The notes under the pieces are model-generated. The model ran no database searches, was not told the origin of the DNA, and saw only the letters and a list, made by a program, of their open reading frames with translations. Made by a program: the position numbers and the translations under genes. A stretch of DNA of 42,135 bases from Nitrospira sp. (GTDB lineage: Bacteria; Pseudomonadota; Gammaproteobacteria; Acidiferrobacterales; SPGG2), in NCBI GenBank assembly GCA_019456345.1, contig VRUB01000006.1, positions 1 to 42,135 on the forward strand, in the 5' to 3' direction. Position 1 is the stretch's first letter. Every line of letters begins with the position of its first letter. Below, in pieces: positions 1-42,135 of this stretch.

Positions 1-306
1 ATCAACGCCCTGTTTAATCGTTAATAAAGGAGCGTTCCAAGGAAGAGGTTTCATGCGAATTCCAGAATAAGAATAGTTTTTTCCCGAATTACCATACCAC
101 AAGGTGAGTCGAGGCAATTGCATCACTTTGCGACCGCGTTTGCTGGCGTCCTGTCTCCATTGAGCCAAAGCTAGTAACGTTTTAAAAAAGTCGTCGCTCT
201 GGGAAAGATCAAAGAATTCACGAATCAAACAAAGATCGCCATTGGGCATCTCGGGAGACTCGATCTTTATAATTTTGGGTTCCTTAAAATATTTCATTTG
301 TTGCAT
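1..306 (-). CDS. AlkB-like 2OG-Fe(II) dioxygenase, N-terminal part (runs off left edge)
   Basis: The minus strand is open from an ATG at 306 to base 1 (102 codons, no stop). The translation contains PRLTLWYGNSGKNYSYSG followed by PLPWNAPLL, which matches the substrate-lid region of AlkB/ALKBH2-type oxygenases. These repair alkylated bases in DNA or RNA by oxidative dealkylation using Fe(II) and 2-oxoglutarate. The HxD...H iron site and the Arg for 2-oxoglutarate would lie beyond the window, so activity cannot be judged. A second in-frame ATG at 297 is an alternative start; upstream the frame stays open about 23 codons to a TAG without another Met. The DNA is visibly AT-richer, with AT-rich codons, than everything right of about 430. 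This suggests recent transfer or an assembly join. Confidence 0.72.
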   Translation of the reverse strand, partial: MQQMKYFKEPKIIKIESPEMPNGDLCLIREFFDLSQSDDFFKTLLALAQWRQDASKRGRKVMQLPRLTLWYGNSGKNYSYSGIRMKPLPWNAPLLTIKQGVD

Positions 307-542
307 GCAAATATCATAAATCGGTCTTTGGGGAATCGCAATTTCAAAGGAGCGTTTGAAGTTTTCGTTTTTGGCCTAAGACATCCAAGGGAGCGATTTA
401 CGGTACACTAAGTGGTGTGCACGGATCATAGCCTTTGCGGTGAAGAGGCGGTTGCCTACGACATACGATAGCAATGCATTTGTGAGTGTAGGTGGGCTCA
501 TGGCCTACGGGGCGGACAGTTCCGCTGTCCTCAGTCCTATCG
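307..542. other. Gap across the composition change, no gene seen
   Basis: This gap separates the AT-rich AlkB fragment from the GC-rich remainder. I see no convincing short ORF, hairpin with a T run, or RNA gene. The base composition changes somewhere between about 370 and 440. Confidence 0.4.
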
Positions 543-2009
543 CTAGTCCACCCATCCCCGTTCAAGGTAATACGTCCCGCCGACGTAACTCACCGATAGA
601 TTAGCCCGATAGTCGTTCTGACCGTCGGCGGTGAAGGTCTTCTGGAACACCTCGGGGAGCAGGGCGTCGGTGTGGCCAGCGAGCGCTTCGCGCAGCACCC
701 GCCCTTGCACCGAGTCGGGCACGTCGAGGCCGAGGACAGTCAGCACGGTCGGCAGGATATCGATCACGCCTGTTGGCAATGGCGACTCGTAGTCGGCGCG
801 AAACGCATCACCGCTCATGGCGAGCCAGTTGTTGAGCTCGAACCGGTGTAGTCCCCCGTGGAGCCCGCCGCCGATAGGATAAAACGTCGAATCGTGCTGG
901 CACGAGCCCGCCACACCGTGCTCATTGATGGCATCGTCGTTGCGCAGCACCAGCCCGATGTCCGGTGCACGGCGATGCTCGATGCCCACCTGTGCGTGCG
1001 AAAGCGTGCCGTGTTTGCCCTCGCGTGTGAAAAGCGGGCCGCACCAGGACTGGGCCTGCAGCCAGCGAACGATCGCACGGGTCAGCTCCGCATCGGAGTC
1101 GCGCACGTAGATGCCACCGGCGCTGGCCAGGGCGAGCGCCGCATCCGCACCGTCCGAGACCGTCTCGCCCACAGTGAAGCCGGCCTTGGTTAATCCTGCT
1201 GTTATACCGACCGCCTCTCCCGTCACCGTGATCTGACCGTGGTCTGACATAGTAATGATCTGCAATCGATTGCCGATTCCGGACTGTTCGCGCCATTGCA
1301 GGATGCGGCCAAGCTGGGCATCGGCATGGCGCAGCGCCGCCAGGTTCGCCTCGCTGCCCAGCCCTCGGAAGTGATAGCTGTTGTCCGGCTCGCAGTACCA
1401 GACAATGGCGACATCCGGTGTCAGCTCCGGCTCGATGTAATCGAGATAAGTGTCGGTCGTATAGCTGAGCCAGCTCAGTGAAGGGATCTCGTGCTGCGGG
1501 ATTGCCCCGATCCGGTCGATTACCGCCTCGATGCGTTCGGTGGGAACGGAGGCATCCGGGCGGTGCAGTGCCAGGCGGAAGCCACCGAGCTGCTCGGCCT
1601 TGTGATGCAGCATGCGTGTGCCGCCGGGGGTACCGGAGCTGATCGCCGCCAGGCTCATACCATGATCCGCCAGGATCTCGCCCAGCACCCGCACCTCCAC
1701 CAGCTTGCCGTTGAGCTTGCGGTCGCCTTCGGCAAGCTGCGTCTCGTCGCCGGTATTGAAGAGCTTGCCCGGCGAGGCCACCGGCTCGAGGAACTTGTTG
1801 CCGACGATGCCGTGCCGCGTCGGGTAGCAGCCGGTCACGAGCGCCGCCTGGTTGACGCGGGTCTCGGTGGGGAAGGTCGCGCGGCTGTGGGCGCAGCGCG
1901 CCCCCTCCCGCGCAAACGCCGTCAGGTTTGGCATGAGCTCGGGCGTGACCATGTCGGGTCGCAAGCCATCAAAGCTGACGATCAGGACCCTTCGACGTTG
2001 TTCGGTCAT
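543..2009 (-). CDS. Alkaline phosphatase-superfamily phosphodiesterase / nucleotide pyrophosphatase
   Basis: 488 aa enzyme of the type I phosphodiesterase/nucleotide pyrophosphatase branch of the alkaline phosphatase superfamily, which hydrolyses phosphodiester or phosphonate bonds with two metal ions (usually Zn). Visible landmarks are the first metal Asp in VSFDGLRPD (residue 14), the nucleophile region FPTETRVN with Thr50 as likely nucleophile, the SDHGQ metal motif near residue 260, and a late GLHGGLHR histidine motif. I place the start at the ATG at 2009 because GGAG lies about 6 nt upstream; an in-frame ATG seven codons earlier (2030) has no ribosome site. There is no signal peptide, so the protein is probably cytoplasmic. 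It stands alone on the minus strand and its substrate cannot be predicted. Confidence 0.85.
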   Translation of the reverse strand: MTEQRRRVLIVSFDGLRPDMVTPELMPNLTAFAREGARCAHSRATFPTETRVNQAALVTGCYPTRHGIVGNKFLEPVASPGKLFNTGDETQLAEGDRKLNGKLVEVRVLGEILADHGMSLAAISSGTPGGTRMLHHKAEQLGGFRLALHRPDASVPTERIEAVIDRIGAIPQHEIPSLSWLSYTTDTYLDYIEPELTPDVAIVWYCEPDNSYHFRGLGSEANLAALRHADAQLGRILQWREQSGIGNRLQIITMSDHGQITVTGEAVGITAGLTKAGFTVGETVSDGADAALALASAGGIYVRDSDAELTRAIVRWLQAQSWCGPLFTREGKHGTLSHAQVGIEHRRAPDIGLVLRNDDAINEHGVAGSCQHDSTFYPIGGGLHGGLHRFELNNWLAMSGDAFRADYESPLPTGVIDILPTVLTVLGLDVPDSVQGRVLREALAGHTDALLPEVFQKTFTADGQNDYRANLSVSYVGGTYYLERGWVD

Positions 2010-2035
2010 TACAAGCTCCGTGAAATGCACTCGAA

Positions 2036-2076
2036 GAAACGCACAGAGCGCAGAGGCGCAGAGTACGCAGAGTGTC
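2036..2076. repeat. CACAGAG/CGCAGAG-type degenerate intergenic repeat
   Basis: Upstream of the phosphodiesterase gene a short period of about 8-9 nt recurs (CACAGAG, CGCAGAG, CGCAGAG, CGCAGAG). The same motif family occurs at 17769-17905 and 26428-26645, always between genes. Confidence 0.55.
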
Positions 2077-2175
2077 TATCGTCTAATAGGTTCTGCATCG
2101 CTGGCACCATGGCGACCACTTCGTTACCAATGTCTGCATACGATGTTATGCGCACCATCCACTTGAGATGACTGG

Positions 2176-3204
2176 TTAAGATAACAAGGTCTTGAGCGAT
2201 TCCAGTACATCATTGGGGACATCGATACCGTCGGCCTCAGCCTTGGCGGCACGCTCGCTCTCGATCTCGCCCGGCAGGTAGATCTTTGCGCCCGGCTCGC
2301 CGGATTGTTTTATCAGCGAGCGAAACTCCTCGATCCGCGTAACGTATTCCTCGTGATCACTGATGCGGCCGATGTCCGCGGCTACGATGGTAAAGCACGT
2401 GCCCGCCTTCCCGCTGAGATCCGTGGCTTGCCTGAGCTCGGTGAGAATACTCCCGCCTGCCACCACGCCCGACAGCAGGTCGATCATGACGGCCAACCCG
2501 TAGCCCTTGGGGCCGCCGAGCGAGGCGAGCGTACCTTTAAGTGCCGTCTCCGGATCGGTCGTCGGATTACCGTCGATGTCCAATGCCAGGCCAGGCGGCA
2601 GGGTTTTCCCTTCGGCCTTGGCCCGCCGGATCTTCCCGCGCGCGACGGTAGTCGTTGCCATGTCGAGCACGATCGGTTCACCCTGCGCCGGCGCTGCGAT
2701 GGACAACGGGTTCGTCCCCAGCGTCGCGCGCTTACCTCCGTAAGCCGCTACGGCCGGGGAGGCGTTCGTTATGACGATGCCAACCAGACCGCGTTGCGCG
2801 AGCCGGTGCGAGTAGTATCCCGCCATCCCGAAGTGATTGCTATTGCGTACACTGACCCAGCACATTCCGTGGTCGCGCGCACGGTCCGTCGCCAGCTCCA
2901 CCGCGTCTACAGCGGCAACGGCACCGAAGCCGTTGTGCCCATCGAGCAGCACCAGGGTCTGTCCGTCCTTGACGATTTCCGGTCTCGCGTTGGGGTCAAG
3001 CAGGCCTTTGTGGACACGTGCGACGTAGGACGGAAGACGCGTCAGGCCATGGGTAACCACACCGCGTTTGTCCGCTTCCACCAGGACGTCGGTGACGACG
3101 GTGGCAAGCTCCGCCTCGACCCCGTGCCTTATGAGTATTTCGCGGCCGAGCGCATGCCAGATCCGGACATCGATCCTGCCCTGGTCATTCAGCTCTAGCA
3201 ACAT
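2176..3204 (-). CDS. Ldh2/malate-lactate-type NAD(P)-dependent 2-hydroxyacid dehydrogenase
   Basis: 342 aa member of the Ldh_2 (YlbC/AllD/ComC/sulfolactate dehydrogenase) family, which oxidises L- or R-configured 2-hydroxy acids such as malate, ureidoglycolate or sulfolactate with NAD(P) in a non-Rossmann fold. Family features are THGLTRLPSYV near the N-terminus, the catalytic-His motif RNSNHFGMAG, GTNPLSIAAPA, VLDMATTTVARGKI, and GGPKGYGLAVMIDLLSG in the second half. The likely start is the ATG at 3204 (MLLELND), which fits the family N-terminus. An ORF extension upstream to 3276 is poor coding sequence and was dropped. It is divergent from the D-2-hydroxyacid dehydrogenase at 3440, so two stereochemically different 2-hydroxyacid dehydrogenases share one promoter gap. 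The exact substrate is not predictable. Confidence 0.85.
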   Translation of the reverse strand: MLLELNDQGRIDVRIWHALGREILIRHGVEAELATVVTDVLVEADKRGVVTHGLTRLPSYVARVHKGLLDPNARPEIVKDGQTLVLLDGHNGFGAVAAVDAVELATDRARDHGMCWVSVRNSNHFGMAGYYSHRLAQRGLVGIVITNASPAVAAYGGKRATLGTNPLSIAAPAQGEPIVLDMATTTVARGKIRRAKAEGKTLPPGLALDIDGNPTTDPETALKGTLASLGGPKGYGLAVMIDLLSGVVAGGSILTELRQATDLSGKAGTCFTIVAADIGRISDHEEYVTRIEEFRSLIKQSGEPGAKIYLPGEIESERAAKAEADGIDVPNDVLESLKTLLS

Positions 3205-3352
3205 GGGCCAATTTCCCCTCTGGCGGCGACGCACCTGGATTGCGGGGGTGCCCGCACCCGGGCGCGCCCCCGGCAATGTAACAAAAATCCGCTGCCAGCG
3301 GTGCTATCGCGCTTATATTCCGGCATGATGCCAAGCATTTCCGCAACATTAT

Positions 3353-3382
3353 TTGCGAATGTTTGGGGCGTGACTATATAGT
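3353..3382 (+). promoter_or_regulatory. Candidate sigma70 promoter for the 3440 gene
   Basis: TTGCGA (3353-3358), an 18-nt spacer and TATAGT (3377-3382; the overlapping TATATA gives 16 nt) lie about 60 nt upstream of the start codon in a divergent gene gap. This is assigned from pattern only. Confidence 0.4.
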
Positions 3383-3439
3383 TGGGGCCTGGCCCGGCGG
3401 TTTCGTCCGGGCCATTCAACGTGCGGGAGGAGGAGGCGA

Positions 3440-4396
3440 ATGGCAACCCGCGTTGCGATTCTCGATGATTACCAGAATATTGCGCTCGACTCGGCCGACT
3501 GGAAAAGCCTGCCGTCGGATGTCGAGCTCGTCGTGTTCAATCAGTATATCAAGGATGAAAATGCCGTCGCCCGCGCACTGGCGGACTTTGACGTGGTCGT
3601 GGCCATGCGGGAGCGCACGCCGTTTCCGGCATCCTTGATCGAGAAACTGCCGAACCTCAAGCTCCTGGTCACCACCGGCATGCGCAATCTCGCCATCGAC
3701 ATGGACGCCGCGCGCAAGCGTGGGCTCCCGGTCTGTGGTACTGGGTTGCTGCCGTATCCGGCATTCGAGCACACCTGGGCCTTGATCCTGGCGCTTTTCA
3801 AGCAAATCCCGCGCGAGGATCGAACCATGCACGAAGGAGGCTGGCAGTCGGCTATATCGGTAGGACTGCGGGACAAGACACTGGGCGTTGTAGGCCTTGG
3901 CAAGCTGGGGCAGCAAGTCGCGAAAATAGGGCTGGCCTTCGGCATGAAAATCATTGCCTGGAGCCAGAACCTGAGCGAGGAGCGCGCCAAGGAATGCGGC
4001 GCCGTCAGGGTCGATAAGAATAAGCTGTTCGCCGACTCCGATGTGGTGACGATCCACCTGGTACTGAGCGAGCGAACACGAGGTCTGGTGGGGCGGCGCG
4101 AGCTTGCACTCATGAAACCCAGTGCGTTTCTGGTCAATACGTCGCGCGGTCCTATTGTCGATGAGGCCGCACTGATCGATGCGCTCGAGCGGCGCGCCAT
4201 CGCGGGCGCCGGTATCGACGTCTATAATGTCGAACCGCTGCCGCCCGATCATCCCCTGCGCAAGCTGGATAACGCTGTGCTTACCGGCCACACCGGTTAT
4301 GTCATGCGAGAGGTGTACACGCTCGCCTACGGCGAGGCGGTCGAGGACATCAAGGCGTGGCTGGAGGGTAAGCCGGTAAGGGTTTTAAACGCATAA
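3440..4396 (+). CDS. D-isomer-specific 2-hydroxyacid dehydrogenase
   Basis: 318 aa NAD(P)-dependent dehydrogenase of the PGDH/formate-dehydrogenase-like family, reducing 2-oxo acids to D-2-hydroxy acids or the reverse. The N-terminal substrate domain is followed by the Rossmann nucleotide site VGLGKLGQQVAKIG near residues 150-165. The catalytic Arg lies in LVNTSRGPIVDE, the Glu region in GAGIDVYNVEPLP, and the acid/base His in LTGHTGY. The start is secure: GGAGGAGG sits a few nt before the ATG. The divergent Ldh2-type enzyme at 2176-3204 acts on the opposite stereochemical class, so the pair could racemise or interconvert a 2-hydroxy acid through its 2-oxo form (inference). Confidence 0.88.
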   Translation: MATRVAILDDYQNIALDSADWKSLPSDVELVVFNQYIKDENAVARALADFDVVVAMRERTPFPASLIEKLPNLKLLVTTGMRNLAIDMDAARKRGLPVCGTGLLPYPAFEHTWALILALFKQIPREDRTMHEGGWQSAISVGLRDKTLGVVGLGKLGQQVAKIGLAFGMKIIAWSQNLSEERAKECGAVRVDKNKLFADSDVVTIHLVLSERTRGLVGRRELALMKPSAFLVNTSRGPIVDEAALIDALERRAIAGAGIDVYNVEPLPPDHPLRKLDNAVLTGHTGYVMREVYTLAYGEAVEDIKAWLEGKPVRVLNA

Positions 4397-4480
4397 GGCG
4401 AGGTCCAAGGTGCAAGGAACTTCATTCAGACCAAAGACTAGAGACTCGAGACTGTAGGCTGGAGGCAAAGACGGTTAGAC
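4397..4480. repeat. GGTCCAAGGTGCAAGG / GACTAGAGACTCGAGACT degenerate repeat
   Basis: The gap before the HAD gene opens with tandem-like words (AGGTCCAAGGTGCAAGG, then AGACTAGAGACTCGAGACTG). A GGTCCAAGATACAAG relative occurs in the other orientation near 22361-22392. It resembles the short-period intergenic repeats elsewhere in the window. Confidence 0.45.
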
Positions 4481-4525
4481 CAGAGTGGCGGCATCCGGGC
4501 TGAGCCAGTGGGATGAGGCAGACGT

Positions 4526-5239
4526 ATGGATGTATCCAATGTCAAAGCGCTAACATTCGACGTCTTCGGGACCGTGGTCGACTGGCGCAGCAGCATCATT
4601 CGCGAGGGCGAGGCGCTCGGGCGCCGTAAGGATATCAAAGTGGACTGGGCCAAGTTCGTCGACGCTTGGCGCGCCGGCTACGAGCCAGCCATGGCTAGAG
4701 TACGAGACGGCGAGCTACCATGGACCAAGCTCGACGACCTGCACCGCGCGAATCTCGATCAGTTGCTCGTCGAGTTCGGTATCGGTGGTTTTAGCGAAGA
4801 CGAAATCGACCATCTAAACCGCGGCTGGCACCGGCTCGATCCCTGGCCCGATACGGTCGAAGGGCTCAATCGTTTGCGCCGTAAGTACATTCTGGCGACA
4901 CTGTCCAATGGTAACGTGGCGCTGTTGGTGAACATGGCGAAGCGTGCGGGGTTGCCGTGGGATGCGATCCTGGGTCCTGAGGTTGCGCGGCACTATAAGC
5001 CACAGCCGGAGGCTTACCTGAGCACAGCAGACTACCTAGGCCTTCAGCCGGGCCAGTGCATGATGGTGGCCGCGCACAATCACGATCTGGTTGCGGCCAG
5101 CCGGCTCGGTTTTCGCACCGCGTTCGTCGCCCGGCTCACCGAATACGGGCCGAATCAGACCAAGGATCTGAAGGCCGAGCACGAGTTCGATATCGTAGCA
5201 GAGAGCTTTGTCGATCTGGCGGACAAGCTCGGCTGCTGA
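4526..5239 (+). CDS. HAD superfamily hydrolase, 2-haloacid dehalogenase type II-like
   Basis: 237 aa HAD-fold hydrolase of the haloacid dehalogenase type II group. The nucleophilic Asp is Asp12 in LTFDVFGTVVDW; motif II is the Ser in LATLSNGN, and motif III the Lys in RHYKPQPEAY. Motif IV reads MVAAHNHDLVAA, where characterised L-2-haloacid dehalogenases have a Ser-Ser-Asn-x-x-Asp pattern; by hand alignment the Ser and Asn positions are Ala and His. The gene may therefore encode a phosphatase or a dehalogenase-like enzyme rather than a true dehalogenase. The ATG at 4526 follows a weak GAGG. It lies 28 nt upstream of a crotonase gene on the same strand, so co-transcription is likely. Confidence 0.82.
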   Translation: MDVSNVKALTFDVFGTVVDWRSSIIREGEALGRRKDIKVDWAKFVDAWRAGYEPAMARVRDGELPWTKLDDLHRANLDQLLVEFGIGGFSEDEIDHLNRGWHRLDPWPDTVEGLNRLRRKYILATLSNGNVALLVNMAKRAGLPWDAILGPEVARHYKPQPEAYLSTADYLGLQPGQCMMVAAHNHDLVAASRLGFRTAFVARLTEYGPNQTKDLKAEHEFDIVAESFVDLADKLGC

Positions 5240-5267
5240 TACCAAGCGGAGGCCATAAGTTCACAAC

Positions 5268-6047
5268 ATGCCCAACACAATCATTGTCACTCGGGACGGG
5301 CCCATCGCCACCGTCACGCTTAACAATCCTGCAAAGCGCAATGCCCTGACCAAGGCTGCCTGGGTGCGCCTGGCCGAAATTATGGGAGATCTCTCCGCCG
5401 AAGAAGCCCTGTGCTGCGTGATTATTCGCGGCGCCGGGAACGAGGCATTCGCGGCGGGGGCGGACATCTCCGAGTTTCCATCAGAGCGGGTGAATGCCGT
5501 GCAGGCGAAGAGCTACGGCGAGGCCGTCTCCGATGCCATTCACGCCATCCTCGAATGTCGCCATCCCACTGTGGCGATGATCCAGGGTGCCTGTGCTGGC
5601 GGCGGGCTGGAGATTGCTTGCGCATGTGATCTGCGCATCAGTGCTGAATCGGGCCGGTTCGGCGTGCCCATCAACCGCATCGGTCACGCGCTGGCCTATC
5701 CCGAGATGAAAGTCGTTCAAAGTGTCGTCGGGCGTGCGCTGGTGCTGGAGATCCTGCTCGAGGGGCGTATCCTCGGCGCTGAGGAGGCGCAGCGGCGCGG
5801 GCTGGTCAATCGCGTGGTGGCTGATGACCGGATCGAGTCGGAGGTCTACGCGGCGGCCGAGCGCATTGCCGGCGGAGCACCGTTGGCCGCGCGCGCTAAC
5901 AAGAAGTTCGCCCGTCGTCTGACCGACCCCGCCCCGCTCAGCCAAGAGGAGATCGACGAGAGCTATGCGCTTTGTGATTCGGAAGATTATAAAGAAGGTG
6001 TACAGGCGTTTCTTGCCAAGCGCCAACCTGTTTTCAAGGGTCGATGA
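5268..6047 (+). CDS. Enoyl-CoA hydratase/isomerase family protein (crotonase fold)
   Basis: 259 aa crotonase-fold protein acting on acyl-CoA thioesters. The oxyanion-hole region AFAAGADISEF (61-70) and the motif CAGGGLEIACACDLR (109-123) are typical; Glu115 matches the first catalytic Glu (Glu144 of rat hydratase). The second catalytic Glu, normally in a PE motif about 20 residues later, is missing: the segment reads FGVPINRIGHAL. Classical syn-hydration is therefore uncertain, and isomerase, hydrolase, decarboxylase or lyase activity is possible. The gene follows the HAD gene closely. It is similar in layout to the second crotonase at 30055-30849. Confidence 0.87.
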   Translation: MPNTIIVTRDGPIATVTLNNPAKRNALTKAAWVRLAEIMGDLSAEEALCCVIIRGAGNEAFAAGADISEFPSERVNAVQAKSYGEAVSDAIHAILECRHPTVAMIQGACAGGGLEIACACDLRISAESGRFGVPINRIGHALAYPEMKVVQSVVGRALVLEILLEGRILGAEEAQRRGLVNRVVADDRIESEVYAAAERIAGGAPLAARANKKFARRLTDPAPLSQEEIDESYALCDSEDYKEGVQAFLAKRQPVFKGR

Positions 6048-6147
6048 TCCTGAGGACTGAGGGCCGAGGACTGAGGACTCAGCACCTAAGGCACCGCACC
6101 CGGAATGGCCTGAAGCACTTAGTCCAAAGTCCTGAGTCCTGAGAGAA
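6048..6147. repeat. GAGGACTGAGGACT inverted repeat element
   Basis: The gap between the crotonase and EamA genes begins with CTGAGGACTGAGGGCCGAGGACTGAGGACTCAG-like short-period repeats (described, about 6050-6082). It ends with the opposite orientation (AGTCCTGAGTCCTGAG, about 6127-6143). The two arms could fold into a long imperfect hairpin just before the EamA start codon. Confidence 0.5.
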
Positions 6148-6149
6148 TC

Positions 6150-6992
6150 GTGCCGCCCGAGATCATCTTTGCGCTTTTCTCACTCGGGTTTCTGGGTATC
6201 AGCGATTTTCTCTACAAGTGGGGCCAGCCGTGGGGCCTACGCAGCGGCCCGTTCATGTTGCTGCAGAACCTCGCCTACCTACCGACCGCCTTGACCCTCG
6301 CCTACCTGCGCGACGAGATGGCCTGGTCGGCGGGGATCTGGTTCGGGCTGTTGAACGGTCTCCTTGCTTTCACTGCGTTTTTGTTCGTGCTGTTGGCCTT
6401 GCGCCGGGGGGAGGCCGTAACTCTTACACCCGTGGTGCGCTTGAACTTTGCCGTTACCGTGCTGCTGACGATTACCCTGCTGGGTGAGGAAATCAACGTA
6501 ATCAAGGGTATCGCGCTGGTCTTGGCGGCGCTGGCTGTGCTTGCGGCGAGCGGGGGCGCGTTATCGGCCGGGGGCGATCGCCGCTCCTTATGGTTGGCGC
6601 TGAGTGCCATGTGTTTGTTCGGTTTTATCGGCTTGTTCTACAAGTTGGGTATCAACATGGGAGCCCCACCGGCGGCTATGGTGGTCGCCCAGAGCGTAGG
6701 CGTCTTTTGCGTGGCGTTGCCGTTTGCCATCTGGCAGGGCGACCCGTTGCCGCGCAGAGGTGTTCCATTTTGGTTGCCGCTCGCCTGTGGAATTCTTACC
6801 GCCAGCAGTTATGTTGCACTTGCCATTGCAATGAAGTACGGCGACGCGGTCGTCGTTGCCCCGATCGCTCAGCTCAGCTTCGTGCTTACTGCCGCGCTCG
6901 CAGTCGCGTTTCTACGCGAACGCTTGACGTTGAAAAAGGGAGTTGCGGTGGTGCTCGCCGTACTTACGGTGGTGCTGTTTGCCAGCGGATGA
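6150..6992 (+). CDS. EamA/DMT-superfamily transporter
   Basis: 280 aa integral membrane protein of the drug/metabolite transporter superfamily with two EamA repeats, about ten hydrophobic segments and few charged residues. The end of each repeat carries the usual signature: VVRLNFAVTVLLTITLLGEE in the first half, and VAPIAQLSFVLTAALAVAFL followed by RERLT in the second. Such proteins usually export or import small metabolites across the inner membrane; the substrate is unknown. The start is a GTG at 6150 directly after the GAGGACT repeat element, with GAGAGA as a weak ribosome site. Its place beside the lyase at 7149 suggests transport of an organic acid or amino acid, but that is inference. 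Confidence 0.83.
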   Translation: MPPEIIFALFSLGFLGISDFLYKWGQPWGLRSGPFMLLQNLAYLPTALTLAYLRDEMAWSAGIWFGLLNGLLAFTAFLFVLLALRRGEAVTLTPVVRLNFAVTVLLTITLLGEEINVIKGIALVLAALAVLAASGGALSAGGDRRSLWLALSAMCLFGFIGLFYKLGINMGAPPAAMVVAQSVGVFCVALPFAIWQGDPLPRRGVPFWLPLACGILTASSYVALAIAMKYGDAVVVAPIAQLSFVLTAALAVAFLRERLTLKKGVAVVLAVLTVVLFASG

Positions 6993-7148
6993 CAACCGGG
7001 TCAGGACGGCGCAGCGCTGCGTGCACTAACCAACTTGGCGAAATTGTTGTATTGTTGGCCAGCTACTCGCGTGGTCATTGGGCGATCCAGGAGATGGGGT
7101 AATGTGTAGAGATCAAATAGTCGTACGAGTTTCATTCGGAGGTGCGCA

Positions 7149-8006
7149 GTGAGCCCGGCCGCACGCTTACGCGCGCTCCTGGCCGAGCCGGGGATCATTA
7201 TCATGCCCGGTTGCTTCGATGCGATGTCGGCCAGGCTCATCGAGCGCGCCGGTTTCCCGGCCGCCTTCATGGGGGGGTTCGCGGTGTCCGCCGCGCGTAT
7301 CGGCATGCCCGATACCGGCTTGATCTCTTATGCCGAGATGGTCGATCAGGGGCGTGACATCTGTCATGCCGTCGCCATTCCCGTTATCGGCGACGGCGAC
7401 ACCGGTTACGGCAACCCGCTCAATGTGCAACGCACGGTGCGCGGCTACGCTGATGCCGGGTTCGCGTGCATCATGATCGAGGACCAAGTGGCACCCAAGC
7501 GCTGTGGTCACACTCGTGGCAAGCAAACGGTGGATCGCGAGCAGGCCTTTGCGCGCATCCAGCCCGCGATCGACGCGCGCAATGGCGGTGCCGAAATTCT
7601 CATCATGGCGCGCACCGATGCCAACGCCACGGAGGGTCTGGACGAAGCGATCATTCGTGCTCGCACATTTGTCGAGATGGGCGTCGATATCACGTTCCTG
7701 GAGGCGCCGCGCGACGAGGATGAGATGCGCGCCTATTGTGAAGGCGTACCTGGCCCCAAGATGGCCAACATGGTCGAGCAGGGTGATACGCCAGTACTGC
7801 CGTCGGAGCGGCTCGCGGCGATTGGTTACAAGATCGTGATCTACCCGATCACGCTGATGCTTGCCGGTATGCGTGCAATGGAGGACGCGTTGTCTGCGAT
7901 CAAAGCCGGCCGTTCGCCGGAGGGCCTGGCGGAGTTTGCGCATCTGCGCGAGATCGTCGGCTTTCCGCAGTACTACGAGGCGGAGAAGAAGTACGCAGTG
8001 GATTGA
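7149..8006 (+). CDS. Isocitrate lyase/PEP mutase family lyase (2-methylisocitrate or dimethylmalate lyase-like)
   Basis: 285 aa TIM-barrel enzyme of the isocitrate lyase/PEP mutase superfamily. The KRCGH signature (117-121) carries the catalytic Cys119 of the C-C lyases, and GDGDTGYGN (81-89) supplies Mg-binding Asp residues. That combination favours cleavage of a 2-hydroxy or 3-hydroxy dicarboxylate to pyruvate, glyoxylate or propionate (2-methylisocitrate lyase, 2,3-dimethylmalate lyase, oxaloacetate hydrolase-like) over phosphonate mutases. Start: GTG at 7149 with an excellent GGAGGT five nt upstream. Together with the aconitase-type pair at 16510-18423 it resembles the Dml plus DmdAB steps of nicotinate fermentation. 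No other gene specific to that pathway is seen, so the substrate stays open. Confidence 0.87.
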   Translation: MSPAARLRALLAEPGIIIMPGCFDAMSARLIERAGFPAAFMGGFAVSAARIGMPDTGLISYAEMVDQGRDICHAVAIPVIGDGDTGYGNPLNVQRTVRGYADAGFACIMIEDQVAPKRCGHTRGKQTVDREQAFARIQPAIDARNGGAEILIMARTDANATEGLDEAIIRARTFVEMGVDITFLEAPRDEDEMRAYCEGVPGPKMANMVEQGDTPVLPSERLAAIGYKIVIYPITLMLAGMRAMEDALSAIKAGRSPEGLAEFAHLREIVGFPQYYEAEKKYAVD

Positions 8007-8138
8007 TCCGAGTCGCAACTGGCGGGCTATTAACCGCAGCCGCAGACAGCTCACGTGAAGCGCAGCGCGGCGGTATCACCGCGCGGCCCCGGAGCTTTGC
8101 CAGTCGCCTTGGGCTGACACCGGTGCGCTTTCGTATCG

Positions 8139-8888
8139 TTATGCCGTGCGCCCGCCGTCGACCGGCAGCTCGATGCCGGTGATGAGCTCGGCCTCGTCGG
8201 AAGCGAGGAATACGGCAGCCGCGGCGACATCTGCCGGTTTGCTCATGCGTCCCCACGGGATGGTGGCGATGAACTTCGCGCGATGCTCGGGCGTGTCGGT
8301 CGTGCCCATGAACGCCTCCAGCAATCCCGTTTCTCCCATGACCGGCGCGATCACGTTGACGCGGATCTTGTCGGGGGCGAGCTCCAGCGCCATCGACTTG
8401 GACATGATGTGCACGGCGCCTTTGCTCGAGTTGTACCAGGTCAGTCCCGGGCGCGGCCGGATGCCGGCGGTCGAGCCGACATTGACAATAACACCGCCGC
8501 CCCGTTTTCTGAAGATTGGAACAGCGGCGAGAGCGGTCAAATAGATCGATTTCACATTAACGGCAAACACCCGGTCAAACGTGTCCTCGTCGACCTCGAG
8601 CATCGGGCGGTTTGGGTGAGTGGTTCCGGCGTTGTTGACGAGGATGTCGAGGTCCCCGAACTGCTCGAGTGCGCCCTGCACCATGCGTTGGACGTCATCC
8701 GCCTTGCTGACATCCGTTCGAAAAGCCACTGCGTTCTCACCAATTTCTTTAGCGACGACATTGGCGCCCTCATCGTTCAGATCGCAGACCAGCACTTTTG
8801 CGCCTTCCTCAGCGAAGCGCCGGGCGATGCCGGCGCCGAAGCCGGACGCAGCGCCGGTTACGATGGCCACCTTGTTCTCGAGTCTCAT
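8139..8888 (-). CDS. Short-chain dehydrogenase/reductase
   Basis: 249 aa classical SDR. It shows the cofactor motif TGAASGFG (11-18), NNAG (85-88), Asn111, Ser139, and the catalytic pair Tyr152/Lys156 in YNSSK. Asp36 after the second strand (VLVCDLND) favours NAD over NADP. The C-terminus ends in the usual PVDGG motif. SDRs of this group oxidise or reduce secondary alcohols such as 3-hydroxyacyl groups; substrate specificity cannot be read. GGAGG lies 5-8 nt before the ATG at 8888. It is divergent from the MmgE operon starting at 9184, so it may serve the 3-hydroxyacyl oxidation step that the operon itself lacks (inference). Confidence 0.9.
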   Translation of the reverse strand: MRLENKVAIVTGAASGFGAGIARRFAEEGAKVLVCDLNDEGANVVAKEIGENAVAFRTDVSKADDVQRMVQGALEQFGDLDILVNNAGTTHPNRPMLEVDEDTFDRVFAVNVKSIYLTALAAVPIFRKRGGGVIVNVGSTAGIRPRPGLTWYNSSKGAVHIMSKSMALELAPDKIRVNVIAPVMGETGLLEAFMGTTDTPEHRAKFIATIPWGRMSKPADVAAAAVFLASDEAELITGIELPVDGGRTA

Positions 8889-9183
8889 ATCATCCTCCTC
8901 ATCCTCCGTGTCGGCGCTTGCCCGCCAGAGCCGTGTTGAAGTTTACCATCACGGCCCGACGGTAATCCGATACCGTCCAACCCGTCCATGGCCGAGGTAT
9001 GATATTTGACTGTCCTTGGTGCACGATCCGGGTTTTAAATCGGTATATTCGGCACGAAGAGCCGTCTCACATCAGACGGATGCGACGTGTTGATCGATTG
9101 GCGTCGGGCCACTATGATGTCGGTTTGCCGCACACCGGCGCGTATGCTTCGCGTCAGTCGTGTGCGCTGACGGAGCTGATGCC
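8889..9183. other. Divergent intergenic region SDR / MmgE operon
   Basis: This 295-nt gap must hold promoters for both directions. TTGACT near 9008 and TATATT near 9043 occur, but their spacing is unsuitable for one promoter, so none is assigned. No RNA gene, long palindrome or small ORF with a ribosome site was seen. Confidence 0.35.
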
Positions 9184-10599
9184 ATGACTGCGATTACCCG
9201 CCGACTCTCCGAATTCGCCGCTGACATTTCCTATGACGGACTGCCCGCCGATGTACGGGAACGCACCAAATGGCTGGTTACCGACCTCGTTGGCATTGCC
9301 CTGTGCGCGCGCCATGAGGCCGAGTCCACGCCAAGCCTGCTGGCGGCCGCCGAGGGGCTCGGTATGGCGCACGGCCAGGCAAGCGTCATCGGCGAAAATC
9401 GCAGCTACACGCCGGCCGGTGCGGCACTGGTCAACGGCACGCTGGCGCATTCGCTCGACTTTGACGACACCCATGCCGCGGGTTCCATTCACCCGAGCGC
9501 ACCCATCGTACCGGCGGCGCTGGTGGCCGCCGAGATGGCGGGGACGAACGGGCGCGAGGTAATAGCGGGTATTGTCGCGGGCTATGAGGTACAAATCCGG
9601 CTGAGCCTCGCGCTGATACCGAAAGAGCATTACGATCGCGGGTTCCATCCGTCCGCGACCTGCGGCGTCTTCGGTGCGGCTGCGGCCGCCGGGCGCGTGT
9701 TCGGGCTGTCGGCGGATCAGATCGCGGATGCCTTCGGTATCGCTCTGAGCCAGGCCGCGGGGTCGATGCAGTTTCTGGTTGACGGTGCCTGGACCAAGCG
9801 CTTGCAGGTCGGTTATGCCGCCATGAGCGGTTTGATTGCGGCGTCACTTGCGCGTGAAAGCTTCAAGGGGGCGGTCGAGGCGATCGAGGGCACGGCCGGG
9901 TTTTTGCACGCCTATGCCCCGAATCCGATGCTCGAAAAGGCTGTCGAAGGGCTCGGGCAGGTCTACGAAACCATGGCCATCGCCGTTAAGCCTTATCCCT
10001 CATGCCGTTACAGCCACGCGGCCATCGACGCGTTGATCGAGTTGCGCGCGGCGAACGACATCAACGTGAACGAGATCGAGTCTGTAGAGATCGGGCTGCC
10101 GCGCACAGGTTGGAAGATCATAGGCGAGCCCGAGGCAGACAAGCAGCGCCCACAAAGCGTCGTCGACGGTCAGTTCTCCATGCCATTCCTCGCTGCGGTC
10201 GCCCTGCGCGAAGGCCGGATGTGCTGGGACGATTACGCACGTCATATCAACGATGCCGACACGCTTGAACTCTGCAAACGCGTTCACACCATCGCGGATC
10301 CTAAGGCCGAGGCCGAGTTCCCCGCGCAGATGAGCGCCGTCGCGCGCGTGCGCACAAAGCGCGGCTCGTTTGAAAAGTTCGTCGTCATACCAAAGGGTGA
10401 ACCGGAGAACTTTGTTTCGCAAGACGAGTTGTGCGCAAAGTTTGATGGACTGGTCGGCCCTTATCTCTCCGACAGCGGGCGCGATAAATTGTTGAATGCT
10501 TTGTTCGCGCTGGAAAAGGCCGGTGATATTGGCGCGCTGTTGCAGCTGGCGCGACCTGACCAGGCCGTTCCACAGCGCGCTGCCGCGGGCGCCGATTGA
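9184..10599 (+). CDS. MmgE/PrpD family dehydratase/isomerase
   Basis: 471 aa member of the MmgE/PrpD family, which includes 2-methylcitrate dehydratase, cis-aconitate decarboxylase and iminodisuccinate epimerase. Hallmarks are the N-terminal helical region (YDGLPADVRERTKWLVTDLV), LVNGTLAHSLDFDDTH, HPSAPIVPAALV, FHPSATCGVFGAAAAAGRVF and KPYPSCRYSHAAIDALIEL. These match the family's active-site histidine, lysine and aspartate regions. I chose the ATG at 9184, preceded by GGAG about 8 nt upstream, over a GTG eight codons earlier. It heads a tight operon (12 nt to the MaoC gene). With no PrpC nearby, a general role in dehydrating or isomerising a tricarboxylate or dicarboxylate is the safest reading. 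A second MmgE/PrpD at 39364 is not a close copy. Confidence 0.88.
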   Translation: MTAITRRLSEFAADISYDGLPADVRERTKWLVTDLVGIALCARHEAESTPSLLAAAEGLGMAHGQASVIGENRSYTPAGAALVNGTLAHSLDFDDTHAAGSIHPSAPIVPAALVAAEMAGTNGREVIAGIVAGYEVQIRLSLALIPKEHYDRGFHPSATCGVFGAAAAAGRVFGLSADQIADAFGIALSQAAGSMQFLVDGAWTKRLQVGYAAMSGLIAASLARESFKGAVEAIEGTAGFLHAYAPNPMLEKAVEGLGQVYETMAIAVKPYPSCRYSHAAIDALIELRAANDINVNEIESVEIGLPRTGWKIIGEPEADKQRPQSVVDGQFSMPFLAAVALREGRMCWDDYARHINDADTLELCKRVHTIADPKAEAEFPAQMSAVARVRTKRGSFEKFVVIPKGEPENFVSQDELCAKFDGLVGPYLSDSGRDKLLNALFALEKAGDIGALLQLARPDQAVPQRAAAGAD

Positions 10600-10611
10600 G
10601 AGCTCGTCGCG

Positions 10612-11130
10612 ATGGTGGTCGAGCGCAAGGAGGTGGGTCCCAACCGCTACCGGGAATCCTACGGTCGTTATTTCGAGGATTTCAACGTTGGCGACGTGTA
10701 CGAGCATCGCCCGGGTCGAACCCTGAGCGAGGCGGACAACACCTGGTTCACGCTGTTGACCATGAACACGCACCCGCTGCACTTTGACGCCGCTTACGCG
10801 GCGAAGACGGAATTTGAACGCCCGCTAATGAACAGCACGCTCACGCTGGCTATGGTCACCGGCATGAGTGTGAGCGATCTCAGCCAGAAGGCGATCGCCA
10901 ATCTCGGCTGGGACAAGATACGGTTAACGGCCCCGGTATTTGCCGGAGACACCATTTACGCGGAATCGGAGGTGCTGGCAAAACGCGAGTCGAAGTCACG
11001 ACCCGACCAGGGTATCGTCACGGTCAAGACCACCGGCAAGAAGGCGGACGGAACCGTGTTCATGACCTATGAGCGCGCGTTTCTCGTCCCCAAGCGCGGT
11101 CACGCGGTAGACGACAGTGCAAACTACTAG
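10612..11130 (+). CDS. MaoC-like (hot-dog) enoyl-CoA hydratase
   Basis: 172 aa single-domain MaoC-type (R)-specific enoyl-CoA hydratase. The catalytic hydratase-2 motif, usually D-x4-H, appears as MNTHPLHFDAAYA with Asn52, His54, His57 and Asp59, so Asn replaces the usual Asp. Similar N-type motifs occur, to my knowledge, in MaoC proteins that handle dicarboxyl-CoA substrates such as itaconyl- or mesaconyl-CoA; this is a family-level inference. It lies 12 nt after the MmgE gene. It precedes an acyl-CoA dehydrogenase and a CoA-transferase, which matches an activation, oxidation and hydration sequence for a branched dicarboxylate. The ATG at 10612 follows a GAGAG ribosome-site-like stretch. Confidence 0.86.
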   Translation: MVVERKEVGPNRYRESYGRYFEDFNVGDVYEHRPGRTLSEADNTWFTLLTMNTHPLHFDAAYAAKTEFERPLMNSTLTLAMVTGMSVSDLSQKAIANLGWDKIRLTAPVFAGDTIYAESEVLAKRESKSRPDQGIVTVKTTGKKADGTVFMTYERAFLVPKRGHAVDDSANY

Positions 11131-11157
11131 AATCTACAAGGCCGTGAGCGTTCCGAT

Positions 11158-11283
11158 GGAGACAGGTGTGCTTCCAAAGCGTCGTTGGTGACGCGCGGAA
11201 CAGGACAGTGGAGCGCGGCACCACCGATTCGAGCGGAACATGGATGTGTAGCGAGATTAAGCGGTGGGAGCACACCTGTCTCC
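11158..11283. repeat. 15-bp perfect inverted repeat spanning the acyl-CoA dehydrogenase start
   Basis: GGAGACAGGTGTGCT at 11158-11172 is repeated exactly in inverse as AGCACACCTGTCTCC at 11269-11283, 96 nt apart. With one mismatch the match extends to 17 of 18. The right arm overlaps the GTG at 11264 and precedes the ATG at 11294. It may be a folded leader RNA, an operator pair or the end repeats of a tiny mobile element. Confidence 0.6.
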
Positions 11284-12469
11284 TATCTTTGATATGGCGG
11301 CGATGATGTGCCCTCAGAATCTCGAAACCGCTGAACAGGACGCACTTATCCTCGACACCATCGATCGTTTTCTCGAACGTGACGTGAAGCCCTACGTCCA
11401 TGAGCTCGAGGCGAACGACACCTATCCTGCCGAGATCGTCGAGAAGTTGAAAGGACTCGGCCTGTTCGGTGCGACCATCGCGCCCGAGTACGGCGGGCTA
11501 GGCTTGCCGGCCACTACGTACGCGAAGATCGTGGAACGGATCGCGGCGGTATGGATGTCCGTCACGGGCTTTTTCAACTCCCACCTCATAATGGCTGCCG
11601 CGGTGCAGCGCTTCGGCACCGAAGAGCAGAAGCAGCGCTACTTGTCGCGCTTTGCCAGCGGCGAGCTGCGCGGCGGCATCGCGCTGACGGAGCCGGATTG
11701 CGGCACCGACCTGCAGGCGATTCGTACGCAGGCCAGGCGCGATGGCGATGACTACGTCGTCAACGGTACCAAGACCTGGATCACTAACAGCATCGAGGGG
11801 CACATCCTGGCGGTGCTGGTCAAGACCGACCCCGGCGCGGTGCCGCCGCACAAGGGCATGAGCCTGTTTTTGATCGAGAAAGGGGAGGGCTTCAAGGTCA
11901 CGCGCAAGCTCGAGAAGCTCGGCTACCGCGGCATCGACACGGGCGAGCTTATGTTCGAGGATTGCCGGGTGCCGTGCAACAATCTCGTTGGGGGCGAAGA
12001 GGGACGTGGGATGCAGCAAATCCTGAGCGGTCTCGAGCTTGGACGCATCAACGTGGCCGCCCGCGGCGTCGGTATCGCGCGGGCCTGTCTGGAGGAATCG
12101 ACGATGTACGCGCAAACGCGTAAGACATTCGGCAAACCGATCTGCGAGCACCAGGCGATCCAGATCCAGCTTGCGGACATGGCAACACGCGTGGAGGCCG
12201 CCCGCCTGCTGGTTGAGTCCGCGGCGCGCGCCTACGACACTGGCGCGCGCTGTGACATGGAGGCGGGTATGGCGAAGCTGTTTGCGACCGAGGCGGCCGT
12301 GACAAACAGCATCGATGCGATGCGCGTTCACGGCGCTTACGGCTACTCCAAGGAGTTCAACATCGAGCGCTACTATCGTGACGCTCCGCTGCTTGCCATC
12401 GGCGAGGGTACCAACGAGCTGCAACGCATCATCATCGCGCGTCAGCTCGTCAAGCGCAATCCGGTTTGA
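11264..12469 (+). CDS. Acyl-CoA dehydrogenase
   Basis: 401 aa (391 aa from the ATG at 11294) FAD flavoprotein that desaturates acyl-CoA at the 2,3 position and passes electrons to ETF. Evidence includes the first signature GIALTEPDCGTDLQAI, the FAD/substrate segment TKTWITNS, and the C-terminal motif AIGEGTNELQRIIIARQL. The catalytic base is Glu381 in that C-terminal motif (numbered from the GTG). The start is uncertain: the GTG at 11264 lies inside the right arm of an inverted repeat, neither GTG nor ATG has a clear ribosome site, and two more ATG codons follow at 11303-11308. The gene ends 9 nt before the CoA-transferase. The glutaryl/isovaleryl-like groups are the nearest impression, but specificity is not assigned. 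Confidence 0.9.
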   Translation: MGAHLSPIFDMAAMMCPQNLETAEQDALILDTIDRFLERDVKPYVHELEANDTYPAEIVEKLKGLGLFGATIAPEYGGLGLPATTYAKIVERIAAVWMSVTGFFNSHLIMAAAVQRFGTEEQKQRYLSRFASGELRGGIALTEPDCGTDLQAIRTQARRDGDDYVVNGTKTWITNSIEGHILAVLVKTDPGAVPPHKGMSLFLIEKGEGFKVTRKLEKLGYRGIDTGELMFEDCRVPCNNLVGGEEGRGMQQILSGLELGRINVAARGVGIARACLEESTMYAQTRKTFGKPICEHQAIQIQLADMATRVEAARLLVESAARAYDTGARCDMEAGMAKLFATEAAVTNSIDAMRVHGAYGYSKEFNIERYYRDAPLLAIGEGTNELQRIIIARQLVKRNPV

Positions 12470-12478
12470 GCTTTCTCT

Positions 12479-13666
12479 ATGCTTCCCCTACATGGTGTGC
12501 GAGTGCTTGCGGTGGAACAGTATGGTGCCGGGCCATTCGGCACCATGTTTCTGGCCGATCAAGGCGCCGAGGTCATAAAGATCGAAAATCCAAGCGACGG
12601 CGGTGACATGTCGCGTGAGGTCGGCCCGTACTTTTTCGAGCCTGGCGACAGCGAGTTCTTTCACAGTTTCAACCGCAACAAGAAGAGCCTGACGCTGGAC
12701 CTGAGCCACGACGAAGGTCGGGCAGTCTTCCATGACCTGGTGAAGACGGCCGACGCGGTCGCTTCGAACTTGCGCGGCGATGTGCCGGAAAAGCTCGGGC
12801 TCGTCTACGAACGCCTGAAGGTCCATAACCCGAAGATCGTCTGTGCCCACCTGAGTGGCTATGGGCGCACCGGCCCGCGCGCAAGCTGGCCCGGTTTTGA
12901 TTACCTGATGCAGGCGGAGGCCGGTTACTTTTCATTGACAGGTGAGCCCGGCGGCCCACCGGCCCGGTTCGGGCTGTCGATCGTCGACCTGATGTCGGGA
13001 TTGGGCCTGGCCTATGCATTGCTGGCCGCATTAGTCAGCGCACGGGCGACCGGCCGCGGGCGTGACATCGATGTGAGCCTGTTTGATATCGCATTGCACA
13101 ACCTCAACTACCTCGCGACCTGGTACCTCAATGAGGGCTACGCGCAGGACCGATTGCCACGCTCGGCCCATCCCTCGCTCACGCCGTGCCAGCTCTACCG
13201 TACGCGCGACGGTTGGATCTACCTGATGTGCAATAAGGAAAAGTTCTGGCCAAGCCTGTGTCGAGCAATGGACAAACCGGAATGGAGCGAGGACCCGCGT
13301 TTTCGCAGATTCAAGGATCGGCTCGAGCATCGTGACCTGATTACCGAGATGCTGGACAAGGAGCTCGAAAAGCAAAGTACTGCGGAATGGTTGGAGATCT
13401 TCGCAGGCACCGTCCCGGCCGCGCCCATCAACGATATCTCGCAGGCTCTGGAGAACCCGTTCGTCACCGAGCACGGTCGCCTGCAAAACCTAAGTCATTC
13501 AACAAAGGGCACTTACCGAATGGTGGCACCGCCTGTGCGCTGCACGGACGAGGGCGCTCCTGCGCGGCCCGCGCCGGCGCTCGGTGCAGACACCGAGGCG
13601 CTGTTGCGCGAGCTTGGCTACGACAGCACCCGTATTGCTACGCTACGGACATCCAAAGTGATCTAG
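12479..13666 (+). CDS. CaiB/BaiF family III CoA-transferase
   Basis: 395 aa family III CoA-transferase, which moves CoA between acyl-CoA and a free carboxylate through an aspartyl-CoA anhydride. The N-terminal Rossmann-like domain begins LHGVRVLAVEQYGAGPFG and continues with GAEVIKIENPSDGGDMSR. The catalytic Asp is Asp170 in FGLSIVDLMSGLGLAYALLA, equivalent to Asp169 of formyl-CoA transferase. Fourth gene of the MmgE-MaoC-acyl-CoA dehydrogenase operon; it most likely activates the organic acid that the operon degrades (inference). No ribosome site is obvious, which fits coupling to the upstream gene nine nt away. Confidence 0.9.
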   Translation: MLPLHGVRVLAVEQYGAGPFGTMFLADQGAEVIKIENPSDGGDMSREVGPYFFEPGDSEFFHSFNRNKKSLTLDLSHDEGRAVFHDLVKTADAVASNLRGDVPEKLGLVYERLKVHNPKIVCAHLSGYGRTGPRASWPGFDYLMQAEAGYFSLTGEPGGPPARFGLSIVDLMSGLGLAYALLAALVSARATGRGRDIDVSLFDIALHNLNYLATWYLNEGYAQDRLPRSAHPSLTPCQLYRTRDGWIYLMCNKEKFWPSLCRAMDKPEWSEDPRFRRFKDRLEHRDLITEMLDKELEKQSTAEWLEIFAGTVPAAPINDISQALENPFVTEHGRLQNLSHSTKGTYRMVAPPVRCTDEGAPARPAPALGADTEALLRELGYDSTRIATLRTSKVI

Positions 13667-13698
13667 CGTTAACGGCCTTTCTGGTAGCCGTCAACGCT
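13665..13698 (+). terminator. Stem-loop at the end of the CoA-transferase gene
   Basis: AGCGTTAACGGC (13665-13676) and GCCGTCAACGCT (13687-13698) pair over 12 bp with one mismatch around a 10-nt loop, starting at the stop codon. There is no T run, so it may be a processing or stability hairpin rather than a Rho-independent terminator. Confidence 0.4.
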
Positions 13699-13890
13699 GT
13701 GTTCCCACATCCCTGTATTTCACTGCTGAGTCGCGGTCAGGAACCGTGCTCGTCCGATGCACGGCGGTTCGAAAAGATCGCTTTCTGCCATGTTGCGTCG
13801 TTAGTCTGAGTAGGACGGCCACTCATATGACATCAGCCGGAAAACGCAGTATGGTTCGGGTTTGAATTGTCTCGACAAGAATAAACAATT

Positions 13891-15066
13891 GTGCGTGCAA
13901 GCGTAGTTTTTCCAACGGTAGCAATGCTGGCAGTGCTGACAATGGGCAGCATGGCCAACTTCACCGTAGCTGTCATCGCGCCTGTAGCGGCACCTGATAT
14001 TGGCGTTCCTGCGACCTATATCGGGTTGTTTACTTCCATCGTCTATGTCATCGCGATGGTCTCGGGGACGCTCCCCGGTGCGTTTATCTCCCGTTACGGA
14101 GCGATCCGCGTTTGCCAGTTTACAATGTTGATGGCTGCTATTGGCATGGCGGCGATTACTTTGGCATCTCCCTTGTTCGCTGTCATCGGCGCCATTCTTC
14201 TCGGACTGGCCTATGGCCCGTTTAATCCTGCCAGCGCCCATGTGCTCGTCGGTGTATCTACCCTAAGGTGGCGCCCGCTCATTTTTTCGGTAAAGCAGGC
14301 AGGCGTTCCTGTCGGCGGTGCTTTGGCCGGCTTAGTCGTTCCTGTGCTTGTTCTGATTTACGGATGGAAAGGAGCCGCGTTGACGGTAGGAGCGATTGCG
14401 CTTGTGGTGATGATACTCGTGCAACCATTGCGGCGTATCTTCGACGCTGACCGCAAACCGAACTGGCCGCTGGCGAGCGTGAGTCTGGTCAAGCCGCTAC
14501 GGCTTGTTTTTTCAGACTCACGGATACGAAAGTACTTGGCGGCAGGTTTTGTTTTTTCGGGCACGCAAGTCAGCATCGGTGCGTTTTTTGTGGTGTACCT
14601 TGCCGAAGCCGTCGGTATGTCCCTTGTGGAGGCTGGAGTGCTCTTCGCTTTCGTTCAGGCCGGTGGAATATTCGGCCGCGTTGCTTGGGCGCTAATGGTC
14701 CAGCGGCGGATTTCGACACGTGCGCTGCTCGCAGCTCTGGGCCTGCTGACGGCCGCGGGTCTTATTGTGATGGCTGCAGTCACATCGGCATGGCCGCGCC
14801 CGGTTATCGCCGCACTGGGGTTCGTGCTCGGTACGAGTAGCTTTGGCTGGGTGGGAATTTACCTGTCCGAGATCGCTACGCTCGCACCGGAAGGCAAGGC
14901 CGGTGAAGCGACGGGTGGGTCGCAATTCGTCTCTTTTGCTGGTGTTGTCGTTGTACCGCCGTGCTTCGGTGCCATTGTCATCCTCACGCAGAGCTATACA
15001 GCTGCGTTCGTTGGCATCGCTGTGTTGGCGATGACCGCCGGTTTTTATCTTATGAGGAAAACGTAA
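13891..15066 (+). CDS. MFS transporter (first of a tandem pair)
   Basis: 391 aa major facilitator protein with about 12 hydrophobic segments. The loop after helix 2 reads ISRYGAIRV, close to the MFS G-x-x-x-D/R-x-G-R-R region. It aligns from the first residue with the transporter at 15173-16384; 38 of the first 60 residues are identical by my hand alignment, which also supports the GTG at 13891 as start. No ribosome site stands out. The codon usage looks less GC-rich than its downstream copy. Placed between the CoA operon and the aconitase pair, it probably imports an organic anion (inference). Confidence 0.86.
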   Translation: MRASVVFPTVAMLAVLTMGSMANFTVAVIAPVAAPDIGVPATYIGLFTSIVYVIAMVSGTLPGAFISRYGAIRVCQFTMLMAAIGMAAITLASPLFAVIGAILLGLAYGPFNPASAHVLVGVSTLRWRPLIFSVKQAGVPVGGALAGLVVPVLVLIYGWKGAALTVGAIALVVMILVQPLRRIFDADRKPNWPLASVSLVKPLRLVFSDSRIRKYLAAGFVFSGTQVSIGAFFVVYLAEAVGMSLVEAGVLFAFVQAGGIFGRVAWALMVQRRISTRALLAALGLLTAAGLIVMAAVTSAWPRPVIAALGFVLGTSSFGWVGIYLSEIATLAPEGKAGEATGGSQFVSFAGVVVVPPCFGAIVILTQSYTAAFVGIAVLAMTAGFYLMRKT

Positions 15067-15172
15067 GACATCATCTATGGCTGAATTAGTCCTGCCCAAG
15101 AGAAAACTCATAGCCCACGGGTCGATCGACTATCGTCGGCTGCGCATCGGGCGGAATAAGCACAACTGATCC

Positions 15173-16384
15173 ATGCGTGCGCGTGTTGCGTTCCCAACGT
15201 TAGGCATGCTGGCGGTCTTGACGACCGCCAGCATGGGAACGTTCACGGTGGCGGTGGTTGCGCCGGAAGTCGGTCCGGCCATTGGGGTCGATCCCACCTA
15301 TATCGGTGTCTACAGCTCAATCGTGTTCGTGCTCGCGATGTTCTCCGGCGCAGGCTCGGGCGCGTTCATCACTCGCTACGGGGCGATCCGTGTATGCCAG
15401 GTGTCTATGCTGTTTGCAGCCGTCTCCATGGCCGTGATGGCGCTTGCTTCGCCGGTTGCGGCGATCTTGAGCGCAGCGCTCCTCGGCATGGCGCACGGAC
15501 CATTCAATCCTGCCAGCGCCCAGATTCTGGTAAAGGTCGCATCGCCGCGTTGGCGGCCGCTGATATTCTCCATCAAACAGACCGGTGTACCGTTGGGAGG
15601 TGCACTCGCCGGGGCGCTTATTCCACTGCTCGTCATTGCAGTGGGTTGGCGCGGGGCAGTGCTGGCAGTCAGCGCTATTGGCCTGGTCGTCTTGATGCTA
15701 CTGCAACCCTTGCGTCGGATCTTTGACTCCGACCGAAAGCATGGGCAACCGTTGTCCCGCATCAGCATTGCCGCGCCGTTGAGAGTGGTCTTCGCCCAAC
15801 CGGCGTTGCGTGGGCTGGCATTGGTTGCCTTCGCCTATGCAGGTTGCCAGTCCAGCGTGGGTGCGTTCTATGTTCTTTACCTCGTGCAGGATGCCAGTAT
15901 GCCGCTGGTGCAGGCCGGTTTGGCTTTTGCCTTTCTGCAGACCGGAGGAGTCTTCGGGCGTATATCGTGGGGTGCCGTGGCCGGCCGATTCGTGTCGTCG
16001 CGCAAGCTACTCGCGCTGCTGGGCATAACGACCGCGGTGCTGGTTGCGGGGACGGCGGCCTTGACCTCCGATTGGTCGTTTGGCGTCATCAGTATTCTCG
16101 GCTTTATTCTGGGGGCGAGCAGCTTCGGTTGGAACGGCGTGTTTCTCGCAGAAATTGCAACCCGGGCTCCCGAGGGGAAAATCAGTGAGGCGACTGGCGG
16201 AGTCCAGTTTGTAATGTTCGGTGGGGTCGTGGTTATGCCGCCGATGTTTGGCGCGCTGGTAAGCGCCACACAAAGCTACACTGCCGCTTTCTTTATTGTC
16301 GCTGCTGCCGCGCTGTTGGCAGGCGTTTACCTTGCCACAGGGTTCACACACGCGCTGCAGGCGGCGCGAAAAGATCCTTCTTAG
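15173..16384 (+). CDS. MFS transporter (second of a tandem pair)
   Basis: 403 aa major facilitator protein, paralogue of the preceding gene. Conserved blocks in both copies are FTVAV near residue 25, TRYGAIRVCQ or SRYGAIRVCQ, GPFNPASA, RWRPLIFS, and PLRRIFD/SDRK in the central loop. The substrate is unknown; the arrangement beside CoA-transferase and aconitase-type genes suggests carboxylate import. The start ATG at 15173 is supported by alignment with the first copy. The retained tandem pair, with divergent sequence between the conserved blocks, suggests split substrate preference rather than dosage. Confidence 0.87.
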   Translation: MRARVAFPTLGMLAVLTTASMGTFTVAVVAPEVGPAIGVDPTYIGVYSSIVFVLAMFSGAGSGAFITRYGAIRVCQVSMLFAAVSMAVMALASPVAAILSAALLGMAHGPFNPASAQILVKVASPRWRPLIFSIKQTGVPLGGALAGALIPLLVIAVGWRGAVLAVSAIGLVVLMLLQPLRRIFDSDRKHGQPLSRISIAAPLRVVFAQPALRGLALVAFAYAGCQSSVGAFYVLYLVQDASMPLVQAGLAFAFLQTGGVFGRISWGAVAGRFVSSRKLLALLGITTAVLVAGTAALTSDWSFGVISILGFILGASSFGWNGVFLAEIATRAPEGKISEATGGVQFVMFGGVVVMPPMFGALVSATQSYTAAFFIVAAAALLAGVYLATGFTHALQAARKDPS

Positions 16385-16412
16385 GATCGTAACCGGCGAC
16401 CTGCTTGCACGC

Positions 16413-16424
16413 ATGATATACAAT
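16413..16424. promoter_or_regulatory. Possible weak GntR-type operator
   Basis: ATGATATACAAT, upstream of the aconitase-type gene, matches 10 of 12 positions of the perfect palindrome ATTGTATACAAT at 27945-27956. The right half is identical. It could equally be a chance -10-like sequence. Confidence 0.25.
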
Positions 16425-16509
16425 AAGGCAATCGGGTGGACTTCCAATTATCAGGCGAGCGGATCCAGCCCCGTACCGGTCGAGCTAGAATCGGTAGCAA
16501 AGAGAAATC

Positions 16510-17763
16510 ATGAGCATGACGTTGTCTGAAAAGATCATTGCGCGGGCTGCGGACAAAGGCCGGGTTCAGCCCGGTGAGATCGTGACCTGCCGCGTCGATC
16601 TGGCGATGATGCATGATTCCAGCGGACCGCGCCGAGTAAAACCAATGCTGGAGCAGCTCGGTGCCAAGGTATGGGATCCAGGCAGGGTGGTGATCATTAC
16701 CGACCATTACGTTAATGAGTCTGATCCCGAGAGTCTCGCCATCGAAGATGTCACCCGCAAATGGGCCAGGGCTCATCACATCAGCCAGTTTCACGAGGCG
16801 CAGGGCATTTGCCACATCGTGCTTCCGGAGTGCGGCTACTTGCGGCCGGGCATGTTCGTCGTTGGCGGTGATTCCCATTCAACCACTGCGGGCGCGTTTG
16901 GTTGTTTTATGGTCGGTATCGGTGCTACCGAGATGGCCGGGGTCCTTGTTAGCGGCGAAATCTGGGTGCGAGTACCGTCCACCATTCAGGTGCGTGGCCT
17001 CGGTCGTCTGCCGGACGGCGTCGCCGCGAAAGACATCATGCTCATGCTTTGCCGCTTGATCGGCATCAGCGGGGCGAACTACAAGGTTGTCGAGTACACA
17101 GGCACGACGGTCGAGTCCCTGAGTATGGACGAACGCATGGTGCTGACCAACATGTCAGCGGAGCTCGGTGCCAAGACAGGGATTATTGCGCCCGACGAAA
17201 TTACGCTGGCTGCAACGAGGTCAGCGCTATCGGCCGCGACGCCATGGCGCGGTGACGATGGCGCGAATTACGAGCGCGTCATCGACTTTAATGCGAACGA
17301 GCTGGCGCCGCAGGTAGCCGCGCCGCACAGCCCCGAAAACAGCGCCCCGGTCGATGCGCACGCGGATGTGAAGGTGGACCAAGCTTACATAGGTGCCTGT
17401 ACCGGCGCCAAGCTCGCGGATCTCAAAATGGCAGCGCGTATCCTGCACGGACGCAAGATCGCGCGTGACGCACCGCTTTTTATCGCGCCGGCTTCACTGC
17501 GAATTGCCGAGCAAGCGAAACAGGACGGAACACTCGCGGCACTGGAAGCCGCTGGTGCCAAAATCTTGCCGACCGGGTGCGGGGCGTGCATTGGTCTGGG
17601 TCCTGGATCGCTGGGCGAGGGTAAAGTCGGGATAGCAAGCACCGCTCGCAACTTCAAGGGTCGAATGGGCGCGCCTACGTCGAGGACTTATCTCGCCTCG
17701 CCGTACACCGTGGCCGCCTCCGCGGTAACGGGTCGAATTACCGATCCCCGTGAGTTTGTTTAA
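16510..17763 (+). CDS. Aconitase/isopropylmalate isomerase family large subunit (LeuC/DmdA-like)
   Basis: 417 aa large subunit of a two-subunit [4Fe-4S] hydro-lyase. The three cluster ligands are Cys297 in GACTGAK and Cys357/Cys360 in PTGCGACIG. The substrate loop GGDSHSTTAGAFG lies at 119-131. Length and motifs fit the compact LeuC/homoaconitase/dimethylmaleate hydratase (DmdA) group, not the 90-kDa aconitases. Such enzymes hydrate or isomerise citraconate-like, isopropylmalate or dimethylmaleate substrates. The small subunit follows at 17920, but a 156-nt repeat-bearing gap separates them instead of the usual near overlap. Pairing with the lyase at 7149 and the IPMDH-like gene at 25333 suggests branched dicarboxylate catabolism; leucine synthesis is less likely because leuA is absent. 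Confidence 0.9.
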   Translation: MSMTLSEKIIARAADKGRVQPGEIVTCRVDLAMMHDSSGPRRVKPMLEQLGAKVWDPGRVVIITDHYVNESDPESLAIEDVTRKWARAHHISQFHEAQGICHIVLPECGYLRPGMFVVGGDSHSTTAGAFGCFMVGIGATEMAGVLVSGEIWVRVPSTIQVRGLGRLPDGVAAKDIMLMLCRLIGISGANYKVVEYTGTTVESLSMDERMVLTNMSAELGAKTGIIAPDEITLAATRSALSAATPWRGDDGANYERVIDFNANELAPQVAAPHSPENSAPVDAHADVKVDQAYIGACTGAKLADLKMAARILHGRKIARDAPLFIAPASLRIAEQAKQDGTLAALEAAGAKILPTGCGACIGLGPGSLGEGKVGIASTARNFKGRMGAPTSRTYLASPYTVAASAVTGRITDPREFV

Positions 17764-17919
17764 AGATTTCACCACAGAGAACACAGAGAAGAAGTCTTGT
17801 ATTAGAAGTGATAAGGGCCACGCTGTAAGTGGAGAAATCGGATGACCGAGTGTAGTCGGCGATAGCTATCAACAACTCTGTGGTCTCCGTGTGCTCTGGT
17901 GTGAATATGTCTTAGGGAT
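17764..17919. repeat. CACAGAG-type inverted intergenic repeat
   Basis: The left arm TTCACCACAGAGAACACAGA (17768-17787) and a right arm reading, on the minus strand, TTCACACCAGAGCACACGGA (about 17885-17904) are relatives in inverted orientation. They frame about 100 nt between the large- and small-subunit genes. The same family occurs at 26425-26645. Confidence 0.55.
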
Positions 17920-18423
17920 ATGAAGATAGAATGCAACCGCGCCTGGGTGTTTGGCGATAGTATCGACACGGATGTTTTGGCGCCGAATGCCTATATGATG
18001 AAACCGGTCGAGGAGCTGGCACGCCACTGTCTGGAAGCAGTCGACCCGGAGTTCGCGTCGTCCGTGCGCCTGGGCGATGCCTTTGTCGCCGGAGAGAACC
18101 TCGGCATTGGTTCATCGCGCGAGCAGGCGCCACAAGCCCTGATGCTGCTCGGTATCCGGGTTTTGTTGGCCAAGTCATTCGCTCGTATTTTCTACCGCAA
18201 CGCGTTGAATCTTGGGTTGCCGGCGCTGGTCTGTGCGGACGTGGATCGCATCAGGCAAGGCGATGCATTGCGTGTGAACCCGTTGGCGGGAACAGTGGAG
18301 AACCTCACGATGCGCGAGACCCTAGATTGTGAGCCGCTGCCGTCGCACCTCATGGAAATGATCGCCGACGGCGGTTTACTGGCGCATCTCAAAAAGAAGC
18401 TTAGGAGCGGCGGTAATTCGTGA
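17920..18423 (+). CDS. Aconitase/isopropylmalate isomerase family small subunit (LeuD/DmdB-like)
   Basis: 167 aa swivel-domain subunit completing the hydro-lyase at 16510. The N-terminal FGDSIDTDVLAPNAYMM, the active-site loop GIGSSREQAP (62-71) and the segment ARIFYRNALNLGLPAL (88-103) are diagnostic. The loop that sets substrate choice in LeuD (YLRL-type) is not obviously present, so isopropylmalate is not assured; DmdB-type substrates are plausible. The ATG at 17920 has TTAGGGAT just upstream. The separation from the large subunit by a repeat-bearing gap could weaken co-expression or supply its own promoter. Confidence 0.9.
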   Translation: MKIECNRAWVFGDSIDTDVLAPNAYMMKPVEELARHCLEAVDPEFASSVRLGDAFVAGENLGIGSSREQAPQALMLLGIRVLLAKSFARIFYRNALNLGLPALVCADVDRIRQGDALRVNPLAGTVENLTMRETLDCEPLPSHLMEMIADGGLLAHLKKKLRSGGNS

Positions 18424-18448
18424 TCGGTGACCAGTGACTAGTGTCGAC
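18424..18448. repeat. GTGACCAGTGACTAGTG short-period repeat
   Basis: Immediately after the small-subunit stop, GATCGGTGACCAGTGACTAG shows a period of about 8 nt, another degenerate intergenic repeat of the type scattered in this window. Confidence 0.35.
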
Positions 18449-18474
18449 AAATCGAACACAAATAACCGTACCTT

Positions 18475-19119
18475 ATGCTTGTGCCTCGGATCTTGGGCCT
18501 TGTATCTGAACTCATGCAGTCTCGTAAACCATTTATCTGTCTTACTGACTCCGCGCGGCGCGACAGCCTTTGTGCCACGCTCGAGGTTGCGCCGCACGGG
18601 GATATGTGGGTGTTCGGCTATGGCTCACTGATGTGGAATCCTGAGTTTAGCTATGTCGAGCGCCGCGTCGGAACATTGGTCGGTTATCGGAGAAGACTGT
18701 GCGTGTTGAGCTCGCGTGCGCGGGGTACGGCGGAAAATCCCGGGCTCGGTCTGGGCCTTGAACCAGCGGAGGGCGAGTGCTGGGGCATTGCCTATCGACT
18801 TGATCTGGCAATGCTGGACAAGGACCTGAATGCGTTGTGGGACCGTGAAATGACGACGGGCATCTACCAGCCGCACTGGCTCCCGGTCACAACCGTGGAA
18901 GGCGAGGTGACGGCAATCGCCTTCGTCGTAGATCGGAATCATCGACAGTATGCCGGAAATCTGTCACAAGACGAGATGGTGGCATTGATCGTCAGTGCCT
19001 CGGGACATTACGGTCCGTGCCACGAGTATCTTGCCAATACCGTGCGCGAGCTGACCGCACTTGGCATCAACGAGCCCGGCTTCGATACTTTACTTGCGCG
19101 GGTGAATGCGCAGGGCTAG
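18475..19119 (+). CDS. ChaC-type gamma-glutamylcyclotransferase
   Basis: 214 aa ChaC/GCG-family protein, which degrades glutathione to 5-oxoproline and Cys-Gly in the cytoplasm. It shows the glycine-rich substrate motif MWVFGYGSLMWNPEF (44-58), GTLVGYRRRLCV, RGTAENPG, and LWDREMTTGIYQPHWLPV with the likely catalytic Glu in REM. Length and order match E. coli ChaC. The ATG at 18475 has no clear ribosome site; ATG at 18514 is an alternative, but the longer form resembles E. coli ChaC's N-terminal extension. Convergent with the amidase, eight nt apart. No functional link with the surrounding genes is apparent. Confidence 0.88.
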   Translation: MLVPRILGLVSELMQSRKPFICLTDSARRDSLCATLEVAPHGDMWVFGYGSLMWNPEFSYVERRVGTLVGYRRRLCVLSSRARGTAENPGLGLGLEPAEGECWGIAYRLDLAMLDKDLNALWDREMTTGIYQPHWLPVTTVEGEVTAIAFVVDRNHRQYAGNLSQDEMVALIVSASGHYGPCHEYLANTVRELTALGINEPGFDTLLARVNAQG

Positions 19120-19127
19120 CGTCGCGC

Positions 19128-20414
19128 TCAGACGCCGAGCCGTGCAGCAATCCATTTGGTTGCGGAGAGCAGACGCGCGTCTTCGCCGGGTCGGCCAATG
19201 AGTTGTACACCCACGGGTAATCCATTTGGTCCTCGATCAAAGGGTATCGTCACGCAGGGTACGTGCAGCAGCGTCCATACGCCGTTGAAAATCGGATCAC
19301 CGGTGAAGCCGAGTCCGACCGGGGCCTCGCCCGGCGCGCTTGCGGCCAGCAGCACGTCATTTTCGGCGAACAGTTCATCGATGCGCGCGCGCGCCTCGCG
19401 ACCGCGCGCGACCGCGTTTTCATAGTCTTCCGTAGGGACTGCCGCGGCACGCTGCAGGATCTCACGCAACTCAGAGCTTAGTTGAGCGGTATGGGCCTCG
19501 CGCTCCGGCGAGAGCGAGTGCATCGCCTCCACCTGCTTGATCGTATTGTGCACCTCGACCAGGCCAGCGAAAATGACCGGGGGAGCAAGCTCATTGACGG
19601 ACGCCCCCTCGCTCGTCAGGAGCGCGGCCGCCGACTCGACTGCATTCACCGTCGCCGGTTCAGCATGCGACCAATCAGGAATGCGCGCGAGCCCGACGCG
19701 TAGGGACGCGCCCGGCCAATCCTGGAGTGTCGCCGGCAGCCCGTTCGAGAGCACAGATCCAAACCACGCCAGGTCATCCAGATTCCGGGCGAAATAGCCC
19801 AGCGTATCGAGCCCGGGTGCCAGCGCCTTGATGCCGCGAAAGCTGAACGTGTCAAACGTCGGTTTGTAACCATACACGCCGCTATACGACGCCGGACGGA
19901 TGACAGAGCCACCGGTCTGCGTACCGAACGCCAGCGGCACCATAAAGTCAGCAACGGCGGCCGCCGAACCGCTTGAGGAACCGCCCGGCGTGCGCGCGCT
20001 ATTATGTGGGTTCCGTGTCTGGCCGAACGGGTGACGGAATGCGAACTCCGTGGTTACGGTCTTACCGAGCACGACTCCGCCGGCCGCACGCACGCGCGCT
20101 ACACAATCGGCATCCGCACCGGGCCGGTGGCCTTCGTAAATCGGAGAACCGTACTCGGTTGGCAAGTCGGCGGTGTCGATGATGTCCTTGACGCCGACCG
20201 GCACGCCGTAGAGCGGTGCCACTGGCCCTTGCGCATCGCACGCGTGCGCCTGTGCTAGGGCGGCCGCGGAGTCGAGATGGATCCAGGCCTTGACTTCATT
20301 TTCGCGTGCCTCGATGCGCGCGAGGCAGGCCTGCGTGAGCTCCACGGCGGTGAGCTTCCGTTGGGCGATCAGGGTCGCGGCTTCGCGTGCGCCCAGACGT
20401 GAGGGGTCCATCAT
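19128..20414 (-). CDS. Amidase signature family enzyme
   Basis: 428 aa amidase-signature hydrolase with a Ser-cisSer-Lys triad: Lys76 in VGVKDIIDTADL, cis-Ser in PGGSSSGSAAAV (143-154), nucleophile Ser170 in QTGGSVIRP. It is slightly shorter than GatA and lacks gatB/gatC neighbours, so it is a stand-alone amidase rather than a tRNA amidotransferase subunit. It hydrolyses an unknown carboxamide to acid and ammonia. GGAG lies about 8 nt before ATG-ATG at 20414. It is the last gene of a leftward unit after two VOC proteins (gaps of 47-48 nt), which suggests one function in the three-gene unit. Confidence 0.88.
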   Translation of the reverse strand: MMDPSRLGAREAATLIAQRKLTAVELTQACLARIEARENEVKAWIHLDSAAALAQAHACDAQGPVAPLYGVPVGVKDIIDTADLPTEYGSPIYEGHRPGADADCVARVRAAGGVVLGKTVTTEFAFRHPFGQTRNPHNSARTPGGSSSGSAAAVADFMVPLAFGTQTGGSVIRPASYSGVYGYKPTFDTFSFRGIKALAPGLDTLGYFARNLDDLAWFGSVLSNGLPATLQDWPGASLRVGLARIPDWSHAEPATVNAVESAAALLTSEGASVNELAPPVIFAGLVEVHNTIKQVEAMHSLSPEREAHTAQLSSELREILQRAAAVPTEDYENAVARGREARARIDELFAENDVLLAASAPGEAPVGLGFTGDPIFNGVWTLLHVPCVTIPFDRGPNGLPVGVQLIGRPGEDARLLSATKWIAARLGV

Positions 20415-20462
20415 TCTTTTGTCTCCATTAGTCCCCTCAAAACCGCCGTTGGAAGGTGCCGT

Positions 20463-20897
20463 TCACGCACCTTCCTGGCCACCTGGTCCTGCCGCGGTCT
20501 CGATCGTTCCGCTCTTTCTCAGCTCGATGACATTGAGATCCGGGTCCCGTACGAACAACGATACGCCATCGCCTAGCTTGACCGGACCTTCGAAAATCGG
20601 GATGTTGTTTTCCTGCAGAAACGTGACAGTCTCATCGATGGACGCAACCTGCAGCGCCACGTGGGTGTAGCCCGGGTACTTCGGACCAACGTCCATTAGG
20701 ATATTTTTTCCGCCGCTGGTGTCGTTGGCATTGACGATGAAATTGATCTCGACGCCCTTTGCATTTCTCAAAACGTAAACCGGCTCTCTCGGGTCTTTCC
20801 AGGCCAAGTCAAAACCGAGGTGGCGATAGAAGCATAGTGAACGTTCCCCGTCGGTTACCCTGATTCCTATGTGGTGCACCCGTTGTATCTGGATCAT
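20463..20897 (-). CDS. VOC (glyoxalase/dioxygenase) family protein, short
   Basis: 144 aa vicinal-oxygen-chelate protein, one beta-alpha-beta-beta-beta pair. Candidate metal ligands are His in VHHIGIRV near residue 9, Glu in KGVEINFIV, His in GYTHVALQV and Glu in NVIELRK. The fold serves glyoxalases, epimerases, resistance proteins and extradiol dioxygenases; at this length a lyase or isomerase is likelier than a dioxygenase. Second gene of the leftward VOC-VOC-amidase unit. The C-terminus is Gly/Ala-rich and probably disordered. Confidence 0.82.
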   Translation of the reverse strand: MIQIQRVHHIGIRVTDGERSLCFYRHLGFDLAWKDPREPVYVLRNAKGVEINFIVNANDTSGGKNILMDVGPKYPGYTHVALQVASIDETVTFLQENNIPIFEGPVKLGDGVSLFVRDPDLNVIELRKSGTIETAAGPGGQEGA

Positions 20898-20944
20898 AAT
20901 CCTAGACCTTGGCTCAGGTTAGCCGTGGACAATCACCTCGGCTC

Positions 20945-21565
20945 TTATCGGGGCAGGGGCTCGGGCAGCTCTTCCTTGAGCCGCGCCAGGCCCGCTTTGA
21001 GAAACGTCTCGCGCATGGTATAGCCATTGCCGGGTTTGGCGCGCATTTCTTCCGGTGGGGTGTGCCGGGTGGGCTCGGGCCAGATGCCAGGCTGGGGGCC
21101 GGACCCTTCGGCCACGATGTCGAGCGGATCGTCTTCGTCCATCGCCGGTGTCCCGGTCAGCTCGAGGCAATCCCACGAAACCTCGAGCGGAATATTGTTG
21201 GGATCGAAAAAATAAATCGACCACGTGGTGCCATGGTCGATAGCACCATCGACTTCCACGCCTGCGGCCTCGAGCTTGTCTTTCAGGGCGAATAACTCCT
21301 GTTTTCTGCCGATGGTGAATGAGACATGATCAAAACCAAGGGGCTTCTCGGTCTTCACGCCGTGGAATTTTCGAACCATCGGTTGCGCGCCTTCGTACTC
21401 GAAGAAAGCTACCTGGTTATCACCGAATCGGAAAAAATAATGGCGATACCCGTCATGGCCGATACCAGCGGCAAGCTCCATGCTCAAGAGATCCCGGTAG
21501 AACCGGACGGTCTTTTCGATGTCGTTGGTGATGAACGCCAGGTGGTTTATTCCCGTGAGACGCAT
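20945..21565 (-). CDS. VOC family protein with C-terminal extension
   Basis: 206 aa VOC-fold protein. The core (about 1-125) has His in TGINHLAFI, Glu in VAFFEYEG, His in GFDHVSFTI and Glu in NIPLEVSW as the four expected metal-ligand positions. It is followed by an 80-residue acidic and Pro-rich tail ending in a short helix (LKAGLARLKEELPEPL). I set the start at the ATG at 21565, which has AAGGAG eight nt upstream; open reading continues to 21862 but is not protein-like there. First gene of the unit running leftwards through the second VOC gene to the amidase. Function unknown; ring cleavage or a glyoxalase-like rearrangement are family-level options. Confidence 0.85.
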   Translation of the reverse strand: MRLTGINHLAFITNDIEKTVRFYRDLLSMELAAGIGHDGYRHYFFRFGDNQVAFFEYEGAQPMVRKFHGVKTEKPLGFDHVSFTIGRKQELFALKDKLEAAGVEVDGAIDHGTTWSIYFFDPNNIPLEVSWDCLELTGTPAMDEDDPLDIVAEGSGPQPGIWPEPTRHTPPEEMRAKPGNGYTMRETFLKAGLARLKEELPEPLPR

Positions 21566-21980
21566 GTCATTTTCTCCTTCGCGTTGGTACGTGTGATGTG
21601 CTGATAGGTGCAAGCATGCGTAGCCATGCGCATCGAATAAATCATCACATCGTTCGCCGAACCGTGCCAAGACAGTCGCACAACGAAAAATCCGGGCCGG
21701 AGCGGGAGTGCTTGAGGCTCGACGGCGTTCCTGGTCGGAACTATATAAAGCTACGAGGCTCTGTGGCAAGCCTGTTATGTCGGCGGACGCGTAGACGCAC
21801 GGGGGGGTCTGGAAAGGGCGGGTAACATGGGGCAGGTGGACCGCAAATGGGCCGATCGGCACGCTATCGAGACGTGCCGGTCATAGCATCAACATGGTCG
21901 CGCGGATCGTTGCATAGTGGGGTTGAAAGCCCGTAAACTCGGTGTGGCGCATCGTTGTCACAATGCAGAGGAGAACAATA
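21566..21980. other. Divergent gap without a recognisable gene
   Basis: These 415 nt lie between the leftward VOC unit and the DUF3096 gene. They must carry promoters for both, but I find no well-spaced -35/-10 pair, no operator palindrome and no protein-like ORF. Two CATGCG words near 21613-21630 repeat directly. Confidence 0.35.
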
Positions 21981-22127
21981 ATGGATCCGTTCGTTTTGCC
22001 ATCTTTGGTAGCGATAATCGCCGGCATTCTTATACTAATATTCCCGCGCCTGCTCAACTATATCGTTGCCATCTATTTGATACTCATCGGCGCACTCGGG
22101 CTGTTCGTCGCGTTCGCAAACTTCTAG
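21981..22127 (+). CDS. DUF3096 family membrane microprotein
   Basis: 48 aa protein starting at the ATG at 21981, with AGGAG eight nt upstream. The sequence contains LVAIIAGILILIFPRLLNYI followed by VAIYLILIGALGLF, which I recognise as the DUF3096 family: two membrane-spanning helices around a PRLLNYIVA turn. Its role is not known; family members are small inner-membrane proteins, often encoded singly. In-frame codons upstream to 21942 are not preceded by a ribosome site and were dropped. Confidence 0.78.
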   Translation: MDPFVLPSLVAIIAGILILIFPRLLNYIVAIYLILIGALGLFVAFANF

Positions 22128-22356
22128 CATTGCGGCCGTTCGCCGGTGCGGACGCCAGTCGATAGGTCCGATCGATAAGGATATTCGTGGCATGGCCCGC
22201 GCTGAGGTGCAAGTGCGACCCGGCGACAACGGGCAGTCTTTGCTCCAGGTGTGGGCATGACTGTCGACGATCATGATTTGGTGAACAGGACTTCAGGCCA
22301 AGCCAGCAGGATCGGGACAAGAGCTAAAGCGCGCGACGAAACCCCCAGCGTCGCAC

Positions 22357-22890
22357 TTAACTTGTATCTTGTATCTTGGACCTAGTACCTGGGCTTTCTC
22401 TGATGTGCTCGAGACTAGTCGGTACCGCACCGGTAAAGCGGTACGCTTTACCGAAACCCCCGACATACATGCCCTCTGTGGGCCGCAGGCGGAACATTTT
22501 GAAATCGGCCAGCGGCTTTAGCAGATCCAACACGTCACCGAAAGTTTCTGCGAAATTATCCAAGATCTCGCGCCACTCCTCCGAATCACGCGCAATCAGC
22601 TCGGCACGGCAGTCGAAGATCAGTCGCTTGCGCGCAAATAGCTGATTTGTATCGCGTTCGTCCTCGATGAACAGCACGCTTGCCACAGCGGTTGCATCGA
22701 GGTCGCGCGTGTGTCGAGACAGCCCGCTCACATAGACGTAAAAACAGTGGTCTTTCTGGCGCACGAACGGTGCATAGCTTGCCAGTGGCACGCCATCGGG
22801 GTTCACGGTTGCTATCAGCAGAGTCTTGAACCTCGTGAGGAAACCTCGTGCTTCTTCGGCGATGCGATCCAGGTCCTCGTTACTGCTCAT
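22357..22890 (-). CDS. Pyridoxamine 5'-phosphate oxidase-fold protein, HugZ-like
   Basis: 177 aa split-barrel flavin- or heme-binding protein. RFKTLLIATVNPDGVPLASYAP near the N-terminus and a later FKMFRLRPTEGMYVGGFGKAY segment resemble HugZ/HutZ heme-utilisation proteins and general stress PNPOx-fold proteins. Start: the ATG at 22890 (MSSNEDLD) follows the stop of the molybdopterin-subunit gene by 10 nt; an in-frame ATG at 22917 would overlap that gene and allow translational coupling. The C-terminal SKIQDTS is encoded by a GGTCCAAG-type repeat, so the original end may have been extended. Heme or flavin use is not proven. Confidence 0.75.
   Translation of the reverse strand: MSSNEDLDRIAEEARGFLTRFKTLLIATVNPDGVPLASYAPFVRQKDHCFYVYVSGLSRHTRDLDATAVASVLFIEDERDTNQLFARKRLIFDCRAELIARDSEEWREILDNFAETFGDVLDLLKPLADFKMFRLRPTEGMYVGGFGKAYRFTGAVPTSLEHIRESPGTRSKIQDTS
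22361..22392. repeat. GGTCCAAGATACAAG-type repeat at the 3' end of a gene
   Basis: On the minus strand AGGTCCAAGATACAAGATAC recurs in the 3' end of the HugZ-like gene, inside its last codons (SKIQDTS). It is related to the GGTCCAAGGTGCAAGG word at 4400-4420. The repeat seems to have become part of the coding sequence. Confidence 0.4.
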
Positions 22891-22900
22891 ATCCGGCTGC

Positions 22901-25234
22901 TCAGCCCTTGCGCGCATGTTCGAGCGCCTCCCACACCCTTAACGGGGTCAGCGGCATGTCGATGTGGCGCACGCCGTACTCTTTCAATGCATCGACGACC
23001 GCGGCGACGATAGCCGGCGGGGCGCCGCCGCAGCCGGCCTCGCCGGCACCTTTGACTCCCAATGGGTTTCTCGTGGTTGGTGCGCGCTCATCGTAAGCGG
23101 TTTTGAACGCGGGCAAGTCATCGGCGCGTGGCAGTCGATAGTCCATGAACGAACCCGTGAGTAACTGGCCGCTATCTTCTTCATAGACGATGTCTTCCAT
23201 CAGTGCCTGACCGATCCCTTGGGCAGCAGCGCCCATGACCTGGCCGTCGACGATCATCGGATTGACTATAGTGCCGAAGTCACTGACTACGGTGTAATCG
23301 ACAACAGCGACGGCGCCAGTGTCGGGGTCGACCTCCACTTCGGCAACATGGCAGCCAGCGGGGCAGCTCAGTTTTTGATCCTCATAGGTGACTTCGGAGT
23401 CGAGGCTGCCGCCAGAGTCTGATGACCGCCACGCTGGGTCAAAAGAAGCGGCAATCACCTCGGTCATCGACACCGACCGGTCTGTGCCGGCAATGGTGAA
23501 GACGCCATCGGCAAAGCGCATGTCAGCGGCTGCTGCCTCCAGCAGATGACCGGCGATCTGTTTACCTTTCTCGATGACCTTGTCGGCCGCAGCTGCCACG
23601 GCCGAGCCTATGAGCTCGAGCCCGTGCGATCCCCCGTGTCCGCTGCCTATCGGCGTTGCATCCGTATCCGCCTGAACGTGACGGACCTGGGCGAATGGCA
23701 CGCCGAGCCGATCAGCGATGATCTGCGGGAGCACGGTTTCATGGCCGGTGCCGACCGACTCGCCGCCGACTGCGACGGTCACATCGCCGTTATGCTCGAA
23801 CCTAAGCGCGGCATACTCCTGGCGCATCCCGCCCGTGAGCCCGAGATAAGTCGCTACCCCGATGCCGCGGCGCCGATCGAGCGCGCGGGCGGCGGCCGCG
23901 CGCTCGGGAAAGCTGTTCCAGCGTGCGAGCTCGAGGGCTTGGTCGAGCATATGCTCGAAATCGCCGGAGTCGATCTCCAGGCCCACCGCCGTTTTGTACG
24001 GCAAATCGGCGCGTCGGATCAGGTTACGCCGGCGCAGATCGGCCGGATCCATGCCAAGCTCCACGGCGGCGAGATCGATGACGCGCTCTATATGGTATGT
24101 CGCTTCCGGACGTCCGGCGCCGCGGTAGGGATCAATGGGCGCGGTGTGGGTGAACACGGCCTTGGCCTCGAAGTGAATAGCTGGAATTTGGTAGAGCCCG
24201 CCCTGTGTGCGCACAGTTCCGGCGGTGGGTGTGAACGGACCGGTCGAGGCCACATAGGCGCCGATGTTGCCTGCTGTCGAGACGCGCAGGGCCAGGAACT
24301 TTCCGTCGGCATCCAGCGCCAGCTCGACCCGGCCCGCCTGGGCGCGGCCGTGATTGTCGGCGGCAAAGCTTTCGCCACGATCGGCGATCCATTTAACCGG
24401 ACGACCGAGCCGCTGCGCAGCGAACAGCACGAGCGCATATTCCGGGTAAAGGGCGTTCTTTCCGCCAAAGCCGCCGCCGACATCGTAGGCTACATGGCGG
24501 ATCTTCTCAGCGGGCACGTGGAAGATTTTTTCGGCGAGCTGGTTGCGGTTGGAGTGGATGTTCTGTGCATTCGAGATCAGCGTGAATTTCTGCCGCTGGG
24601 GGTCGAACTGACCGATAGCACCGCGAGTCTCTAGCGGCGCGGCGATGACGCGATTATTGACCGGGTCGAGAGTAACGATGTGATCGGCGCGGGCGAATGC
24701 CGCATCGACCGCCGCCTTGTCACCGGCCTCAAAGTCCACACAAAGATTGCTCGTCATGTGATCCCACACCAGCGGCGCACTGGACTCGAGTGCTTTTTCC
24801 GCGTCGGTGACAGCGGGTAGGGCCTCGTAGTCAATCTCGATCAGCTCGGCGGCATCTTTCGCGGCTTCAGGTGTCTCGGCCACAACGAAGGCGACAGCAT
24901 CCCCGACGAAGCGCACGCGATCTTGGACGAGCGGCGGGTGCGGTGGTGCCGTGACCGTTGAACCGTCCTTGTGCTTCGCGCGCGTACGCGTGGGCATGTC
25001 CCCGAGGCCGGACGCCTTCCAGTCCGCACCCGTATAGACGGCCAAAACGCCCGGTGCGGTCGCTGCCGTACCGGCGTCGATGTGTGTGATACGGGCATGG
25101 GCATGCGGCGAGCGCAACACTATGCCGTGCACCATGTTTTCCAACACGATGTCGTCAATGTAACGACCGCTGCCGGTAAGAAAGCGCACGTCTTCCTTCC
25201 GGCGAACGGCCTGACCGATGCCGTATTTTTCCAT
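22901..25234 (-). CDS. Xanthine dehydrogenase family molybdopterin-binding subunit
   Basis: 777 aa large subunit of a molybdenum hydroxylase. The N-terminal a/b-hammerhead domain (GIGQAVRRKEDVRFLTGSGRY) is followed by the Mo-cofactor domains with VGGGFGGKNALYPEYAL, PYRGAGRPEATYHIERVID and VGGESVGTGHETVLPQI. The catalytic Glu lies in KGAGEAGCGGAPPAIVAAV near the C-terminus. The active-site loop reads PYRGAGR, not the AYRCSFR of true aerobic CO dehydrogenase, so hydroxylation of an N-heterocycle or aldehyde is likelier. No FAD (CoxM-type) or 2Fe-2S (CoxS-type) subunit gene is in the window. Start: ATG at 25234 (a GTG precedes it in frame). Downstream HugZ-like gene is 10 nt away. Confidence 0.88.
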   Translation of the reverse strand: MEKYGIGQAVRRKEDVRFLTGSGRYIDDIVLENMVHGIVLRSPHAHARITHIDAGTAATAPGVLAVYTGADWKASGLGDMPTRTRAKHKDGSTVTAPPHPPLVQDRVRFVGDAVAFVVAETPEAAKDAAELIEIDYEALPAVTDAEKALESSAPLVWDHMTSNLCVDFEAGDKAAVDAAFARADHIVTLDPVNNRVIAAPLETRGAIGQFDPQRQKFTLISNAQNIHSNRNQLAEKIFHVPAEKIRHVAYDVGGGFGGKNALYPEYALVLFAAQRLGRPVKWIADRGESFAADNHGRAQAGRVELALDADGKFLALRVSTAGNIGAYVASTGPFTPTAGTVRTQGGLYQIPAIHFEAKAVFTHTAPIDPYRGAGRPEATYHIERVIDLAAVELGMDPADLRRRNLIRRADLPYKTAVGLEIDSGDFEHMLDQALELARWNSFPERAAAARALDRRRGIGVATYLGLTGGMRQEYAALRFEHNGDVTVAVGGESVGTGHETVLPQIIADRLGVPFAQVRHVQADTDATPIGSGHGGSHGLELIGSAVAAAADKVIEKGKQIAGHLLEAAAADMRFADGVFTIAGTDRSVSMTEVIAASFDPAWRSSDSGGSLDSEVTYEDQKLSCPAGCHVAEVEVDPDTGAVAVVDYTVVSDFGTIVNPMIVDGQVMGAAAQGIGQALMEDIVYEEDSGQLLTGSFMDYRLPRADDLPAFKTAYDERAPTTRNPLGVKGAGEAGCGGAPPAIVAAVVDALKEYGVRHIDMPLTPLRVWEALEHARKG

Positions 25235-25266
25235 CACTTTGACCGATAATACCTTGCGAGGGTCGC

Positions 25267-25272
25267 TATAAT
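25267..25272 (+). promoter_or_regulatory. Perfect TATAAT -10 box
   Basis: TATAAT lies 61 nt before the proposed start at 25333. A TTGACC at 25239-25244 is too far (22 nt) to be a normal -35. Transcription from here would begin near 25279, leaving a leader with GGAGGT at 25321-25326. Confidence 0.4.
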
Positions 25273-25332
25273 AGCAGCCACGTGCGCGGAATGCTTCGTT
25301 CGCGCGGCGTTGTTGAATATGGAGGTCAAACT

Positions 25333-26415
25333 ATTCGTATCTTGATTCTACCCGGGGACGGCATTGGACCGGAAATAACGGCGGCCACGTGCCACGTGCT
25401 TGATATCGTGAATGCACAGCTCGGGCTGGGGCTCGAGATGGAAGAGCGTGCCATCGGTCTGGCGTCGCTCGATAGCGAGGGCACGACGTTTCCGGACGAT
25501 GTCTTGCAGCACGCTCGCCAGGCGGACGGTGTGATTCTTGGTCCGGTGTCGACCTTCGAGTATCCGCCTCGCGAGCAGGGCGGGCTCAATCCCTCGGCCG
25601 ACATTCGAATAAAGCTCGACCTATTCGCCAATATCCGGCCAAGCTGCACGCGCCCGGGCGTGTCCGCGGTGGCCACAGACATAGACCTGGTGATCGTACG
25701 CGAGAACACCGAAGGATTTTACGCCGATCGCAACATGTTTATCGGTTCGGGGGAGTTTCAACCGAGCGAGGATATCGCGATCGCGATGCGCAAAATCTCG
25801 GTGCATGGGTGTCGCCGCATCGCCCGAGTGGGCTTCGAGCTGGCGCGACGGCGTCGCAAGCAGCTGACCATGGTCCACAAGGCCAATGTGCTGAAGATCA
25901 GCGATGGTTTGTTCCGGCGTGAGGTGCTCAAAGTCTCAGAGGATTTTCCCGATGTTAACGTCGACGAGGTGCTCGTGGATGCCATGGCTGCCATGCTCAT
26001 TCGCAAGCCCGCCGCCTACGACGTGGTCCTCACCACTAATATGTACGGCGATATTCTGTCAGACGAAGCCGCCGAGCTTGCAGGCGGACTCGGTCTCGCG
26101 CCCGCCTTGAACGCCGGTGACGAATATGCGGTGGCGCAGGCCGCGCACGGCTCAGCGCCGGACATAGCCGGCCGCGGCATCGCCAACCCGGCGGCGTTGA
26201 TGCTCTCCGCGGGAATGTTGCTCGACTGGATCGGCGCACGCCACGGCCGGGAAGATCTAGTCGTTGCCGCCCGTCACGTCCGTGCCGCAGTGGACGCGGT
26301 GTTGGCCGATCCGTCGCAACATACGCCGGACCTGGGTGGAACGGCCAACACGGAGGCATTCAGCGAGGCGGTTGCGGGCCAGGTTGCAGCGTTCAGCGAT
26401 AAGGCCGCCGGTTAG
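25333..26415 (+). CDS. Isocitrate/isopropylmalate dehydrogenase family (beta-decarboxylating)
   Basis: 360 aa metal- and NAD(P)-dependent oxidative decarboxylase of the IPMDH/ICDH/homoisocitrate/tartrate/D-malate group. It contains LPGDGIGPEI at the N-terminus, LDLFANIRPS, VRENTEGFYADR (substrate loop), VHKANVLKISDG (catalytic Lys region), TTNMYGDILSDEAAEL (Mg-binding Asp) and HGSAPDIAGRGIANPAA (cofactor loop). It is too short and too divergent to be assigned leuB or icd. Start: family members begin just before this point, and the only strong ribosome site, GGAGGT at 25321, is six nt before an ATT (25333). In-frame GTG 25282 and ATG 25291 are conventional alternatives without ribosome sites. 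It would oxidise and decarboxylate a 2-hydroxy diacid from the aconitase-type reaction (inference). Confidence 0.87.
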   Translation: MRILILPGDGIGPEITAATCHVLDIVNAQLGLGLEMEERAIGLASLDSEGTTFPDDVLQHARQADGVILGPVSTFEYPPREQGGLNPSADIRIKLDLFANIRPSCTRPGVSAVATDIDLVIVRENTEGFYADRNMFIGSGEFQPSEDIAIAMRKISVHGCRRIARVGFELARRRRKQLTMVHKANVLKISDGLFRREVLKVSEDFPDVNVDEVLVDAMAAMLIRKPAAYDVVLTTNMYGDILSDEAAELAGGLGLAPALNAGDEYAVAQAAHGSAPDIAGRGIANPAALMLSAGMLLDWIGARHGREDLVVAARHVRAAVDAVLADPSQHTPDLGGTANTEAFSEAVAGQVAAFSDKAAG

Positions 26416-26658
26416 GAAGAATATTTCACACCAGAGTGCGCAGAGACCACGGAGGGATTTCGTTTTACTCAGCCCCAGCTCGTATCAAAGATAGGTCTGG
26501 CGTTAGCTTAGAGCCCTGTCGGATACTATTGACAGTTGGCTAATATATTTTTTCTCCGCGATCTTCGCGCCGTTTGCGGTAAATCTGCGCTGTTTATCGT
26601 GCAGCGTTTTTCTCTGCGAACTCTGCGATCTCTGCGGTGAGCCCTTGAAGTTTTCGGG
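26416..26658. repeat. CACAGAG/CGCAGAG-type inverted repeat gap
   Basis: The convergent gap opens with TTCACACCAGAGTGCGCAGAG and ends, on the opposite strand, with CTCACCGCAGAGATCGCAGA and further CGCAGAG units. A degenerate third block lies near 26556-26600. It is a larger relative of the 17764-17919 element and has no gene. Confidence 0.55.
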
Positions 26659-27903
26659 TTACACCGTCCCGGCCCGTTCCAGGATTACGTGAAGCAGCAC
26701 GTCGCAACCCGCAGCCAGGTCCTCCGGCCGCGCATTCTCCTTCTCGTTATGACTGATGCCACGCTCACAGGGTACAAAGACCATTCCTGTAGGTGCACAC
26801 AGCGCGAGATTGCAGGCATCGTGGCCGGCGCCGGAGTAGATGTCCATATGGGCAATGCCAAGCCGATCGGCCATCTTGCGGATGTCGCCGCTGCATCGCT
26901 CATCGAACTCGATTGTGTTGCGATGGCTGATCTGCTCGAAGCTGAGTCCGAGCCCTGCATCGGTGGCGATGTGTTCGCATGTCCGTCGCATCTTGTCGGC
27001 AATGTCAGCGAGTAAATCATTGGCCGGATGGCGGCTATCGATGGAGAATACCACTTGTCCCGGGATGGTATTGCGCGAGTTGGGGCGTACCTTGAGCGCG
27101 CCGACCGTGATCACGGGGTGTGGCTGGTGTTTAAATGCAATCGCGTTCACCGCATCGATCATGCGCGCTGCCCCGACGAGCGCATCGCGCCGCTGCACCA
27201 TCGGCAGCGTACCCGCGTGGCCCTCTTCACCGTCTACCGTCACCTTGAAGCAACGCTGACCCTGCGCACCGAGCACTACCCCCACAGCCTTGCCCTCGGC
27301 TTCGAGGATCGGCCCTTGCTCGATATGCGCCTCGAAGAAGGCCGCGACCGGATAGCCACCAACTGGCTCCGGGCCGGCGTAGTCTATCTCCTCCAGCGCC
27401 GCGCCCATCGTATTTCCATCCATATCCGCGCGCGTCAGGCCGTGATCCAGATTGTAGCGACCGGCGAACACGGCTGATGCCATCGTGCCGGAGCCGAAAC
27501 GCACGCCTTCTTCGTCGGTCCAGTTCACGACGTCGATCGGTGCTTTGGTTTGCAGGCCTGCATCCTTGAGGGTGCGTACGATCTCCAGGCCTGCGAGTAC
27601 GCCGTAGATGCCGTCGAACTTGCCGCCCAAAGGTTGCGTGTCCAGGTGGCTCCCGGTCAGCACCGGTGGTCGCGCGTTATCGGAACCGGCGCGGCGTGCG
27701 AATATACTTCCCATGCGGTCGACACGCACCGTGCAATCCGCCTGCTCGCACCAGCGGACGAACAGATCCCGTGCCTGCCGATCAAGATCGGAGAGTGCCA
27801 CCCGTCCCACACCGCCGCCAGCCGTTGCACCGATGCGACCCATCTGCATGATGCTGTCCCACAAGCGCTCGCTGTTGATTCTCAAGTTTTCCACAGACAC
27901 CAC
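26659..27903 (-). CDS. M20-family Zn-dependent amidohydrolase (N-carbamoyl-L-amino acid hydrolase/allantoate amidohydrolase-like)
   Basis: 414 aa di-zinc hydrolase of the hydantoinase/carbamoylase branch of M20. Metal ligands are visible in SGSHLDTQPLGGKFDGIYG (His, Asp), WTDEEGVRFGSGTMAS (Glu), EAHIEQGPILE (His) and SGAGHDACNLA (His); GISHNEKENARPED closes the active site. It hydrolyses N-carbamoyl amino acids, ureidoglycolate/allantoate or beta-ureidopropionate-like substrates, releasing ammonia and CO2 or an amino acid. The GTG start at 27903 is 42 nt from a GntR-like palindrome and no better start exists. Divergent from the RraA-type aldolase, so both may be controlled by one operator. 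Nitrogen-containing substrate implied. Confidence 0.88.
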   Translation of the reverse strand: MVSVENLRINSERLWDSIMQMGRIGATAGGGVGRVALSDLDRQARDLFVRWCEQADCTVRVDRMGSIFARRAGSDNARPPVLTGSHLDTQPLGGKFDGIYGVLAGLEIVRTLKDAGLQTKAPIDVVNWTDEEGVRFGSGTMASAVFAGRYNLDHGLTRADMDGNTMGAALEEIDYAGPEPVGGYPVAAFFEAHIEQGPILEAEGKAVGVVLGAQGQRCFKVTVDGEEGHAGTLPMVQRRDALVGAARMIDAVNAIAFKHQPHPVITVGALKVRPNSRNTIPGQVVFSIDSRHPANDLLADIADKMRRTCEHIATDAGLGLSFEQISHRNTIEFDERCSGDIRKMADRLGIAHMDIYSGAGHDACNLALCAPTGMVFVPCERGISHNEKENARPEDLAAGCDVLLHVILERAGTV

Positions 27904-27944
27904 CAGTTCGTGAGGAGTAAATTTAAGTAACGAGCTACTTGGAT

Positions 27945-27956
27945 ATTGTATACAAT
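27945..27956. promoter_or_regulatory. Perfect palindrome ATTGTATACAAT, GntR/FCD-type operator candidate
   Basis: This 12-bp perfect palindrome lies in the 173-nt gap between the divergent M20 hydrolase and RraA-type aldolase genes. TTGTATACAA-type sequences are typical operators of FadR/FCD-subfamily GntR regulators of organic-acid catabolism. TTGTAT in it (27946-27951) could also serve as -35 to TACTGT at 27971-27976 (19-nt spacer), placing the operator on a promoter. Confidence 0.55.
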
Positions 27957-28076
27957 CGATGGAGTTGCGCTACTGTGCGAACCGCGCGAGCCGCCCCGAA
28001 ACGTGTCAAGATCGCATTCTAATCCTTGGTCAACGATCCTGGGGAGCCTTTGGCGACGGGCAGCAAAGGAAATACG

Positions 28077-28739
28077 ATGGTGGTCCACAAAGATTTCGAG
28101 CGTCCTGATCGGGGGTTGCTAACGGCCATCGGGCAGCAGGCCACGGCTACCTTGCACGAGGCGCTGGGCAAGCAAGGCGCCATGGCGTTTCACATCAAGC
28201 CGCTTTATCCCGGCATGAAGCTTTGCGGACCGGCTTTGACGGTAGCGGTGCCGCCCGGCGATAATCTGATGATCCACTACGCGATGACGCTGGCGCGGCC
28301 GGGCGATGTACTAGTGGTGGATGCGAGCGGATTCACCGAGGCCGGGCCATGGGGCGACATCATGACGACCGCGGCGATGGCCCAAGGCATTGCCGGACTG
28401 GTAATCGACGGTTGTGTACGCGATGCTGAGACCTTGCACGAGCTTGGATTTTCCGTCTTTGCGCGCGGGACCAGTATGAAGGGCACGACCAAGGAGCATC
28501 CCGGTGATGTCAACGTGCCGATCACCTGTGGCTCAGTGCACGTGTCGCCGGGTGACATCGTCGTTGGAGACGACGACGGGGTGGTTGTCGTTCCGCGAGC
28601 GCAGGCGCCTTCGGTGCTCGAACGTGCCAGAGCACGAGAGGCGGACGAGGAGGCGAAACGGCGCGAGCTGCGGGCGGGCAAGAGCACTGTAGAGCTGCTC
28701 GGACTGGCCGACGTCCTGAAATCGCTGGGCGTCGAGTAG
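28077..28739 (+). CDS. RraA-family aldolase (4-carboxy-4-hydroxy-2-oxoadipate / 4-hydroxy-4-methyl-2-oxoglutarate aldolase-like)
   Basis: 220 aa RraA-fold protein of the LigK/GalC/HMG-CHA aldolase group: divalent-metal, Schiff-base-independent class II pyruvate aldolases that also decarboxylate oxaloacetate. Diagnostic residues are PPGDNLMIH (59-67), GPWGDI (90-95) and the pyruvate/metal-binding DGCVRD with Arg115 and Asp116. A C-terminal acidic-basic helix (residues about 180-200) is family-like. ATG at 28077 has AAGGA seven nt upstream; an upstream GTG-initiated extension to 28026 is unlikely. RNase E inhibitor function (true RraA) is less likely because the aldolase signature is intact. 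Likely end reaction of the island: cleavage to pyruvate plus pyruvate or oxaloacetate. Confidence 0.86.
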   Translation: MVVHKDFERPDRGLLTAIGQQATATLHEALGKQGAMAFHIKPLYPGMKLCGPALTVAVPPGDNLMIHYAMTLARPGDVLVVDASGFTEAGPWGDIMTTAAMAQGIAGLVIDGCVRDAETLHELGFSVFARGTSMKGTTKEHPGDVNVPITCGSVHVSPGDIVVGDDDGVVVVPRAQAPSVLERARAREADEEAKRRELRAGKSTVELLGLADVLKSLGVE

Positions 28740-28846
28740 TGCGGCTGGCCGTTTTCAGGCTGTCACAACATACTCCCACTAGCGAGCGTTTCGCAGAACA
28801 TACCGGTCCCGGTTTCTACTAACCGTCAAAATTCTTGGATAGTGTC

Positions 28847-30034
28847 ATGAATGATAATGCCCTACCGCTGTCCCGCTTCACTGTGCTTGACCTCACCCGG
28901 GTGCGCTCGGGCCCCACGGCGGTGCGTCAGCTTGCCGATTGGGGGGCCAACGTAATCAAGATCGAGCCGCCGGAAACGATAGACAAGTCCCAGGGCATGG
29001 GCGGAGCGCGCCATGGTCCCGACTACCAAAATATCCACCGCAACAAGCGCAGCATAGCGTTAAATCTGAAGGACCCCGAAGGCGTCACTGTGTTCATGCG
29101 CCTCGTGAAGCAGGCCGATGTCGTGGTAGAGAACTACCGCCCGGATGTTAAGCAGCGACTCGGTATCGACTACGAGTCCGTTCGGGCGGTCAACCCGCGC
29201 ATCGTCTACGCCAGCATTTCCGGTTTCGGGCAAGACGGACCCTACAGCAAACGCCCGGGGTTCGACCAGATCGCACAAGGGATGGGCGGACTCATGTCGA
29301 TCACGGGCTTGCCGGGGCAGGGACCGGTTCGAGTCGGCGTACCGATTGCTGACCTTACGGCGGGGATGTATTGTGCGATTGGTATACTCGTCGCGCTGTT
29401 GGAGCGCGAAGAATCCGCTCAGGGCCAATGGGTACAAACTTCACTGTTGCAGGCACAGATCGCGATGCTCGACTTCCAGGCGGCGCGCTGGTTGATCGCG
29501 CACGAGGTCCCGCCGCAAGCCGGCAACAATCACCCGACCAGCATTCCGACCGGTGTGTTTCGCACTGCCGATGGTCATATCAATATTGCCGCCTCGGGCG
29601 AGCATATGTGGCAGCGTTTGTGCCAGACACTTGACGTCGCGGAGCTGCTGGACAACCCTGAGTTCGCGAGCGCTGAGCTGCGTTCCAAGAATCGCGATGC
29701 GGTCAATGCGGCGTTGGAGCAGCGCACGTCCAAGCATAACAGCGCCGAGCTGATTGACCGTCTCAACCACGCGGGTGTTCCCTGCGGCCCGATCTATACA
29801 ATCGACAAGATGTTCGCGGATCCCCAGGTGACGCATCTGCACATGACGCAGCCTGTAGATCATCCGGTTCTGGGTAAGATCAATGTCGTGGGTCAGCCCG
29901 TGACCATGAGCCGTGCCGTACGCCGCCAATACACGCCCGCGCCGGAACGCGGCCAGCATACGGCTGACGTCCTCGCCGAGTTTGGCCTGAGTGCCGATGA
30001 GATTGCTGATCTGCAGCAGCGGAAAATCATCTGA
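28847..30034 (+). CDS. CaiB/BaiF family III CoA-transferase (second)
   Basis: 395 aa from the ATG at 28847 (an in-frame TTG at 28835 is unlikely). The N-terminal FTVLDLTRVRSGPTAVRQL and GANVIKIEPPE are typical. The catalytic Asp is Asp169 in VGVPIADLTAGMYCAIGI, exactly the formyl-CoA transferase numbering, and GQDGPYSKRPGFDQIAQGMG precedes it. It is distinct in sequence from the CoA-transferase at 12479. It is followed by a crotonase after 20 nt and preceded by the RraA-type aldolase, so a CoA-activation, hydration/isomerisation and cleavage series is plausible. Donor and acceptor acids are unknown. Confidence 0.9.
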   Translation: MNDNALPLSRFTVLDLTRVRSGPTAVRQLADWGANVIKIEPPETIDKSQGMGGARHGPDYQNIHRNKRSIALNLKDPEGVTVFMRLVKQADVVVENYRPDVKQRLGIDYESVRAVNPRIVYASISGFGQDGPYSKRPGFDQIAQGMGGLMSITGLPGQGPVRVGVPIADLTAGMYCAIGILVALLEREESAQGQWVQTSLLQAQIAMLDFQAARWLIAHEVPPQAGNNHPTSIPTGVFRTADGHINIAASGEHMWQRLCQTLDVAELLDNPEFASAELRSKNRDAVNAALEQRTSKHNSAELIDRLNHAGVPCGPIYTIDKMFADPQVTHLHMTQPVDHPVLGKINVVGQPVTMSRAVRRQYTPAPERGQHTADVLAEFGLSADEIADLQQRKII

Positions 30035-30054
30035 AGCACTGTACGGGAATCGTC

Positions 30055-30849
30055 ATGCAACTCGCGACGGGCAAGCTTATTGCCGAAAAAGATGGCCCCG
30101 TTGGTCGACTAACCTTTAACAATCCGGCGCGGCGCAATGCTATTTCGTTTGCTATGTGGCAGGCGCTGCCAACCTTGATCGAAGAGTTTGCGAGCGATGA
30201 CGCTATTCGTGTCATTATCCTCAAGGGCGCGGGTGGGCAAGCGTTCTCGGCGGGAAATGATATCTCCGAGTTCAAGCAGCGCCGATCGACGAAGCAAGGA
30301 ATTGCCGAATACGACGCGGCCACGCACCGCGCCTACGACGCACTAATCTCCATCGACAAGCCGACCATCGCCATGATCGAAGGTTTCTGTATCGGTGGCG
30401 GGCTCGAGGTGGCGCTGCTGTGCGACATCCAGATCGCGGCCAACAACGCGCGTTTCGCAATGACTCCAGCCAAGTTGGGCCTGGGATACAAGTTCGACGA
30501 CGTGCGCTTGCTTGTGAGCAATGTCGGCCCGAAGTATGCCAAGGAGATTCTGTTTACCGGGCGTCAGTTCAGCGCCGAGGAGGCGCGGAAAATGGGTATC
30601 GTCAATCGCGTGGTGCCGGCGCAGGGGCTTGCGGATTTCGTGGAGGAATATGCGCAAACCATTGCCGACAATGCACCACTTTCTATCAGAGCCATCAAGA
30701 AGATTATCGCCGAAGCCGCAAAAGGACCGGGACAGGCTGACCTGGATCTGTGCGAGCGACTGGTGGATGCGTGCCATGCAAGTGAAGACTGCAAGGAAGG
30801 CCAACACGCGTTTGCAGAGAAACGAAAGCCCAACTTTACCGGCCGCTGA
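30055..30849 (+). CDS. Enoyl-CoA hydratase/isomerase family protein (second)
   Basis: 264 aa crotonase-fold protein. The oxyanion region reads QAFSAGNDISEF (62-73) and the helix motif CIGGGLEVALLCDIQ (112-126) has Glu118, equivalent to the first catalytic Glu. The second is absent: the usual PE is TPAKLGLGY, with Ala139. Standard syn-hydration is therefore not assured. The C-terminal EGQHAFAEKRKPNFTGR is very close to the other crotonase's EGVQAFLAKRQPVFKGR, implying a common origin within this subfamily. ATG at 30055 follows GGGAAT. Operon with the CoA-transferase ending 20 nt upstream. Confidence 0.88.
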   Translation: MQLATGKLIAEKDGPVGRLTFNNPARRNAISFAMWQALPTLIEEFASDDAIRVIILKGAGGQAFSAGNDISEFKQRRSTKQGIAEYDAATHRAYDALISIDKPTIAMIEGFCIGGGLEVALLCDIQIAANNARFAMTPAKLGLGYKFDDVRLLVSNVGPKYAKEILFTGRQFSAEEARKMGIVNRVVPAQGLADFVEEYAQTIADNAPLSIRAIKKIIAEAAKGPGQADLDLCERLVDACHASEDCKEGQHAFAEKRKPNFTGR

Positions 30850-30987
30850 GCCGCATATCGCATGAACTCACACCAGTGGCTTTGGGAACTTTGGCCGAAA
30901 CTAAAGTTCCTCGTCTGCCGGGACGAGACCCGGCTAATATACTATCGCCGGCAGGCGACACAATGAAAACACTAAGGGGATCGAAAA

Positions 30988-31359
30988 ATGATAATTGAAA
31001 AAGTAGCAGCGGTTTTTTTTCTGATCGTGGGCCTGTCTTATCTGTTGAATGCGAGAGTCTGGGTGAGATTCGCAAAGTCTTTATTGAGCGAACCGCAGCG
31101 AATGTTACCGGTCCTTTGGGTCACCTTGCCCATCGGGCTCATCATTATCTTTGTGCACAATATCTGGACCGGATGGTCCATAATCGTCACGCTCATCGGT
31201 TGGGTTCTCACTATCAAGAGTGCGTTTTATCTATTGTTCCCGCAGATCGTGAAAGTGTTTTCCGGTTTGTCGGACGAAGCATTACGGCGAAATTTTCTGG
31301 GGGGTGGCGTGTTCATGACCGTGCTCGGCGCCCTGCTCGTATTTCGCTACGTGATGTGA
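30988..31359 (+). CDS. Small integral membrane protein, unknown function
   Basis: 123 aa, about four hydrophobic segments: residues 6-22, 40-58, 64-84 and 105-122, with short charged loops (RFAKSLLSEPQRM, KVFSGLSDEALRRN). I do not recognise a named family. AAGGGGATCG gives a ribosome site about 8 nt before the ATG at 30988, and TAATATACT near 30936-30944 may be a -10 element, so it probably has its own promoter. A tiny overlapping ORF (30963-30998, MKTLRGSKNDN) starts upstream and stops inside it. Confidence 0.78.
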   Translation: MIIEKVAAVFFLIVGLSYLLNARVWVRFAKSLLSEPQRMLPVLWVTLPIGLIIIFVHNIWTGWSIIVTLIGWVLTIKSAFYLLFPQIVKVFSGLSDEALRRNFLGGGVFMTVLGALLVFRYVM

Positions 31360-31475
31360 TGCGACCAATCTCGCCAACGATCGTTGGCGGGCCACGCTGA
31401 CGTTGCGCTATTCCGATCAGGCCGCCTTGGGCCACATCAACAATGTGGCCTTTCTCGAACAGCAAAAGCAATTTC
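31358..31475 (+). pseudogene. Truncated hot-dog acyl-CoA thioesterase, N-terminal fragment
   Basis: Plus-strand frame from 31358 reads NDRWRATLTLRYSDQAALGH, then INNVAFLEQQKQF. This is the N-terminal motif of 4-hydroxybenzoyl-CoA/YbgC-like thioesterases (RYSDxxxxGHxNN, with the catalytic Asp and the conserved His-Asn). Recognisable homology stops after about 38 residues, where the DNA becomes the 3' end of the minus-strand RND pump gene. No good start codon with a ribosome site is present. This looks like a gene cut by a rearrangement with its break near 31475. Confidence 0.6.
31372..31389. repeat. Perfect 18-bp palindrome
   Basis: CGCCAACGA followed directly by TCGTTGGCG, within the truncated thioesterase and 12 nt after the membrane protein stop. 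It may act as a terminator-like stem or a protein-binding site; no T run follows. Confidence 0.5.
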
Positions 31476-34400
31476 ACTCGCCCGACTGCGCTGCCGAACC
31501 AGGTGCCGGTTTTCCTTCTCGCTCCGTCGACTTGACCCCAAGCTCACCGAGTCGCTGCATAACGACGTAGAACACCGGCGTAAAGATCAGTGACATCACC
31601 GTGGCAGCAATCATTCCGCCCACCACCGCCGTGCCGATAGCTTGACGGCTCGCTGCCCCGGCCCCGGCGGCGATCACCAAAGGCATAAATCCGGCAATCG
31701 ACGAGATCGCCGTCATCAAGATGGGGCGAAACCGCAGTTTTGCTGCGGTAGTGGCCGACTCCAGAATGCCTTTGCCCTGAGCCCGTTGCTCGCGCGCGAA
31801 CTCGACGATCAAGATGGCGTTCTTGCTCGCCAGCCCGATGAGCAGCACGATGCCGACCTGGGTGTACACGTTGTTGTCGAACTCTCGCATTATCAATGCG
31901 ATCACGGTGCCGAGCACCGCCAACGGCACGACCAGGATCACCGCGGCCGGGGCGGTCCAGCTCTCGTATTGCGCTGCGAGCACCAGGAACACCAGCACTA
32001 TCGCTAGCGCAAAGATTAGGATTGCCTCCGAGCCCACCTTCTTTTCCTGATAGGACATGCCGGTCCACTCGTATCCCATCGACGCCGGCAGCTTGGCGTC
32101 GGCCATCTGCTCCATCAGCGCGAGCGCCTGCCCGGAGCTGAAGCCGGGGGCCGCCTCGCCGGTGATTGACGCCGCCGGGAACAGGTTGTAGCGCAGGATC
32201 GTCTGCGGCCCCAGGCTGTGCTCCACTTTCACGAGGGTGCCGATGGGCACCATGCGACCCTGGGCGTCGCGCACGTCGAGCCGGCGGATGTCCTCCGGCT
32301 CGAGGCGGAATTGATGGTCCGCCTGCGCCTTCACCTGCCAGGTGCGGCCGAACTTGTTGAAGTCGTTGACGTAAACCGAGCCCAGGTAGGTTTGCAGCGT
32401 GCCGAAGACCTCGTTCAGGGACACCCCCAGCTTCTTGGCCTTGGTGCGGTCGACCTCGGCGAAGAGCTGCGGCACGTTTGCACGGAAGGTCGTGTTCAGA
32501 TTGGTGAGACCGGACTGCGCGCGACCGTCGGCAATGATTTCTCGGGTCATCTGCTCGAGCTCCTGCAAGCCGACGCCGCCGCGATCCTGAAGTTGCATCT
32601 GGAAGCCACCGGCCACACCGAGGCCCGGGATAGCCGGTGGCGGGAACGCAAACACGATCGCCTCCTGGATGCCGCGAAACTCGGCCATCAAGTGCCCGAG
32701 AATCGCCCTCTGGCTCAGGCTCGGATCCGTGCGCTCATCCCACGGATCGAAGGTGATGAACACCGTGGCCGCGTTGGAGGCGTTGGTGCCGTCGATGATT
32801 GAGAAGCCGCCAAGAGTGACCCAGTCCCGCACACCGGGCGTTTCCTTGAGAATGCCGTCGATGCGCTTGAGCACCTGCTGGGTGCGCTCCAGCGAGGCGG
32901 CGTCGGGCAACTGTATGGCCGCCAGCACATAGCCCTGGTCCTCGATGGGCAGGAAGCCGGTGGGCACCTTGCCGAACTGCCAGCCCGTGATGCCCAAAAG
33001 GCCAACAAAGAGCAGCATCACGATCGCGGTACGGCGCACCAGGGCCTTGGTTATTCCCATGTAACCGCCTTCGAATTTAGTGAAGAGCGAGTCAAAGCCG
33101 CGGAAGAAGGCGTTCTTCCGTTTCTTGGGCGGTCTCAGCACGAGTGCTGAGAGCGCCGGGCTCATGGTCAGCGCGTTAATCGAGCTGAACACGGTCGCCA
33201 CGGCGATCGTCAGGGCGAACTGGCGATACATTTCGCCGGTAATACCCGGAAGAAACGCCGTTGGAACGAATACCGCCAGCAACACCAGTGTGGTCGCCAC
33301 CACCGGCCCTGATACCTCGCTCATGGCCTTGATGGCCGCCTGCTTCGCACTGAGGCCTTTTCCTATGTGCGTCGCCGTGGCTTCCACGACGACGATGGCG
33401 TCGTCCACCACCACACCGATGGCCAGCACCAGGCCGAAAAGCGTGAGCATGTTAAGCGAGAAACCGAACATCCCCATTACCGCGAAGGTGCCGATTAACG
33501 ACACCGGGATCGCCACCGCCGGGATCAGGGTGGCGCGCCAGTCCTGCAGAAAGATAAAGAGCACGGCGAATACCAGGGCAGCGGCCTGGAACAGCGTAAC
33601 GAACACCTCCTTGATCGACTCGCTGACGAAGATTGTCGTGTCGTAGGGGATCCGGTACTCCATGCCTTCGGGGAAGAACCCGCTGAGGTCATCCAGGGCC
33701 GCGCGCACCTGGTTTGCGACGTCAAGTGCATTGGCACCGGGCAACTGGTAGACGCCGATGCTCGCCGACGGCGCGCCGCTGATGGCCGATGTGATGTCGT
33801 AGGTCTTGCTGCCGAGGTCTACACGCGCGATGTCCTTGAGACGCGTGATGCGGCCGCCTTCGCCGGTCTTGACGATGATCTGCTCGAACTGCTCGATATC
33901 GCTCAGGCGCCCGAGGACATTGACGGGGTACTGGAAGCTCTGCCCGCTAGGGGCCGGCGGCTGCCCGATCTGACCCGCCGCCACCTGGACGTTTTGTTCC
34001 CGGACCGCATCGACGACGTCCTGGGTCGTCAGGCGGCGCGACTTGAGCTGGCGCGGGTCGAGCCAGATGCGCATGCTGTAGTCGCTGGGAGGGAAGGTCA
34101 CGACCTCGCCGACGCCGGGGATGCGGGCCAGCACATCCTTGATGCGGAGCGTGGCGTAGTTGGACAGGAAAAGCTCGTCATAGCGCCCGTCGGGGGATAA
34201 GAGAGAGATAAAAAGGATGATGTTGGTCGACTTCTTCTTTGTGTTGACCCCCTGGCGTTTGACCTCCTCGGGCAGATTGGGCTCGGCGAGCGTTACGCGG
34301 TTCTGCACCAGCACCTGCGCGAAGTCGAGATCCGTGCCTACCTCGAATGATACGGTGAGCTTGTATGAGCCGTCGCTTGCACTGGTCGAGGACATATAGA

Positions 34401-34629
34401 TCGAGCCCTCGACACCGTTGACCTGCTGCTCGATGGGGGCGGCGACAGTTTCTGCGACGACCTGGGCGTTGGCGCCCGGATAAGTGGCCGATACCTCGAC
34501 GGTGGGCGGTGTAATCTCCGGGTACTGCGCGACCGGGAGCCCCCCCAGCGTGATGGCGCCGGCGATGACGATCACGATCGAGATGACGCTGGCGAAGATC
34601 GGGCGTTCGATAAAGAAGCGGGAAAACAT
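31474..34629 (-). CDS. RND multidrug efflux permease, HAE1 family (AcrB/MexB-like)
   Basis: 1051 aa inner-membrane proton-driven pump subunit, full length for the family. It starts MFSRFFIERPIFASVISIVI, with the porter domain (PGVGEVVTFPPSDYSMRIWL) and proton-relay Asp pair in GVVVDDAIVVVEA near residue 407. The second half has VLVFLVLAAQYESWTAPAAV and KNAILIVEFAREQ, with the latter holding the fourth-helix-bundle Lys region. It moves hydrophobic drugs, detergents or bile-like compounds. The adaptor gene is upstream in the same unit (22 nt). No outer-membrane channel (OprM/TolC) gene follows; TolC from elsewhere must be used. The last codons abut a truncated thioesterase, so the C-terminus (EGKPAPGSAAQSGE) may be altered. 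Confidence 0.93.
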   Translation of the reverse strand: MFSRFFIERPIFASVISIVIVIAGAITLGGLPVAQYPEITPPTVEVSATYPGANAQVVAETVAAPIEQQVNGVEGSIYMSSTSASDGSYKLTVSFEVGTDLDFAQVLVQNRVTLAEPNLPEEVKRQGVNTKKKSTNIILFISLLSPDGRYDELFLSNYATLRIKDVLARIPGVGEVVTFPPSDYSMRIWLDPRQLKSRRLTTQDVVDAVREQNVQVAAGQIGQPPAPSGQSFQYPVNVLGRLSDIEQFEQIIVKTGEGGRITRLKDIARVDLGSKTYDITSAISGAPSASIGVYQLPGANALDVANQVRAALDDLSGFFPEGMEYRIPYDTTIFVSESIKEVFVTLFQAAALVFAVLFIFLQDWRATLIPAVAIPVSLIGTFAVMGMFGFSLNMLTLFGLVLAIGVVVDDAIVVVEATATHIGKGLSAKQAAIKAMSEVSGPVVATTLVLLAVFVPTAFLPGITGEMYRQFALTIAVATVFSSINALTMSPALSALVLRPPKKRKNAFFRGFDSLFTKFEGGYMGITKALVRRTAIVMLLFVGLLGITGWQFGKVPTGFLPIEDQGYVLAAIQLPDAASLERTQQVLKRIDGILKETPGVRDWVTLGGFSIIDGTNASNAATVFITFDPWDERTDPSLSQRAILGHLMAEFRGIQEAIVFAFPPPAIPGLGVAGGFQMQLQDRGGVGLQELEQMTREIIADGRAQSGLTNLNTTFRANVPQLFAEVDRTKAKKLGVSLNEVFGTLQTYLGSVYVNDFNKFGRTWQVKAQADHQFRLEPEDIRRLDVRDAQGRMVPIGTLVKVEHSLGPQTILRYNLFPAASITGEAAPGFSSGQALALMEQMADAKLPASMGYEWTGMSYQEKKVGSEAILIFALAIVLVFLVLAAQYESWTAPAAVILVVPLAVLGTVIALIMREFDNNVYTQVGIVLLIGLASKNAILIVEFAREQRAQGKGILESATTAAKLRFRPILMTAISSIAGFMPLVIAAGAGAASRQAIGTAVVGGMIAATVMSLIFTPVFYVVMQRLGELGVKSTEREGKPAPGSAAQSGE

Positions 34630-34650
34630 GGCGGCCTGGCGATCCGGTTA

Positions 34651-35922
34651 TTACTGCTTCTGTTTCGCTTCCGGGGTATCAGCGCCGGACGCGGGGCTCT
34701 GCGCCTTTTCGGCTTTCGCGGCCGTCCGTAGCGCCGACGACGTGAGCGAGGCCATGTCGATCTTTTCCGGGCCTACCTTTCCCCCGGGACGCGCACGCTG
34801 GATTCCATTGACCACGACCCAGTCTTCGCTGCGCAACCCTTCTTCGATGACGCGCAACCCGTCAACGAGTCGCCCGAGCCGGACGTTATGCTTCTCGACC
34901 ACGTTCTCGCTGTTCACGACTAGTAAGTAGCGCCCACTTTGGTCGGCGTTGATAGCACGGTCCGTGACCAAGGGTATGTCCGGGCGTTTCGCAATGGGCA
35001 GACGAACGCGTGCAAAAAGGCCCGGTATGAGCGCGTACGGCACTTCTTCATTATTGAACACGGCACGCAGCTGTATTGTGCCGGTGTCCGGATCCACTCC
35101 GGACTCGGCGAAATCGAGCACGCCCTCGTGCGGATAGCCCTCCTCGTCTGCGAGACCAAGATAAACATGTATATCTGCTTTTCGTATAGTTGCCTGTCGC
35201 TCTCGGTCCTTGGCATCGCGAAGCCCTTTTTTCTTGACTTCCGCGCGATACATCGCCCGGACGCGCAGCAGGTCGAGCTCGTTCAGATTGAAGTAGACGT
35301 ACATCGGGTGGGGATTGGTGACCTCCGTCAGTACCGTCGCCTCTCCCTGGCCGACCAGGTTTCCGACGTCGACCCTGTTTCTCCCCACCCGCCCGCTGAT
35401 AGGGGCTTTCACCCGCGTGTAGCCGAGATTCAGCTGCGCACGCGCGATATCGGCGTTAGCGCGCTCGATGGCGGCACGGGCCAGCGCTTGTTCTCCGCGC
35501 CATTTCACGACCTCTACATCGGACCCCGCTTGCTGCTTGAATAGCCGCTGCGAGCGGGAGAACTCTTTTTGTGCCCGCTCGAGCTTCGCCTGCGCACTGG
35601 CCAGCTCCGCCTGCGCCGCTTGCAGATCGGCCTGGTACTCTTTCGGGTCGATTACGAAGAGGAGATCGCCATTCTTGACTTCGGTGCCCGGCTGGAAATG
35701 CATGCTTTGGAGCACGCCGGCCACGCGTGCGCGCACCTCCACCTGTTCCGATGCCACCGTTGTTCCGGTGAACTCGAGGTAGTCGATCACCTCCTCGATC
35801 AGCGGCCGGGCAACCGTTACCTTCGGTGGCGGCGGCGCGACATAGGTGTTCGCCTGCTCGCAGCCTGCCAGCAGCGAGGCAAGTACGATGCAGCTTACTC
35901 GCAGGTTGATTTCGCTTCGCAT
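34651..35922 (-). CDS. RND efflux periplasmic adaptor (AcrA/MexA-like lipoprotein)
   Basis: 423 aa membrane fusion protein. The signal peptide ends in lipobox SLLAGC with lipidated Cys21. Then follow the barrel-sandwich hybrid half (EVRARVAGVLQSMHFQPGTE), a long coiled-coil hairpin (LQAAQAELASAQAKLERAQK and continuing to about residue 155), and the second half-motif NLGYTRVKAPISGRVGRNRV. The C-terminal end is Ala/Gln/Lys-rich. It would link the RND permease at 31474-34629 with an outer-membrane channel. The coiled coil is somewhat long, which is acceptable in the family. Upstream GGAAACCAG lies before the ATG at 35922. First gene of the efflux operon; no TetR-type repressor is beside it. Confidence 0.92.
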   Translation of the reverse strand: MRSEINLRVSCIVLASLLAGCEQANTYVAPPPPKVTVARPLIEEVIDYLEFTGTTVASEQVEVRARVAGVLQSMHFQPGTEVKNGDLLFVIDPKEYQADLQAAQAELASAQAKLERAQKEFSRSQRLFKQQAGSDVEVVKWRGEQALARAAIERANADIARAQLNLGYTRVKAPISGRVGRNRVDVGNLVGQGEATVLTEVTNPHPMYVYFNLNELDLLRVRAMYRAEVKKKGLRDAKDRERQATIRKADIHVYLGLADEEGYPHEGVLDFAESGVDPDTGTIQLRAVFNNEEVPYALIPGLFARVRLPIAKRPDIPLVTDRAINADQSGRYLLVVNSENVVEKHNVRLGRLVDGLRVIEEGLRSEDWVVVNGIQRARPGGKVGPEKIDMASLTSSALRTAAKAEKAQSPASGADTPEAKQKQ

Positions 35923-36361
35923 TTCGCTGGTTTCCGATTGATCAAGCGTTGGAGCTATGAGGCCAAGGCCCAGCCATGTCAGGGAACGGACATCCTACTG
36001 CCTGCCCCGAACCAAAAACTGCACCAGTCTTGTGTTTTTGCTATGAGATCCTACCTAGGGTCGTCCGTTTTCGCGTGCCCGACGCTGGTGTTGACGGACG
36101 GCGAGATTGGTTTTTCTTGACCCCTGTTCTTGTCAGAACTGGGATAACAACACCGTGTGCGCAAAGGCCGCAATATTAAGGTACTCACGTCCCCGTGTCA
36201 TCGGGTCCGGGTGCAAAACCTTTCAGGATTCGGGGTTTTACAGATTTGGCCTTGATCTGGCCACGCGACGCTCGATTTATCCAAGGTGGCGGCCGCCTCA
36301 AAGCGGTGCACGTTCGGTGCCGCATTGCCGTGACATTTCGGGAGGCTGTGCCGCCCCGGCG
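35923..36361. other. Gap without a recognisable gene
   Basis: These 439 nt separate the efflux adaptor from the patatin gene; the only notable item is a short inverted repeat, GTTCTTGTCAGAAC (about 36125-36138). It must hold the efflux promoter, but no well-spaced -35/-10 pair in the leftward direction was found. Short ORFs here have no protein-like features. Confidence 0.35.
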
Positions 36362-37672
36362 CTACGGGGCCTTAGTGCCGGGGGGCGAGTCTTTCCAAGG
36401 ATAGCCCGCTTTCGCCATCCGATAACCCAGATCGAAGAGCTTGCCCATGTACTCGGGGTCGAACATCTCCTTGGACTCTTCTTTGAACTCAGGCGGAATG
36501 TAGGCCAGGTGATAGTCCACCCCGTCGCGCCGGGCGCCGACGTAAATGCGGTACATATCGCCGATGCCCTGCGTGCGAATGAGCGCGGCGATGGAACGCC
36601 CGGCGATCGGCCGCAGGCGGCGCTCGACCGCCTTCCACGTGGGATCCAGCTTCGCGTTGCGGATCAGGTACACGTTCGGACGACCCTTCGCATCGAGACG
36701 CTCCGCAACGCGGCGCCAGTCCAGACCAAGCGGGTAAAGAAAGACCTGAGAGGTCACACCCCCGTCTACATGCAACTCATCGTAGCGCTGCCCCTTGGCC
36801 TCGACCTCGATTATCACCGGCGGGAAGGCGACGGGGATGGAGGCCGAGGCCAGTATGATGTCTTGTACGAGCTCCAAGGCGTTGGGGACACGGCTGGCGG
36901 CGATGCGCGCGATATTCCACATGACCGGCCTGTCGGCATCGAGATTGGTGGTCCCGATATACAGCATGCGTCCCTTGCGAAACTCGATCGCGATCTCCTC
37001 CAGTACGTTTTGATCCACATGTTTGGCGATCAACGCCTTCAAGGGCGCGCTGCTGGCGGTGGCATCGCTCGCCAGCAGGGCCATCAGGATATTGCGTTTC
37101 TTGAGCAGGTCCTTAGTCGAATACTTGGTAAATAAATCCTTGAGCTGAGCGTCGTACTCGGACCCGAGAAATGCGAACGGCGCTATCAACGCCCCGGTGC
37201 TAACGCCCGTCACCAGGGTGAATTCGGGACGGGTTCCGGCCGCGGTCCAGCCGACCAGCACGCCGGCGCCGAAGGCCCCGTCCTGGCCGCCGCCGGAGAG
37301 CGCCAGGTAGTTGTGCTTGCGGCCCATGATGGCGGGATAGCGGGCTTGCATATGGGCCTTCGATTCGGCAAACCACTCTTTTATGTACGGCGGCGTCTCG
37401 TCGCCCCAGATTCGAGCCTCGGGGAGTCCCGGCACCTCGGCGATGGCGCTGTAGATTGCCGGCACGGGATTGCGCTCCGGGATGCCGGCGCAGCCCTGCG
37501 CCAGGACCACCACCACCGCCAGTGCCAGCAGCTGAGCCCAACTCGGCGCGCCACGCACTGGGCGCAAGCGCGGCCAGCCAACGGCCTGACGCAGTGCCCA
37601 TCGTGTGCTTTCGTGTGCCGTCCCGGCACCGCTGCGCTGAGCCGAACCGACTTGGATTTCACCAGATATCAT
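36362..37672 (-). CDS. Patatin-like phospholipase, membrane-anchored
   Basis: 436 aa lipid acyl hydrolase of the patatin family. Its Ser-Asp dyad is Ser158 in GVSTG and Asp303 in HVDGGV; the oxyanion loop is SGGGQDGAFGAG (126-137). Residues 47-60 form a hydrophobic stretch ending QGC61, which may be a non-canonical lipobox or a signal anchor, so the enzyme probably faces the periplasm. The N-terminal 40 residues before it are Arg-rich and unusual; ATG 37672 has AGGGGAAAG eight nt upstream, supporting the long start. Substrate (phospholipid or other ester) unknown. It is near DUF481 and the pump, an envelope cluster. Confidence 0.87.
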   Translation of the reverse strand: MISGEIQVGSAQRSGAGTAHESTRWALRQAVGWPRLRPVRGAPSWAQLLALAVVVVLAQGCAGIPERNPVPAIYSAIAEVPGLPEARIWGDETPPYIKEWFAESKAHMQARYPAIMGRKHNYLALSGGGQDGAFGAGVLVGWTAAGTRPEFTLVTGVSTGALIAPFAFLGSEYDAQLKDLFTKYSTKDLLKKRNILMALLASDATASSAPLKALIAKHVDQNVLEEIAIEFRKGRMLYIGTTNLDADRPVMWNIARIAASRVPNALELVQDIILASASIPVAFPPVIIEVEAKGQRYDELHVDGGVTSQVFLYPLGLDWRRVAERLDAKGRPNVYLIRNAKLDPTWKAVERRLRPIAGRSIAALIRTQGIGDMYRIYVGARRDGVDYHLAYIPPEFKEESKEMFDPEYMGKLFDLGYRMAKAGYPWKDSPPGTKAP

Positions 37673-37875
37673 TCGCTTTCCCCTAGGTATCGGTTACTTC
37701 CTCGCGTCCGCGCGTGCCAGCCGCCCCCAAGCCTCAATCCCTATACCATGGAGGGTGCCTTGGCACAAAGACAACAGCCCTCGCATTCCTGTGAGCCTTC
37801 CTCGATACGGGCTTACAAGTTCGGGCGCGCTCGCATGCCGAAGATGGGCCCGTGCGGGCGTGCCAGCGATTCATC

Positions 37876-38931
37876 CTAGAGCGAGTAGCCGAATGAAGTG
37901 ATGATGCCATAGTCGCTGTCAGAGATCGCTCCGCTGGGTGGCTTGTTGTCGGTGCTGGCGAAGAATCGCAACTCCCAGAAAAAATCCTTGACCAGCTCGA
38001 GCTTGAAGCGCGTATCGAGCTGAGTGCGCACGCGTCCGGATTCGGTGAGGCTCGGAATCACCACAAACAGCACGTGGACATCGCGCTTTGGCGTATTGAA
38101 GACGAAGAACCTGTAGTCCAGACCTAACTGCGCTTCGACGCTGTCCGTGGTGTCGCCACCCTCGGTCGCCTGCTCATTCACGGCCGTCACCGCACTGAAC
38201 AAGGATAGTCCGCTGCGGTTGGTCTGGATCAGGTTGCGGCCGCCGCCGCCGCCGGCGAAGGTACGCAGATCGATGCCAAGCTCGGTATTCTGCTGCAACC
38301 CGCCGAGCGCCAGTGCGAACCAGCGGTTCTTGAGAAAATAACGGTAGTCCGCCAAGATTTCTTGCGTGCGGCTGGTGGGGGCGATCTTCTGATCAGTGAT
38401 GATGCTGCTGGCGTTGATGCGCAGGCGGAATTTCTCGGTTCGGTAGCGCACGTCGGCAGCGAAGGTAAACTGTGCGACGTCGCTCGACTTGGTGAAGCTG
38501 TAGCCGAGGCTCAGATCGGCCTTGAGCTTATCGATGAATTTTTTCTCGATCGGCGTGATCAATACCACGCCCCATTTCGGGATTTCATGGACCTCGGCGT
38601 CCGCCTCGTCCTCGTCGGCCACGTGCACCTCGATCATCGCCGGATCGCCTGCGGGCGCCAGTGTACCGAGGTAATGCGTGCCGTCCGTAGTTTCGATAAG
38701 CAGGTCTTGGTCGCTCGTTACCGCCACCACGTCTTCCCACTCGATGTCCAGATCGCCCATGGAGTCGGTGCCCACGCGCAGGATCCCGCGCCGCAGGCTC
38801 TTGATTTCACAGGTGATGACGTCGCCGTTTTTGACCGTCACCTTGTCGGTCTTCGGTGCCGGAGCGGCCGTCGGGCCGAGTAGCAACAGCAGTAACCCGA
38901 CCAATGCGGCAACGCCACGCAGGGCAGGCAT
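37876..38931 (-). CDS. DUF481 outer-membrane protein (salt-induced type)
   Basis: 351 aa from the ATG at 38931. Signal peptide (hydrophobic residues 7-20, TAAPAPA as cleavage region), a small N-terminal beta domain (VKNGDVITCEIKSLRRGILR), an acidic linker (DEDEADAEVHE), then a DUF481 beta-barrel with alternating strands (VKDFFWELRFFAS) ending in FGYSL, fit for the BAM machinery. The reading frame is open to 38994, but the longer N-terminus (MGHGSVYRHRKEV) is not signal-peptide-like. AGGAG lies 17 nt from 38931, so the start is not certain. DUF481 proteins are tied to osmotic or salt stress and outer-membrane stability; exact role unknown. Confidence 0.82.
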   Translation of the reverse strand: MPALRGVAALVGLLLLLLGPTAAPAPKTDKVTVKNGDVITCEIKSLRRGILRVGTDSMGDLDIEWEDVVAVTSDQDLLIETTDGTHYLGTLAPAGDPAMIEVHVADEDEADAEVHEIPKWGVVLITPIEKKFIDKLKADLSLGYSFTKSSDVAQFTFAADVRYRTEKFRLRINASSIITDQKIAPTSRTQEILADYRYFLKNRWFALALGGLQQNTELGIDLRTFAGGGGGRNLIQTNRSGLSLFSAVTAVNEQATEGGDTTDSVEAQLGLDYRFFVFNTPKRDVHVLFVVIPSLTESGRVRTQLDTRFKLELVKDFFWELRFFASTDNKPPSGAISDSDYGIITSFGYSL

Positions 38932-39097
38932 GCGCTTGTTTGTTATTCTCCTATCCACTTCTTTTCTGTGTCGGTAGACTGAGCCGTGCCCCATCCTGCG
39001 GGGGAGGGAACGATGCTAATTCGTTAGTTGCGTCTTGTCATGGGAGCCGTTGGCCACGCCAAACAGGCCACCTTCTGCGCAGACAGAAACGCGGCGA

Positions 39098-39238
39098 TTA
39101 TAGAGCCAGCCGCGCGCGCAGACCGAAGACCCAAATCTGATCCTCGGCCGGGTTGAGAGCCGAGTCGGTGCCGAACTGCGCGTCCGGGGTGGTAGTCAAC
39201 TTCTTCTTCGGCTGCGGGGCGCGCTTGATTGGGCCATA
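39098..39238 (-). pseudogene. C-terminal tail resembling an outer-membrane barrel end (remnant)
   Basis: Minus-strand reading ends DQIWVFGLRARLAL* at 39098, after SALNPAE and a basic linker KRAPQPKKK. The strand-like, Leu-ended terminus is typical of outer-membrane barrel proteins. No start codon with ribosome site belongs to it; the frame runs into an MmgE-like remnant at 39243. I regard it as a fragment, not a gene. Confidence 0.3.
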
Positions 39239-39242
39239 TACG

Positions 39243-39309
39243 TCTGCGCTTGAGACAGCTGGCGTGGTGGGATGCAGCGCTCCGATGTCATCAAGGTGGT
39301 GGAGTCTAC
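39243..39309 (-). pseudogene. Remnant of an MmgE/PrpD C-terminus (diverged duplicate)
   Basis: 39243-39295 aligns ungapped with 39377-39429, inside the intact MmgE/PrpD gene: 41 of 53 bases identical by hand count. In translation LDDIGALHPTTPAVSSAD matches the intact LDDIAALRLTTAGASTAE. Similarity fades upstream near 39309, so only the last codons of a paralogous gene survive. Confidence 0.6.
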
Positions 39310-39330
39310 CATCGAATTTTACTAGATGAC

Positions 39331-39360
39331 GGTGGACCCAGGGAAACTCGAACCCCCGAC
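39331..39360 (-). other. tRNA 3'-end-like sequence, probably a remnant
   Basis: On the minus strand the sequence shows a T-arm-like GGGGGTTCGAGTTTCCC followed by TGGGTCCACC, resembling a tRNA T arm, acceptor 3' strand and discriminator. The T stem has G-T pairs, and no matching GGACCCA 5' acceptor strand lies upstream, where the MmgE gene ends. It may be a degenerate tRNA fragment or an attachment-site relic. Confidence 0.35.
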
Positions 39361-39363
39361 TAC

Positions 39364-40743
39364 TCAGCCAGATGGCTCTGCGGTGGAGGCACCCGCCGTG
39401 GTGAGGCGCAGCGCTGCAATGTCATCGAGCTTATCGAGTTCCCACAACGTTGCAAGCAGCTGATCGGCGGCCGTATCGCCGATCACGGGTACGGCGAGTT
39501 CCTGATACTTCGCCGTCAATTCCTCATCGGTAAGAGGATTGTCCGGATCACCCTTGCGTGTGGGCGAGTGATGACGATAGGTGTTGCCGTCGGTGGTTTC
39601 GATTTCTAACATTGCGGCGCGTTGGCGCGGAAAGGTAGCATTGATCTCCGGGTCTACTTGTAACTCGATACTTGCCATGACTTGGCGCACTTGCGGATCA
39701 GTTAGGCGCTCGGGACTGAATGCGTCCAGGCGCACCTGGCCCGTGAGCAACGCAACGGCGGCGCAATAGGGCAGGCTGAACTTGGCCTCAAACGCCGTGC
39801 GTGGCTTGAGGTTGCCGGTGATCTCCAGCGCCTTGGCGTAAGTGCCGACCGTGATGCGCTTGACGTTCGCCGCAGATAGTTTGTGTTGTTGTCGCAGTGC
39901 AATGACGCCGTCGACGGCCGCAAAGGTATGACCGCAACAGCCGTGGTTCTTCTGCGTCATGCGGGTGATGTTGTAACGCGAGCGAGCGCTGAGATCGGCG
40001 AAGGCGCCGTACCAATCCGCATCCTTGCTCATGGCGGCACCGAAGCCGCGCGGGCCCTCTAGAATATCTTTGGCGCCGGTGACACCTTGCTCCGCGGCTA
40101 ATGCCACCAGCACGCCGGTCTCGGCCGCGCGACCCGCATGCAGCGGCTTACTCATCGCATCGGAGCGGAACGCCTGTTGTAGTCCAGCCGCCATGGTGCC
40201 GGCATTGGCGAGCGCATGGGCCGCACGCGCGCTGTCGAGGCCGAGGATCATGGCCGCTGCCATCGCCGCGCCGAAGGTGCCCACCGTCCCGGTCGTGTGC
40301 CAGTACTCGTAGTGCGTCGGCGTGACCGCCACGCCGATGCGTGTGGAGATTTCGTAGCCGGCGATGATGCCACGCAGGAACTGGTCCCCGGATACGTGGC
40401 GGCTCTGCGCCGCAACGAGAGCGGCGGCAATCACCGAAGCCCCGGGGTGATAGATCGCATCGCGGAAGATATCGTCAAACTCCACGGTGTGCGCGGCACT
40501 GCCGTTGATCAACGCGGCAGTTCGCGCGCTCACGCGGTGACCTGAAGGAACCAGCATCGCCGCGCCGCGGTCGATGTCCTCTCCCAGCGCCGCAACGAGC
40601 AAGCTGGCCGGTGGCAGCATGCCGCCTGGGATCGTAGCGGCGAACCAGTCGATCACACAGCGCTTGGCGGCGTGCATAACCTCGGCCGGCAGAGCGACAG
40701 TGCGTGTGGCCACGGCGTATTCAGCAAACTTATCGACCAGCAT
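39364..40743 (-). CDS. MmgE/PrpD family protein (second)
   Basis: 459 aa MmgE/PrpD protein. Characteristic parts are AKRCVIDWFAATIPG, INGSAAHTVEFDDIFRDAIYHPGASVIAAAL (substrate/Asp-His region; quoted ends only: GSAAHTVEFDD and HPGASV), TGTVGTFGAAMAAA, and a KNHGCCGHTFAAVDGVIAL block matching the KPYPSCR...H segment of relatives, here with Cys-Cys-Gly-His. Function within dehydratase/isomerase/decarboxylase choices is open. It lies 11 nt after the ThDP enzyme gene on the same strand and is certainly co-transcribed. ATG 40743 is preceded by AGGGACAC. Its 3' end has a diverged duplicate at 39243. Confidence 0.88.
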   Translation of the reverse strand: MLVDKFAEYAVATRTVALPAEVMHAAKRCVIDWFAATIPGGMLPPASLLVAALGEDIDRGAAMLVPSGHRVSARTAALINGSAAHTVEFDDIFRDAIYHPGASVIAAALVAAQSRHVSGDQFLRGIIAGYEISTRIGVAVTPTHYEYWHTTGTVGTFGAAMAAAMILGLDSARAAHALANAGTMAAGLQQAFRSDAMSKPLHAGRAAETGVLVALAAEQGVTGAKDILEGPRGFGAAMSKDADWYGAFADLSARSRYNITRMTQKNHGCCGHTFAAVDGVIALRQQHKLSAANVKRITVGTYAKALEITGNLKPRTAFEAKFSLPYCAAVALLTGQVRLDAFSPERLTDPQVRQVMASIELQVDPEINATFPRQRAAMLEIETTDGNTYRHHSPTRKGDPDNPLTDEELTAKYQELAVPVIGDTAADQLLATLWELDKLDDIAALRLTTAGASTAEPSG

Positions 40744-40754
40744 CGGCTGTGTCC

Positions 40755-42135
40755 CTAAAACTGCGCGTTGTACTGGGTGGGGTCGATCCGTGCCTCGACC
40801 ACCAGCGGGCGGTCAAGCTTGGTGGCCTGAGCGAGCACGCGCTCCAGCGCGTTTGTGTTGTCTGTTCGCTCACCGTGACAGCCCATGGCTTCCGCGAGCT
40901 TGACCAGATCGCTGGCATCGAAACGAGTACCGACGGACGGATAGTTCTTGCGCGTTTGCTTGATCTCGATGCGATGCAAGGTGTTGTCGCAGAAGACGAT
41001 GACCACCACACCCAACCCGAGTGACGCCGCCAGCTGCAGCTCCCCCTGAACCATGGCAAAGCCACCGTCGCCCGTGAAGCAGATCACTGGGCGATCGCTC
41101 GCGAGCAGCTTGGCGGTCATCGCGCCTGGCAGCGCAAAACCCATGGCGGAAAGTCCATTGGTCGCCAGCACTGATCCCGACTCATACGACTTCCAGCCCT
41201 GACCGATGAGAATCTTGTGTGAGCCCACGTCCATGGTGATGAGGGTGTTGCGTGGGAACGCCGCGCGTGCAACATCGACCACGTCCGAAGGATTGAGTTT
41301 GCCCGATACCCGTCCCTGGTAGTAAGCGGCAAACAGTTTCTCGCGATGCGTGCGGATTTCTTGCTCCGACCACTTCGGTTCACCGCGGTCACTATCAGTC
41401 AACGCCTGCAGAATGGCGGTGATGGAGCCGACAAGCTCGATGTCGGCCGGGTAGATCTGGTCGGTATTGGGAACGGCGTCGATGTGCACCACCGGGACCG
41501 CGAGGCTCCAGCTCTTAATAAGTTCTACAGGGTCGAAGCCGACCGCCAGGATCAGATCGGCCGATCCGAGAAACTCCCACATCAGCGTATTGCAGGCCAT
41601 GTCTACGGTACCGGCGTAGTAGGGATGATCGTCGGCCAGCAGCCCTTTGGCCTTAAGCGAAACCGCGACCGGCGTACCGCTTCGCTCCACGAACGCGCGC
41701 AAGGCATCGCCGGCGTTCGCGCGTTTCGCTGCCATGCCCGCAATGATTACCGGTCGTCGCGCCTTGTTAATGAGCTGAAACACATCGGTGTTGACGGCGT
41801 CAGTACGAAACGTCTCGGTCCAGCGGCTTTCCGCATTCATGGGCGGCAGCCGTATATCGGCATCGGCTGCGTCGGCTGCGCCTACGTTAATAGGTATCGT
41901 AATATGCACGGGGCCGGGTCGCTCTGCCGTTGCTACGCGCAGGGCCTTGCGCATGATCGCACCGGCTGCCTCGGGGACCATCCGCGTGGCCCACTTGGAG
42001 ATCGGCGCAAAGAGCCGGTTGTGATCTACATTCTGATGCGTGAACGTGGGCTCGAGCCGTGTGTTCATCTGCCCGGACATTGCCAGCATGGGCGTGCGAT
42101 CGAGGAAGGCGCAGGCCACACCGTTGACCAGGTTG
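40755..42135 (-). CDS. Thiamine-diphosphate enzyme, acetolactate synthase-like (N-terminus beyond right edge)
   Basis: At least 460 codons, open to the window end. The first visible residues NLVNGVACAFLDRTPMLAMS match the PYR-domain end of acetolactate synthase-like enzymes (TNLVNGVATAYLDRAP type), so roughly 90 N-terminal residues, including the catalytic Glu, are missing. The central domain contains KARRPVIIAGMAAKRANAG and the C-terminal PP domain has the ThDP/Mg motif GDGGFAMVQGELQLAASLGL, ending VVIVFCDNT. Candidates are acetolactate synthase, 2-oxo-acid decarboxylase or carboligase types; no small regulatory subunit gene is adjacent. Operon with MmgE/PrpD downstream hints at a 2-oxo diacid carboligation or cleavage followed by dehydration. 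Confidence 0.88.
   Translation of the reverse strand, partial: NLVNGVACAFLDRTPMLAMSGQMNTRLEPTFTHQNVDHNRLFAPISKWATRMVPEAAGAIMRKALRVATAERPGPVHITIPINVGAADAADADIRLPPMNAESRWTETFRTDAVNTDVFQLINKARRPVIIAGMAAKRANAGDALRAFVERSGTPVAVSLKAKGLLADDHPYYAGTVDMACNTLMWEFLGSADLILAVGFDPVELIKSWSLAVPVVHIDAVPNTDQIYPADIELVGSITAILQALTDSDRGEPKWSEQEIRTHREKLFAAYYQGRVSGKLNPSDVVDVARAAFPRNTLITMDVGSHKILIGQGWKSYESGSVLATNGLSAMGFALPGAMTAKLLASDRPVICFTGDGGFAMVQGELQLAASLGLGVVVIVFCDNTLHRIEIKQTRKNYPSVGTRFDASDLVKLAEAMGCHGERTDNTNALERVLAQATKLDRPLVVEARIDPTQYNAQF

Follow-up and report, generated by a model that had tools for sequence, protein, structure and literature searches.

A palindrome conserved in the divergent gap between rraA and an M20 amidohydrolase gene is a probable FadR-type GntR operator

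The divergent gap between an RraA-like aldolase gene (rraA) and an M20 family amidohydrolase gene contains a perfect 12-bp palindrome, which raises the question of whether this palindrome is an operator and, if so, which kind of regulator would bind it. We analysed the whole stretch of DNA in which it lies (the window; 42,135 nt) together with its source genome (G000; 2.99 Mb in 413 contigs, 84.6% complete, 4.5% contamination) and three further genomes (G001–G003), which with G000 make up a family sample of four. The gap and the genes on either side of it are as follows.

26659..27903, minus strand: M20 family amidohydrolase gene, divergent from rraA (Pfam and NCBIfam; 78% identical to its ortholog in the divergent arm of G001)
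27904..28076, no strand: divergent intergenic gap holding the palindrome, 173 bp (from ORF coordinates)
27945..27956, no strand: operator-like palindrome ATTGTATACAAT (sequence, and conservation of the 10-bp palindrome in the corresponding G001 gap)
28077..28739, plus strand: RraA-like aldolase gene, rraA (Pfam PF03737 and NCBIfam NF006731; 77% identical to the G001 ortholog)
28835..30034, plus strand: CoA-transferase family III gene, downstream of rraA (Pfam; G001 ortholog after rraA, 78% identity)
30055..30849, plus strand: enoyl-CoA hydratase/isomerase gene, downstream of the CoA-transferase gene (Pfam; same order in G001, 77% identity)

The rraA product scores 234 bits (cut-off 179) against NF006731, the NCBIfam family of 4-carboxy-4-hydroxy-2-oxoadipate aldolase/oxaloacetate decarboxylase. 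Its start was set by us at the ATG at 28077, which is preceded by AAAGGA; the TTG at 28026 is also possible. The M20 protein is typed by NCBIfam as an allantoate amidohydrolase/Zn-dependent hydrolase. None of 40 Pfam queries, representing 39 distinct window ORFs of at least 120 aa among the 83 listed, matched a DNA-binding family, in agreement with the earlier observation that the window has no regulator of its own.

The palindrome had been reported by a first-pass annotation of the window, and direct sequence checking found it exact at 27945-27956, with the core TTGTATACAA. Given that the 60% GC window contains 17 perfect 12-bp palindromes, palindromy alone is not rare and is no evidence by itself. 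The word TNGTATACNA occurs in the window a single time, at this site, which lies 41 bp from the M20 ORF and 120 bp from the rraA ORF. The core contains GT-N2-AC and so has the GT-N2/3-AC palindrome form of FadR-subfamily GntR operators. The accessible text of PMC4494728 describes FadR-subfamily sites as A/T-rich palindromes with TKGT/ACMA boxes, a GT-AC spacing of 2 nt in some groups and, where a divergon has a single site, a position near the middle of the gap. The window site resembles these operators in being an A/T-rich palindrome with GT and AC 2 nt apart in a divergent gap of structural genes; it differs from what that text reports in lying off-centre and in that the K of TKGT is T in both half-sites (PMC4494728).

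A parallel in form is the operator of Atu1419, an FCD repressor of the VanR group from Agrobacterium fabrum, which according to the accessible text of PMC7797058 binds ATGTATACAT at sites overlapping -10 boxes. Both are short perfect palindromes with the same TGTATACA centre at catabolic genes, and the window site likewise contains -10-like hexamers (PMC7797058). As described there, Atu1419 acts at its own promoter and its neighbours through two sites per region (one of them degenerate in one region), whereas the window has one site and no linked regulator gene. Literature searches returned no paper with ATTGTATACAAT and none with TTGTATACAA and GntR together. Among the matches listed, none for TTGTATACAA alone concerned bacterial operators by title, and nothing linking RraA or oxalate genes with GntR concerned this operator.

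Positional evidence for function comes from G001, which belongs to the same family and another genus. Its contig is identical to QKEI01000271.1 (Candidatus Muproteobacteria isolate SZUA-472, a metagenome assembly) over 16,660 compared bases. At E 1e-30, RraA matches were found in 5 of 60 genomes including G000; the only close one is that of G001 (77% identity), the others being 39–46% identical. In G001, the sole same-family relative with a close rraA ortholog, the divergent gap contains GTTGTATACAAT, reading toward rraA and 45 bp before it, so that the site is conserved upstream of the ortholog. The other arm of the G001 divergon comprises an NMT1-like receptor, a DctM transporter and the M20 ortholog. 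Apart from this site the two gaps have diverged, also in length (173 bp in the window, 247 bp in G001). Their longest common word is TTGTATACAATC, 12 bases, a length equalled or exceeded in 12 of 2,000 shuffles; a perfect 10-bp palindrome common to both gaps arose in 1 of 20,000. The site is off-centre in both genomes in opposite senses: the closer gene is M20 in the window and rraA in G001.

The same G001 contig contains a further copy of the word. G001 has 7 distinct TTGTATACA places, 5 of them within ORFs; the 2 intergenic ones are both on the contig of the rraA cluster, one before rraA and the other before a TPP-enzyme/MmgE unit. The latter site reads TTTGTATACATT and is separated from its ORF by 56 bp. 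Orthologous to this unit (80% identity) are window positions 39364-42119, which hold two genes.

39364..40743, minus strand: MmgE/PrpD family gene, second in the TPP-enzyme unit (Pfam; G001 ortholog after the TPP gene, 80% identity)
40755..42119, minus strand: TPP enzyme gene of acetolactate synthase-like type, 5'-truncated at the contig end (Pfam, NCBIfam and synteny)

No regulator gene was found among the 12 of 18 non-overlapping ORFs scanned in the G001 cluster.

Word frequency was compared with that of the reversed word as a control. TNGTATACNA was found 10 times (control 25) in G000 and 15 times (control 23) in G001; we inspected 8 of the 10 places and 10 of the 15, respectively. On both strands, TTGTATACA and its control numbered 6 and 6 in G000, 8 and 6 in G001, 16 and 14 in G002, and 3 and 5 in G003. 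Core-word enrichment was therefore rejected as support, the reversed control being equal or higher in G000. The full word ATTGTATACAAT has one exact copy in G000 and four one-mismatch places (five in all), against none for the reversed word. Three of these four (contigs C257, C279 and C359) are within ORFs, and the 5 versus 0 excess was rejected as support for this reason; the fourth (C203) is in A/T-rich sequence outside ORFs, near a contig end. The first-pass annotation had proposed a genome scan and had taken a random motif frequency, together with a genome lacking any GntR regulator, as counting against its idea; the short cores in G000 do occur at or below control frequency, whereas a GntR regulator gene is present (see below). 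The core is not enriched genome-wide; the evidence is one of position, and frequency neither supports nor excludes function. Across the order, the exact ATTGTATACAAT word was found in 4 of 57 genomes, once in each. Outside the family it lies within an ORF in one genome (G005) and, in another (G019), in a divergent gap flanked by genes that seem unrelated by eye.

Within the family, G002 is the genome in which the exact word is physically linked to a regulator gene. On its contig C150, the 12-mer stands 35 bp before a tcuA-like gene, and an FCD GntR gene comes next. The product of the tcuA-like gene is a flavoprotein resembling tricarballylate dehydrogenase (NCBIfam TcuA, 604 bits, cut-off 369). 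The TTGTATACA sites on C150 and C159 fall within short ORFs of 91 and 94 aa; we take the C150 site as lying before tcuA because its enclosing ORF is of this short class and overlaps the tcuA ORF. G002 has 14 distinct TTGTATACA places, of which 11 were examined for ORF context; C270 was seen separately, and C170 and C174 were left out. The C270 place is inside the start of tctC, and two more of the examined places are intergenic but adjoin other types of gene (DUF808 on C83, peptidase S58 on C104). In G003, all 3 TTGTATACA places are within ORFs. No ortholog of the C150 FCD regulator was found in G000 or G001, whose FCD genes (one found in G000, two in G001) encode proteins 29–32% identical to it; the C150 protein is thus an analogue and not the cognate regulator. 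It has relatives at E 1e-30 in at least 2 of 369 sampled genomes of the class (G418 and G107), and the gap adjoining the G418 gene, which stands beside an FAD oxidoreductase gene, contains no GTATAC.

More distant rraA loci do not carry the site in this form. Among the 29 loci besides that of G001 (30 in total), none retains GTATAC in a match of at most 2 mismatches; core-less words with 2 mismatches lie about 300–390 bp before rraA in three of them (L078, L080 and L083). An FCD-like gene occurs anywhere in the locus in 5 of 30, and adjoins rraA on the opposite strand in 3 of 30, all Cupriavidus. In these three (L062, L063 and L084, at about 7070-8000), where the FCD-like GntR gene is beside rraA, the gaps hold TTGTAC-like words. 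These gaps lack both a T-N-GT-N2/3-AC-N-A site and a perfect 10-bp palindrome; that of L063 has a bare GTATAC without the TNGTATACNA frame.

Is there a candidate regulator in the source genome? The first-pass annotation had suggested an FCD-domain GntR gene elsewhere in the genome, and exactly one was found in G000, on contig C165 (85.3 bits, cut-off 24.3); the remaining two GntR genes are aminotransferase fusions of the MocR type. The C165 gene is also the only FCD gene common to G000 and G001 (83% identity). On C165 (locus L010), positions 3775-10905 form an operon-like array of TctC, TctB, TctA, FCD GntR, TPP enzyme and CoA-transferase III genes. The domains, together with the formyltransferase and formate-tetrahydrofolate ligase genes that follow, lead us to interpret the TPP enzyme and the CoA-transferase III as oxalyl-CoA decarboxylase and formyl-CoA transferase, respectively. 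Sites of the type GGTATACNANATAC, with small deviations, precede tctC in G000, G001 and G002 (GATATAC in G002) and the FCD gene in all four genomes of the family, so that this operon type with its sites is a well-defined candidate regulon. The same site type appears on contig C264 of G000 (locus L127, 1501-1516) as TGGTATACGAGATACC, some 245 bp upstream of a gene for a DctP-type TRAP receptor, which is likely a further member of this regulon.

The first-pass annotation had also expected the FCD gene to carry the same motif upstream. GTATAC-type sites are present at its own promoter and operon, and the own-promoter site, CGGTATACTAGATACC, has the same core as the window site; the extended motif is different. 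Judged from their sequence, the GGTATACNANATAC-type sites look like a palindrome with an extra half-box, an arrangement described for GntR-family sites in the accessible text of PMC4494728. The window site shares with them the GTATAC centre, the genome and the possibility of an FCD protein as binder, and departs from them in having T before GTATAC and a partial box.

This departure can be expressed in numbers. A matrix built from the GGTATACNANATAC-type sites gives the window site 12 bits, compared with 26–30 for the sites from which it was built; 7 of these 8 sites read GGTATAC with a strong ATAC-type box, and the window reads TGTATAC. The extra box of the window, ATCC on the minus strand, ranks 13th of 178 oriented GTATAC contexts (89 contexts, drawn only from the loci examined), below 12 contexts of which 7 are training sites and 1 is that of C203. 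For the box, the rraA and TPP sites of G001 do less well, with best ranks of 28 and 73. The top-ranked box of all is inside a G002 ORF (contig C80), which indicates that a good box arises by chance too and that the box alone is weak evidence.

The C203 site (locus L011, 4021-4032) reads ATTGTATACAAA and lies in A/T-rich sequence about 400 bp before a fumarylacetoacetate-hydrolase gene. It is the second TTGTATACAA of G000 and is combined with a full AAATACC half-box, which hints that GGTATACNANATAC-type and window-type sites can overlap. As a conserved operator of the fumarylacetoacetate-hydrolase gene it was rejected as unsupported, since the ortholog loci of G001–G003 (75–76% identity) contain neither TNGTATAC nor GTATACNA on the scanned strand.

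On the protein side, both FCD proteins (those of C165 and of G002 C150) carry SRTP[IV]RE. For Atu1419, the accessible text of PMC7797058 gives Arg, Thr and Arg as the DNA contacts, and we read this segment, by eye rather than from an alignment, as holding the same three residues.

Taken together, these data make it probable that the palindrome is an operator of an already known kind. We infer, with a probability of roughly 0.6, that it is a FadR-subfamily (FCD) GntR-type operator through which a regulator encoded in trans would control the divergent promoters of rraA and M20. The case is made by G001, where the core is kept in the same place within an otherwise diverged gap, and is supported by the location of both intergenic G001 TTGTATACA sites in one cluster and by the exact word standing with an FCD gene in G002. 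Against it count the unenriched core, conservation that comes from one relative, and the off-centre position of the site. The earlier proposal of a GntR-like operator under a regulator encoded elsewhere thus finds backing in the GT-N2-AC form, the conserved core and the FCD gene on another contig, and lacks support in its extension to a window-wide regulon.

As a particular form of the operator reading, the C165 regulator itself may bind the palindrome, with the oxalate, TRAP-uptake and rraA units belonging to one regulon. We entertain this only tentatively. It is encouraged by the C165 gene being the only FCD gene found in G000 and the only one shared with G001, by the GTATAC-type sites before tctC, the FCD gene and the C264 DctP gene, and by the coincidence on C203 of TTGTATACAA with a full half-box. 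The window site nevertheless fits the extended motif of C165 poorly in both the base before GTATAC and its matrix score, the G001 boxes rank lower still, and the best box lies within an ORF; the C165 regulator is for these reasons a candidate only. In a comparably doubtful alternative, the binder would belong to another family, such as the MarR type, or would be an FCD protein from the missing part of the genome, the latter overlapping with the operator reading. Short TTG-CAA palindromes also serve winged-helix dimers of other families, completeness of the genome is 84.6%, and G000 and G001 share the site without having the FCD gene that adjoins the word in G002. However, neither the 39 queried window ORFs nor the scanned ORFs of the G001 cluster yielded a regulator, and in G002, where alone a regulator gene is in physical linkage with the exact word, its product is of the FCD type.

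Two further explanations do without a regulator, and we regard both as improbable. Each strand of the palindrome reads TACAAT, matching 5 of 6 positions of the sigma-70 -10 consensus, so that in a divergent gap the palindrome might represent two overlapping divergent -10 boxes and not a protein operator. A scan of 27850-28120 found neither a sigma-70 consensus promoter pair nor a terminator. Moreover, the C of TACA and the G of TTGTA, neither of which a -10 box needs, are retained at all four sites (the window site, two in G001 and one in G002). The hexamer reads TACAAC on one strand of the G001 rraA site and TACATT at the G001 TPP site. An operator overlapping a -10 box would be compatible with either reading, and -10 boxes may be a real alternative or a coexisting feature. 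Still less probable, in our estimation, is a chance palindrome without function. The abundance of 12-bp palindromes in the window, the unenriched core words and the scattered contexts of the exact word elsewhere in the order (4 of 57 genomes; outside the family, within an ORF or in an unrelated-looking gap) would all suit it, and the palindrome of the orthologous gap, matched in 1 of 20,000 shuffles, and the pair of intergenic sites in one G001 cluster speak against it.

If the FadR-type operator reading is correct, a dimer of a trans-encoded FCD regulator would occupy the single palindrome in the divergon, where it would control the promoters of the rraA–CoA-transferase–enoyl-CoA hydratase unit and of the M20 amidohydrolase gene. 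The regulator would most likely act as a repressor of both arms or of the nearer one, and an organic-acid ligand may relieve its binding. It could be the product of the C165 FCD gene or of an FCD gene in the missing ~15% of the genome. A more ambitious version, in which one global FCD repressor joins oxalate degradation, TRAP/tripartite carboxylate uptake and the aldolase/amidohydrolase unit through strong GGTATACNANATACC and weaker TTGTATACAA operators, seems to us unlikely. Were one FCD protein to serve both the oxalate-type operon and the rraA cluster, the choice among several carboxylate substrates would hang on one switch in an uncultured lineage; if it does not, the result is a routine annotation gain. 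In either case, this lineage gains a concrete, conserved putative operator and a short list of one candidate regulator.

The first-pass annotation had further proposed that a shared repressor unites scattered units of the window, pointing to a 10/12 match before a hydro-lyase gene. The match is present.

16413..16424, plus strand: 10/12 match ATGATATACAAT before the aconitase-family gene (16510), probably a chance match (from sequence)

In ATGATATACAAT, A replaces the G of one half-site, and with this G lost it is not a good GntR operator. At a tolerance of 2 mismatches, 2 matches occur in the window (0.36 expected), a number reached in 5 of 100 shuffles. With a matrix built from the four sites, 27945 alone scores high (24 bits, being itself a matrix site), and 16413 and two in-gene words score 13–14. 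We therefore rejected 16413 as a regulon member. A good site is found only in the rraA/M20 gap, and the idea of a window-wide regulon is left unsupported beyond the rraA/M20 pair and, by analogy with G001, possibly the TPP/MmgE unit. Positions 16510-18423 hold an aconitase-family large subunit gene (homoaconitase/isopropylmalate-dehydratase type) and a small-subunit-like ORF; the large subunit had no match in G001–G003 at E 1e-60, an empty answer that shows nothing by itself.

Finally, the two halves of the window match different contigs of its relatives. Positions 543-19119 correspond to the C150 cluster of G002 (12 of 17 compared ORFs, 49–82% identity, two of the 12 sharing one G002 gene), and positions 25282-42119 correspond to C256 of G001 (7 of 11 compared ORFs).
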